From positions 2,542,001 to 2,606,000 of the forward strand of contig NC_060252.1 of NCBI RefSeq assembly GCF_921293095.1: DNA of 64,000 nucleotides. Reading direction: 5' to 3'. The stretch comes from Ischnura elegans (lineage: Eukaryota > Arthropoda > Insecta > Odonata > Coenagrionidae). The position numbers and the translations under genes were made by a program. Under the pieces are notes generated by a model. It worked only from the letters and a program-made list of their open reading frames with translations, searched no databases and was not told the DNA's origin. Below, piece by piece: positions 1 to 64,000 of this stretch. Each line of letters begins with the position of its first letter. Within the stretch, counting starts at the first letter, position 1.

Positions 1-822
1 TTTATCTGAACCTAAATCTTCCTTAGGTCTCCTGGGGGCCCTGCAATCTTTTGATGCATGCCCCAAACAGCTGCAATTGTAACATTTCATTCCCATTTTA
101 CAATCTTTTGCTAGATGCCCCATACGATTGCAATTAAAACATTTCATTTCTTTAACAATTCTAACATGTGCCGCTTCTTCCCTTCTTGACTTCAGGTAGC
201 ATTTATTAGTCGGGTGCCCTTGCTTCCCGCAATTCTCACATTCAATTGCTCCCTTGTATATATTTTTCCTCCTTCCTGCACTCGAAAGTATAGCACTTTC
301 TTCCTCCAGGGCCACTTCAACAGCCTCAGACAAATGAATACTTTCCCCCTTACTCATTACAATCGTTTGTATTCGTTCATTTTCAAGTCCCTGAACAAAA
401 CAAGCTTTGGCCAAATGACTCACAAGCGAAAGTGCTCCCGCTAAATGCTTCTCCCCAACTACTTTCGCGCTCAAACTCCGTAGATTAGTGTGCATGTCGT
501 CTATTCTACTGGCCCAACTTGTAATACTCTCTTGAGAATTTTGCCTAGCTCCGAATATGGCACAAGCATAAAAATCGAGTGTTCTCCGCGTAGCGTAATT
601 TTCTTTTAATATGGCTCGAACTTGCTCCCACGCATCAGTTTCCTCTCTTATCATAAGCTTGGAGCGAGCATCACCCGTAATCTTGGCTTTAACAAATTTT
701 AAAAGTTTCGCATAATCTGTGGGATTAACTAATTCAAAAGCAACATCTACATTCTCTATAAAATCTCTCAATCTCGTCTTCTCGCCATCATAAGGCTGCG
801 CGATTAATTTCATCGCTTCCAT
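1..822 (-). CDS. Gag of LTR retrotransposon, partial (three CCHC zinc knuckles)
   Basis: The frame begins at the ATG on the complement of 820-822 (MEAMKLIAQPYDG) and stays open for 274 codons to the edge. The first 170 residues have the helical, charged character of retrotransposon capsid, with a tract around residues 60-100 (DAWEQVRAILKENYATRR) typical of insect gypsy Gag proteins. Three zinc knuckles of the form C-x2-C-x4-H-x4-C follow at about residues 195-260 (CENCGKQGHPTNKC, CFNCNRMGHLAKDC, CYNCSCLGHASKDC). The knuckles bind the element's RNA for packaging. A basic, proline-rich tail follows at the edge. An upstream in-frame start was not seen. This is a fossil or possibly intact mobile element, not a host gene. 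Confidence 0.85.
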   Translation of the reverse strand, partial: MEAMKLIAQPYDGEKTRLRDFIENVDVAFELVNPTDYAKLLKFVKAKITGDARSKLMIREETDAWEQVRAILKENYATRRTLDFYACAIFGARQNSQESITSWASRIDDMHTNLRSLSAKVVGEKHLAGALSLVSHLAKACFVQGLENERIQTIVMSKGESIHLSEAVEVALEEESAILSSAGRRKNIYKGAIECENCGKQGHPTNKCYLKSRREEAAHVRIVKEMKCFNCNRMGHLAKDCKMGMKCYNCSCLGHASKDCRAPRRPKEDLGSDK

Positions 823-1173
823 TCTGGTGCAATACTATTCTGCAATAGCGCTCACATGACTCCCGTCGGGAGGGGCCATTTTTACAGTATAATGAATAAT
901 GGGAGAGGGATAAGAGGATTTGAGTGCGACTTACCACTTAGCGGCTCTCTTCGTTCTCTCTATCTCTCGGCGCCCTGCCGTCTCGTCCCTCTCGTCCTTC
1001 CCTGGGTCGGTCTACAAGGCAGCGGCTCCTTCCACTGGGACTTCCTCTCGCGACCCCGCTGCTTGGCTCCTCCACGCAGCCTCTCAACCACCTTCCTCGT
1101 CACTCGCTTCTCCGTCCGGTCTGCCGGTACTAGATCTACTTCGCTGCGCCCGCACCCCACACGCCTGACACCA

Positions 1174-1733
1174 ATTAATTTCCTATGTCGTGATCGCCAC
1201 GATCAAGGAGGGAGACTCGAGTGGCTGCGTCTCCCGGAATCGGGTTTAGGGCCCCAAAGAATTGAAATTCACGCGAATCAATCACAGAGAGTTTAATTAC
1301 TGAGGTTGGTTATGAGTTAACAATTTTCTGCGACGGGCAGCACACCGCGTCGCTCTCGTGTCTACCCACAGACTCCCCCGAATTCCCGCGCTCGTGTCGT
1401 CAGGGCACAGGTCAACGCCTCCAAGACCAAGGGAAGGGTCGCTTCACTCGACCCACCCCGGGAAATGAGCAACCCATCCCCGTCAGCCAGACAATAACCT
1501 TATGTCCAGAAAATCCAGACGTTTATAACTGGTCGAGGAGACGCTGGCCCCAAAGGCCTCGACGACCGATGACCCAAATTTATGAGCGGGAACCCTTGCC
1601 TTCGACAAACTTGGTGACGAGACGACAGCACCGTGCTCAAAGGATCGTCTCGCAACCCCGGGACAAAGATATACAATGCACACTGGAAACATCCAACCCC
1701 TCGTCACACACAATATGACACACATTCATTACA
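1174..1733 (-). repeat. Putative 5' LTR of the left retrotransposon
   Basis: This non-coding, CpG-containing block lies directly upstream (minus-strand sense) of the tRNA-primer-like motif and the gag leader. No second LTR is in the window to compare, so the extent is inferred. No long open frame on either strand has recognisable similarity. Confidence 0.45.
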
Positions 1734-2092
1734 CGGTAACTGAGGTTGATTTATCAAGATTTTTTCAGAACTAATTCTTAAAAATCGTCATTTGAAGCAT
1801 GGCACATAGCATTGACCTAAAACACTATTATCAGGATAATGGATCGATCGCCTTGACCATTTATCGCATTAATCTCGTGAAGATGGTAAGGATTAGATTT
1901 TTGTCGTAACCATTCTACGTGTAAGAAGTATGCTTCGGATATTGAAGTATTGTTAAGAGATTAAGTCGGCATGCGAAAGAGACAGTGAGAAATAAACAGT
2001 TTCTGGGAAAGGTAACAACCAATACTCTTTGTCCCTACCCTCCCTTTTCAATCCTCGCCGAGTAGGGCCGCGCAGAAAGGGGCATTTTATGA
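1734..2092 (+). repeat. Left arm of long inverted repeat (partner 7918-8282)
   Basis: Begins CGGTAACTGAGG and aligns, with scattered substitutions and a small insertion near 2055-2070, to the reverse complement of 7918-8282. Confidence 0.7.
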
Positions 2093-2942
2093 TGGGTTCT
2101 TCCCCAAGGGCTGTTTTCCTTTCCCTAGCGAAGATGAATGTCTACTTGCAGTTTTATTTTGGCATCGGTGAAGAAAAGTCTGGCTTGTTGCTCTAGTGTA
2201 ATTCTCAAATTCGTCTTTCCCAGTGATTTGGTTCAACCTTTATTGAATTGCCACTAATAATTACCATTCCCGGAGTTTGACGGAGCAGTTATTTTCCAGT
2301 TTGAATATTTTCAAGTTAAGTTGTTACAATATCCATACCAAATATACGTGTGTTTGGCTACTACTTGAACGATGTGTTAAATTACTTGTAGATTATTATT
2401 GCTCTTTTCGCCTTCCATAAATCATAGAAATTATTATTATTTTGATACGTTTTCTAGGGTAGTTAAGGATTCAACCAAATAAATAGTTGAGTTGCATAAT
2501 AAAATATTAGAAATGTAGGGGAAAACATCAGACGAGAAAAAAATGCTCTTACTGGATTTATTGTCGCGGAGAATAAATGTCGAGAGCTATGAGGATGCTG
2601 TTGATGGTCTCCGTTAATTTCTTCGGTTGGAATTTTTGCTATATTACGAAAAATTGTGGAACAAATGTTTCCGTAATAATAAACGATTTTAAGTGCGATG
2701 TGAAGAATGGCTCGCAGAGCCAATAATTATCCTTGAAGTTTTCGTCAATACTTTCTTGGCTCCTCAAAGGCAACAGGTATGTGTTATATTTACGTATGTT
2801 TTAAACTATTAAAGAAAATTTAATTTCTGAATATACATACTTATTCTAAATGCAATTCATTCTATTGCATAAGAGGCGATTCTTCCCTTGGGACAACTTT
2901 CAGAAGAGACACTGAATTCTCGGGATAAGGTCACCCGTACAT
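2093..2942. other. Interior of the outer inverted-repeat element, no gene seen
   Basis: AT-rich sequence with no frame of recognisable family on either strand. It is the left part of the interior of the 1734-8282 element, up to the target duplication of the hAT-like insertion. Confidence 0.5.
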
Positions 2943-3583
2943 TAGGGCGGATCGCAAAAATCGATTTTTTTCAAATCCATCTGGCCCAATGAAAAACAGT
3001 TGTGGGACCGATCAAAAATAAGGCCTGAAAAATTTGAGACCTGTACGTGAACCCCTGACCCTCGCTCAAATGCAATTTAGGGGGGGAGGGTCAAAATTCG
3101 AAAAATATAATATTTTATGGTCATTCCCTATAGATTTTGCCGAGTTACTGTCCTTTAAGGGCAAATATTTCGTGCATTTTGACGTATCTGCTACCGCTTA
3201 GCCACAAAATGCCTACTTTGAGTCCGCGTCCGCGAAGAAAATATTCCAACGCCCACGCAGCGTCGCGGATACCAGAGCCGTAAGCCGATCCCTTCCCCTC
3301 CACGCTCGCTTCTTCCCCTCCCACGCCTCTAATACAGCAAAATTCATCCTGCGCATGCTGCTAGGAGGTCGTTTATCTTTGATAATATAAATCAGAAGAT
3401 GGTAGAAGGTAAAAAACGATGCGTAGTTAGACGACTTGTCCCTTATTTTTCGCCTCGTCTGCGTTAAACAAATCGATGTTACCAACTTTCAGAGAAGTGA
3501 TGAAATATTTTTAGATCTGCGCACGCAGGAAAGGAGACTACGGCCTATGAAGACGCCTCTCAAGTGGCTATGAAGGTTAGCGA
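2943..3583 (+). repeat. Left terminal inverted repeat of the hAT-like element
   Basis: Inverted copy of 5344-5984. Similarity fades after the tract GTGGCTATGAA near 3580. Confidence 0.85.
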
Positions 3584-5343
3584 ACTATGGTGACGCGCTT
3601 CTCTTCCATTAATGAATGTGACTAAATGGATTTAGCGGTACCACAGGAAGTACTAAAACTTACGGTAAATCGTAATAGGCCAAAAGTAGGGTTTTACGTA
3701 TTGAAGTATAAGACTCAAACAATTTTAAAGGATCATTTTAAATTATGCGATATTTTTGCGTGCATTTTTTTAAGTGCATGGAGGAGCATAAGGTTCCCCC
3801 AATGAAGAAATATTTTGAGAAATAATCTGACGAAAAGAAAGATGATGGCTGTTGGATTGAACCCTAAAGAAACTCGACAACTGAGGAAAAAAGGGAATCG
3901 TAGGAGAGCGTTGAGTCATCATCGTCAAAACTCTTACGGGAAAATAGTATCAAAAATTTTCTTCATCAATTCATCCGAAGAAAATTAAACTGGCGAGAAA
4001 TTAGCCGATTTGTATCTCTACTTTCCGCTTGAAATAAACATTAAGGAATATAAACTCAAATTGGAACTTCTTCGAGGAAAATGCGTCTGCCAACTGTGAT
4101 AGAGGTATATGCAAGAACAAAGAAACAGCAATGACCTTTCCCGCAACTTTAGCTGATGCAAAAGTCATAACTTCGTAAGATATATCAAAGCTAGTGTACC
4201 AGAATTACTTACGTAGACAGAAAAAGATTCTAATTACTGTGAATAAGAAAGAGAGGTGTCATCAAAGGGCCTTATTTTATTGGAATGAAAGACAATACTC
4301 TTGTCTGATGAAAAAAGGGAAGAGGACTTATCAATACAAGTTTAGAGGGGAATGTGTGGTGTTAGTTGAAGAAACAGGGTCCCACTTTTGGAGGTTTGCC
4401 TCCCCCGTCGGAGGATTAGCAAAAGTTATAAAATATGCTATTATCGATTCCTTTCCGAGTGAAAATTAGATACACAGAATTAAAAAGGATTTGATTATGA
4501 TGGTACCAAGCGAATACCGCCCAAAAAGGAGGCATCATACCTTTGCTATAAGCATAATTCCAACACCCTTGCAGTGTGGGTGGACTCTTCTCGGGATTCC
4601 CACCGGGTTAATTTTTCCATAATGGCCAACATTTCAAGCTCCGACTGGGGGCTCATCCTAAGGGATAAATTTTGTTGAACCCGAAAAGAGTTTACCCACA
4701 TCATTCACCGGGAAAGCATCAAGTCTTATTTCATCCCTTACAGTGGTCTATTTGCTAATTGCACTATGTTGACTTGGATTTGCGACATAAACGTTGGGAG
4801 GGTAATCTAGGGACCCAATTTGCGTTTCTTCAAGGATGCGTTTGGCGACCAATCCGAGATTTTTTTAATTCCTGGATTTTAATATCGTCGTAAAGGACTA
4901 CCTGCTGATGATATACTAGAGAGAGACTCCGGTTCCTTCGGCTATATCTGAGCTTAGCGCTGTGGAATTAAAAACTCTATTGATGAAAGTTCAAATTTGA
5001 ATTTCAATATTCCTTTTATTATACATACGGACGAGAGATTCGCGAAAAAATTTACCAAAACTTTGTTGACAGCAGCAATAGACGAGGAATGACACTTACA
5101 TAAGAAATACAGACTGGAAAGCAGGTAATTGAGTAATTCTTTCGTGATTGTTCCTCACTGGACGATGCTGATACATCAAATATTAGTAAGACTAACGAAG
5201 AAAGACGCACTTGGTGTGAATTTTGGTGCATCTGGGGCGTCCGAGAGGGGGGGGGGGGAGGGTACGCCGCCGGCCTTCACCCTTATTCATCCATTTAGTC
5301 ACAGCTGTCGGACAATACCGGAATAGAAGTGCATAACCTAAGT
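3584..5343. other. Interior of the long-arm hAT-like element, no recognised transposase
   Basis: Short frames only. The longest (4194-4469, 91 codons on the plus strand) has no motif I recognise. A G-run at about 5249-5259 and an otherwise AT-rich composition suggest decayed non-coding filler. Confidence 0.5.
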
Positions 5344-5984
5344 TCCCAAACTTTCATAGCCACTCGAGAGGCGTCTTCATAGGCCGTAGTCTCCTTTCCT
5401 GCGTGCGCAGATCTAAAAATATTTCATCACTTCTCTGAAAGTTGGTAACATCGATTTGTTTAACGCAGACGAGGCGAAAAATAAGGGACAAGTCGTCTAA
5501 CTACGCATCGTTTTTTACCTTCTACCATCTTCTGATTTATATTATCAAAGATAAACGACCTCCTAGCAGTATGCGCAGGATGAATTTTGCTGTATTAGAG
5601 GCGTGGGAGGGGAAGAAGCGAGCGTGGAGGGGAAGGGATCGGCTTACGGCTCTGGTATCCGCGACGCTGTGTGGGCGTTGGAATATTTTCTTCGCGGACG
5701 CGGACTCAAAGTAGGCATTTTGTGGCTAAACGGTAGCAGATACGTCAAAATGCACGAAATATTTGCCCTAAAAGGGCAGTAACTCGGCAAAATCCATAGG
5801 GAATGACCATAAAATATTATATTTTTCGAATTTTGACCCTCCCCCCCTAAATTGCATTTGAGCGAGGGTCAGGGGTTCACGTACAGGTCTCAAATTTTTC
5901 AGGCCTTATTTTTGATCGGTCCCACAACTTTTTTTCATTGGGCCAGATGGATTTGAAAAAAATCGATTTTTGCGATCCGCCCTA
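5344..5984 (-). repeat. Right terminal inverted repeat of the hAT-like element
   Basis: Inverted copy of 2943-3583. The last base of the repeat is 5984, fixed by the following CCGTACAT duplication. Confidence 0.85.
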
Positions 5985-5992
5985 CCGTACAT

Positions 5993-7345
5993 GCCGCCTG
6001 AGATTCAGCAGGAAGCACTCCAGAGAGGTCACAAACGACGATTTACACATCGGGAGTGCCTCAAAGTAGTGTTCTTGGGCCACTCTTGTTTTTAATTTGT
6101 ATAAATGACCTCCCAAACAAAATTAACTCGCATTTTAGACTTTTTGCCGACGATTGCATTATATATAAACAGATCGGAGGAGAGAGCGATCATGAAGCTC
6201 TGCGACATTAATAAAATGGCAGATTGGGTGACTCAGAACGGGATGGACATAAACGTAAGTAAATGTAGGCCTATATCATTCAGCAACAAGATACATTCTA
6301 CCAAAAGAGACCATGAGTTCTTATGTAAACAACTGTAAATACTTAGGCGCCCACCTGTCTAAAGATTTTAATTGGGGGCTGAACGTTCAATATACTGCTA
6401 AGAAAGCCTTCAAGAAACTGCATTGGGTGATGAGGAATGTAAAGGGAAGCTAGTTTCGTACGAAGGAAATGGCATATAAAACACTATTTAGGCCTATCCT
6501 AGAGTATGCCTCTATGGTTTTGGATCCTTATGATGTGGGACCAAGGGTGCCGACTTACAAAAAATATTGGGGGGCCCAAACCGGGGACCTGGCCCCGGTA
6601 AATTTTATAAGTAGTGAATTTGAAGTTTTTAAGCATTTTCGAAGAGTTATATGACCAACATTAGAACCCTGATCACTCGAATCTCGATATATGGACACTC
6701 CGGGGAAAATTGGCAAGCCTTACACATTTTTTCCTCACATCTGCAAAGATTTTTGGGGGGGCTCGGGCCCCTTCAAGCCCCATGGAGTCGGCGCCACTGT
6801 GTGGGACATATAAGGGCAATGGCGAGAGTTCAAAGAAAAGCGGCTCGATACGTTTTGGGTAGGCATGGGAGGACAGAGAGCGAATCAGAAATGTTAAAAA
6901 TACTGGGTTGGGAATCTTTGGAAAGTAGGATAAAGAGAAATCGACTCTGCGGTACCTATGGATAAAATATACAAGTGGATAAAGCATGGAGAGAACAAAG
7001 CAATAAAGTGGGAAAACCTAATATCATTGGTAGGAACGATCATAAGTTCAAAGTTCGCCGGTCGCAGAGGACTAATGTTAAAAAAGTTTCCTACCTTAAG
7101 AAAACAATTTTAGATTGGAACAGATTGCCTGCAGAGTTATGTGAGCCCTTTCCTAGTAATGTAAAAATATTTCAGAAAAGCTGAAAAAGTGACTTGGTTT
7201 TTTTAGAAATTTTAATTGAATTTTTAACATTAGTACACTGTCTAGTTTATATGTGACTTTGTGGATATTTTGTATTTTCTTTTTTGGATGTAAATGTTAC
7301 CACCTGGTCAGTTGCCAAATTGTAACTGATTACGATAATAATAAT
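5993..7345 (+). pseudogene. 5'-truncated LINE (non-LTR retrotransposon), RT remnant with A/T-rich trinucleotide tail
   Basis: Translation around 6050-6290 gives the RT block GVPQ(S)SVLGPLLFL followed by [11 protein letters not shown], where FADD is the catalytic motif, and then KMADWVTQNGMDINVSKC of the palm/thumb. Downstream, 6810-7190 encodes the usual C-terminal tract of arthropod Jockey/CR1-like LINEs (MARVQRKAARYVLGR, then EMLKILGWESLESR). The 3' end is a short (AAT)n tail at 7327-7345. The copy lacks the endonuclease and the N-terminal part of RT, carries several frame changes and stops, and is split by a 258-bp MITE at 6542-6799. The 5' border is taken as the base after the hAT target duplication, which is an inference. 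Confidence 0.8.
6542..6799. mobile_element. hAT-type MITE inside the LINE
   Basis: The ends are inverted (CAAGGGTGCCGAC at the left, complement CAGTGGCGCCGAC at the right). They are flanked by an 8-bp duplication TGTGGGAC at 6534-6541 and 6800-6807. Length 258 bp, non-coding. Removing it restores continuity of the LINE reading region, which supports the borders. Confidence 0.85.
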
Positions 7346-7917
7346 AATTTATTCAAAACACTGCTTTTAACGTCTGCTTCAATTCTTCCCTCTACCCTGC
7401 CATGAACTCGGAGGAGACCAAAGGAAATGCCAAAAGATTAGATGCAAAGGGATCTGCTGATTTTTGATGATATTGAAGAAAAGAAATTAGATACCACTGA
7501 CGAAATAAGTTCATCCGAGGATTGATACTTGAAATAACGTTAATGAAAAAAGACCTCAAGAAAAAGCGAAGCAAAAGCTGAATCCCGAAATATGATTCCC
7601 TTTATATTGTTTTTATGACTGCTCATTGATTTAATTTGTAATTTTCAGCTAACGATTGGTATTTAATTAATGCTATTTTGTTTTTTAAATGAAATATTCC
7701 ATTAAGGATTTGGAAAAAACAGTTTTCAAACTGCATAAAACGGAAAATGGAAGGTGAAATTTTTCAAAATCAAGTTAAATATATATTTACCAGTTTAAAC
7801 GTGCTATTTAAATTATGAATTCAAGGATAAAACATTATCGGTTCCTTTTCCCTTCAACATTCTCTCAGTGTATAGTGACATTCAAAAGGAAAAACACTGG
7901 TGGAAGGACCCGTTAAA
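7346..7917. other. Interior of the outer inverted-repeat element, right part
   Basis: AT-rich with no supported gene. It lies between the LINE tail and the right arm of the 1734-8282 element. Confidence 0.5.
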
Positions 7918-8282
7918 TACCGTTAGAGAGCTTGCGTGGTCATTAAACGCCCCTTCCGCGCGATTGAAAAGGGAGGGTAGGGACAAAGAGTATAGGTTGT
8001 TACCTTTCCCAGAAACTGTTTATTTCTCTCCCTCTTTCGCATGCCGACTTAATCTCTTAACAATACTTCAATAGCCGAAACATACTTCTTGCATATAGAA
8101 TGGTTACGATAACAATCTAATCCTTACCATCTTCACTAGAGTAATGCGATAAATGGTCAAGGCGATCGATCCATTATCCTGATAATAGTGTTTCAAGTCA
8201 ATACTGACTATGTGTCATGCTTCAAATGACGATTTTTGAGAATTAATTCCGAAATAACTTGATAAATCGACCTCAGTTACCG
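7918..8282 (-). repeat. Right arm of long inverted repeat (partner 1734-2092)
   Basis: Ends CCTCAGTTACCG at 8282, the complement of the left terminus. Confidence 0.7.
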
Positions 8283-8869
8283 AGCCTCTGGGTCCCGCGT
8301 TGAGTAGCTCAGACTTGACGCGCGATCGAAAAATCGCTCTCATTTCCTTGGTCACAAACTTTTTTCCAAGATTTCTTCGCAGTATTCTTAAGAAATGTCT
8401 ACTTCACACTGTGATGTAAATTTCCCGATTACCATATTTCGTAAACGAAAGATAATGTCTACTTTAGTTAAAATTTCACGCGAAAAATGTGTACGCCATT
8501 TTGTGCTGTAAAACCATACAGATGTCAACCAAAATCTTCAAAAATCATGAAAAATATAGCCAAATAATCTGTTCAAAGGAATATTGTGTTTTTTATTCCA
8601 TAAACATCAAACAACTACAACACAACCTGCTTAAGTTCAAAGATTTTCGTAGAAAAACGAGATCGCGCGCGTTTTTGAAACATTGGTCATGTTTGAGCTG
8701 CTGTATCTCAGCAACGGATCAAATGTATGTAAAATGGCATACATACCCATAATCAGCCATCATTAATGAGTATTAATGCTAAGTTATATAATGAGTTAAA
8801 TGCTAAGCATTATTGAGTATTAAAGCTAAAGCCTCTATCTCAAAAAAAAAACATTTTGGACTTTTGTCC
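8283..8869. other. Unassigned spacer
   Basis: AT-rich spacer with no recognisable coding sequence. Near 8755-8825 a short motif (AATGCTAAG, TATTGAGTATTAA) recurs imperfectly. Confidence 0.4.
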
Positions 8870-9089
8870 GGCTTGATCTCTGCATTTCTTCCGGGTTTCT
8901 TTCCGCGTCACCTTGTTTGTAGACAACAGTTTCGCTGGCTATCCTGCCAGCGTCTTCAGGTCGAAGGTGTCGGCTGTCGGTTTCTGCCTCGCTTATATAC
9001 CGTAGGCTGGATGGGAGCTGCACTGTGATAGAGCGATACCTCAAGAAAAATTCGTCAGTGAAATTTAGTCGGTCGTCCGGAGGCTTCCT

Positions 9090-10322
9090 AAAACGGACGC
9101 AGACGATATCAGAGAAGGCGTTGCTCGCGTCCTTCGCGCCGCCAAGCCACCAAAGCCGACCACCACTGCCGAGGAGAGGAAAGCCTTAAAGAGGCTACGT
9201 GAGAATAAGTATATTCTCATTTTACCGACGGACAAAGGCAACGCTACAGTCCTGATTACAAAGGAAGAGTACGAGCAGAAGATATGTGACATCGTCAAGG
9301 ATACCACCTACAAAAAACTGAAGACCGATCCGACGGCCAAAACGGAACGCAGCAACAAGGCCATCATAAAGAAGTCTTCAATTCCAACTGAAGAACAACG
9401 AGGACTTTTGCCGCGTGCCTCCAAGCCACCGAGGTTATACGGACTCCCCAAGTTACACAACCCGCTCAGACCTATAGTCAGCCAAATCGACGCGCCGACA
9501 TACCATCTTGCGAAATACATGGCTCAATCCCTGCTCAATCCCACATGTTGGAAAAACTTCATCTTATGTGAAGAACTCTGCTCACTTCATAGACATCATA
9601 AAAAATGTCTCCATCGAAAAAAGCGACATTTTACTGAGCTTCGACGTGGTGTCGCTTTTCACCAACATTCCGATTCCAGATGCAGTGAAGTTGTAAGATC
9701 GCTCACATCTGATGGTATTCCAAAGGACTTCCCGGAACTCGTCGAGCACTGCCTAAGGAACTCGTTTTTTCTATGGAATGGTTGCTACTACGAACAGACG
9801 GAGGGCGCGGCGATGGGTTCACCACTATCGCCAGTAGAGGCCAATCTCTTCGTGGAGAAATTCGAAAAGGAGGCACTCGAATCCTGCGAAAAGAAGCCGA
9901 AGTTGTGGCTGAGATATGTGGACGACACGTTCGTCATCTGGCCCCATGGTGTACAGGAATTACAAGTGTTCCTTCGACACCTGAACTCACAACTTCATGG
10001 AATCCAATTTACTATGGACATGGAGAAGGAGCAGTCATTAAATTTTCTGGATGTCCTCGTGACCAAAAAAGACAACGGGGGACTCGGCCATGCTGTCTAC
10101 AGAAAGCTTACGCACACCGACCGATATCTAAATGCAGCATCTCACCATCATCCCAGTCAGAAGGCCTCACTAGTGGCTACGTTGGTCAACAGAGCGTATA
10201 ATATCTCCGATGATAACTCCCTCTCCACGGAGATAAAGCACCTCACTACGGCACTTCAGAAAAATGGATATCGGAGAGAATTGGTCCTTAGAAGAAACAC
10301 GAAGGAAGAGGAAAAGCGATAG
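9090..10322 (+). pseudogene. PLE reverse transcriptase (broken)
   Basis: The N-terminal part reads ENKYILILPTDKGNATVLIT, the conserved opening of Penelope RT. It is followed by PRLYGLPKLHNPLRPIVSQI and, in another frame, LLSFDVVSLFTNIP with the first catalytic aspartate. The catalytic YVDD (LRYVDDTFVIWPHG) lies near 9914-9950 in the long frame 9408-10322, followed by LNFLDVLVTK and the HHHPSQKASLVATLVNRAY thumb tract. Penelope RTs are related to telomerase RT and prime on nicked DNA cut by their GIY-YIG partner. The region has a couple of frame breaks, so it is probably inactive. Confidence 0.85.
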
Positions 10323-10467
10323 AAGGCCCTCATAGAAAACCACAGCGATGATGATGGAGAGGCAGAATCGTCAAGGAAGCTATAGGTCACCACCCCATTC
10401 ATCGCTGGAACGTCAGAAAGGATCGCTGGAATATTAAAAAACCATGATGTGGTCACTAGATACAATA

Positions 10468-11127
10468 GGGTGGTTTCCTATTATTTTTTATTGCCTAAAT
10501 CGAAAGATTATTACTCCTGGAGTACGTATTTCACGCTTTTAGATTTTTAAATGACGATATCTATTTTTCGCGATTAAATGAAAAGTGAAAATTTGCAAGC
10601 GCGCGAAAACGCGACGCTTAAGTATGAATGTCGGGAAGTCTCTCCGCGTGACGTATTTCTGGCTCCCCCTCCCGCCCTGCGAGGTGACCTTGAGGCGAGG
10701 CTTAGCGCTGATACGACGCAGGCTGCTAGCGGCTAGCCTAGTACCCTGCTGACTGGTAGCGCTTGGCTTAAATAAGGATTATTAATAACTTATCAAACGA
10801 GGAAAACTTTCCGACCTTAGTCAGTTTTAATAAGTGATTGTTAAGACATGTTTCCCTGAGCTCTGCGCCTCATGCATGCAATGGTAACCTCAGACTACGT
10901 ATAACTCCTATCTTCTCGTATAGAAACTAGGTCCCTGTGACGTCACGTGGAGTGGCATCGCATGGGCGCCAATCTGGCCCTTTTCAAATGAGGATAAAAA
11001 TGGACCATTGCCATTCGTCTAACCCGGTATTTCTAAAACAAAATAATTTGTATATTATGAATACACTAATGGTGGGTAACGAATCGCAATCAATGCCTTT
11101 CGTTTTCTTTGATGAAGGAAACCACCC
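10468..11127. mobile_element. M1 MITE, copy 1 (TA-flanked), inside the PLE
   Basis: A 660-bp element with inverted ends GGGTGGTTTCC flanked by TA on both sides (10466-10467, 11128-11129), consistent with Tc1/mariner-type TA target duplication. It shares its full length with copy 2 (15367-16028) and with the split copy 3 (28666-36310). No coding capacity. A composite site TGACGTCACGTG lies at 10938-10949. Confidence 0.8.
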
Positions 11128-11133
11128 TATTGT

Positions 11134-11598
11134 GTGACCAAGATAAGTGACTTCCTCCCCGGGCCCAAGGACATCATTCCACAAGAACTATATGAGGGGG
11201 TATACAAGGTGCCTTGCTCCTGCGGGAAATCTTACATAGGGGAAACTTGCCGCTCCATGCATGTTAGGATAAAAGAACATCAAAGGGCGGCCAAGAACAA
11301 ACAATTTCAGCTCTCTGCCATCGCCAAACATACATGGTCGGAACCTGGCCACGACATCAAATTTGAAGAAAAGAAACTTTTAGTTAAGGAGTGCCGATAC
11401 TTCCCAAGACAAATCAGGGAAGCAAAAGAAATTCAAAAAACACCTTCGAATTTCAATAGAGAAAATAGGAAAAGAGTAATCAAAGAGAGAGCCAATCAGA
11501 TAGAAGCGCCCAGTCAAACAGCCAATCACATTGCAGCTCCCATCCAGCCTACGGTATATAAGCGAGGCAGAAACCGACAGCACACACCTTCGACCTGA
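11134..11598 (+). CDS. PLE GIY-YIG endonuclease domain
   Basis: The 154-codon frame reads EGVYKVPCSCGKSYIGETCRSMHVRIKEH, that is the GVY...YIG pair with the CxC insert (CSC) typical of Penelope GIY-YIG nucleases. The conserved arginine and the KEH(Q) helix follow, and then AIAKHTWSEPGHDIKFEE with the histidine and late glutamate expected for the catalytic core. The domain nicks target DNA for RT priming. The first residues join RT in an intact PLE; here the M1 MITE ends just before the frame. The start is therefore not biological and the frame is a C-terminal exon-like remainder of one polyprotein. The tail enters the terminal segment carrying the hammerhead-like motif. Confidence 0.85.
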   Translation: MTKISDFLPGPKDIIPQELYEGVYKVPCSCGKSYIGETCRSMHVRIKEHQRAAKNKQFQLSAIAKHTWSEPGHDIKFEEKKLLVKECRYFPRQIREAKEIQKTPSNFNRENRKRVIKERANQIEAPSQTANHIAAPIQPTVYKRGRNRQHTPST

Positions 11599-11624
11599 AG
11601 ACGCTGGCAGTATAGCCAGCGAAA
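11595..11624 (+). ncRNA. Hammerhead-like motif in the PLE terminal segment
   Basis: CTGAAGA (11595-11601), then a six-pair stem GCTGGC/GCCAGC (603-608 with 615-620) closed by AGTATA, then GAAA (621-624). This is the order of the hammerhead ribozyme core. One extra base (C at 11602) sits between the core and stem II, so the fold is not canonical. PLE terminal repeats are known to carry hammerhead motifs. The inverted terminal segment has the same motif on the minus strand at 8930-8959. Confidence 0.45.
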
Positions 11625-11788
11625 CTGTTGTCTACAAACAAGCTGACGCGGAAGGAAACCCGGAAGAAATGCAGATATCAAACCATCGCCGCGGAAACCT
11701 ACGTTCTAACATTTTGTAAGCTTTTTCCGATTTCAGACCACTGTACTGCGTAGAGAAATAAACGAGAGAAAAAAATTACGAAAAACAA

Positions 11789-12018
11789 TTATGTTATGTA
11801 ATCCGCCACGTGCGCTGGAAAACGAACGCGCCTTCCAGCCCTGGTAGTCCTCGGCGCGGGAAGCGGTGGTGGCTGAGCGGCGGCATCGCGTCGTACAGGT
11901 GCCGGCTGGTGCAGAATAACGAGGTCCTCTGTTGTCGGTCGGGGTGTCCGACCGGCGGCCTCGGGTCGTCCGCGGGAAGGCTCTGGAAGAACGAAGAGAT
12001 CGCTGTGCTCGATCGTCG
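11789..12018 (-). pseudogene. Pol C-terminal tail of the gypsy element (distal piece)
   Basis: The piece downstream of the Transib-like insertion ends in GRRVRFPAHVADYIT and a stop. A tail of this RVRFP type closes many insect gypsy pol proteins. It is proline- and arginine-rich. Its partner piece lies beyond the insertion at 20926 onward. Confidence 0.7.
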
Positions 12019-12023
12019 CGTCG

Positions 12024-12853
12024 CACAGTGGGCTAGAATCGAAAAAAGCTGGCCAAAACCTCAAAATCGATTTTTTTGAGCTAGGAAGTTGAAACTTCGC
12101 ATACACATTCTCAAATAAATTGTGCATAACTACCCAGATTATTTTGGCCATGTGTTTTCACTTGAACAATATATGTGAGGTCAAAGTTGAGCAAATTTAG
12201 CGAAAAACGACCACCCTCGATTTTTTCTGAAAATTGCCGACTTTATCCTCGTGCAGTGGTTTTAGAAATAGTTTTATCGACAAAACTGTTATACCATCTT
12301 AATTGACACTTCTTATTCTTTCATTTGAAAGGTTTTTAAAGATTTTGTTTCATCAATAACCATAGATACATAACAAAATGGCGGAGCCTGTTTTCAACCC
12401 ATTTTTTTACATAAACGTAGAAAAAAAGTAGACATTGTCACCGGCTTACACTAAGTAACTTATATAATGTCGTTCTTTGAAGCTTCTACATTGTGAATCT
12501 AAAGTCACACCTTGCACCAATTTGCAACCCCGAATTTTAAATCGTTTTTTCGAACGCACGGACGACTCCGGTTCTGGCCGGCGGCGGCGGAGAGTACGGC
12601 GACGCGGCAAGCGGGTGGATGCAATATGGTCTCATTCACTTTTATGTGTGGATAACAGATATATTAGTGACAGAAAATAATCACCAGAAAGTAAAATTTA
12701 TAAATATTGCTACGAATGACACTCATTATGCAATCGCTGGGCACTGCAAGAGGTGCACTGAAAGGTTTCTTTCTTTAAGTGCATTCCATGGAGAATGGAC
12801 TTAAATCGCGTTCTTAAAGAGGGGAATCGAACTCTTTTACTGACTAATAAACT
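12024..12853 (+). repeat. Left terminal inverted repeat of the Transib-like element
   Basis: Starts with CACAGTG (12024-12030). A nonamer-like GCCAAAACC follows at 12052-12060 after a 21-bp spacer, an arrangement reminiscent of a recombination signal sequence. Partner arm 20091-20920. Confidence 0.85.
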
Positions 12854-14244
12854 TTTTAAAAATAACAGTTAATATATTCCTTAAACGTGATGGTAAATGG
12901 CTCAATACAGTACTTGATTTTGCCGAATTTTGACAAATCAAGTACTGTCTTGGTGCTTGAAGAGTTCATTATTCTTATTTAGTTTATATTCTTGATTTAA
13001 AGCAATTAATAACTATTCCTTATGCAGCACAATTTACATGTTGCTCTAGTTTAGCCAGTGCAGATGGACGTCAATTCATGTTTTCAGGGTTGTATCGAAA
13101 GAACGAATAGGAGGAAAACGAATGCAAAAGGAAGATACAGTGACCATCCTCGGAGGCAAGAAGAACTCTTGCCAAGTGGATAAAATGCAACCCCGAATAT
13201 TATGTTATGTCAGATTAAGAGGCCCTCTCAATAAGTAATTGTGTCCATGCAGCTCACCAAATTTCGGTACAAGAATCTTCGAAAATCTGAAATGCCAGGG
13301 ATATAATATTAACCCCAGCGATGAGAGAGTGACGCGAGCATATGATTTCATTTACCCGAATAAAATTATTGTAGCAGAGGTTATATAAGAAGTTTCCAAA
13401 AATGGTTCTATTCTCTTACTGCGACTCGAATCTTAACGTGCATTTCCACAGATCCTAGTTTCGCGTCGCGTATAAAGTGCACTTTAATTTGCAAACACGG
13501 CTTTGATAGCAGTGAGGACATGCGAAATATAATTGCACGTGGGAACGAGGGCCTATGTCTCATGAATTATTGCTCGTGAGCACCTTTGTGCCGTTCGTTA
13601 GGCGAAGCATGAAACAGGCACGAGTATTCAAAAGTCATCACAATTATTCTAGATTTCCTCTCCAAATAATTTAATTTTCTCTCTCTCTCTCTCTCTCTCA
13701 CTGACGCTTTAAATACAATTATGGTATGCCACCAACCGTGCATAAGGTCTTCATTCAAGGAGCTGACATTGCAACATAGTCCATTCTTAATTGCGACAAC
13801 TGACAGGGGAAGCAATATAGGCACGATATAAGGACGTGAGAAAGTTCCGTGAACGGTTGACTAGAAAAATGGCACGAGTGGCCACAAATAGGGATTTATT
13901 TCGAAGACCTAATGTCATAACTCCTAATGTCATAACCAGCCCCATGACACTTCCTATCCCACTCCATTGGGAACCCATGGTCTTTTATTGAAGTCGTTTC
14001 CTCAACCTGCCGCACGTTTGCCGGGGCGGCGCCACGTATTCTGGAGGGCAAGTTAATAGTTAGCGGGTAAGTTAATTTCCGTATTGTTGAGCGCATACTA
14101 CAGGTGAGTGGAAATAGTCATTTTTGTAATTAATTAAGATTTATTTTTCATTTATTTTCGAATGTTAGTCTTCTGCATTATTTCTTTATTGTTCTACATT
14201 AATATTTCGTGGATATATATCGCGGATTTACTGAAAAAAGGAAA
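12854..14244. other. Interior of the Transib-like element, no gene seen
   Basis: AT-rich with only short frames. A (CT)n microsatellite lies at 13678-13699. The short tract GTACTTGATTTG near 12910 is nearby repeated in inverted form (CAAATCAAGTACTG near 12934), giving a small hairpin. Confidence 0.5.
13678..13699 (+). repeat. (CT)n microsatellite
   Basis: Uninterrupted TC/CT dinucleotide run of about 22 bp. Confidence 0.9.
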
Positions 14245-14346
14245 ATGCCGTGGACATGTGTGGTACCGCGTTGCACCACTGGTTATGGCCACAAGACTTC
14301 GGGGATTTCGCTTTTTAGAGTCCCCGAGGACCCAGAGAAGCGATGA
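14245..14346 (+). pseudogene. THAP zinc-finger fragment 1
   Basis: The ATG at 14245 opens a 33-codon frame reading MPWTCVVPRCTTGYGHK and then ISLFRVPEDPEKR before TGA. MPxxC-x2-4-C followed by a hydrophobic-F-x-x-P tract is the start of a THAP C2CH finger. The second half (tryptophan, then CxxH and AVPTIF) is absent, so the finger cannot fold. THAP domains occur in host DNA-binding proteins and in P-element-type transposases; the fragment is too short to decide. It lies within the Transib-like element on the same strand as fragment 2. Confidence 0.65.
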
Positions 14347-14802
14347 AATAGCTGTACGATTCCTTTTTTTGGTGTGCTAAAGCTGCAAAATTTATACATA
14401 TTTTAAATTACAGGTTCTGCTGTTCCAATGTTCAATGTCATTCACAGTGGAGGAATGAAGTAACACTGAGAAAATGCAAGATGTGCGACGGCTTTCATCA
14501 ACTATTCATCATTCTCTCCTACTAAATTGAATCTCTTAGAATGATTAGTAATTAGAAATAGAAATTAGTAATAGAAAGAATTAATAGAAATGTTAAATTG
14601 TGAGTACTGAAAATTTATTTTTCATGACATTACCTTGCATTGATTGTATAAATAATCTCAGTTTCAATAGCATTGTGTAATCATTCTGGAAATGTAGATT
14701 TGATGTGTGTGTACATTATATAAGTTGGAAAAATGTGAACCGTTTTCATTCTTAATACCTCTTTCGATGATTTCTTTTAATGCAGCTGTTATCGATGGTG
14801 CG

Positions 14803-15000
14803 CATAGGCGGATCCAGGGGGGGGGCATGGGGGCACGTGCCCCCGCCAGACCCTCAAAAATATGCAAGATTTTTAATACGGTCCCATTATCATTGCGTTC
14901 GTTTTGTATTACGAGGTATCCTTGTGCCCCACCCAGAACAAAATCCTGGATACGGCCTTGATTGTGCCCCTCCCAGAAAAAAATCCTGGATCCGCCCCTG
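14803..15000. mobile_element. hAT-type MITE (198 bp)
   Basis: The ends are CATAGGCGGATCCAGG and, inverted, CAGGGGCGGATCCAGG. They are flanked by an 8-bp duplication ATGGTGCG (14795-14802, 15001-15008). The right half contains a duplicated internal unit of about 36 bp (TGTGCCCC...CCTGGAT twice), so the right end is doubled. Confidence 0.9.
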
Positions 15001-15366
15001 ATGGTGCGTGCAACTCTCATGAAAAGTACATTTACCGCGTATTAGCAGTATTAGCCTGTGGTTTCTGTCGTACTACTCATCTTATTTTTGGGCGAGGGAT
15101 AATATTTCAGATTTGCCAGCACCTGAAAGTGATCAGACATCCGCAAATCCCTTGGATTATATCCATTGCACTGTTTTCGTGGAAGTTTATTCGGAAATTA
15201 TTTGCAAAATCTCTTTCGTTATTATCTTTCATATGGTATTTTACTTCCTTAAATCTCAAATTATTCCTTTGGTGAGAAGGCAAGCATCGTTATAAAATAG
15301 CCTTTAACGGTAATAATGGTACTTCCGGAAATTATTCACCCTGTTCAACGATTAAATATGCCTATA

Positions 15367-16028
15367 GGGTGGTTTCCGATCATTTCTTTATTGCCTAAAT
15401 CGAAAGATTATTACTCCTGGAGTACGTATTTCACGCTTTTAGATTTTTTAATGACAATATCTATTTTTCGCGATTAAATGAAAAGTGAAAATTTTCAAGC
15501 GCGCGAAAACGCGACGCGTAAGTATGAGTGCCGGGAAATCTCTCCGTACGTCGTATTTCTGGTTCCCCCTCCCGCCCGGTGAGGTGACCTTGAGGCGAGG
15601 CTTAGCGCTGATACGTCGCAGGCTGCTAGCGGGTAGCTGAGTACCCTGCTGGGTGGTAGCGCTTGGCTTAAATAAGGATAATTAATACCTTATCAAATGA
15701 AGAAAACTTTCCGACCTTAGCCAGTTTTAATAAGTGATTATGAAGACATGTTTCCCTGAGCTCTGTGACTCATGCATACATCGGTAATCTCAGACGATGT
15801 AAAACTCCTATCCTCTCATGTAGAAACTAGGTCCCTGTGACGTCACGTGGAGTGGCATCGCATGGGCGCCAATCTGGCCCTTTTCAAATGAGGATAAAAA
15901 TGGACCATTGCCATTCGTCTAAACCGGCATTTCTAAAACGAAATTAATTTGTATATTATGAAAACACTAATGGTGGGTAACGAATCGCAATTATTGCCTT
16001 TTGTTTTCTTTGATGAAGGAAACTACCC
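15367..16028. mobile_element. M1 MITE, copy 2 (TA-flanked)
   Basis: 662-bp copy of the same family as 10468-11127, in the same orientation. Inverted ends GGGTGGTTTCC/GGAAACTACCC are flanked by TA. The TGACGTCACGTG site is at 15838-15849. Non-coding. Confidence 0.85.
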
Positions 16029-16747
16029 TATTCTATACCCGCAAAATGTCCCTAGGATAGAATCATTTTTTTAGGTTTGCTGTGCCCTGCCATCATTTTT
16101 ATCACATGATCGAGACTCAGGAGATTAAAAACATTAACATACGTCACTTCATAAGAAGTGTTTCACTTCGGCCTTGATAAGAAGCCGTTTGCGTTTCTGA
16201 TATTATATTTGTTAATAGTGTTTGAAAGCAAGGAATAACATCTATATTCTTATAAGGCCGTGGAAACATGCCGATGGGCTCAGAGGCAATGGTGCGTACG
16301 TACCCAGACGGCACAGGAAGTTTTCGTACCTGAATACGAGGGTGGACCATCAAGATACAAAAATCGCGCTTAGGAAGTTACTAAAAAGGTTTTGTTTCTT
16401 TATTTCCTATAATGACGAAAAGAGATACAAGAGGACTGGCAAATTCATATGCATCGATAAAATTGTATCTCATCGATAAAACTGTATTCGGTCTGGGACT
16501 ATTTTCTTTCGCGGGTGGTGCCATCTGGTGCCATCGTGCCATATCCTCCTAGAAAGATCACATGTCTTCACAAGCTAGCACAAGCCGTTGGAGATCGCGT
16601 CGTTTACGTAACGTCTTACCACATTTCAGGGATTTTTGTGGTTAAGTTTGTGAAAAATAGAGTGTCTGGTAATAGTGAAGTTTCCCTTATTCTTTAATTT
16701 CATTCACTGGGCTTCAGAAACGTGTTTGTGAGATATTTTTGTTAAAA
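16029..16747. other. Interior of the Transib-like element, no gene seen
   Basis: Short frames only, none recognised. A duplicated tract with the core ATCGATAAAA occurs near 16452-16486. Confidence 0.4.
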
Positions 16748-17560
16748 ATGCCTTTCGTGTGTTTATTGTCGGGATGACGTAATGGAAACTCCGGGACATG
16801 GTTCAAGGTTTTAGCTTTCCAAAAGATCCTGAGTTGAAGAAGAAGTGCATTTGGGCGATAAGAAGAAAACATTTCACCCCTACGAAAAGCTGTGAGGTAT
16901 GTACTCTTTCTCGCTGTAATTATTTGGATGTAATTTTAAGTTAGAAGTGGCTTCGGGATGTTGATGCATCAACATCCCGAACTATTCAGTACTATAGTAC
17001 TATTCAGTACTAAAAATGGTGATTGAAAATATTGTAGCAGCAATTCTTTTGAAAATTCTTGCATTTTAGCTGTCTTTTTTGTATTAATTCATTCGGTGAA
17101 CGTGTGGTTAAAAGGAGAAACTAGGAATAAGCTGCCAAGTTTATAGGATCGAATATTGCTTCTTAGCTTGCCCTATGGTGTATTACACGTCGGCTTTTAT
17201 CATTTCAAATTATCTTATGCTATAGTGTAAAACAATAAAAATATCAGGCATACAAATATTTACTATATTTACGAGCCTAGTAATTTGATTTCTCATGCAG
17301 AAATACCAAAAATTGGAAATTATTTGACCTAATAAGTTACATGGTATTTTATTATTTATTAATTTTAGGTGTGTGAGCTTCACATCGCACCATTGTGATA
17401 TCAGAAAGTAATCTGTGGCCTTGGACGAGAAGACGAGGAGAAAATTCTTGCTGAATTGAAGGTGCCCAGATTGGAGGAAGGTACCATTGCTTCACTGTTA
17501 CCTGTCGCCAAGAAGACAGACATTGTGGCAGAAGTGACATATTTGTGGATGTGGATTTGA
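16748..17560 (+). pseudogene. THAP zinc-finger fragment 2, two exons, broken
   Basis: From the ATG at 16748 the sequence gives MPFVCLLSG, then after an in-frame TGA (where the second THAP cysteine is expected) and a one-base shift, GFSFPKDPELKKKCIWAIRR, KHFTPTKS and CE. The exon ends at 16896 with a consensus donor (GTATGT). The acceptor at 17367-17368 (AATTTTAG) leads into VCELHIAP, supplying the C-x2-H pair that completes a C2CH THAP finger. The intron is about 470 bp. The frame then stops. The lysine-rich PKDPELKKKCIWAI tract is a good THAP match. The gene is dead through at least two changes. It could be a decayed host THAP gene captured by the element or a P-type transposase remnant. Confidence 0.7.
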
Positions 17561-17998
17561 TTTGTGCAAGTTGATGCTGTGATAGTGGACGTTCATCGGA
17601 GAAAGTATTGAAGATAGTTTTTATGTATCGACCAGTCCTCTTTCAAATAAATTTTTATTCGAAATAGAATAAGAGTAATTGTTTCGCTAAATTAGATGTG
17701 GGATAGAAGAGAAAATTGGAAATATTATTGTGGTTGACAATAGAAAATACATAATACGGACATTGTGGCAGAAGTGACATATTTGTGGATGTGGATTTGA
17801 TTTGTGCAAGTTGATGCTGTGATAGTGGACGTTCATCGGAGAAAGTATTGAAGATAGTTTTTATGTATCGACCAGTCCTCTTTTAAATAATTTTCTATTC
17901 GAAAGAGAATAAGAGTAATTGTTTCGCTAAATTAGATGTGGCATAGAAGAGAAAATTGGAAATATTATTGTGGTTGACAATAGAAAATACATAATATA
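17519..17998 (+). repeat. 240-bp perfect-register tandem duplication (2 units)
   Basis: 17519-17758 and 17759-17998 are near-identical, with few substitutions and the same register. The unit starts at the tail of the THAP remnant (ACATTGTGGCAGAAGTGACA). Confidence 0.95.
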
Positions 17999-18578
17999 TG
18001 TATTGTATTTCCGTGGGTTTTTTCTTTCCTGCCTCTTTAAAATTTCTTGTGGTGGTGACTTCATGCAAAGTAAGTATAAAATCGGAGGTGTGATCTAAGA
18101 GATACCATGTTTTATTTTACAAGTGTTTATGCAGGTGATTTGGCAGGACTTTCAAATTTTTAATAGGTTGATACCTTTACTGCAGTGACCTAGAGACTTT
18201 TACTCATCCCAAATATTTTTTCAAATACTTTAGCGCCTAATATGGGTAAGTTTTAGTAGCTGAGACTGAACTATACGTAAATTTTTGCTTGCATTTTGAT
18301 GAATTCGATCATACTAATAGCAGATGTGTCAGCAATCCTGTTTCATCGGCAATTTTTATTTAAAAAAATTATTTCGTCAGGCTTTAGGGTAAGCTTTTTA
18401 ATGCTCGTGGGCTATGTGATGTCTTATTTAGTGTCAAAATTAATAAGAATTTACTCAAATTAACATCTCAAGGTTTCCAAGTAAGTACGAGCCACTTAAG
18501 AATGCTGGATGCTGGGGATACGTGAATTAGCCTTGAGAATCTCATTTTTCGCAGTTATTTAAGGGGCCGAATAAGTTT

Positions 18579-18725
18579 TGTAAGTTCTCAATGGGTAAAT
18601 AATACTATGTCATGAATTCTAATTACCGTGAAAAACTCACAACCGACAAAAACTTTGTCGGTCGTGAGTCTTTCATGGTAATTAGAATTCATGATATGGT
18701 GTTATTTACCTATTGAGAACTTACA
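18579..18725. repeat. 147-bp near-perfect palindrome
   Basis: Two arms of about 73 bp (18579-18651 and 18653-18725) pair almost throughout. The left arm starts TGTAAGTTCTCAATGGGTAA and the centre is ACAAAAACTTTGT. It would extrude as a cruciform or fold as a long hairpin RNA. It is probably a fold-back MITE; no target duplication was resolved. Confidence 0.9.
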
Positions 18726-20090
18726 ATTCATAATGATTCGTATCAAGGTTCTCGTTACGGTCGGTAGCTATCGATTGTGTTGCGTTCGATACATTTTTCG
18801 ATCGTGCGAGTTACGATATATCTAATTTCGACCTAATCGATTGAGATTAGCCTGAGTGCCGTGTTCCTGCGCGCTTCGTATCCAATCGTACGTGCTTAGT
18901 AGCGGACATTCACATGCTGCGTACGCGCTTCGTCGACAGGCCGCGAATGGAAATTATCCATTGACGAAAAGCGACGGAGCGGCACAGTATCCCCTTAGTC
19001 AATGGGTACTATGTACATACGAATTAGATACGGAGGGTTCTGTGCCGTCTGGGTAGCTTCTATGACAACTTATATTAAGGTTTTCAACAAGATAGCTATA
19101 AATAATTATTTCCTTAAAAATACCTTTCCTCACTACATAAGGTTTTAACTGCTGACAATCTTTCGTTATGGCTGTAACTGATTTTACAAAGGTATGGAAG
19201 CAGAAGAAGCTGAAATCCAACGCCTTCCATTTTATTAATACTCACGTATGAGAACGATTTCTAGGTATTTTTCGCTATAAGATGTTAAGTGCATATTAAC
19301 TTGTTAACTAGTAACCACTGTCGATGTGTTTATATTCATTTTTGCCACAAATTAGTTCATAATTACTGAAGTATCGTATACAGATACGTAGGAAACTTGC
19401 CCTTCAGGATAGGTGGCGCCCCTACCGGCCTCAACGGGAAACGGCTTCATTAAATGACCATACCTAAACGGAGAGTGTCCAGACCTTCTCATATTCTAAG
19501 ACCGTGGTCATAACTGATAATGACAAAAATTATGCCAATTAAACTGGAGGAAACACACAGCTTACCGAACAATGTAATGGATCTGTTTTTGAAAAAGGAA
19601 AACAATGCTTTAGCTCAGACAGTGAAAGTGATAAAAACTCGTCAGATAGTGAATGAAAAACAGAAACTTTTTATTGCTGACAGTGCTAATTGCAGAATGT
19701 TAGTTGGGAAAAGCGTAAATTGTGTTGCTTTTGTTTATGTTATGTTTGTATGGTAAAATATTCCTGCAAAATAACCATTTTGTCAGCAGCGCAGTTCATT
19801 AAGAATAATGACGTTGATATATACGTAAGAGATTTAAATCAATACTTTATATTGAGCATAAGACATAGATTAAAATGAACTGTTATTTTTAGAAAAAATA
19901 CATTATTCGATGAGAGTAATATGCCTTCCGAAGCTTTAAAAGCTAAAAGGAGTTCAAACCAAAAACAAGTTCGAAGGACTCGGCACTACAACAATACTAT
20001 AAAACGACCGTTGTCCGAAGGCCTTTAAATATGTATGACAGGTTAGGAAGTGGAGGCCATGGATCATCGAGGGCTCTTGCCTAGAAATAG
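18726..20090. other. Interior of the Transib-like element, right part, no recognised gene
   Basis: The longest frame (19520-19756, 78 codons on the plus strand) has a charged sequence without a motif I know. Nothing else is supported. Confidence 0.4.
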
Positions 20091-20920
20091 AGCTTGTTAG
20101 TTAATAAAAGAGTCCGTTTCCCCACTTTAAGAACGCGATTTAAGTCCATTCTCCATGGAATGCACTTAAAGAAAGAAACCTTTCAGTGCACCTCTTGCAG
20201 TGCCCAGCGATTGCATAATGAGTGTCATTCGTAGCAATATTTATAAATTTTACTTTCTGGTGATTATTTTCTGTCACTAATATATCTGTTATCCACACAT
20301 AAAAGTGAATGAGACCATATTGCATCCACCCGCTTGCCGCGTCGCCGTACTCTCCGCCGCCGCCGGCCAGAACCGGAGTCGTCCGTGCGTTCGAAAAAAC
20401 GATTTAAAATTCGGGGTTGCAAATTGGTGCAAGGTGTGACTTTAGATTCACAATGTAGAAGCTTCAAAGAACGACATTATATAAGTTACTTAGTGTAAGC
20501 CGGTGACAATGTCTACTTTTTTTCTACGTTTATGTAAAAAAATGGGTTGAAAACAGGCTCCGCCATTTTGTTATGTATCTATGGTTATTGATGAAACAAA
20601 ATCTTTAAAAACCTTTCAAATGAAAGAATAAGAAGTGTCAATTAAGATGGTATAACAGTTTTGTCGATAAAACTATTTCTAAAACCACTGCACGAGGATA
20701 AAGTCGGCAATTTTCAGAAAAAATCGAGGGTGGTCGTTTTTCGCTAAATTTGCTCAACTTTGACCTCACATATATTGTTCAAGTGAAAACACATGGCCAA
20801 AATAATCTGGGTAGTTATGCACAATTTATTTGCGAATGTGTATGCGAAGTTTCAACTTCCTAGCTCAAAAAAATCGATTTTGAGGTTTTGGCCAGCTTTT
20901 TTCGATTCTAGCCCACTGTG
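20091..20920 (-). repeat. Right terminal inverted repeat of the Transib-like element
   Basis: Inverted partner of 12024-12853. It ends in CACTGTG at 20914-20920 and is followed by the CGTCG duplication. Confidence 0.85.
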
Positions 20921-20925
20921 CGTCG

Positions 20926-22196
20926 CCTCCGCTGTTGGCATTCTTGTTGACAACGAACGCCGGCTTGAGGCGATTGGTGGCCACCCAAACGTTGCGCCCC
21001 CTGGTGGGAACAAGGTAGTCTTTCACCCGGCGTTGCAAAACCTGAAAAGGACCGTCATAGGGGAGAAGCAGCGACTTGTGCGCGCCGTCGCTCCTCACAA
21101 AGACGCTAGGAGAGGAAGGGAGATCTTTAAAAATAAATATTTTCCTGCTCCTGTGCTGTGTGACTGGCGTTGGGCTGAGCTTCCGGATTTGGGCTCGAAG
21201 CTAGACCAGGAAATCCGTTGATCCTCCATGGTAGTGTGTGGGGACGGGCACAGAAACTCCCCAGGGAGTCTCAGCGGCTCGTCGGAGACCATTTCGGCTG
21301 CAGTGCAGGCGATGTCGTCCTTCCAAGTGGCGCGGATTCCGAGGAGGATGCCGGGTAGAACGTCGACCCAGCTGAGGGTGCTGTGGCAACGGATGGCTGC
21401 CTTTAATTGCCTGTGGAAGCGTTACACCATTCCGTTGGCCGCCGGGTTGTACGCTTCCGTACGGAAATGGGTGGCGCCGCATATGCGCGACAGCTGATTA
21501 AACAACCTGCTCTCAAACTGCCGCCCCTGGTCCGTGGTTATGTGAGACGGAGTTCCATAGCGGGCGATCCACCCCAGGAAGAAGGCCCTGGCCACAGTTT
21601 CGGCTGTGATGTCCGGCAGTAGAATGGCCTCCGGCCACCGCGTAAAGCGGTCTGGTGACGTCGCGTGACGCGTCACCTTCTAACGTTGGCAAGCGTCACA
21701 CTCACGCGCCCAATTGCGATAGCCTTTCTTTATGGATGGCCACACAAAGCGTTCCGAAACAAGCTTGGTCGATGCCTTAATGCCGGGATGGCTGAGGGAG
21801 TGTAATGATTCACACACTTGCCTCCGCAGAGCACGCGGCACGGACGAGCGTGCAGTAGAGGTCGAAACGTCACAATATAGATCCATTCCAGTATCGAGGA
21901 GAGAAATTTTCCGAAACACAAGGGAGGAGTTGTTGTCGTCTAAGAGGTTTTTTAACTCGGCATCATCCTCCTGAGCAGAAGCGAGGGTAGAATGGGGCAC
22001 CGCGGCGGATACTTCCTCCACCCGCGACAAGGCGTCCGCGACGACGTTTTCAGCCCCGGCCACATGACGAATGTCCGTCGTGAACTGGGAAATGAAGTCT
22101 AATGTAAGTAGCGGAACTGCTTTAGGGGGTGCTCTTGTCACTTTTTTGACGGAGTGCATAAACTAACGGTTATGGTCCGTCATCACTATAAATGAT
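20926..22196 (-). pseudogene. Gypsy pol: integrase and distal RNase H regions
   Basis: On the minus strand, 22159-21680 contains the RNase H-integrase connection (FTTDIRHVAG, VVADALSRVEE) and the integrase zinc-binding HHCC region (HSLSHPGIKA, then ARECDACQR). 21676-21300 contains the integrase core (RFTRWPEAILLPDI, ITTDQGRQFES, PAANGM), with the catalytic aspartates visible. 21098-20926 holds the DGPFQVLQRRVKDYLV and RLKPAF tract that precedes the pol tail. It is broken in several places and cut by the Transib-like element at its C-terminal end. Confidence 0.85.
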
Positions 22197-22212
22197 CTGC
22201 CCCTGACCATAT

Positions 22213-22524
22213 CTACCGATTTGATCGATAGATTTTTCTTCCTCATAGGAAAATCTACTAAAATTCGTAGCATATTAATTGCGTAAGCTTGGTTTCGCAG
22301 ATGGTAGGACCTGCCCGCCTTGTGACGGTGCAGGATTCCTCGTCCCCTCCCTTCCTTCCCCGTCCTTCCCCTGGAGGCGTCGTCGGGCTCTCATCGCGGC
22401 GGCGCCTCCTTTACTTGTTCCTTCCCGTCCTTCCCCTTCTGGTGGCAGAGGAAAAAAGCTGATCGCTTATAGTCCCTGCTCCAGGAGTGTATTCCGCGAG
22501 CCCGTCCTAAGGGTTTCATTCCCA
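22213..22524 (+). mobile_element. SINE-like element, copy 1 (312 bp), inside gypsy RNase H
   Basis: A 16-bp perfect duplication CTGCCCCTGACCATAT flanks it at 22197-22212 and 22525-22540. The element starts CTACCGATTTGATCGATAG. It has a hairpin AGATTTTTC / GAAAATCT around the loop TTCCTCATAG, then a pyrimidine-rich middle (CCTCGTCCCCTCCC). It is the same family as 41304-41620. Long target duplications without inverted ends point to LINE-machinery retrotransposition, hence SINE-like. I do not recognise clear pol III boxes. Confidence 0.85.
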
Positions 22525-22540
22525 CTGCCCCTGACCATAT

Positions 22541-23150
22541 GCCGAAAGTGGCGGATAGCTCTGTAAATAGCCATCAACTCACGGTCGTATGCGCTGCAGT
22601 TTCTTTCAGCGGAGGAAAGCTTGGATGAGAAGAACCCCAACTGCTGCCACCAACCACCAAGGCGTAGTTGAGATACGGCGCCGATGGCGATGTCGGAGGC
22701 GTCAGATACAATGGCGAGGGGTGCAGTGGGATCCGGGAAAGGTAAAACAGCTGCTTGTGAAAGGCTCTCCTTGCAGTCGGTGAACGCCTTCCGCCTCTCG
22801 GGGTTCCACTCGACGGGGTGTTTACCTTTCACTTTCTCCGTGAGCGCGCTATGGAGGGGAGCTTGCAAGGTGGCTGTGTTGGGAATAAACCTGCGGTAGA
22901 AGTTTACCATGCCTAAGAATCGTCGAAGCTCCTTCACTGAGTATGGTTCGGGGAAACTATGGATAGCTGAAACCTTATCTTCCAGCGGGCGGATTCCATT
23001 TGCCGTGTCTAAGTGGCCTAAAAATTCCACTTCAGGGACACCTAAGACACATTTCGAGGGGTTGATTAGTATGCCGTACTTCTCGCATCGAGTGAAAAGC
23101 ACACGGAGATATATGGCATGTTCCTCCTCGGTCGCAGATGCAACTAGCAC
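22541..23150 (-). pseudogene. Gypsy pol: distal RT and RNase H
   Basis: On the minus strand the frame reads CEKYGILINPSKCVLGVPEV and EFLGH of the RT thumb. It then gives LRRFLGMVNFYRRFIPN of the RT-RNase H connection, followed by VSDASDIAIGAV and SAYDRELMAIYRAIRHFRHM of RNase H. The segment is bounded by the SINE-like insertion on one side and the LINE insertion on the other. Confidence 0.9.
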
Positions 23151-23164
23151 ATCGTCAATACATT

Positions 23165-24285
23165 ATTATTACAGTATTCTACCGATTAAGGGAGGTTTCC
23201 ATGGAGTACTAAAGAAGTGATCTGGGAGCCTCCCTTTCCTTTTAGCGCTACCTTCTTCAATTCACTGTAAGGCCTAATCCCTTTCAATCTATCTAAAAAT
23301 CCCATTCTTTTCCGTCCCCTCCCTCGTTTCCCCAACATTCTACCCTCTAACACCATTTTCAAAGTCCCCTCACCGCAAAGCACCAGCGCCATCCATACCT
23401 TCTGTCTCCTCCGTATCTCATCTAAGAGATGCCTCTCCTCGCCAACCATATCCAGCACTTCGTCGTTCCTTTTCCTCTTCGTCCATTTCACCCTCTCCAT
23501 TCTTTTCCATATCCACATCTCGAATGCCTCCAATCTTCTCTCGTCTTCTTTCCTCAATGTCCACGTTTCCGCACCGTAGACCGCTACACTCCAGATCAAA
23601 CTCTTCACTGACATTTTCTTTAAACTCTCACATAACGATCCTCTCATATGTTCCTTCCTGTTCATTAACGCCTCCTTTGCTAATGCAATTGTCTTCCTTA
23701 TGTCCTTGCTACTGTATCCGTTTTCCTCTAACGTACTGCCTAAATAGTTGAACTGCTCAACCTGTTCAAGTTTTTCACCACCCACTTTTATCTTAAGTCT
23801 TACATTCCTCGCTCGTGATGCTTTACAAAATCGCACAACCTTAGTTTTCTTGTGATTAATCTTCATCCCATACTCTTTGCAAGGCTCGTATGACGCATTC
23901 ACTAGAGCCTGCAGCACCTTCGCTGGTTGGTTAATCAACGCCTGCTCATCCGCGAATCTCACTGATTTGAACATCATTCCTCCCACTTTTATTTCAGCTT
24001 CCAACTCATCCCACGCTTCCCTTACCATCTCTTCAGAGTACATGTTAAAGAGCAGCGGCGATAGAGAACAGCTTTGCCTTACTCCTCGTCCCATTCTTGC
24101 CCACCCAGATTCTCCGTCCACTACCCTCACTTGCTGAGTCTGGGCCATATACAGATTACGAATCAGTCGCCTATCCCTCCAATCTACACTTATTTTCTTG
24201 ATAATATCCAATAACTTTACCCAGTTCACTCTAACAAAAGCTTTTTCAAAATCCACGAAGCAGGCATACACGTCCTGCTCATATT
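23165..24285 (-). pseudogene. 5'-truncated LINE inserted into gypsy RT
   Basis: A 361-codon minus-strand frame (24271-23186) encodes the C-terminal half of an endonuclease/RT LINE: YACFVDFEKAF (RT motif A aspartate), GVRQSCSLSPLLFNMYSE, SVRFADEQALI (the usual FADD has become FADE), YGMKINHKKTKVV, FNYLGSTLEENG and VAVYGAETWTLRKEDERRLE. These tracts match the RTE-like 'endonuclease-reverse transcriptase' LINEs common in insects; the clade is inferred. The catalytic second aspartate is replaced, and the endonuclease and N-terminal RT are missing, so this copy is inactive although its frame is open. A short AAT-type tail (ATTATTATTA on the plus strand) lies at 23162-23171. No clear target duplication was found. 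Confidence 0.8.
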
Positions 24286-24299
24286 ATAGGTTCCTCTCG

Positions 24300-25240
24300 A
24301 CGAGGGATCTCATTACTGTATACATAACACAAATCCAGACCTCTCACTACCTCGTCCACGAATCGCTGAAAAGTCTGAGCGGCGTTTTTGAGCCCAAACG
24401 ACAATTTGGGGAACTCACACAACCCGAAGGGTGTTGTCACAGCTGTTTTCGGGACGTCGGGGGGATTGATAGGGATTTGATGATATAACAAACTGGATCG
24501 ATTGTAGAGAAGATCTTCTTACCCTGCAGGCCTGCGAGAAGTCCTGGATATGCAGGACGAGGTAGCGGTCACTGGTAGCACGTGCATTGAGGGCACGATA
24601 ATCCCCGCATGGTCGCCACTCACCGGTTTTCTTCGTCACGAGGTGAAGTGGAGAAGACCAAGCACTTTTGGATGGCCGCACTATCCCCAGTCTTAGCATT
24701 TCGTCGAACTCGCGCTTGGCGGCGGCCAACTTTTCCAGGGCGAGCCATCGAGGCTTACATGTCACCGGTGGACCAGGGGAGATGTGTATAAAGTGTACCA
24801 CGTGGTGAGCACTGGGTTTGGGGTATCCTGCGGGTCATGTGATCTCGGGGTAGGTACTCCCGTAGGAGAGTGTAATACAGGCCGCCACCTTTGATTGCTT
24901 CCACATTTTCGCCAAAAGATGCCATCACGCGACCACGGGCGGATAGCGTCGTGAGGGGATCCACCAAACACCTGTTCCGCACGTCCACCAACGTCCCGTA
25001 ATGCTTTTAAAAAAATCTGTTTAGACACGCCGGCGACGACGAATCGCCATGTAAAGTCGCGGCCGAGTCCTATTTTCAGGGTCAAAGAGACCCAGCCATA
25101 CGTATGTATGGTGGAATTGTTGGCAGCGCACAATTCATAAGTCGTTCTTATGCGGGGGCCCTTTACTAGTCTCCGGGGGAATACACATAGGTCGGACCCG
25201 GTGTCCACAAGGAAACACTGGTGAGACGACCGGTCCGGTT
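24300..25240 (-). pseudogene. Gypsy pol: protease and proximal RT
   Basis: On the minus strand about 25225-25000 gives CFLVDTGSDLCVFPRRLV, where DTGS is the retroviral-type aspartic protease motif. 24801-24500 gives the RT fingers (LAAAKREFDEMLRLGIVRPS, WSSPLHLVTKKTGEWRPCGD), and 24491-24300 gives the palm (TTPFGLCEFPKLSFGLKNAA and QTFQRFVDEVVRGLDL). Several breaks are present. The LINE enters just at the catalytic aspartate region. The gag-proximal side is lost where the second Penelope-like element begins. Confidence 0.85.
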
Positions 25241-26440
25241 TTATTAAATTATTCGACTCTCTTAACACCTTTGTTTCTTCACTCAACTCTTCTGCCTCAG
25301 TTTCTTTCACCTCTTCCATGTCCATAACTAACATCACTTTCTTAGACGTGGACATACACCTTTCGGACAACAACAAATTTAAGACATCGGTTCACATCAA
25401 AGCCACAAACAAACAGCAATACCTCCACTACAGCAGCTGCCATCCACCACACACCAAGCGTTCCATCCCTTATTCCCTCTCTGTCCGGGGACAGAATTTG
25501 CAATAATCCTGAAGACCTTCAAAAATTCCTCTCCGAACTTCACACCTCTCTTCTTCGCCGCGGCTACCCCGAAAAACTCTTGATGAATAAAATAAGAAAA
25601 AATCGGGTATTTCTAATAAACCCCGAACGGACAAACATTGCTCTCCTTCTCTGCTCACCTCCTACTTTCCTGGTGCTCACGTTCTACAGAACATTTTGAA
25701 GGACTTGTATCCCATTCTGTCTAAACACAAGTCCACCTCTCAGATTTTCCCCTCCACTCCTCGGATCACATTTAAGAGACCACCGAATTTAAATACCATA
25801 TTTAAAGCCACCCGCCCTCTTCAGTCAGTCACTATCTCCACACCCTCACCTTGCAATCGACCCAGGTGTAAAACCAGCAAGATTTTCTCTCCACCCCCTG
25901 CCTCTTTTCTCCCCAAACTTAAATGCCTTCCGATTTTCCCCTCCACTACTTGTACGTCTACCAACATCATTTACCTCCTTCACTGTAATTTCTGCCCCGC
26001 TTTCTATGTAGGCCAGTGCACCACCCCCCTCAATCACAGAATAAATGATCACCGCGCCTCCTGCTGTCCGCCATCCCCCCACGCATCTCTATCAGCTCCT
26101 ACACATTGTTTATCGCACAACTCCGTCTCTAATCAATGTTTCAAAGTTTAAGTCATTGCCTCCCTCCCTCCCACTGACTCCGCCCTCAATCTTCACACCC
26201 TCGAATTGGCGTGCATTTGGCACTTACAAGCCAACACCTTTCCGGGTTTGAACGTCGCTTCCTAACTTATTTTTCTAACCCCCTCTCCCCATACACCTCT
26301 CCCCTCTTATCCCTTTTCCAACGCTCTCCTTTCCTCCCCATTCTTAGCTAAGTTGAGAAAGAAGACAGTTCTTCGAAAGCTTCCGCGTTTATTTTCCAGT
26401 GTGTTTCTTTTTTGTGTCTCTGTGTTTATTGATATTGACT
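25240..26440 (+). mobile_element. Second Penelope-like element, 5'-truncated
   Basis: Plus-strand frames give the end of a PLE RT (LNTFVSSLNSSASVSF, then NITFLDVDIHL and HPPHTKRSIPYSLSVRG). Next comes a GIY-YIG region with NIIYLLHCNFCPAFYVGQCT and TPLNHRINDHRASC. It belongs to a different PLE subfamily from the 9-kb one, with a longer CNRPRCKTC-type cysteine insert. It begins abruptly in the gypsy protease side and ends in a pyrimidine-rich 3' region. At least two frame breaks. Borders approximate. Confidence 0.8.
25696..26151 (+). pseudogene. PLE GIY-YIG endonuclease region (second element)
   Basis: The 151-codon frame begins in the RT-endonuclease linker (ITFKRPPNLNTIFKATRP). It continues with CNRPRCKTSKIF, a cysteine cluster seen before GIY-YIG in these elements, and then IIYLLHCNFCPAFYVGQC where IIY...YVG is the GIY-YIG pair. 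The next tract HRINDHRASC supplies the catalytic arginine-containing helix. The frame then drifts into non-matching sequence. Confidence 0.75.
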
Positions 26441-26457
26441 TGAACTATTTATATTAA

Positions 26458-27922
26458 GCCGATGTCCCACGGTCAAATTTGCGTCAAAATATTTGCATCA
26501 AAATTTGATGCAACTGACGCGCACCCTGTCCCACGGTCAAAATTTTGTCCAACTGGCCTTTGGTCCTACCGTTTGTACAAATCACCGATTTGTACAAATG
26601 GATAGGACAGGTTCTAAATTTTCATCCAATTGGATGAAACCGACCAATCACAGGGCCTTTGACAAAAAAGCATCGCCAAGCGCTGACACACAGGCCAAAT
26701 AGGTTAAACTTATTTATCGTCTGCATGAGTATTTTAATTAATAATTATGTATATTATGGACACAAAAATAAAATTTGTTGTATTCCACACAGTATGCATT
26801 AAAAACCCATCCGGTTTCCACCTTTTCAGGTCGTTATCTTAATCGTAAACCTCTAGATAAGGACCTGAAAAGATCGAAACCGGTTGAGTTTTTTCATTAG
26901 TATTGTATGGAATACTAAAAGGCTTAGTTTTAAATTTATAATATCAACATACCACGAAGTGAATTCAAAAAACATTATTTCAAATATATATATACGTTCG
27001 TGATTGTCTATTTCATCGCCTGGTGTGGCCCTAAAGGTAAATATGAGCAAAAATTTGTCTTAGTGATAGGCGATGGAAGCTCTCAACTAGGAAATCCGTA
27101 ATAATTAGTTGATTTTTAATAGAAAGGAAGCGATATTTAGAATCGCAATACCAGGAGGGATGTTTTGGAAATAATAAAAGATTTACTTTAGGTATCGAGG
27201 CCGAATTTTACGCTTTGTGGAAGGCATATACAATGCGAGCGAGCAGCTGGAGAAATGACTGATATGAACTGACGATTGTACCTGTGGAACACTACAGCTG
27301 CCCGTTTCTATTACTATGATTATCGGATAAGGACCTTATTTTAGAAACTGCTAGATTAGGAGAGAAAAATGTGATTTAAATGCACGCTTACAGCACTATT
27401 CATAACATCTCCTCAACCACAATGTCCATCATTTATTAATAACATTTTCCTCGCGGGAATAAACTGCCTCACGTTTGTATCCTGGCGTTTTATTCTGCCC
27501 TCAACCTTGCTGATAAGGGACATGAAAATATCCTCACTTATCGTCAATTATTATCGATAATATACGGGAACATCGGCGACCAACTCCTTCTCCAACATGT
27601 TTAGCATGCTTATTCCAACGCTTTCATACCCCCTTTCCAGCCAAGGCCAAGTTCAGCATTCCTTCTGTTTTCTTTTTTTCGCATCTTTAATGTTCAAGAA
27701 GCCTGTTCAGACAATTTCGCCTGCTAAAAAAGAAAGAATCCTCCACCTCCACAAGTTTCCTAATTGTTTACATAAATATCGTCTTTCGTTTGTTTTTGAT
27801 CAAAATGAGATGCATCGTGGGACACCCCCAGTCCAGTTGTATCAAAATATTTGCATCAAAATATTTGGACAAACATTTTGATGCAAATATTTTGACGCAA
27901 ATTTGACCGTGGGACATCGGCT
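26458..27922. mobile_element. PIF/Harbinger-like non-autonomous element
   Basis: Inverted ends of about 50 bp start AGCCGATGTCCCACGGTCAA and contain ATTTGCGTCAAAATATTTGC. They are flanked by TTA on both sides (26455-26457, 27923-27925), the TWA duplication typical of PIF/Harbinger. Just inside each end there is a second diverged copy of the TGTCCCACGGTC motif (about 26528 left; complement near 27817 right), so the termini are doubled. No transposase frame. A long internal palindrome is annotated separately. Confidence 0.7.
26780..26915. repeat. Imperfect palindrome, ~60-bp arms
   Basis: 26780-26839 pairs with 26855-26915 around a 15-bp loop. The arms contain CCTTTTCAGGTC and its complement, and GGTTTC/GAAACC. 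It lies inside the Harbinger-like element and may itself be a fold-back insertion. Confidence 0.75.
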
Positions 27923-28039
27923 TTACGTGCTACGTGCATTTCATATTTTCCAAAACATTGTGATATATATATATATTTATATTTTCACTGCTGAGACCAA
28001 TCCACAATCGAAACTTCTGGCTCCAAATATATTACATGC

Positions 28040-28399
28040 AGCAAAATCATTCCACTTATCCACTGCTTGGAGTCCCACATTGACGCAGCAAACCCCACCT
28101 TTGAGATCAGTATTAACCTAAAGAGAAAACTGCAGGAAGAAGTCCATAAGAGATTCAGCAAGATCCAGGGGGTAGCCATCTTAGCTGCCGCCACCTTACT
28201 AGACCCTCGCTTCAAAACACTTAATTTCAAGGACCCACTTCTATGCTCTCAGGCTATTAAAAACATAGCATCCATGATTTATTGGTTATTTTCAAAGGCA
28301 GGGAATGTAATAGCTGAAAAGAGGAACCGACTGACTGGAAAGAGGTTAACGAAATTAATATTTTTAAATTCTGTCACTGAATCACAATGGGGACTTTAA
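28040..28399 (+). pseudogene. hAT transposase C-terminal fragment (ZBED1-like)
   Basis: The plus-strand frame reads SKIIPLIHCLESHIDAANPT, KRKLQEEVHKRF, ILAAATLLDPRFKTLNFKDP and CSQAIKNIASMIY. The AAT-LDPRFK-L-F tract is diagnostic of the hAT transposase region just before the dimerisation domain of ZBED1-like proteins. The N-terminal BED finger, most of the RNase H-like core and the C-terminal dimerisation segment are missing. The frame ends at 28399 after FLNSVTESQWGL. No flanking inverted ends were identified, so the parent element is unknown. Confidence 0.8.
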
Positions 28400-29072
28400 A
28401 TTCAATGGCTTTCAGTGACTAATGTAAGTATGTTTCACATTAATAATCTAAATAGGGAAGATCACATTCAAGTCCTTTTGTTCTCTGAAAGATTCAACAA
28501 TCTAAAAATGGTGTGACTTATATAACTTATTAAACATGTGTTATTAAATCAATATAAATTAAATCATGTTGCATGGTATAAACACTTGAGAGGAAATTTT
28601 TAATTTAAAAAAATGAAGCACTTGTACATCCTAAAAAGGAAATTATATTTACCACAATGGTAATAGGGTAGTTTCCTTCATCAAAGAAATCGAAAGACAT
28701 TGATTGTGATTCGTTACCCACAGTTAGTGTATTCATAATATACAAATTATTTGGTTTTAGAAATCCCAGTTTAGACGAATATTCGTTAAAATTGACTACT
28801 AACATATGTTAGTGGTCAATTTCAACCTCATTTGAAAAATACCAGATTGGCGCCCATGCGATGCCACTCCACGTGACGTCACAGGTACTTAGTTTCTATA
28901 CGAGAAGATAGGAGTTTTACATCGTCTGAGATCACCAATGCATGCATGAGGCATAGAGCTCAGGGAAACATATCTTAATAATCACCTGTTCAAACTGCCT
29001 AAGGTCGGAAAGTTTCCTTCGTTTGATAGGGTACAATTATCCTTATTTCCCAGACAGCACACTGGTAACGGT

Positions 29073-29290
29073 ATACATATACCGTAAGTATACCAGGTGT
29101 ATACTGTTTCCTTGAGAAACTGTATACATGTTTTAGATTCTAAGTATACATAAACAGTATCCTGAAGCGTATACGTATACAGTATACGAAAGGTATCTGT
29201 ATACCTTTCATATACTGTATACGTATGTGCTACATATGGAAACAGTATCTGAGAGGTATATGTATACCTTTCATATACTGTTTCCATATG
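29073..29290. repeat. Left GTATAC subterminal array
   Basis: Overlapping palindromes built on GTATAC, such as GTATACGTATACAGTATAC, TATACTGTATACGTATG and GAAACAGTAT / ATACTGTTTC. A matching array is at the opposite end. Confidence 0.85.
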
Positions 29291-29297
29291 TAATCTC

Positions 29298-29549
29298 AGT
29301 GGCGGATGCATATGGGAGGCACGCCCCCAACCCTTTCCTGGCCGCCCGCATAACCAAACATTGCAGGACTACAATTTTAACTTTTTTATGTCATAAGATG
29401 GCTTTGTATTTCATGTGCGTATAATCAGTTCAAATAACACTTTCTTAAACTTTGCATCTGACTTGATTATTTTTTTAGGATAAAAGTAAAGGTTGGTCAA
29501 GATATCTTTTGCGCCCCCCTCTAGAGTTTTTTTTCTGTATCCGCTACTG
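29298..29549. mobile_element. hAT-like MITE remnant
   Basis: The ends CAGTGGCGGATGCA and (inverted) CAGTAGCGGATACAG match the hAT-MITE style seen at 14803-15000. The flanking 8 bp (TGTAATCT and TGTAGCCA) agree only in part, so the target duplication has decayed or the copy moved differently. Confidence 0.6.
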
Positions 29550-31879
29550 TGTAGCCATTAGTAAATAATATGTGCCCTTTAAAGGTTACTCTGTCCGTAT
29601 ACTATTTCCATATGTAGCCTTCAGTATACACAGCGTCCTTTCCAATGGGCTAAAACCTTTCCGTTACTTGCGCGCTCCTATGACCCCAAGAGCTACACTG
29701 ACAGGAATAAATCTAAATTACCTCAGGAAGGGCCACTCACGCCAAATATGTGGAAGGGTAGGAGCCAGACGAATGGTAGTCCACGTGATGGTGTCACGTG
29801 AAAAACACTGTTGGAATTTAGTTGGAAAACCTTACCAGCTAACTCTTCCCTGAAAACATGGAGTGGGACCTGTTCGCAAAGGGCAGGTGCCATTCACGGC
29901 AGCGAGGTTGGCAAAGCAAATAATTACGTTTGTACATGTATCTTCATTCTTTGTAAAGGTATCGGCTCGAGCCGCTACTCTCTTCTCATTCTCCTTCTGG
30001 TTTCATTGGATAAAGACCGTCTCATTTAATATCTTTAAACTGATTCATCAGTGAATTTATTTTCCCCGGTTGGCTTCAGGCAGCAGGCTAGCCCTGGCAA
30101 AAATGAAGGAGGCTGATAACGGTGCTGGAGAGTTTTTTATCATTTCTGTTCGGAACACCCAAGAACGCCGTCCGCCTGGGTTATTAAGAAATGCAGATTA
30201 ATTTAAAAAATCAATGAACTGCCTTAAGATGTAAAAAATCCTGCCATGAAAAGTCCCTATTTTCATAAAGAAAAATGCTCTTCGAAATGTGATTTCAATC
30301 GTGCTTTTTTATCTACTGAGGCGATGAAACAAAAAAGATATTTTTCAGTGGAATTTATTCCTCAAGTCATAACGCGAAACTTAATTTTTTTGAATGCCAA
30401 GATTTGGACTCCCGCCCGTGATTTCGACCTATCGATAGTGGATTCCGTCGATAGTCGATTCCACCAGTAGTCGATTTCCACAGAAACATATGAAAACATA
30501 AATGCGTCCATAACCGCTTTCACAATGAAAGACCCCGCGAATAATGTTACGTTCACTGTGTTGTGTTCGTCGTTTGCGAAATTGATCCTGCCGAAGTTTA
30601 TCAGCCTCTTAAGTTCTTCATTTACTTGTTTCACCTGCACCTAGGCAATCAATTACCGTTATAACTTAACTTGTGTTTGTTGTAGTGTCGTGTTTGCTGT
30701 TTGCGAAACTTGTCCAATGAAAGTTTATCAACCGCTCAAGTGCTACTTTCGCTTCCTTCATCAGAATCTGGGTAAGTAGAAGTGTTGCCATTGCCACATT
30801 TTTTATTTTAAATGACGCAAATTCTTTATATTTTCAACCTTCTCACACTTTCTGAGACTGAGGGATCCATCTTCTATTGATTGAAAAACTTTGCATTTGC
30901 GTAAACTTTAATTTATTTATGTGCTTGACGCATTTAATCACCGTAGTGTGGGAGGAATGTGAACAAACATTTCTCGACTTTACTATTTATTAAGTCATTT
31001 AAAGTTATTTACATTTTTTTAATTAGCTGTTGTGCCATTAGTGTTGCTTCCTTTAAAATGTAATCATATTTGTTGGAGATCAGAAGGTATTTCACTCTTT
31101 AGGTTTAGACAAATTGGTTTTAAATTATTAAGAATTAAATTCTCAAATTAATTTAGTACTTCGATTATTCAAGGTGAATAACTTATCGTTTTTTACATAT
31201 AGAACTGATGGGGAAGTTTTTCGAAATATCCTTTGTTGAATGTTGGTATTTATATAGCTTAAGGGAAAATCCCATGAATAGAGATTACTTTTTAACAAAG
31301 TGACTTACTTTAACTAGACAAATTAGATGTATCACTAATAGATTCTAATAAAGTTTGTGTGATATTATTTACAGGTGTAGTAAGGAAGAATTTTCCAAAT
31401 TGCCAATGATGAAGAAATACGAGGAAAAGTGAGCTTGTTCTTCATGGATTCTTGTGACCTTAAGGAAGGATAATCAGGCAAAAACATTGATATTGATCCT
31501 ATTGGTCTTTATTTTCGTTTACATTGAATAAAGGCATTTCTAACGGTATTTGTTATTTATCAACACTCATCAAAATATTCAGAAAATATTTGTCTTGTTA
31601 TATTTGACATCTAAATTCTTACTACTTCTTAAATTGACTTTTAACTTACTATGCTTAGTGAATTTACTCATACGATAAGATGTTTTTTTTACATTGGATG
31701 AATAGACTGATTAAATAATACTGTGAGAGGATCCGCTAAAACCTCTTGACGATAATTAAGCACAAAATGTGGTTTACCGTCCGGGCTTTGCCCCTTTTTT
31801 GTGTCTAATGAATTCAATCTCTTATGTATTTCTGAGATTGTGTGGTATATTAGTAAAAATATGTGTAATATTTAGTTAA
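29550..31879. other. Interior of the TTAA-type element, left part, no recognised gene
   Basis: A diverged duplication of about 90 bp (30545-30635 and 30675-30775, around GTTTGCGAAA and GTTTATCA) is present. A donor-like CTGG|GTAAGT (30767 region) and an acceptor-like TTTACAG|GTG (31376 region) could bound an intron of a lost transposon gene. No motif supports a product. Confidence 0.4.
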
Positions 31880-34800
31880 CCCTCTCATGCATGAGTTACT
31901 AAATTCAAGCGATATAATTTTTTTAAATCGAGTTTCTGCTTGTGATTGACCATAATATTGAAGTAATATTGTTATAAATAAACATTTTTGCCATTACATG
32001 GCAAAATTTTGACGTCCTCATATGGGGACATTATGCCTGAAACAGGTCATTGTGATAAAATTCGCAGAATTCATGAATTAGATGTTTCAGGTAGAAAAAA
32101 TATTCAACTCTTGTTTTAGCATTGTTGTTTTTAATTGTTTATTTAACATTCATAGAAACGTAATTTTTAGTTATTTGTAGCTAAATTTTGTTAATGTATA
32201 AATGATATCTCATTCAAAATTTTTAACATCAACCTTGCAACAAGGAAAGGAAAATAACATAAAAATTACAAGCAAACATTTATAACAAATTTACAAAAAA
32301 ATTGCACTTCCTGATAAAAATTATTTTTAAATATGAATCCTAAAACTACTATTGTTACAAAATGTTTAACATTCGTAACAATATATATTTTTAGGCCCCT
32401 GAATGTACATTACGTGTAAAACTTTCAAAACAATATGGAAATAGCGAGACCAAGTGCAAGTGCCGCACATGTACCAGGTTTTGTTTGTGCATCTCTTGTC
32501 CCGGCACCCATTTGCGTTATTTCTTTTACTTTTTTTTTGGATAGTGGCCACTATTACTTACTCTTAGCTCATCTATGACCTTTATGGGTCGGTTTTTTTT
32601 TCATCGACTGCGAAGGAGGGCTTGATGAATTTGACTGTCCCCTTTTTCTCGTTTGCTCTGCTTTGCCACTGAAAATCAGTCCATTTGCCACCCAACTCTT
32701 GAATTCGAGTAGATCCATTGGTACATTATTGCTTTTCCTCCAGAATAGCGAGGCATTAACCACCGCTACATTCAGCATGTGGTAAAACATCCTCATACAC
32801 CACCTTGAGTTGCGTATATCGTTCCTGTACAATGCAACATGGGAATCCATGAGATCTACCCCTCCCATATGCTTGCTATAAATTTCAATGCTCACAGGTC
32901 GGTTTACATCCACGTACTCATTATTATTATCTTTTGACTTTTCCCATGGGTTGAATTCCGGCGTATGATGATATAGTATGCACTGCATTATTGCAAAACC
33001 ACCAAGCCACGGTTATACCATCTGAAGAAGTAGCAACGGGAGAACTCCCACCTTTCTTTAGGCCTTGTACATCCTTCAACTTTTTACTGCTTCTTTTAAC
33101 CTGTTTTCCCTGCATTTTTCAACGTATCTTATTCCAATTTCTTTCATGCCCCCTGGTACAATTCACAACAGAAAACATATCTAGACGCCCCAGCCCTTAC
33201 CCGCGTTTTGTATCCCCATTTATTTTTGGTTTCTCATTGGTTTTTTGGGTGATAATTTTTCAAGGATGAGCGCCCTTTAAAAGGAATTATCATCTCGTCT
33301 ATCGATTGTAATTCTTCTAGATCGAGTGATATATGAAATGATTTGTGGAGAAAGTCCAAAAATGGCTGGGTTTTAATTAACTTGTCCCTGTTATCTTCTG
33401 GTATCCTAGAAGAATCTGTGAAGTGCAGATATCGCCTTATCTCTTCATATCTGTTATTAATCATGTTTTCAGCCACTAATGAAAGTTTCAAACCAGTCTC
33501 TGAGGACCAATAGAGGCTCTGGGACATTTATGCTTTCACCAAGTTACGCTCACTCAAACAATCAATCTCACAGATATCAATGGACTTGTACTTGCACAAT
33601 TGTTGGATGTTGCAATGCCAACGGTATCTTCATCAGATGAAGAAGATATTTCTTAAGTGTTCCCTGGATCATGGATAGAGCCATCACTATCCCATTCCAT
33701 TCCATTCTCTGATTCTTTATTGAGGATTTCAACAATCTTACTCCGCTCCAGTCGTTTTCTTGATCTAGTTGAGATGCATATGCGATCCTGAAGAAGATAT
33801 GCCACTTGTTAGCTAGTTGAATCAAGGTCATCAATCAAATAGTTTTTGAGAAACGATTATAAATATATATTGTTCCAGCCAACATACTGATTGTAATACT
33901 TAAATATACTTAGAATTTTAACGAATGGCAATTTTTTCAATTTCAAAGAGTAAAAAAAACGGGAACTGGAGCACCAAATATTTACGTCAATAACGTCCAT
34001 AGTTGGTCTTTTGGGTCGCTATCAGCAAGAGAACTCAGTAGGTTGTGTTATCCTATAATTAAGCCTCAGGTTTAATAAACTTACATGCCGCAAGTATTCT
34101 TCACAAAAATACTATCTCAATTAGCTCTATTATTACAATCTCATGACTTACTAACATTCTTTTATTTATTGCAAATAATGCCTCCCTTCATTTATAAATA
34201 CTAATATTTGCTATAAAAATATAAGTCACATTTAGTGGCTTAGAAGTGATAAAAATAACTTTAATGCAAGCTGATTTCCTTTGAAAGGATCAATAGCGAC
34301 TTTATCGCAAAACTTGTGTAGTTATAGGCAGTAGAAATTGTGAACTAATAAGTACATAGTCTTTGCACTGTTTGTAAATATCATACAACATTACTTATAA
34401 TAAATAATAATCAAATTAATTAGCATTGAGTTTCTAAGCATGTAAAAATATAAAAATCTTGGAATAAACAAAACTCCATACTATCCATGCATTTGACCTT
34501 GTACATGCATAATGTCCTCATTTGAGGACGGATGACATTTGTCCCGTAAAAATATGTATAGATATATAATTTGTTTAACTCATTGCCATAAATAATTAAT
34601 TAAACATCAATAATCAAATATTTATACTCACAGGCAAAATCCACTGCTTGTAGACCCATGAAATCACAGCACGAAAATGAGCTTCCACGCTCCGATCACA
34701 GCGCCACTATCCCTACTCCTTTGCTGACTTCCAAGAGGGACAATGTAGCACTAATACGAAGTTTCTTTGTCTCTGCTAGATCAGAACATCATGAAAAAGC

Positions 34801-34896
34801 TGCTAGGAGCTTAGGAAACCAACACAGTTACATATGGTTACATTATAGCGAGAGAAATTTTGGCGTCCTCATATGAGGACACCATGCATGAGAGGG
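31880..34896 (-). mobile_element. piggyBac DNA transposon, complete ends, dead transposase
   Basis: The inverted ends CCCTCTCATGCATG lie at 31880 and, complemented, end at 34896. They are flanked by TTAA at 31876-31879 and 34897-34900, the exact piggyBac target duplication. Subterminal palindromes of the form GTCCTCATATGRGGAC lie near 32014 and 34864, with a related one near 34515. The transposase remnant is on the minus strand (33840-32569). Length 3017 bp, close to a full element. Confidence 0.95.
32569..33840 (-). pseudogene. piggyBac transposase, decayed, internal deletion
   Basis: Minus-strand frames give NDWSG and a linker, then SLVAENMINNRYEEIRRYLH and LEELQSIDEMIIPFKGRSSL, which end just before the first catalytic aspartate region. 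Frameshifted sequence near 33215-33180 still recalls the RAG(A)SRYVFCCELYQG tract. 33115-32927 gives KGGSSPVATSSDGITVAWWF. 32988-32569 gives SIEIYSKHMGGVDLMDSHVA and YRNDIRNSRWCMRMFYHMLN, with the third catalytic Asp in GVDLMD. Compared with a normal piggyBac transposase of about 580-600 residues, the stretch with the second catalytic Asp (before the ENRLK tract) is missing, apparently an internal deletion of roughly 75 codons. Several frameshifts add to this. The usual C-terminal cysteine-rich finger is not visible. Confidence 0.9.
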
Positions 34897-34900
34897 TTAA

Positions 34901-35804
34901 ATATAATTATTTTGTTTTAACAGCACACATGTGTTTTCCATTTCCTCTGTAGACCCTGTAAGACCTGAATTTCACAGATTTTTTTTCTCTATTCAATTTA
35001 TTGTCAGCAAGAAGTCTCAAACAAACTGGTAAGTGTTCCCACAGAACAATGCAAAACACACTAGCATGTTACACTATGTTTATGAACGCTCTCTGCTGCT
35101 TAGACAGGATGTTCTCAAATGTACGTAAACACTCTGAAATGCTGGAGATGTCACTCACACTAAATGACAAAATGGATGTACTAGTACTTCCACGCTTGCA
35201 CTAAATACACAGTGGCACCAGAACAGAGATTTAGTTTCTGTTTTGCTACTTTAATTTCAGTTTTAATACAGCAGTGCATGTCAACAACTGCATTCAGGAT
35301 TTTGCTCAATCAAGAAAAATATACTCAGGGTGTTCAGTGATTGGGAATCTGGAAATATGCATGATTTTTGGTCACTCAAAATATCCATGAATTTTTGCTC
35401 CTGCTTGGAATTTAAAATCTTTTATTTCAAACTCGTTTCACATGAAATTTGTCTGTGCAAGGCCTATTTTATATACTTACATGCATGCTTCAAAATGCAT
35501 TGATTGCATTTTAAATTGCACTTTATGAGTGCAAACACTGATTAGATCACTTTTTCAATTTTAACAAATTTGTTGATATTCCAAGTGTTGCATTCATAAA
35601 ATAAGTGAATAATTTCTTTGAAAAATGTAAGAATTTTAACTAGGATAATACAAAATTATAGAATTAATTAAAAGTATTCAGTAAATGTAGTTTTGTAAAA
35701 TTCGTATACATAGCTTTTATCTCGTAAGATTGACCTGGAATTTAGTAAAATTTCCCTAGAAAACCTGGAATTCTGCAGGAATTTTTCTGCTTTCATACAT
35801 ATAT
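34901..35804. other. Interior of the TTAA-type element, right part, no recognised gene
   Basis: A 67-codon plus-strand frame at 35001-35204 has no motif I recognise. The rest is AT-rich. Confidence 0.4.
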
Positions 35805-36003
35805 ACGTCTTGTATACTGTATATATATATGTCTTGTATACTGTATACGTATACTGTATATGCGTGGTAGGAGGACATTTGCTGCGTTATATACATTTGG
35901 TAGATGGTGGGTAGAAGGTTTTTATACGTATACAGTATACGTGTATCTTCTACTGTATACGCATGTTATACACTACGTATACGTATATTTAATGTATACA
36001 GTA
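35805..36003. repeat. Right GTATAC subterminal array
   Basis: GTATACTGTATA, GTATACGTATACTGTATA and TACGTATACAGTATACG units, partner of the left array at 29073-29290. Confidence 0.85.
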
Positions 36004-36326
36004 GCATGTGTGCTGTCTGGGTTAAGCCAAGCGCTACTTGCTAGCAGGGTACTCTGATACCTGCTAGCAACCTGCCTCGTAGCAGCGCTCAATGCCTCGC
36101 CCCAAGGTCACCTTACTTGCGGCAGCGGGAACCAGAACGACGTCACATGGAGTTTTCTGGCATTCATACTTAGTCGTCGCGTTTTCGCGCGCATGAAAAT
36201 TTTCACTTTTCGTTTTATCGCTAAAAATAGATATCTTCATCTAAAAATCACAAAGCGTGAATAAGTACTCCAGGAGTAATAATCTTTCGACTTAGGCATA
36301 ATTATGAGGTGAATAGGGTGGTTTCC

Positions 36327-36998
36327 TGCACAGGCAGTCCTATAAACGGATGAAGTTATTACAGCTATTATATATCAAATCTAAGCGGACATTAGTAAAC
36401 ATCAAAATCGTAACATACTTGTATGAATTATATGCCGTCGATAAGATCAACTTACAATTAACGTAACCCCTTCCAACGGCCGTGGCTAAGACTTCTACAA
36501 CGATGTTATTTATTAGGTATTATAAAATTTTTGGTTTAACTGCTCCAGTTTTATGTGTTATGCCCTTACTCAGATATTAATATTATAAATAATACAAAAT
36601 TTGAGGGCATCCGAGCCTCTATCGTCGGATATTTATCTTTAAATAGAAAATAATCAACACGTCTCACAAACGAAGCTTTCACAACTGCTTGCAGCTATTA
36701 CAAACGATCATAACAATTGCTTCGTGTGATGTTTAGGCACCTTTGACCATGGTACTAAATTTAGTATCATGCCTTTGACGTCATCGAAACTTCGCCGGCA
36801 GAGGCTTGGGGGGGGGGGGGGAGTTTTTGGCGCTCTTTAAAATTCGTAATATTTATTAATCTCGCGGAGGAAAACTCAGATATACATGCGGTTTTCTTAG
36901 TTGTATTCAGAAAATAATTTTCTGTCCGCCTGTGAAATAAAAAAAAATTCATGCAAGTTCCCTATTGAGCTTTCTTTTGCCTAACAAGTAAGTTGCAA
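36327..36998. other. Unassigned sequence with a long G-run
   Basis: No gene recognised. An uninterrupted run of about 15 G lies near 36808-36823. This stretch may be interior of the hAT element whose 5' end is at 37521, but its other end was not found. Confidence 0.4.
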
Positions 36999-37205
36999 TT
37001 AAAATGCTCTTATGAGGATAAATGCCAAACTAATGATAAGCTCTACCTCATCTCTCATCATATCGGAATGCATCCGAGTCATATGTTTTTTTAAATTAGT
37101 GGTGTTCCCACGTGTAATGATAACTTTACCGCAAGTACGACGTGTCGCACTCTTTCCCGAGTTTTTATGAAAAAAATTCCATAAATGACTTTTTAAGGCA
37201 GCCAT
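36999..37205 (-). pseudogene. BED zinc-finger exon of a hAT transposase
   Basis: The 68-codon minus-strand frame reads MAALKSHLWNFFHKN, then KSATRRTCGKVIITRGNTTN and LKKHMTRMH. SxxWxxF, Cxx(x)C and TxxLxxHMxxxH are the BED finger landmarks. The first zinc cysteine is replaced (ATRRTC instead of xxCxxC), so the finger is likely impaired. After the last zinc histidine the frame continues into VELIISLAFILIRAF, which looks like read-through into an intron. The remainder of the transposase was not found nearby. Confidence 0.75.
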
Positions 37206-37521
37206 TATGATTTTTTTCTATTACTAGCAATTCAGATCTCTACTGCGATAAAATTGCAATATACGAATATACTTACAATATACGGTATAATAAAATATAA
37301 ATATATATAGAATAATATTGCAATATACGGTACTTGAATCTCATGTGATTAGAGATATATAAAAAAAAAAAAAAGCTAGTGCCGCCGATTTTTTTCAAGT
37401 AACGAGCTTAAATAATCGATTCAACGATTAAATCGACACTCCATAATCGATTATATAATCGAGATAGTTGAAACCAAACAATCGATTATCATCCAAAGTC
37501 GATTATTTTCACCCTCTCTGG
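37206..37521 (-). mobile_element. 5' end of a hAT-like element
   Basis: On the minus strand the end is CAGAGAGGGTGAAAATAATC (from 37521). It is followed by subterminal repeats of AATCGATTAT and ATCGATTGT type and a poly-A/T run (about 37358-37371), and leads into the BED exon. Subterminal repeated ATCGATT motifs are common in hAT elements. The opposite end was not located. Confidence 0.55.
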
Positions 37522-39655
37522 TTGTACACGAATTTCAAGCTTGGCCACTAGCAAGGTGGTAGAAACTTGAAAGTATTTTATCAGTCTTTTATGTACTTCT
37601 TTATGGACTTAGGGGACAAACTTGCTTCATTTTCAAGTTATGAACACGTCATTGATCGGAGCGTAGGCTACGACTGGAGAGACAAGTTTGAAATTTAACA
37701 TTTTTCCTTAATTAGAGCCTAGACATGGAAGCAAGCATCGCAAAGACAAGGTAAGACTTTATAAATAATTTGCCTGAGTGAAACTTTAATTTATGCATAC
37801 ATATTAGGATTGAATCAAAGTGCTTTCCAGTTTCAATCTCCAATCAGTGTACTGAATTTTCCCATACTGTAATTCTCGAAGTGCTGAGCAAAACAACAAG
37901 GGCTCAATGTTGCGCTGACGGTCACGAATAACAAGTTCACAGCTTAATTGAAGTGAGATAGTGACCTCAATCCAGGATAGGTATGTCAATTTGATAAATA
38001 TTTTTCTCCGTGTCATTTATTCTGTAAAACTACTCATTTCGTTCGCGGCGAGAAATTGGCCTCTGTGTGGCACAGTGGACGTTTTCCTTCCTTGAAGAAA
38101 TTATTACTCAGGAAAATTGCGGAATGGTTACATATGTAATTAGTATTATATAAGTAGGTTGGCTACGCAGTAAATTCCTCATATTTCAGTTTAGACTGTA
38201 AATTATGTAATGCAGCTTGGCACATTCAACTTCTGTCTCTGCTGATGTATACGTGTCTATATGCTATATAAAACACTTTCTGCCGCTCACCCACTCATTC
38301 ACACACATGTTTGAGATGAACGAGACTAGGTTGACTAAAAGTCACAGAATCTACTGAAAGCCAAGAACTAAAATCGTCTGAAAGCTAACGGAAAAACTGT
38401 GGAAACACTTAATTTTCTAATTAAGGTGTTGCCTACTGGCGCTTTGCTTCTAATTTTTGGAGTTCAAAAAATCGATGTTAATGAGGAATTTGAGCTTAGG
38501 AGAAGCTTGTTAATGGCACTAAAGCCATTGTGGCAGCCAATTTTCCATACCTTGTATCAGTCAGAAAGCCTGGAAGCCAAGAACTGTTTGGTATTCATAG
38601 GATTCAATTTAAGTAGCTTAGGTATCACCGAAAAAAACGATCCTTAAAGCACTTAGGGCAAACTAAAATTGTAAGAATTGGCAGAGTTATAAGAATGGCC
38701 AGATGCCTTCACCCGTGATTAGAATCCCCCATACCCCCAGGGAGGGAAAGTGAGTCCATGTTTTATATTCACTTATATGTGGTCACTCTTGCAATCTTTA
38801 CATTTGATAAGTTCATAAATGAACCTGTCTCCTATGGGTTAATATTTTAATCTGTTCATCTTACTTCGAGTGTGAGTTCACATGTTCAAAGATTCCAGCA
38901 GTGGAAGGAGAGACTGAGACAATCGTCATATGATGGCCTTATCAGCTTCCCATTTTTTAGTAGAACATCTCTCCATCTACAGCAGCCCTCATGGTGAGGA
39001 ATATTCCGTTCTGTACATATTTCTATCATCTCAACTGCAGTAGAAGTGGCAATCAACAAACATACATTTTGAAATACACAGCAATATCTCTTGCACACTT
39101 TCAGAAGTCATAGCAGAATTGTGGACGTTGAGGGAAGAACATGAGAAAAGACTTGGAGGCAATTGAGGTGCATATTCTGTCATTGCCTAGAAATTATCAT
39201 GTTGTAGGCACAGTATGGGCTTTCTCTTTCTCGACTGTATGCCTTATCAATGTTGCTACGTCGTTAGCTTATCGAAAATCTTATCTAATGACAATTGGTT
39301 TTCTCTATGCTCGCTTAACGATATTTTCTCGATAGCACTAACGAAAAATGTCGATAGCCTATCCGGGTACTTGAGAGCACGTATTAGGCTTATCGATGCC
39401 CACCATAATGTTTTTCGGTATTGGTTGCTCAATACGTGGTGAAATTTTAATTCTGCCACAACAAAATGGTAAGGGTATTTCTACTTGGAAAATAATAGGA
39501 ACACTTTTGCAAAGGGGGTGGAAAGCATAAAGACATTTTGCAGTAATCAATGATCATAAAAAGTGGCAACAGAGACGTTAGTTTTTTTTGCGGGGGAGCA
39601 AACATGTTCAATTCAATCGTGTCAGGCGAAACATGATGGAACTCCTTCATGATGA
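37522..39655. other. No supported gene
   Basis: AT-rich. Frames up to 82 codons (38399-38647 plus, 38886-39098 minus) have no recognisable family. Repeated TATCGA/TCGATA motifs lie at 39260-39400. Could be intergenic sequence or intron. Confidence 0.4.
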
Positions 39656-40092
39656 AACAAAAAGGAAGACAATGGCAGGTTCCACAATTTAATTATTACT
39701 GCGACCGGTTTCAATACATGGTATCATCATCAGGCACTTTTGGTATAACAGTTTCCACTGATATAGTAGTCATGAGGCATGGGGGGGGGTGGAGAAGATA
39801 ATAGGGGAATGGTTAACAGCGTCATGGATTGGGTGTTAGGGAGGGGAGGTTAAGGGGGATTGGTTGGCAGCTTCAAGTCAGGGGCCAGTAGGAATGGGAA
39901 GGGAGGTGGAGTATGTAGGCGGGGGAGGAAGGGGAGAGTGGTCAGGGTTGTGAGGGAAACTTAGAGGGGGGAGGGAGGTATGGTTGAGAAAACACATTGA
40001 GAATGGGGGAATTCCAAGAATACAATTGTTCGTTCACTAACATTACTAGTAATAATTAAATTGTAGAACCTGCCATTGTCTTCCTTTTTGTT
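39656..40092. mobile_element. Fold-back element with hammerhead-like motif
   Basis: Two 45-bp arms (39656-39700, 40048-40092) are inverted copies with one mismatch in the core (GGAAGACAATGGCAGGTTC). The interior is unusually G-rich on the plus strand (39780-39990). Next to the left arm the minus strand reads CTGATGA, a short stem GATAC/GTATT, and GAAAC (39733-39709). No target duplication resolved. Confidence 0.65.
39709..39733 (-). ncRNA. Hammerhead-like core in the fold-back element
   Basis: Minus strand: CTGATGA, one bulged T, stem GATAC/GTATT with loop CAT (one G-T pair), then GAAA. Same architecture, including the single bulged base before stem II, as in the 9-kb Penelope-like element. 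The GAAACCGGTCGC context is also typical of retroelement termini. Confidence 0.4.
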
Positions 40093-41285
40093 ACAGCAAA
40101 CATGTTGTTCTGAAGTAGATTTAAGATAGTTATTTATGTTGTGAAAATTGGTGTGAAGATAATGTTTACACATTTCAATTATGGTGCTTCGGTTATTTTT
40201 ACAGTCTGAAGTTTCTTTTGGCTCGATTGATGGCTCTTGACTTTTTAGGTAGGGAGCTAATCACTCTTGAAGAAAGGGCAAATGTAGTAGAGCATCTGAT
40301 GCAGAGAAGACGACTTAGGAATGCTCACAATCCTATTTTTTGCTGGACATTTTTTCAGAACAGCCTTTTCAATTATCCCCGATTTGCCCCTAACACTGAC
40401 GTATTCTTTGACGCCTTTTTTTTGGTATGCCAAAGCCAGAGTTCACGAAAAATAATTACGGTTTCCCTCTTTTACTCAGAACTCAGTAGTCATCAATTTT
40501 AATGTTTACAATGCTATTAAACTAAGTCCCATTGAAAAGTATGCCTGTGTTTTGATGGGTACTACATGCATATACTTATTTTAGTATGGTTTGCAGTTGC
40601 TGATTGCAGTGATTTCCTATGCCTAATTGTGGCTACCAACAATTAACCCATGTTAAGTTTGTCTTTTGTGTGAGTTTAATCAATAAGTCAATGCCTCAAC
40701 TTGGTGGGTGACTATTAAAATATTTCTATAACTTCCTTAAATGCACATTCTTTTCTATGTTAACTTTGTTATGCCTCTCTCCGCTTTGCGTAGAATATAA
40801 TTTTAAGTAACAACAACAATAACAACAATTACACTTCCATAATCATTACTCAAGAAATTGACTCTAGAAAGCGTAAAGTATGTGACACGAGTTCACAATC
40901 ACAGCACTCGCGATGATTCCTTCCATGACATCCGCGTAACCTCGGTATTTTTTATCAACGAATTGATTTCAAATATCCCAAAATATGATGAAATGGTCAA
41001 AAAGGTTTTCTTATTGTATAATAACCCTTTTGGAAGTTGTAAGCTTATAGCGAACAATAAGGCAAACGATGTAAGCAAGGAGAAAACTGGCTGACGTGGC
41101 TGAGGATGACTGACTGGCGTGGCTGAAGATGCACTCCGAAATTTACATTGTTACAATACTAATAAAAATAATTTTGTCACTACTAATCACGACAGTAAAA
41201 TTATTATTGGCGTAGGTAAATGTGTAAGTGGCAGAAAATTACGATACATAATGCACCAAAATTTGCCTATATTCTTCCATCGACG
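40093..41285. other. No supported gene
   Basis: Frames of 94 and 78 codons (40218-40502, 40858-41094) have no motif I recognise. An AACAAC/AACAAT simple-sequence patch lies near 40810-40835. Confidence 0.4.
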
Positions 41286-41303
41286 ACTGCTAAATCCTTA
41301 CAT

Positions 41304-41620
41304 CTAACGATTTGATCGTTGGATTATTCTTCCTCATAGAATAATCCTCCAAGGTCGTTAGTATATCAATTGCGTATGCTTGGTTTCGCTTATAGTAGGG
41401 CCCGCCCGCCTCTGTGACAGTGCGGGCTTCCTCGTCCCCTCCCTTCCTTTCCTTTCCTTCCCCTGGAGGTGTCGTCGGGCTCTCATCGCGGCGATGCCTC
41501 CATTCCTTTTTCCTTCCTCTGTCCTCCCCCTCTCGAGAGGCTCAGGCGAATAAGTCTTGGACTTGGTTCCCGGCTCTCGAGTTGTATCCTCGTGGGGCCC
41601 GCCCTGGGGCCCCCGAACCC
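41304..41620 (+). mobile_element. SINE-like element, copy 2 (317 bp)
   Basis: An 18-bp perfect duplication ACTGCTAAATCCTTACAT lies at 41286-41303 and 41621-41638. The element is homologous end to end with 22213-22524. It folds into an outer stem CTAACGA/TCGTTAG (41304-41310 with 41355-41361) and an inner ten-pair stem GGATTATTCT/AGAATAATCC (41321-41330 with 41338-41347) around TCCTCAT. The middle is pyrimidine-rich and the 3' end G/C-rich. Confidence 0.9.
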
Positions 41621-41638
41621 ACTGCTAAATCCTTACAT

Positions 41639-44112
41639 ATACACTACTATTATTTACACTAATTTCCCCCTTATTTTATTTAATGGATCGTTCTTCATGG
41701 AAATATATTATGATGCATAAAAAAAAACAGTAAATGAATCCACTGTTAAAATAATACTCGTCAGTTTTCTCCATCATCCATTATTCTTTTCCAAATCGAC
41801 CGGTGCGTTCTTTAGCAGCTTCTTGTTTATTTATGGTGACTATTTATCGTTTATTAGTTACCGTAGTTAGGCACTGCTTCTTGATGCTACCGAATGAATA
41901 AATCTATGCATTGTGAATGGTTGAAAATTCTAGCCTCACTCACAAGCATCGACAGCGTATTGTTTGCTATCGACGAGCCGTGGTCTTGTTTTGCAACATC
42001 CAGCTGTCGTTAAGGTGAGTTACAGAAACTCACTTTTGATTAGGATGTCGTTGCAAGAGAGGACTTTCGTTAACAGCCCACTAACAACAATTCGTTTACA
42101 AGTTAGAGAAAACCCCTACAGGGATACATACCAGATTTTGCTGTGGAAAAATGTAATTTTTGGGGAAATAATTAACACAACAGAGAAGCTGAAGGAATAC
42201 TTGTGAACAGCGTGATTTAATTTTTTTTATCGTATCAATTTCTCTATCTTAAGTAGAATGATAGCAAAGTAGCCAAATTGACGAGCGTATGTATGTCTCT
42301 CCCCTCCCTTTTTCCACTTGACCGATCTGCATTGGATATTCAAACAACGCTCTCACTGTATGTAGTGTGATGGCCTACGGTCATACAAAATGATCCATTG
42401 AAACTGGTTGTGATGTTTGACTTCATGACGAAAATTGCCTGCCTGTTTTATGCTTATGCAAGTGTAGAATAACTGAATTCTTAATTATTTCATGAAGGGT
42501 GAGCTCCATTGAATGCTCTTGGCAATTCTCAAAGCGATCTCCTAAGCAGTAACTTTGTTGTACACTCTGGAGTGGTTTGGTAGAGGCGTCACCAGAAACA
42601 TAATTTTTCCTAGATAATCCAGGGGCAGCTTAAGTGAAAAGTTAAATGTATGAAAATGTTATGTTCAAAATGTGACTGAAGTGATGAGTGCATTTTTCAA
42701 TTGGTAATCAATGTTTGCATACTCTTCAGCATTTTCATTCATTATAATCATATTGTTCAGTGGCCCCATAGTTTATTTGCTCAAAGAATTTTGCAGATCC
42801 TCTATCCTTCGTTTGGACAGGTGCTTTCACTTTGAGAGCAAGTGCTGTTGACTGAGAAAGGAACTCTCTCCGTGAGGCAGCAAAATTCTGTGAGACATCG
42901 TGTTATTAGGGGCTTTGCCGGATTTTAATTTGGAAAATTTGTGAGAGTATAGTAGAAGTATTGTTTTTCTCATGTGTCAATAGTGTGCACAAAAGCAACT
43001 AGAAATATTTAAGGTTTACTTTAGGTAACACGTGCGAAAATTTTGCACTTTCACACAATCAGGGGACAGGTACCTATGCTAAGGAAACAGTGTAATTGGG
43101 TTTTTTAATATAGAAGGTGTATCATAGAGTTCAGTTACTAATCTTCATGTTCCTGAAAAGCAATTCGTCAAACAGGGTTTACGTCAGTCAGTCTAAAATC
43201 ATTAACAGACCAGTGGATGGCAAGAATTTCAAAGAAAGGCATGAGACATGTGGAGCAAAAGGTTAAAGAATTTAAAATAGACAATAGGAAAGGTTATTAG
43301 TGCATGCCAAATTGAAATTTTCCTACAGAAAAAGTGTCAAAGAATTTAAAATAAACCATAGGAAAGGTTATTAGTGCATGCCAAATTGAAATTTTCCTAC
43401 AGAAAAAGTGTCCTTTTGCTGAAAGGCCAGAGACTTGAGTTCAACATCAATAATATACATTATGAAGTTAGAGCTAACTTTCCGCTTCAATTCCCAATTC
43501 TCTATTAGGTAACTTGTTTTCATTCACACTAATAATAGCTAAAGCCCACTACAACATTAATTTATGCCTTATAATTCTGTTCTCATCTCAATGTCACCGT
43601 GACACTTAGCTGCAAATGCATTCACACAGGCAAAGCACAAAGAACAGCTGCGTTGGAGAGCATTTGTGGTGGGAGCATCTGGATGCGTACCCTGCAGCAT
43701 TCACTGGACCACATCCTGTACACGTATAATATTTGTGATTGATTAAATATGGTTCAAAATTATTCTGTACCTCATCAGAGCAAAAAGTAGGCTATGGTTG
43801 TATTTATGGGTATTTCTTATGTCTGTACTTGTCTTACACTGTCTAATGTGGTAAGGGTGTGCTTATATGTACAATTGTGGGCTGGTGCATAAACACATTC
43901 ACCTCAAAAAGTGTACCATGTGAGTAAGTTGAGGGGCAGCCTCCTGTTCTCATTTTGAACAGCCTCCTACTTGCACGCATAAATACCAAGTACAAACGCG
44001 GCTTAGTCCATGTACATATTTTTATTAGCAAATGACTTTTAAATTCAGAATCTTCTAGCTCTGTTTCATCTGCAGTGCGACAACTTTTGACCCTGGATTG
44101 AATTGATTTCAG
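41639..44112. other. Upstream/intron region of the dCMP deaminase gene
   Basis: The first visible deaminase exon starts at an acceptor, so at least one upstream exon must exist, probably in this stretch. A consensus donor TTAAG|GTGAGT at 42013-42014 is a candidate end of a 5' exon, but I cannot recognise the N-terminal coding sequence. A 74-bp tandem duplication is at 43265-43412. Confidence 0.4.
43265..43412 (+). repeat. 74-bp tandem duplication (2 units)
   Basis: 43265-43338 and 43339-43412 differ only at a few positions. The unit contains GGAAAGGTTATTAGTGCATG. Confidence 0.95.
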
Positions 44113-45201
44113 GGACGTGCATAAGAAACGAGAGGACTACATAAGTTGGAGCGATTATTTCATGGCCATGGCATTCTTGGCGGCCAAAAGGAGCAAAGAT
44201 CCAGTGACACAGGTGGGCGCATGCATTGTCAATGATGAGAACAAAATCGTTGGCATTGGATACAATGGAATGCCCATTGGGTGCAGTGATGATGAATTTC
44301 CGTGGTCCAAAGGAGATAAAAGCAGCATTGACAACAAATACTTATATGGTTGGTGTGAATGTAATTTCAAAAAGTTACATACATCAATATATATTGTGTT
44401 TTAATGTGTGACTCACATTTTTACAGTTTGCCATGCTGAAATGAATGCTATCCTCAATAAGAATACGAAGGACGTCAAAAACTGCACGATCTATGTGGCT
44501 TTGTTTCCTTGTAATGAGTGCGCTAAGATGATAACTCAGTCGGGAATTAAGGAGGTGGTGTATTTGTCTGACAAGTATGCTCACAAGGTGGAAACAATTG
44601 CTTCTAAAAGAATGTTCGATGCAGTTGGCATCAAATACCGGTGAGTCAGTCGGCTTGAAGCAACTGGTGATAATAATGCATTGTGTAAGATCTCTTGGTT
44701 CTGTCAATGAAGGGTGTGTTAGATTTAATTAAACTGAGGCATTTATTCTCCTGTTGCATAACAACTCCTTCACTTGTTTCCCTTAGACTGCTTCTTCAAT
44801 GTGCCCCATATCTCTTGAGCCCACTCAAACGCATGTTAACTACCATCTGGGGGTTGTCTCTCCCCCCCCACCGCTGCAACTTGAATTGCCACATTCCAAG
44901 GGCAAAAAACGAGTCAACTGATGCATTGGTTACCTCAGCGTAAAGGGCCAATGTGTTCTGGGAATGAAAGTCAATCAATCACAGGGAGGATGACGAGGCG
45001 GTCTGGGTTGTGTCGCCAACAACCATGTGAACTTTTAATTGATTCGCTTTTGTAAACAATGATTTGCTGAAGTGGTGCTTTGTGTCTTCCACTCGCAGGC
45101 AGCACATTCCCCAGAGCCCGACAGTTGTTATCGACTTCACGGAGATCAACTGGAATCAGCAGCCGCCTGTGACGCCAAGGAAAGAGGAGGAGAAATGCTG
45201 A
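44113..45201 (+). CDS. DCTD: Deoxycytidylate (dCMP) deaminase, three 3' coding exons
   Basis: The enzyme hydrolyses dCMP to dUMP, feeding thymidylate synthesis in the cytosol. Exons are 44113-44348, 44427-44640 and 45099-45201, joined by GT-AG introns of 78 and 458 bp. Both junctions complete codons correctly (Y-V-C and Y-R-Q). The first exon carries [40 protein letters not shown] and [15 protein letters not shown]. The second has the zinc site: CHAEMNAIL with the HAE catalytic Glu, and PCNECAKMI with the two cysteine ligands. It also has [14 protein letters not shown] and [13 protein letters not shown]. The third ends [11 protein letters not shown] with a hydrophilic tail and TGA at 45199-45201. 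The length fits animal DCTD apart from the missing N-terminus: the first exon opens after a TTTCAG acceptor in mid-codon, so the start codon lies upstream. All catalytic residues are present and the frame is clean. Confidence 0.95.
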
Positions 45202-45636
45202 GTGTATAGTTTGACTGTGATGCCATCTGTGGCCTTGTTTGTGCAACCTTGTGAATGAAGTTCAAATGACACCAAATTGTGATGTCTTTTACGTCAATTG
45301 AATGGCTGTGCGTGAGCAGTCTTTCCCTTGGACACATGTGTATGGAAAATACACTGCAATGGATATTTTTTTACCATTTGTTAATTATTGTTGTGTCTTT
45401 AAGTTATTAGAGATTGTTCAATATCAATGTTGATATAAAATCAACCAATTGCAACAGAAGAAAATTAGAAGTTCTTCTTTGGTGAAGGATTAGAACTCTT
45501 TCAAGTATGTAATGTGTATGTTTATAATTATTCTCAAGCCTCGATGCTAAAGTAAAAAATTTCAAAGCATGGCAAGAAAATTGGTTGATTTTTAAAAATA
45601 TCTATATTGACCCATGCTCAATGACTTGAACTCACA

Positions 45637-45642
45637 AATAAA
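45637..45642 (+). promoter_or_regulatory. Candidate polyadenylation signal of DCTD
   Basis: AATAAA followed by an A-rich run about 440 bp after the stop codon, the first canonical hexamer on this strand downstream that I noticed. Confidence 0.5.
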
Positions 45643-46534
45643 AAAAAAGAAATGTTTTCCCTTGCTAGTCAGAGATTGCAGATTTGCTCACACTTTCATT
45701 TGCATTAATTTCCCATATGTATCATAGTTGATGGTGACTAAAAAATATTTTATGGTGCATTTAATGCATTGTTCATTATTGGCATCATTCTGGTGTAAGC
45801 CCTTTTAATTTGTCCAATTTATTGGGTAATTACTCAACATAGGCATAATATTGGTCAAAAATTTTCAAAAATCCTGTTTGCATGCCAAAATGCTACAAAC
45901 AGAGGAAAAGCATTAATAACCACTGCATTCTTCACTAGGCAGAACCCAATAAAATTACTTTACTCATTTATAGTTCTTGTTGACTTCTCAAGTTGAAATT
46001 CAGTTATTCCTTTTAGTGTTTCAAAATGATACTTTTTTGAACCAAAGTGATCTTGTGTTCTGAATACATGTTGGAAAGTTTATTTCCATTTGTAAAAACT
46101 TCTTTCTTTAGTCCTTATTTTATCCTTGTGTGCCTTCTGGAATTATACATGTAACTAATAGAATCGTAAAAGTGTTGTTCCCAATGATGGAAAATGCGAC
46201 TGAACAATATGATATCCTCTGGAAAAGATTTTGTAATGATATACATACATTGGTTTATAAATAAAAAGGAAAATTTGTATAAAGAAAGAATTATTGTAAT
46301 AGAACATTGTTTTACAAATCAGAAATTGACTAGCATACAAAGAATAATTTTTCATTGACTAATTACTATGCATCATATAATATCATTTTTAAAAGAAACA
46401 TTTAAATAGAAAATATATAAGGTATGCATTAAAAAAACAATTTTTTCCTGCTGGGTGAATAATTTTCTGCATAAAAAATTCTTGTGATACTTCTGGAAAC
46501 ACTCAAGACACAATTAAGGCTCAGCTAAACAGGT
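45643..46534. other. Intergenic, no gene seen
   Basis: AT-rich sequence between DCTD and the downstream LINE, without recognisable coding or repeat structure. Confidence 0.4.
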
Positions 46535-48757
46535 GGGTCTGTCCTTGTTTGATGTCCTTTGATGACAGTTTTCAGTATTTCTATTCTACTTTTCAACATT
46601 ACTTCCACATTTGTTTTCCCTTAGTCCTGAAGAAGGTGAAAAATCCTTTACTTACCAAACGTAAAAAGCCATGGGTTACTGATGAAATCAGACGTCTGTC
46701 ACGCGAGGTGAAGGAGGCTGCCATTCACTACAAACATAAAATTGAAGTGTCAGATCGATTAGAGAATTTGGCACTTAAGAAAAGATACCGTAAAATTCTT
46801 CTAACAGCAAAAAAATCCTTCAACAATCAAAGAATAGTAAATTCTGACAATAAATCAAAAGAAATTTGGAAAATCATCGAAGAATCCAAAGCTCACCACA
46901 ATCAACATTTCATCCTTAATTGCAAGACTCTAAAGGGGAACTAATCTCTGATTATACTACATACCATGTCATCCAATCTCAATGATTTTTACTTGTCTCA
47001 GTCAGATCCCACAATCCCAGGCAATTCAAATAACTACTCTGTAATCCAATCGCCAAGTAACTCTCTTGTACTTGTTTCTTTGTACTGAATCTGAACTGAC
47101 CAATATTGTCAACAAATTGCCCAATAAAAATAGTCATGGATTAGATGAAGTCCCCGGGAGAGTTGTAAAAAGATCTGTCCTTGTTATCAAGGATCAAGTT
47201 CTATTCCTCATTAATGAATCTTTAAGGCTGGGAGGTTTCCCGGACCCTCTTAAAACTGCCAAAGTTGTTCCTCTCTACAAAGGCAAAGGAAGCAAACATG
47301 ACATGAATTTATACCGTCCAATTTCCCTGTTGAACCCACTCAGTAAAATTTTTGAAAAGGTCTTTTACAACCGTCTGGTATCATACCTTGAGTCATTCAG
47401 TCTCTTGTCCCGTTCTCAGAATGGGTTCAGGAAATCTAAATCCACAGCCACCTCTGAAGTGGTGACCCATATACATACTCTCAAATCTGGACAACAGAAC
47501 GGAGACTTAGTGTCTTTTCTTCGACTTTTCTAAAGCCTTTGATCTTGTCAATCACCAACTACTCCTGCTGAAACTGGGTTATTATGGTGTACATACGAGG
47601 TGCTACTTATAAGTGGATTGAATCGTATCTGAGTGGACGTCACCAACATGTTGTATTATGCAAAAATGGCACTTAGTTTATATATCCTGGTAAAGAAGTC
47701 CTACTTGGTCTGCCACAGGGCTCTGTCTTGGGCCCTGTTCTATTTTTGCTGTACATAAATGATCTACCAGGTACTCTCAAATCTGTCACAGGTATCAAAC
47801 CTATACTCTACGCTGACGATACTAATGTTATTGTATCAGTCCCATCATTGAATAGCTTGTCCCTTACAGCAGTCACTGCCACTAAACTCCTACATGAATG
47901 GTGTCAAAATAATTTTCTTAAACTGAACCTTGACAAGTCTGGCCTTATTTATTTTTGTAACAAAAATAAAGCACCCGAAGCAATACCAATTGTTGTAGAG
48001 GGAAAACAACTCCCACAAATTTCCAGTTCACAATTCCTAGGAGTAACCTTGAACAAAAATTTAACATGGGTTGAGCACATCGGTAAATTGCGCAACAAGC
48101 TTAGTTCAACATGCTTTCTCATAAGAAGCATCGGGAACACCGTAAATAATGATGTCTTATTGTCTATTTCCTACAGTGAATTTTATTTTCACATTATTTT
48201 CAGTATCCTTTTTTGGGGTTCCTCTGCCCATGCTACTGAAATCTTCAAAATTCAGAAGTGCATTATAAGGCTGATGTGCAATGCCCCCTATGTCTTGTAC
48301 CTTGTCTTCCACTTTTTAAAAAACTGTGTCTCCTGCCACTTTCATGCACATCTATGTCATTATTATGCATGTAAAAAATAACATTCTTCAGTACACATCA
48401 AATGACCTGTACCACGGCCACAACACTAGAACTTGTAAAGACCTGCATCAAAACTTTATCAGGACTCAAAATACTACCCTAGGTCCTAAACCTATGGGCC
48501 TGAAGATTTTTAATGGGTTGCCTCCAGAGGTGAAAAATGAGAGTAGCACCTCGGTCTTTAAGGAGAAACTACTTATTGAAGTTTCTGAAAAAAAATTATT
48601 TTATTCGGTCAATGATATTCTGCATTTGTAACATATAATTTATATATTCCAATTTAATTTTTATTGATCATGTGTCTAAATTGATGTGTCCTATATTTGT
48701 ATTTTGTGTACAACCTACAGATCTCTGGACAAATAAAAAATATTATTATTATTATTA
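46535..48757 (+). pseudogene. Jockey/CR1-type LINE, 5'-truncated, (TTA)n tail
   Basis: 46549-46944 encodes the endonuclease-RT linker (KRKKPWVTDEIRRLSREVKE, AKKSFNNQRIV). 47066-47533 encodes RT fingers (PNKNSHGLDEVPG, TAKVVPLYKGKGSKHDMNLY, RPISLLNPLSKIFEK, RSQNGFRKSKST). 47710-48381 encodes the palm (LPQGSVLGPVLFLLYINDLP, ILYADDTNVIV with YADD, FLGVTLNKNLTW) and the thumb region. 48326-48631 encodes the conserved tail (HGHNTRTCKDLHQNF, GLKIFNGLPPEVK). The RT motifs including YADD are intact, but frame changes near 46.94, 47.53 and 48.3 kb and a missing endonuclease make it inactive. A (TTA)n repeat at 48741-48757 ends the element, as in many Jockey/CR1-superfamily LINEs. Confidence 0.9.
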
Positions 48758-50259
48758 CTACCTCACCTTTCTTTAATTCCTAGGAGAGCAACAGGAGGAA
48801 TGCCTTTCTTCTCTCTCCTCAGTGTCCCCGTCACGTTAGTTTTTCCATTTGGATGGAATCTAGAAGTGGCTACACATTTATAAAAGTTATACATATAAAA
48901 GGATTGGCTGCAATCAAAATGTTCCTCCATCATCTTCTCCAAATGCCCTTTTCCAGACACTTCTGTGTTGGAAAATGCTTTTTATTAGAAGACTTGCAGT
49001 GCCAAACCCTTTGCTTCTGTCAACATACACAACTTTATTGCATACCTGTAGTGCGTTCCCCTCATATATTCAGTATATCCCAGCCAAGCTCTCGGTGGAA
49101 CCATAGACTCTTCCAAACTCAGGTCACGTCAGGGGGTCACTACTTTGCCCATTGTTTCCTTGGATGCGTATAGAGCGGATAATTTTGAATAATCAGTTGG
49201 TCAGAGGGGTGTTAGAGTCAGATAGGTTCTCGTTGATTTTAAGGGCTTGGAGAATTGACATGAATTGATCATGCGACTTCTCTCCCCAAAGGCAATGCAA
49301 GTCATATGAGCTTTTCAATAATTGGAGATACGGGAAATTTTGATAATTCTTGTATGAAAAATAAAGCGTAAAAGTGGGGAAATTCTTCTATGGTTAAATA
49401 TTTTCATCTAGTAATTTTCCTTCAGGACACGCATTGCCCATTTTATATCCACAGGTCAGATCAGTTTCTCTGAGTTCGGAAGCATGAGACTGGGTTAGGG
49501 GAAGTTGATCTCGGAGGCATTTTTTGCAGGGGAGGATGCCAAATAAAATGCTAGTAAGGATTTCGAATATTATGGAAAAAATCAAGTAATGAGTGTCTAA
49601 TGCAAATGTTAATGAACGTAGGCCACTCGGTAGTGACTGCCATGACGTAGATGTTACGTCATGAACACGGAAAGTGTTAACCTGTTAACACCTTTTAGCG
49701 GTAGCATATGGTACCTACCAGCTGGTAGTGCAGTACTAAAAATAACTTTTTTGTTATTTATCATAATTTATTTGGGTTTTTGAGAGTTTTAAATTGATAA
49801 TTATGTTTTCAGTTACATTTTTAAGAAAGGTTTGCTTTTTTAACTCGTTTAACTTTGTTCACTCGTGGACATATGGTGGTGGTGGATATTGAGTGGTTGC
49901 ACCCACGAGGAATCCACGTTGATTTCAAGTGGATCTATGGTGGTTAGTATAAAATATTTAACGGAATTTCTAATTTGCAGAACTCTCTGGTGACATTGCG
50001 CCATTTGTCATCCTGAAACCATGCTTATGTGAAAATGCATCGCACATTTTATTTATATGTTATTCATGGAGAGGCAGGATTACTATTATGTGTAATATAG
50101 AATCAGCAGGTTTTACGCATTTGCATAAAAGGTGGATTTTATTTGTATATCCACAATACACTCCTGCTAGAAATTCACCATTAAATTATTCATTCATTTT
50201 ATGCTTCTATTTTTTAAAAGGTTTGAATTTCCTTCCCCATATAGTTTGATCACCCACAA
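48758..50259. other. No supported gene
   Basis: Short frames only. A perfect small palindrome GTGTTAACCTGTTAACAC lies near 49675-49692, and TGACGTAGATGTTACGTCA just before it. Confidence 0.4.
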
Positions 50260-50479
50260 AATATCTTCTAGATATCTGGAACATGTCTGCAATGTCTTGG
50301 GTATCTTAAATATCTATTATAGATGACTAGATATAATGTCTACAATGTCCGGTTTTTTTTAATATGCACTAAATGTCTAGAATATGTCTATTCTATGAAA
50401 GTATGGCTACTGCTTAGCCTTCTAAAATAACAGCATTTTAGATAAGCACAGAAAGTAATTTCACAAAACAATTATTTAA

Positions 50480-50883
50480 CACACTTAATGCTGAGAAAAT
50501 TTATCGTAACACACCGCCACGCGGAAAAAATATTTCGCAATAATATCAGATATTATGTCTTCCTTAATCGTATACAATCATACATAGTTCAAAATTATTA
50601 AAATTTGCACTATTAATAAAGAAAATATTAAATATTATTATAAAATTATAATAATTATATGATTATAAAAATAAGCCAAAAAATCTGCTGCAAGCAAACG
50701 TCTTGTATCCAGTCACAGGAGAAAACACACTGAGACGCTGGGCACAATTGCAGAGTCTAGTAGAAGACGCGGAGGCAGATGGCGGGCCGAGAAACCTAAT
50801 GGGACCGATGCCTTGTATTCAAGGCATCCGCGTCCTAGGCTAGCGCGGGATGCCTTGAATTCAAGGCATCCGCATTGAGTGTG
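50480..50883. mobile_element. TTAA MITE (404 bp) with preserved empty site
   Basis: Inverted ends CACACTTAATGC and (complement) CACACTCAATGC are flanked by TTAA at 50476-50479 and 50884-50887. The second copy of the surrounding duplication (around 51892-51900) reads ATTATTTAAGGAAATG without any insert, giving a natural empty site. The right half holds two near-perfect palindromes, GATGCCTTGTATTCAAGGCA and GATGCCTTGAATTCAAGGCA. Confidence 0.9.
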
Positions 50884-51412
50884 TTAAGGAAATGATACAT
50901 ATTTCAGAAAAAAAATCTTTGAGATGAAAGAGCAGGCATCCACAATTTAAGCAAAATAATAATTATTATTAAATTAATCAAAATCGATAGTTAACTATGT
51001 ACTCTCTCGGCTTAGTTACCATCAATAAACAAATCCAATTCATTGGAATAATAATAAACGCGGTGTAAACCCGGAAAACCATCACCAAATAACTAACCGC
51101 GGAAGCCTCCGTAATAATAATAATTATTATTAAATTAATCAAAATTTATAGTTAACTATGTACTCTCTCGGCTTAGTTACCATCAATAAACAAATCCAAT
51201 TCATTGGAATAAAAGGTGTGTCAAAATTCTAGTCTCTTCTTTTTAATTAATGTAAAACTAATTTTTTTTATGATCAGGGATTTCTTTCGAAAATTGGACT
51301 GGTAAGGGTCTTGTTTTTTTATTCTTTTTCAGGAAATGATTGGCTTGTTGGTGAACCAGTTTCTTGAGAACTTTAGATTATGTGGAGAGCAATGTTTATT
51401 ACCCACATAACA

Positions 51413-51562
51413 CAAAATATCTCCTATGTCTTGGATACCTTAAATATCTACTAGATGCATAGAAAATATCTTCAATGTATTGGATATTTTAAATATCTAC
51501 TAGATGTCTAGAAAATATCTTCAATGTCTTGGATATTTTAAATATCTATTAGATGTCTAGAA
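51413..51562 (+). repeat. ~49-bp minisatellite, three units
   Basis: Three consecutive units containing TTGGATATTTTAAATATCTA and AGATGTCTAG, internally palindromic. Confidence 0.8.
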
Positions 51563-52402
51563 TATGTCTTTTTTGAGCGGAGACTCTTTTTGTAGATGTC
51601 CAGTGAAATTAGCCAAAAAGCACCCAAATCTTGAAAAAAATAAACCATAAGTGCTTTGCTTTTTGGTGGATTGATTGCTAGTCATTGTACACACATGCAC
51701 TAAAAAAGCAAAGGCAACTCTTCTAGAAAATGTTTATAAAAGCTATTTACAGTTACAATACCTTCTTTTACAAACAACTATAGTAGATGTCTAGAATATG
51801 TCTATTCTATGAAAGTATGGCTACTGCTTAGCCTTCTAAAATAACAGCATTTTAGATAAGTACAGAAAGTAATTTCACAAAACAATTATTTAAGGAAATG
51901 ATACATATTTCAGAAAAAAAAATCTTTGAGATGAAAGAGCAGGCATCCACAATTTAAGCAAAATAATAATAATTATTAAATTAATCAAAATCGATAGTTA
52001 ACTATGTACTCTCTCGGCTTAGTTACCATCAGTAAACAAATCCAATGCAGTGGAATAAAAGGTGCGTCAAAATTGTAGTCTCTCCTTTCACATTATTAGC
52101 ATCTCTTGGCATACAATTAATCAGTGAGTGGAAGTCTCAGTTTTGCTCCTGGTAATTGATTTCAAAAAGAACATTACTTGTATGTGTAATATGTAGGGGC
52201 TCTTTAAATTTATCTCACAGCCCTGGTGAAAATGAACTGTTCACTTCTCTTAGGCTGGGCACAAACTGTGCAAAAGGGGTGACACATTCCCTGGGGCATA
52301 CACGAAGCGTTTGGAAACGGCTCCAACCTACTATCTATGAACAGCCTACGAATAGAACACCTTGCAAACGACTTCTGCACAGCTAGCCATGAATGCTTCC
52401 TG

Positions 52403-52848
52403 CAGGGCTGGCCCTAGCAGGTGTGGGGCTAGGGGCGAACCTTCAGTGCGGGGCCCTTCACTTAAAATATTAAACTCTATACCCCATCTACAAACTCGAG
52501 CATTTTGAATCCCTACCACTCTCTGGCTGAGTATGTGTTCCCCTCCCAAATTCAGACTTCGTAATTACGCCGTTATGATACCATCACGCAGTTGAGTTCA
52601 AAATAGTATAATACAAATAAAACTTATAATTATATTTATTCATAAAATTATAACGTAAAATAAACATAAAAACTGCGCTTTTTAAATAGGTATGTATTTT
52701 TATAAGTTAGATTATGAAAGTTAGTAATTAGTTTTCAAATTAATGCGTTTCAAGTTAATGCGTCTTCAAAACTATCGTATATTTTAATTTTTTTTCACCC
52801 CCAAAGCGCGGGGCCCAGGGCGGTCGCCCCGCCCTAAGGCCGGCCCTG
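52403..52848. mobile_element. hAT-type MITE (446 bp)
   Basis: The ends CAGGGCTGGCCCTAG and (inverted) CAGGGCCGGCCTTAG are flanked by the 8-bp duplication GCTTCCTG at 52395-52402 and 52849-52856. The sequence next to the ends keeps GCGGGGCCC tracts; the centre is AT-rich. This is a classic hAT CAGGGCCGGC terminus. Confidence 0.95.
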
Positions 52849-52856
52849 GCTTCCTG

Positions 52857-55690
52857 AGCAGATTATTAGATTCAAAAGCCTAGCACTGCTCCTCCACAGT
52901 TATTAAATATGTATAACATTTCATTCAGCTATTCACGATTCACTATTTTTCATAGATTAAGATCATGAACATATCACAAAGAATTAAGTAAAAAAACCTT
53001 GAATGAGTGCATTATATGGTAAGATATTTAAAATAAGGGCTTATATGTTCAAAAATGTCATAAAATTAGTGTAAATGTTTATGCTAAATTGCTGGGGAAA
53101 TGTGCGTAAATTGCCTGTTAAGTACAATGAGGGCATTATTCACATTGAAATTTTTCATGAAAGTGTCAAGATATAAGTAAAAATGTTTTGAGGTCGGTAC
53201 CTATTTACAACAATAATGTGAGAAAAGTTAATAAAGTGGTGAATGTATCAATACCTCCCCTGCACAAACACTCGACTACAAATAACCCACTGAATCACAT
53301 CCGCTCATCTAGGAGCCCAGCAATACAAATGTGCTCTGCTAGTACAAATAGCCAATTCTCCAAGCTTTGAAGGTGGCTCTGCTATGCTCTGGCTCCTGCC
53401 ACCTGAGTGCATTTGCATTGTTGAGCTCCTAGATGAGCGGATTTGATTCAGCCAGCAATAGTGGAGCGTTTTTGCAGTGGCGGTATGGCCTCCAAATACA
53501 ATCCAGAGCTTGTGAAATAACTAATTAGTACTTTGCAGCACTTATAAAAATACTGCAAATAATCCCATAAGAGCTTGAAAATGCTTTCCCAATGCCTCGA
53601 GAGTGCTTCCTGAGCAGTGCAGTTTCATTGGCATGCAACATTTCACTTCAGCCAAACTGTTTTGTGAACAGATCTTCAATAGCTTCCAAATCAAATATGT
53701 ATTGGTAATATAAAATAAACTTCTTTTCCATGACCTCAATTATTTAATGATGATTAACATCTCAGAGTATAGGGAAACATCTAATGAACTGCTTTTTTGA
53801 ACAGTTAGTATGTAACTCTTCAATGAGCCAAGATAGGCCGTGAATGGTTCCCCAACAGTTCATGAACATTTCAACAAAAGGTTCTGAACACTTGGTGTCA
53901 CACTTATGGAAAGGGTAGTGAACAACTTAGGTATTTTCACCAGGAAGGGGAAGAGAAAGTTTGCAATTGTGCAGAGCCTCGAATCAGAAAATTATGATTT
54001 ATTAAAAGTACATAAATTAAATAAAAGAAACTATTCTCAAACAGAGATAAGCTAAGACTTCGCCTGCTCTTTGATTCCGCAAGTAAGTCAGCCCATATCG
54101 ATAGCCATTCCGTCACTTTTGACACTTCTGAAATTCTGCGCAGGGCTGTCCATCAACTAGACCCAAATCCATTGCACACTTCCACAAGCGACACTGGAGA
54201 TGCCAGCTCCAGTCAAGCTGCACCACCACTGCACAACACACTTCTAGTAGGCAGGACAAAAACAGACACCAAAGCTACCATAGAGCAGAAGACATGCGCT
54301 CTGAACACAAGCCTATCTGGAGCATCTGCACTCCTCTTATGAAGAGGCTTCACCTCAAGATCAGAATAAATACAACAAATGTTTTGGGCAGGAATTCAGG
54401 CACAGTAGGGACAGTTAAAAATTTTTTCCTCCATTTCCAGGTTTTCCCAGATATGCATGAACCCAGTCAAGCTTCGCCGCCAGTGAGCAAAACAAATGCC
54501 AATGTGCATGACATATGCTCACGAGGAGGAAAATCATAGTTGCGCAATCACACCACAAATCACACCAGCAGCACACAATAACAATACAATATGTACTACC
54601 CTTTACAGAGGAAACCAACTCCAAAGGTGGATAAGCTTTTTATTACAATACAATAATTATACAAAAATATATCAAGAGAAATTTATGCACAGATAAGTTC
54701 AGCATCAAGTAAACAAGTTCATAAAATATATTTTCTCAGTATTAAAACTGTCAAATCTGAACACGAGGAAATAGATGAGATTAACCATCGTCCATTACGT
54801 GAGGTTTGAAAGGTCAACATTGACAGATGCATTTTGTACACTGCTTAGCAGCATTACCTCAGGAAATCTGCTGTCTTCGGAGATAACCAATTCACAAAAG
54901 CCACACAATCATAATCATTGCTAACCTAACTCATCTTCCTGCCACAACCACTGCACTCTCTGGGGACGAGCAACTCCTGCTCAAATGCAGTGCTTCTTCT
55001 TTGAAGACAAAATGGCACTCCCGTGTGGAACAAATGGGTGGAGGGAAAGGAGGAATAACTTCCCGAATCCACGTGCACATTAATCCAAATAAGAGGAATT
55101 TAAAAATGAGGAAATGAGTAGTTTAGCGCCATTAACACTAAAAACAAAGCTTTCCTTGGCATACATCACCTACAAGCTTAAACTGTTAGCGTACAAGTCC
55201 GGACATTCACGAGATTTAAAAAAGAATTAGACCAAATGCGATGCATTCCTGACGATATTTCTTTTCAGCTCTAATTGATTGCCACTAAGTTTTCTATTTA
55301 CAATTAGACTATACTAATATGCAACATTGTCCAAACAGTACAATTGTAAAAGAAACAAGCGCAGCATTAACCCCTAAAACAAGTAGAGACGGATTGGAAA
55401 CGCCAACTGCATATATCACGCAGCGCGCCCAGCTTCCCTTTGAAGGAAATGACGTCACTGAAGCAAGATCTGACTTGTTCATCCCTGGCTCTCTCATTAG
55501 TAGCCTCATTGGTCGTAATATGGAGGGAGCGCACTCCTTCCCCTCCACCTGTTATTTACGCGCTTCTGCAACCCACCCCTTCATCATGCTGAACGGTAGA
55601 GCATCTCGTCGCACCAGACGTTAATGCTGTTTTAAATACTGTTAATTGTGTTGCCGATTGTGCAGTTGCAATTTAATTTAATGATATACT
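52857..55690. other. No supported gene; contains an inverted repeat and a dispersed repeat
   Basis: No convincing coding sequence. An inverted repeat is annotated at 53292-53449. About 100 bp at 55090-55190 (CTTTCCTTGGCATAC core) recurs in the same orientation at 59341-59436, beside the TRAF6-like exon. Confidence 0.45.
53292..53449. repeat. Inverted repeat, ~40-bp arms
   Basis: 53292-53331 and 53410-53449 are inverted copies (CCGCTCATCTAGGAGC core) with a few mismatches and a 78-bp spacer. Confidence 0.85.
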
Positions 55691-56575
55691 GAAAAAATTA
55701 GGGATGAGTCGATTCCAAATGTCGATTCTCGATTCCACCGATTCTCGGGCATGGAATCGGAATCGAGAATCGATCGCCTAAAGTCGATTCCGATTCCATT
55801 GATTCCAGGAAGATAAATGTTTTGAGCAGAGACTATAAGCTTGGGGCATAAAGGCTGCCTCACACCCAAGCAGCCGCGGTGTCAGCCTTGCCCGCGCGGA
55901 GGATACGCCCGGCACGCGGGTGCTGCGACGAACATACCTGAGAGGCCTCGGAAACATGAAAATGTCGGCAAGAGCGACAAACCGATGAACCCTGAAATGG
56001 CGCGTGTTCATGAGCAACTCTCAGAGAAAAAAAATTGGAAACCACGGGATCGGGAAGCAATGCATACGTTTTTCGTTCTTTTAATAACAGCTGGTCACGG
56101 CAAATCAAATTATTGCGATTATGAATCATCATCGGAGAATTCATCTGGACCACCAATTTTAACGCATAATAGATCGAAATACATTTTTTTAAATTTTCGA
56201 ATGATATTTGAAGTCTGATGATAATAAAAACGTGCAGAGAGCGAGTTTTCCTGTGAAAAAAAAGTTTCATATAAATACGCGCAGAGAGCGGTTTTTTATA
56301 TAAATTTTTTAGACTAACACGCGTCTGCGTCAATAATAAAAAATTTAGACACATTGACGTTTGTATAGCCCAGTGTCATCAATTCAACCCTTGAGAAGGT
56401 TGAAACTTGCTCGGCACAAGCCGCCGCGGCCTCCCGGCGTACTTGACAGGTTGCGTTCGGCCGGCACCGCGCACCCGCCAGGCTGCTCTGGTATGTATGG
56501 ACGCAATGAACGCTACATTATTGTTTGGCCACCGCGGCCAAACGAGAATGTAGCCACCGCGGCTATTGTTATTTT

Positions 56576-57498
56576 TAGGGATGGTCGGATCGGATACCTC
56601 GGATCCAAATATCCGCGGATATTGCCCTTCATCGGATAAATCGGATCCAAAGTCGCGGAAGACATCGGATCTGGATCCGAAATTTTGAATAATAGCTTCA
56701 GTGAATGCAACGGTCCATAAGGGTGGAAAGAGTTCTGATTCTCTCTTCAAATGCGCCGTCGCATGCGATTCTTGAACCGTTTTGTTTTTAAGCTCTCGCA
56801 GAGGTTACGTAAGAGAATTTCAGCCGTGGAAAATAAAAAAAGGCAAAATAAGACTGGCACGTAGGGTGACTCTTCCCAAGAGATTGAACAATCATCGGGG
56901 GAATCTCAGCGTCGTAGGATAATAACCACGTCAAAAGTAACTACATCGCAGATTTCAGAAAACCATCCTCGTCCGTTTATTAATTTTAACACCGTTCATA
57001 ATATAAAAAACTTAATTTTTCAAAGATTCATTTTTTTTTTTCATTTTTGTAAATTCATATTTTTAAACATTTTGTTTCCTTTTATGAAGGAAAGTAATTG
57101 TGTTTTTATATTTTGGGGGGTCCGGATCCTCCGATTTCCCCCTCTCGCTACGCCACTGGTCAGTGGTTCACCCTAAGATTTTTCCTATTTTCATTTCCAA
57201 ATCCAAGCGTAACAGTTTAGGTCCTGAGTATGTAAAGATGTTTTTAAAAAACAACTTGAAAGTCTATAATATGATTTTTAATTTATAAAACTATAAAAAT
57301 GTGTATGAAAATCTAAAAAGCATTCCTTTGATTGTATGTACTTACCCAGAATTGACTTGAATAATTACTTTGTTTAATAGCTTGAATTTTAAAATGCATT
57401 TGGTTCCGAAAATATCCGATCCGAAAGATCTGGCTCCAGAAATCAAGGATCCGATCCGAATCTGGATCCGAAAAAAATCCTGGATCCGACCATCCCTA
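56576..57498. mobile_element. hAT-like element (nested) with GGATCCG subterminal arrays
   Basis: Inverted ends TAGGGATGGTCGGATC/complement are flanked by the 8-bp duplication GTTATTTT (56568-56575, 57499-57506). Subterminal arrays of GGATCC/CGGATC occur at both ends. Its interior holds one copy of a repeat also found at 58013-58292. Confidence 0.9.
57006..57262 (+). repeat. Dispersed repeat R, copy 1
   Basis: Shares TTTCCTTTTATGAAGG, GGGGGGTCCGGA, ACGCCACTGGTCAGTG and CAAATCCAAGCGTAACAGTT with copy 2 at 58013-58292, in the same orientation. Located inside the nested hAT element. Confidence 0.85.
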
Positions 57499-58012
57499 GT
57501 TATTTTATTCCGTTCAATTCTTAAATTTTAATGACAGCAATGCTACAGATAAATCAATATCCCAAATTTTAGAAGGACTAAGAATCGATGGAATCGGAAT
57601 CGAGAATCGGGAATCGATTTGAAGGAATCGGAATTGGAATCGGAATCGAAAAAAAGTGGAATCGACTCATCCCTAGAAAAAATGTCTTTCATTGTGTAGA
57701 AACATTTCTATTGAGATAAGGAGAAGCAATGTATGCCATGTGTGTGCACTGTTGTGTGAAATTATCGCGAGGAAGTGCTAAATCCAACTCACCACACTGA
57801 AAAATTTTCGGGTGAAACACAAGTCGGTATGCTATTAGGAAGTGAAAAAATCTGGGGAAACGTGAGTGAGGAAAAATTGAATGCAGTTGATGGCGGTGGG
57901 GTAGCCAGGAATTTTGTTAGGGGGGGTCCAAAACCAGGGGGGGGGATTTTTAAACAACAGGGTACAAAGAGAGGAGAGCTTTTCAAACTAATTTTAATGC
58001 CTTCACACTTGA

Positions 58013-58292
58013 AAAAAACTTCATTTTTCAAAGAAATCTATTGTAAATTCATGATTTTTCAATATTTTATTTCCTTTTATGAAGGTAAGTAATTCTGTTT
58101 TTATATTTCGGGGGGTCCGGACCACTGACTGACAAACCGAGGATACGAGGGGGGCGTAGCAAGAGGGGGAATTCCTCTCGATATGCCACTGGTCAGTGAT
58201 TTATCCGAAGATTATTCCTATTTTCATTTCCAAATCCAAGCGTAACAGTTTAGGACCTGAGCATGTGAAGATGTTTTGAAAAGACAATGAGC
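58013..58292 (+). repeat. Dispersed repeat R, copy 2
   Basis: Partner of 57006-57262, with about 50 extra bases (GGGGGGCGTAGCAAGAGG region). The sequence from about 57893 (GGCGGTGGGGTAGCCAGG) to the GCCACTG near 58190 resembles a hAT MITE of the CAGTGGCGTAGCCAGG type. Confidence 0.8.
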
Positions 58293-59060
58293 ATTAATAA
58301 TAATAATTGTTTGATTTCATGAATTATAAAAATTGCATGAAATTAAAGTGAAACTTTGGATTATCTGCGTTTTCTGAATATTCTCAACTGCCGCCTCTGC
58401 CCATCATCATCCCATCAGGATAATTGGGAGTTTGCTGTAATTGTTTTTGGGTTCACGCCACGTCGCCACATTTTTGGTGGTTCAATAGGAAGGACACCTA
58501 TCCTTTGCCTTCACCTTTCAAATGGCTCTTCCAACAACGGTATTAAAAACGAGCAAATCAGTGTGTGACTGACTAGCCTTATACATACACGTATAAGGAA
58601 CGGAAGGAAGCTCTACTGCGCATTTGAACCAGAAGACGGTAGCTGGAATGCACCCAAAACTGTGGTCCACCAAAAATGAGTTGACGCATCTTTAACCCGA
58701 AAAACAATCAATTTAATCACCGCAGAAGCCTCTGTACCAATGTTTAATATATGTACTTTGTTCTAGATGAAGATTCTTAGCAGACATTTCATTTTGGACC
58801 AAGAGCTTCACATATTGACCTGTCACCTGCATATGCACCTCCTTCCTCCGACGACTTGCGTATAGCTGCTACATATAGGGATACATTTAAATAAAAAGTC
58901 CCCAAAATACAAAACAGAGTGACTGAATGAAGTAGACAATCTGTGCAGCACAACTTGCCGTTCACATTCCTCCACCACATTCATCTGCCATTCCTTCCTT
59001 TCAAAAGGAAACAAGTTGGAAACAAGTAAGTCAGTAGAAGAGAGAGTGGCTGTCCCAGCC
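58293..59060. other. Downstream region of the TRAF6-like gene, probable 3' UTR in part
   Basis: The part next to the stop codon (about 58800-59060, minus-strand sense) is plausible 3' UTR. No repeat or gene was recognised in the rest. Confidence 0.4.
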
Positions 59061-59314
59061 TCAGAGCGCCTCCTCCACACCGTCCACCACGTGCACCTTG
59101 AGGACGAGCGTGTCGTCAACGAGCAAGCCACTTGCCTCGGTGAGCTCACTCAGCGCCACAAACTCAACATATCCAAAGCCCCTGGGGTTGATGGGGGGCC
59201 CTTGGAGAGGGGGTCGGCCAAATGCCCTGGGAGCACCTTCCCCACCCACCAGCACCACCTCACGAACACACTCGGACAGCACCCTGCGGTTAACCAGCTC
59301 CAGCGAGATGCGCC
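59061..59314 (-). CDS. TRAF6-like protein, last coding exon (MATH/TRAF-C domain end)
   Basis: The exon starts after an acceptor (TTTTGGGCACAG on the minus strand) with two bases completing a codon, and reads RISLELVNRRV, then FGRPPLQGPPINPRGFGYVE and FVALSELTEASGLLVDDTLV, LKVHVVDGVEEAL, stop (TGA, complement of 59061-59063). NPxGFGYVxF followed by a DDTL tract closes the MATH domain of TRAF proteins, closest in style to TRAF6 (NPKGFGYVTF, KDDTLLV). TRAF6 is the adaptor and ubiquitin ligase of Toll/IL-1-type immune signalling; this part binds receptor peptides. The RING, zinc fingers and first half of MATH must lie upstream at higher coordinates, but I found no exon before the gypsy element at 60860. 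The exon is unusually GC-rich compared with its surroundings, as expected for host coding sequence. The frame is clean. Confidence 0.8.
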
Positions 59315-60859
59315 CTGTGCCCAAAAGAGTGCACGTACATTAGAGGAATTTCTAAACAAGGAAATGAGTACATAGTTAACAGCAAATCCAAAGCTTCCCT
59401 TGGCATACGGATGTCACCTACAGGCTAAAACTGTCAGCAAAAGGCCCAGCTACACAAAGAGAAAAAGGACATGAGATACGACAAGCCTCCCCACTAGCTG
59501 GAAACACCATTCTTCACATCAAATGGACCTTGAATGACTTAAAACAAGCAGAGGAGTCAGTAATCTGAAATCCTCATGCAGTAACTGCATGCTGAATACA
59601 TAACAAGCTAAACTGATACAATGCTCCTACATATGTACTTACACACAACGGTCTCCATAAATGTTTTGAATTAAATAGAAATAAGCTTTAGAAGTTTGGC
59701 ATTACACCATTTGGGATCACCACAGATGCACTGACTACTTTCATGACACACTTATGCCTGCATCACTGATAACTTTAGAAGCCACAAAAAACAAAGACAA
59801 AAATAAAATAAACTCTCACATGTCTAAATTCAAATTTTTGACTGTTTCTCCGTTTTCCTCGGGAATTTCTAAACAAGGAAAGAGGAGTGGGGACAGAAAG
59901 GATAACCGGAGGAGATTAGGATAGGGAAGAGGGCAGGAGAGGGTAATAGAGATTAGTGGGCCCCCATTAAGAGCACAAGGGTTGAACGCAATATGCATGA
60001 TTGATGATGCAAGGTTTTCATTTTCAGCCGTGAGGAGCAGGGAGGCAAGTACCCCTAGGTTGAATCAACCATCATGGAGTGCATATATTGAGGGCGAGGG
60101 CAGGAAGTGAGGTGGATGTGAGTCTTTGTGGAGGCATGTGTTTACTTTGGAGAGGTGGTTCCTCTCATCAATACTGGGGCCTGCAGTTCTTTGATCACTG
60201 GCCTGCTTTTGGGTGTCCTAGGCCATTACATTGGCCACCAGTTAATTTTACCTGTAATTTTACATAAAATATGTCAAAACTATCCTTTAAAAAGTTAAAT
60301 TATACTTTGAATAAAGTGACAGATATTCAATTTAATAGATCCATGCATGGAGCAAAATCTGATATATCACGCGGCACACACCCCTATGTCACATTTCAAT
60401 CACCATCAGCCTTGAAAGCTTCTATCAATAAATGCTGATGAAAATATGCTAAGTAGAATCATACCTTACATTTTTTATCCTCTGTATTATTTGAATATTC
60501 TAAATGCAGAGGAAGCCCGGTTTTACAAGTATGGCATTTTACAAGAATCGCATTTTTGCGAGTGATAACCTTTGAACCGCCAAACGACCTATGTTTTACA
60601 TGTAAAATAAATCGGATTTAGCAGGTCAAAAATTTCCTTCACAGTGTATGCTCTGTATCACGACAGATATTTCTCGAGAGCGCATTGCTGAGCAAGCACT
60701 AACAATAATGTTTTGTATTATCTGTTTATTAAACTAAAGATATACGATGTGCGTTCAATCTACAACACCTAAAGCGAGGTATGTCCAAGCATTTACATGA
60801 TTTACCGTCTTGAGTTCACTCCGCGCACTCCCATTTTACATTCTTCTTTTGTTATGCCA
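59315..60859. other. Intron or upstream region of the TRAF6-like gene
   Basis: No further TRAF exon recognised. A dispersed-repeat copy lies at 59341-59436, and a partial third copy (GGGAATTTCTAAACAAGGAA) at 59861-59880. Confidence 0.4.
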
Positions 60860-61132
60860 AGTTATCAGTGGTAGGGGAATGGGAGGAAGATAACAGTGGG
60901 AGAGGGAGTTAGTTCCCTCCCCCATCCTATTTGGCTGGTGTAGCAGAGCGCTGTCTGCTGCTCAGGACATGGACTCTTGGGGGAAACCCAGGAGGTGGGG
61001 GCGTGAAGCCCTCAACGGGAGAAGGGCTTTTGGGGCCCGTTGTAAAAGAGAGAGAATAAAGAGTTGTGTTTTGAACCTCGAAGTGAGCGAACGTTATTTT
61101 GAATATCCTTCTCCTGCGAACCGGCGAAACAT
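60860..61132 (+). repeat. Putative 5' LTR
   Basis: The end is fixed by the primer-binding site at 61133. An AATAAA signal lies at 61056-61061. The start is uncertain because the partner LTR is outside the window. Confidence 0.5.
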
Positions 61133-61150
61133 TGGCGCAGTCGGTAGGAT
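61133..61150 (+). promoter_or_regulatory. tRNA primer-binding site
   Basis: TGGCGCAGTCGGTAGGAT directly after the LTR end. The TGG start pairs with a tRNA CCA end. The same type of site is known from insect gypsy-group elements. Confidence 0.75.
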
Positions 61151-61197
61151 TGTGTTCTCGATCCTGAGATTTTGCGTGCGGTTCGGCGGCGGCAGCC

Positions 61198-62040
61198 ATG
61201 GCGGGTATGGTGATGCCGGAGAAGTTTAGTGGTGCGGAGGAGTGGGAAGACTGGGTCTTCCAATTTGAGACAGTGGCGGAAATAAATAAATGGCCTGAGG
61301 AGCAGAAGACGCTCCACCTGAGACTCTGCCTCACAGGAAACGCTCTCTCGGCGTTTCGTGATCTGCCGGAGGAAAACAGAGGGAGCTATGAAAAGGCGCG
61401 GGAGGCGTTGGGGCGGCGCTTCAACCCAAGGGAAGCGAGCGAGAAGGAAAAGGCGCGATTCGTCCAAAGGGCGCGCAACCCCGGAGAAGACATCGCCGCC
61501 TTTGCCACGGACCTCGGGCGCCTTGCTCGGCGCACATACCCTTCCTGGCCCGAGGATGCGAGAAAGGCCGTAGTGCGCGACCGCTTCCTCGATGGGCTCG
61601 ACGGGAACATTCGGGTGTGGGTGAAGCAGGCGAGACCTGCTAGCCTCGAGGAAGCAATCGGCGTTGCAATCGAGATGGAGGCAATCCATTTCGCCGAGTC
61701 ATCCACCAGGGTAGTGAATGCATTGGCGCCGGCGACGCTCGTCAGGTCACAGGATATCGGTGTGGATAGTCAAGGGTGTGGTCGCGAGGACAGAGTGGAG
61801 GCCGCGTTGACACAGAATTCTGAGACAATGAGAGAGGTGTTGCAATTTCTACGAGGGATGGTTATGTCGAGTGGTGAAGACCACGGCCCCGCTCCCGCTC
61901 CGGAGAGGCGGCGCTCTAATTCCAGTGTGAGGCGCAGAGATCGGGCGCGCTGTTGGATGTGCGGCGAGGAGGGCCATCTGAGGGCCGAATGCCCACGGCT
62001 TTCCTTCTCGGGAAACGACGGAAGGCCGAGGAGATGGTAA
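61198..62040 (+). CDS. Gag of Ty3/gypsy element
   Basis: The 280-codon frame starts at the ATG in GGCAGCCATGGCGG, a good initiation context, 65 bp after the primer site. MPEKFSGAEEWEDWVFQFET and the ALSAFRDLPEENRGSYEKAR tract are typical of gypsy capsid. RARFVQRARNPGEDIAAFAT and LGRLARRTYPSWPEDARKAV form the C-terminal capsid helices. One zinc knuckle CWMCGEEGHLRAEC is at residues 252-265, near the end, where the pol frame overlaps. Gag assembles the particle and binds RNA. The frame is uninterrupted. Confidence 0.9.
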   Translation: MAGMVMPEKFSGAEEWEDWVFQFETVAEINKWPEEQKTLHLRLCLTGNALSAFRDLPEENRGSYEKAREALGRRFNPREASEKEKARFVQRARNPGEDIAAFATDLGRLARRTYPSWPEDARKAVVRDRFLDGLDGNIRVWVKQARPASLEEAIGVAIEMEAIHFAESSTRVVNALAPATLVRSQDIGVDSQGCGREDRVEAALTQNSETMREVLQFLRGMVMSSGEDHGPAPAPERRRSNSSVRRRDRARCWMCGEEGHLRAECPRLSFSGNDGRPRRW

Positions 62041-64000
62041 CCTTCTCGGCCGCAGACGAAAAAGGAACCCGAGACACTACTTCACCGCTCGAGGGCGTCG
62101 GAGGACGCGGAGCAAAGGAAATTTGGACAATTTTGTCCGAGTCAGTGCCCCTGGTGCACGGATCCGTTTCGAAGATCCCCGTCGAGATACTAATAGACAC
62201 GGGAGCGGCAGTGTCATTGATATCGGAAGAAATATGGAGCCGCACCGAAAATTCGGGGAAAATCATAACAGACAATGTGACACTAATAACGGCGAATGGG
62301 GAGCCATTACGGGTGCTTGGGAAGGGTGAAGTGATACTTCAGATCGGAGGGGAAGAGTTCTCACATGATGTGCTCATCGCCCCGCGCCTATCGAAGGGAT
62401 GCCTCCTGGGTGCCGATTTTCTGCGAGCACATCAGTGTGACGTGGCTTTTTCCCGGAATTGCATTCTTCTCCGCGGAAAAGCGGTGCCTTTTCTTACAAG
62501 TGAGGGAAAGTGCGAGTGGGGCTGCGCAGTGACGTTGAAGGAGAACGTTGTTCTTCCTCCTCACCACGAAGTGGTAGTGGAGTGTTGGGTGAGCTCGGAC
62601 CCGGGGTTCAAAGAAAAAGTGGGGATAATCGAGCCAAACCCAAAACTTTTAGAGCGTTATGGCGTTTTGGTGCGCGGATTTTGCATAACGTGAAGGATAC
62701 CATGAATATGCTTTTCCTGAATCCCTTGGGAGAGACAGTGACTCTATACAAAGACACGAAAGTGGGCGTATTGCACGAGTGTTGTGGAGAACAAGTGGAA
62801 ACATGTCAAAAGCCCGTTTTTAGTCTGGAGAACGCGCATCTTCCCCCAGCATCTTCCCTCTTTGACTTAAACTGTGCCGATATTAGTGAAGCGGAAATAG
62901 AGGAACTCAAAACAGTGTTGAATGAGTTTTCAGATGTGTGCTCTTGAGGACCCTACGACTTAGGGCGTACAAACATTCTTAAGCACACAATAGAGACTAG
63001 TGATGTGTCCCCGATTCGGCAACCTCCCAGGCGATTGCCAATCCACAGACGCGGAGAAGTGCGACGAATCGTAGAGGAAATGATGAGGGACGATATAATC
63101 GAAGAATCATCATCTCCTTGGAGTTCACCGATCGTTCTTGTGAAAAAGAAAGACGGATCGACGCGATTTTGCGTTGATTATAGGCGTCTGAATTCCGTGA
63201 CTCACAAAGATGCTTATCCCCTCCCCCACATGGACGACATTCTCGATTCGCTCGCCGGCGCAACAGCTTTCTCCACAATAGATATGGCGTCAGGATACTG
63301 GCAGTGCGAGGTCGCGGAAGTTGATCGAGAAAAGACAGCCTTTACCACTGGTGACGGTCTATATCAGTTTAAAGTGCTGCCCTTCGGATTGTGCAACGGA
63401 CCCAGTACATTCCAAAGACTAATGGACCTAGTGCTCGCGGGTGCACAGTGGAGGTCTTGTTTGGTGTACTTGGATGACGTCATAATTTTCGGAAGGGATT
63501 TAAGGGAGCACGTAGAAAGGCTAACAGATGTGTTGATACGCCTAAGGAAGGCGGGACTGAAAATTAAGCCTGAGAAGTGCCAAATCATGAAACCATCTGT
63601 GAAATTTTTAGGCCATATAGTCTCCAAAAATGGTGTTGCGACGGATCCTGATAAAATTGCCGCGATCACACAATGGCGATCTCCAGCATCCTTTGAGGAG
63701 CTTAGGGCGTTCCTAGGAACTGTGTCTTACTACAGGCGGTTCATTAGAGACTTTTCACAGATAGCCTGCCCCCTTCACAGGTTGACCGAAAAGCATGCCT
63801 TATTTAAATGGAGTGCAGAATGTGAAGATGCCTTTCAGACTCTTAAGCGAAAGCTAACGTGTTCACTGATTTTGGCCTTCCCGCGGATGGACTGCGAATT
63901 TACGCTCGACTGTGACGCTAGCGGGATGGGTATCGGGGCCGTACTCAGCCAGAGACAGGAAGGCGAGGAAAGGGTTGTGGCCTATTATAGTCGGACGCTC
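62041..64000 (+). pseudogene. Pol of the Ty3/gypsy element (protease, RT, RNase H), partial
   Basis: The protease has ILIDTGAAVSLISEEIW, with the DTGA catalytic motif. RT follows with FCVDYRRLNSVTHKDAYPLP, FSTIDMASGYWQCEV (motif A Asp), FKVLPFGLCNGPSTFQRLMD and LVYLDDVIIF (YLDD). Then come GLKIKPEKCQIM and RAFLGTVSYYRRFI of the connection, and FTLDCDASGMGIGAVLSQRQ of RNase H at the edge. All visible catalytic aspartates are in place, but the region as a whole is broken in about one or two places. Confidence 0.9.

What the first reader, a model, noticed from the sequence alone, without database searches (positions are those of the whole stretch)
12024..20920. Transib-like element whose ends resemble recombination signal sequences
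The termini start CACAGTG, identical to the V(D)J heptamer. A nonamer-like GCCAAAACC lies 21 bp further in, and the flanking duplication is CGTCG, the 5-bp GC-rich type of Transib (seen directly). Transib is the accepted relative of RAG1. The 830-bp arms are unusual for Transib, whose inverted ends are normally short, and the interior holds no recognisable RAG1-like core. This may be an undescribed long-armed, non-autonomous Transib family moved by a transposase encoded elsewhere.
Basis: partly seen in the sequence, partly recalled or inferred. Interest (0 to 1): 0.75.

Follow-up and report, generated by a model that had tools for sequence, protein, structure and literature searches.

The report
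Long-armed non-autonomous damselfly Transib transposon
This stretch is one copy of a jumping gene related to the enzyme that shuffles vertebrate antibody genes; it has lost its own enzyme, apparently spread on borrowed enzyme, and carries two unusually long mirror-image arms that seem to keep each other identical.

Summary
It belongs to a 3.3-kb family with 1,853 recognisable ends (roughly 900 copies) in a 1.72-Gb genome whose contig sizes match the damselfly Ischnura elegans. Exact 5-bp duplications flank 16 of 18 two-ended copies, 12 of them CGNCG; related empty sites span the insertion point. The Transib reading is supported, with two corrections. All 18 two-ended copies carry a decayed C-terminal transposase relic, and 5.57 kb of this copy's interior is a later insertion with its own 8-bp duplication. 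The genome also holds Transib transposase genes (15 stop-free matches over at least 425 of 455 HzTransib residues) in elements with the same heptamer and spacing. None whose ends I read matches this family's ends, so the mobiliser is not identified. Unexpected: the arms evolve in concert within copies. 52 private changes are present in both arms and only 33-37 in one arm, where the interior rate predicts 157; in one copy inverted copying reaches at least 200 bp into the flank. New variant of a known kind.

The parts
12019..12023 (.). Left target-site duplication CGTCG
   Evidence: empty-site matches
12024..12853 (+). Left arm (830 bp) of the long inverted repeat
12024..12030 (+). CACAGTG heptamer, left end
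12052..12060 (+). Nonamer-like GCCAAAACC, spacer 21 (CAAAA core at end positions 31-35)
13720..13904 (+). Relic of the C-terminal part of a Transib transposase (matches L031 residues 432-448 and 458-493 in two frames, one stop inside)
   Evidence: tblastn; consensus; translation
13929..13936 (.). 8-bp repeat GTCATAAC, left side of the nested insertion
13937..19506 (.). Nested 5.57-kb insertion, absent from the 3.3-kb copy L019 used for comparison; not part of the Transib element
19507..19514 (.). 8-bp repeat GTCATAAC, right side of the nested insertion
20091..20920 (-). Right arm (830 bp)
20884..20892 (-). Nonamer-like GCCAAAACC, right end
20914..20920 (-). CACAGTG heptamer, right end
20921..20925 (.). 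Right target-site duplication CGTCG
11789..12018 (-). Flank: end of what looks like a Ty3/Gypsy pol reading frame (...TTRAGRRVRFPAHVADY) that the element interrupts
   Evidence: translation; the naming of the motif is recalled; RT/RNase H frame of that type at 22467-23162

Best explanation
It is one copy of a high-copy, non-autonomous Transib DNA transposon family (3.3 kb, arms of about 816-830 bp) in a genome whose sizes match Ischnura elegans. An ancestral Transib lost most of its transposase gene and kept the terminal signal CACAGTG - about 22 bp - CAAAA. A Transib transposase supplied in trans cut at the heptamers and inserted the element at GC-rich 5-bp targets, mostly CGNCG, giving roughly 900 copies. 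The two long arms then copied each other inside single copies (gene conversion between inverted repeats), which keeps both ends alike. This copy landed in a Ty3/Gypsy-like pol frame and later received a 5.57-kb insertion of another element. Shown: family, duplications, empty sites, relic, transposase genes in the genome, concerted change of the arms. Inferred: mobilisation in trans, cut-and-paste by RAG/Transib chemistry, and gene conversion as the homogenising process.
For: Ends, arms and duplication. 932 + 921 ends, control 0. Exact 5-bp duplications in 16 of 18 two-ended copies, 12 of the 16 CGNCG. Empty sites. Relic in 18 of 18 two-ended copies; against the consensus E 2e-11, 37% over 67 residues; all 150 scored relic copies, of 1,979 first-look candidates, lie in open frames of 33-85 residues, and the stops and frameshift are in the consensus, so the gene was dead before amplification. 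Transposases in the same genome: 550-aa frame to HzTransib E 7e-117, 691-aa frame E 2e-107, Pfam RAG1 above cut-off for both; CGGCG, CGGTG and CGACG duplications around three copies of the 691-aa element. CAAAA-type core at end position 31 or 32 in 22 of 22 ends from 12 groups (selection caveat in the full report). Arms: within-copy identity mean 99.62% against 98.08% between copies; private changes 52 paired and 33 unpaired, or 37 unpaired with a matched definition, against about 157 unpaired expected; a 40-mer with two private variants of the window copy occurs exactly twice in 1.72 Gb, once in each of its arms.
Against: No autonomous element with this family's ends was found. In the nine transposase-bearing groups whose ends I read, the first 37 nt differ from ours at 10-22 positions; two non-autonomous relatives differ at 6-8. 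The relic is only 28-48% identical to the transposase stretches held. Two of 18 copies lack an exact 5-bp duplication: L024 (inverted flanks) and L028 (7-bp repeat in GC-rich sequence). Long arms are unlike reported Transibs: 13-bp TIRs for TransibSU-1_PM, said to be analogous to known Transibs (PMC4411706), and 13-57 bp for Transib MITEs of Helicoverpa (PMC9033116).
Confidence: 0.93

Rival explanations
1. A Mutator-like element: long inverted arms and a dead interior, moved by a MULE transposase.
For: Long arms are typical of MULEs (start of the abstract of PMC3310237, listing).
Against: Duplications are 5 bp in 16 of 18 copies, not the 9 bp recalled for MULEs; the interior relic is Transib; heptamer and spacing are shared with elements that carry Transib transposases.
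Confidence: 0.02
2. A fold-back element, in which the arms are the mobile unit and the interior is incidental.
For: Arms make up half of the element and change in concert within copies.
Against: 13 of the 19 other fetched copies align to L019 over its whole 3,324 bp, interior included; 18 of 19 end pairs read from the C1 part of the list span 3,234-3,441 bp; terminal signal and targets are those of Transib.
Confidence: 0.03
3. Arm identity is an assembly artefact (collapsed repeats) or reflects very recent insertion rather than gene conversion.
For: Inverted repeats can mislead assemblers; copies are young (96.45-99.55% to the consensus). 'Private' was judged among 16 copies only.
Against: The same copies carry private changes in the interior at 162 in 26,926 bp, while the arms keep 33-37 unpaired changes in 26,110 bp; recent insertion predicts equal rates, and 52 paired private changes cannot arise by youth. 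The window copy's variant 40-mer is found nowhere else.
Confidence: 0.1

Closest known systems
HzTransib (Helicoverpa zea, recalled; PDB 6PQN and others, named there only as a DNA-mediated transposase)
   Same: Transposases of this genome match it over nearly the whole chain (E 7e-117 and 2e-107); the relic corresponds to its C-terminal part through L031.
   Different: This family encodes no transposase; its arms are 816-830 bp.
Non-autonomous Transibs of Anopheles gambiae (N1-N3, figure legend of PMC8355894, passage)
   Same: Transib ends with heptamer and nonamer-like motif.
   Different: Those are listed with 12/23 asymmetric ends; here both ends have the same 21-22-bp spacer, like the symmetric 20-22-bp group of that legend.
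Insect Transib MITEs (PMC5199201 and PMC9033116, passages)
   Same: Non-autonomous, 5-bp duplication, Transib assigned.
   Different: About 482 bp on average and 0.19 Mb in total in 98 insect genomes; Helicoverpa ones 75-564 bp with TIRs of 13-57 bp. Here 3.3 kb with 830-bp arms, roughly 3 Mb in one genome by my arithmetic. MITE surveys leave out long elements, so the comparison is partial.
RAG1/RSS of jawed vertebrates
   Same: Heptamer CACAGTG, CAAAA-containing nonamer-like motif at about 22 bp, 5-bp target duplications in transposition (PMC7204232, passages).
   Different: No antigen-receptor role or 12/23 pair seen; a RAG2 partner was not searched for.
Mutator-like elements with long TIRs; fold-back elements such as Tetris (starts of abstracts in listings)
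   Same: Long inverted arms.
   Different: The superfamily signal here is Transib.

Membership tests
Transib superfamily (non-autonomous member) | 5-bp, GC-rich target-site duplication | tested here: met
   16 of 18 two-ended copies exact 5 bp, 12 of those 16 CGNCG
Transib superfamily (non-autonomous member) | Termini beginning CAC with an RSS-like heptamer and a nonamer-like A-rich motif at about 20-23 bp | tested here: met
   CACAGTG; CAAAA-type core at position 31/32 in 22 of 22 ends of 12 groups; symmetric 20-22-bp spacers reported for Transibs (PMC8355894 passages)
Transib superfamily (non-autonomous member) | Encodes, or derives from an element encoding, a RAG1-core-like transposase | tested here: met
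   Decayed C-terminal relic in 18 of 18 two-ended copies; consensus E 2e-11
Transib superfamily (non-autonomous member) | Autonomous partner with the same ends | tested here: inconclusive
   Ends of nine transposase-bearing groups read, 10-22 mismatches in 37 nt; most of the 109 listed matches were not read
Transib superfamily (non-autonomous member) | Short terminal inverted repeats (usual, not taken as defining) | tested here: not met
   816-830 bp; a relative has about 971 bp
Mutator-like element | 9-bp target duplication (recalled) | tested here: not met
   5 bp in 16 of 18
CACTA/EnSpm | CACTA/G ends with 2-3-bp duplication (recalled) | tested here: not met
   CACAGTG ends and 5 bp
RAG-like transposon (RAGL/ProtoRAG) | RAG1-like and RAG2-like gene pair | not tested
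   No search for a RAG2-like gene was made

The most novel reading that the evidence does not exclude
The arm-to-arm copying is driven by the transposase itself: a Transib cut at one end only leaves a break that the host repairs by copying the opposite arm. This keeps both ends functional in defective elements, and sometimes runs past the end and duplicates flanking DNA in inverted orientation, as in L024. Long arms would then be a selected self-repair device rather than an accident.
Probability: 0.15. Interest if true: 0.7.

Novelty: new variant of a known kind. Interest (0 to 1): 0.47.

Why it matters
Transib is held to be the source of the V(D)J recombinase core (PMC4411706, passages). The same paper says that autonomous Transibs are typically present in one or a few copies per genome, for reasons not understood, and a survey of 98 insect genomes found Transib the smallest MITE superfamily (PMC5199201, passages). 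This genome holds 15 stop-free near-full-length transposase matches in several divergent groups and thousands of non-autonomous ends, with one RSS-like signal. That makes it a natural test bed for how RAG-type ends and enzymes evolve together. Concerted evolution of the arms would be a way for a defective transposon to keep matched ends, and can be tested in reads and in cells.

Tried and rejected
Autonomous partner: transposase places were listed and ends read for nine groups; none matches. On contig C1 none of the 13 transposase places listed lies inside the 19 end pairs of this family read, but one search prints only about the first 100 of 1,853 ends. Searches with relic pieces returned relic copies only, among the 150 scored each time. 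Extra transposase sites in the arms: one further full-signal match in the window copy's arm; its core overlaps bases private to this copy, so I do not take it as a family feature. Mutator, CACTA and fold-back were set aside on duplication length, relic and interior. Literature: no paper in the library holds both Transib and Ischnura; of the 12 papers only iMITEdb (PMC5199201) holds Transib, with one odonate among 98 insects; passages read, no odonate Transib described there (its supplements were not read). Searches for long-TIR Transibs showed none that I could recognise from the listings; those papers were mostly not opened, and PMC2874221 gives no Transib TIR length. The library is open-licence only; Repbase and most subscription papers were not searched.
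Full report
Observation. The two ends at 12024 and 20920 are identical over the first 60 bases and read CACAGTGGGCTAGAATCGAAAAAAGCTGGCCAAAACC. The inverted repeat found by the tool is 836 nt per side, 99% complementary, with 7,237 nt between; it includes 6 flanking bases, so the arms proper are 830 nt. They differ at 8 positions, 7 of them in the innermost 34 nt. In shuffles of the ends, 1.45% reach 7 or more at spacers 21-23, so this motif alone proves little.

Host. The genome holding the window has 1,722,721,009 bases in 110 contigs. The contig lengths seen (170.58, 139.04, 138.07, 137.53, 126.00, 118.30, 118.12, 108.62, 103.41, 94.74 and 123.64 Mb) equal those of the Ischnura elegans assembly ioIscEleg1.1, 1,723 Mb in 110 scaffolds (PMC9975421, passages). 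I take this as the host.

Family. The 39-nt end, at up to 3 mismatches, is found 932 times forward and 921 times reverse, the reversed-pattern control 0 times: roughly 900 copies if most have two ends. Twenty places were fetched. Of 19 end pairs read from the C1 part of the printed list, 18 span 3,234-3,441 bp and one 5,252. Fifteen fetched full copies and the window are 96.45-99.55% identical to their consensus, with a second cluster of four (L011, L015, L022, L026). The window copy is such a member with a 5.57-kb insertion at 13937-19506 between two copies of GTCATAAC.

Target sites. Of 21 copies (20 fetched and the window), 18 had both ends in hand; L014, L017 and L027 had one and were not counted. 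Exact 5-bp duplications flank 16 of 18, and 12 of the 16 read CGNCG; the others are CGGGG, CGTTG, CCGCG and GGCTG. Exceptions: L024, whose flanks are inverted copies of each other, and L028, with a 7-bp repeat in GC-rich sequence. The flanks of the window copy joined with one CGTCG (192 nt, junction at 98) align across the junction at nine other places: three over 1-192 at 89-92% and six over 34-192 at 89-91%. So the element sits in a sequence that exists elsewhere without it, apparently a Ty3/Gypsy-like pol frame on the minus strand (translation, motif named from memory; an RT/RNase H frame of that type lies at 22467-23162).

Transposase relic. In five copies examined, no frame exceeds 103 residues. 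But tblastn with a transposase of this genome finds its C-terminal part in the interior of all 18 two-ended copies. Against the consensus, E is 2e-11, with 37% identity over 67 residues and a second stretch of 17 residues in another frame; stops and a frameshift interrupt it. All 150 scored genome copies of the relic core, of 1,979 first-look candidates, lie in open frames of 33-85 residues. The gene was thus dead before the family amplified. In the window the relic is at 13720-13904, just before the nested insertion.

Transposases in trans. A Pfam RAG1 search of the genome gave 12 weak places, none over the family cut-off, best E 0.011. They led to a 550-aa frame that matches HzTransib with E 7e-117 and RAG1 chains weakly (best 3.2e-06), and Pfam RAG1 above cut-off as a whole protein (34.2 against 25 bits). 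Another group has a 691-aa frame in three copies, HzTransib E 2e-107, Pfam RAG1 27.9 bits, and CGGCG, CGGTG and CGACG duplications. Searches with one of these proteins and with HzTransib list 118 and 109 matches, several per gene in some cases and many with stops, 15 rows cover at least 425 of 455 residues without a stop. In one search element pairs were chosen by requiring equal 5-mers, so those duplications are not independent evidence; those are.

Terminal signal. In 22 ends from 12 groups a CAAAA-type core lies at position 31 or 32 (exactly CAAAA in 20 of 22), although the sequence between it and the heptamer differs widely. Caveat: all were picked for a near-CACAGTG start, those also allowed an A-rich tail as a filter, and some were found by likeness to our end; those were picked without regard to the tail. 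A sister family of about 3.0 kb differs from ours at 6-7 of the first 37 positions, has 1,415 + 1,420 ends, and also carries a relic (L044, L052, L054, L058). A third family of 4.79 kb has arms of about 971 bp (979 as aligned, flanking bases included), 99.6-99.8% alike, a CGCCG duplication and a longer but decayed transposase; its first 78 bp are 81% identical to ours. Long arms thus recur in this lineage.

Mobiliser. Nine transposase-bearing groups, some of them decayed, had ends read; they differ from ours at 10-22 of 37 positions. Of the 14 windows, six showed an end, three belong to the group of L070, whose end lies about 150 bp beyond them, and five showed none. The partner is not identified: it may be among the unread groups, be extinct, or be a group with loose recognition.

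Arms in concert. In 16 copies the two arms of one copy (816 bp compared) are 99.62% identical on average, lowest 98.90; arms of different copies are 98.08%, highest 99.51. Changes seen in only one of the 16 copies: interior 162 in 26,926 bp; arms, in one arm only, 33 in 26,110 bp, or 37 when each arm is judged against the same arm of the other copies only, as the interior was; the interior rate predicts about 157. The same change in both arms: 52 in 13,055 positions, where independence predicts about 0.2 (my arithmetic). If most arm changes were either erased or copied to the other arm, roughly these numbers follow. Private here means among 16 copies, not all; but a 40-mer holding two private variants of the window copy occurs exactly twice in the genome, once in each of its own arms. 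In L024 the 200 bp held on either side are perfect inverted copies of each other. Searching with them, 40 of 342 candidates were scored: only these two places match over all 200 bases, the rest only up to about base 80.

Mechanism. Inferred: a Transib transposase pairs the two signals, cuts at the heptamers, and joins the element to a GC-rich target with a 5-bp stagger. That is what membership and published RAG/Transib work imply, not something shown here. Between moves the arms are made alike from each other. Whether transposase cuts start that process is the novel case.

Novelty. Transibs, non-autonomous derivatives and symmetric 20-22-bp spacers are known (PMC8355894, passages). Reported Transib MITEs are short: about 482 bp on average and 0.19 Mb in total over 98 insect genomes (PMC5199201, passages), TIRs 13-57 bp in Helicoverpa (PMC9033116, passages); such surveys leave out long elements. 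Arms of 830-971 bp, this copy number, the number of transposase groups and the arm-to-arm homogenisation did not turn up in the searches made, mostly seen as listings, in an open-licence library.

Noticed in passing
window 13937-19506: 5.57-kb insertion between 8-bp repeats GTCATAAC, with imperfectly similar ends, 27-nt subterminal inverted repeats about 90 bp from each end and a 240-bp tandem pair; no transposase recognised. Possibly a non-autonomous DNA transposon with 8-bp targets.
   Followed up: partly
L024 (contig C3 33576648-33580369): Flanks on both sides are perfect inverted copies of each other for all 200 bp held; among 40 scored of 342 candidates only these two places match the whole 200 bp.
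   Followed up: partly
L044 2456-8781 with 3025-6333 inside: One Transib element apparently inserted in another, both with CGGCG duplications (pairs picked by equal 5-mers).
   Followed up: partly
C1:2444830-2449619 (L064 and L055): 4.79-kb relative with arms of about 971 bp and a longer decayed transposase; 150 relic copies scored of 801 candidates.
   Followed up: partly
L049 3897-6767: Element with RSS-like ends and an AT-rich 5-bp repeat CATTA instead of CGNCG; the pair was chosen by requiring equal 5-mers, so it may be chance.
   Followed up: no
window 12820-12853 and 20091-20124: 7 of the 8 differences between the two arms of this copy lie in the innermost 34 nt, as if homogenisation fades at the arm boundary.
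   Followed up: no
window 9069-10322, 22467-24283, 47677-48381, 61168-62693: Reverse transcriptase, RNase H, capsid-like and protease frames of several retroelements: the window is dense in mobile elements.
   Followed up: partly
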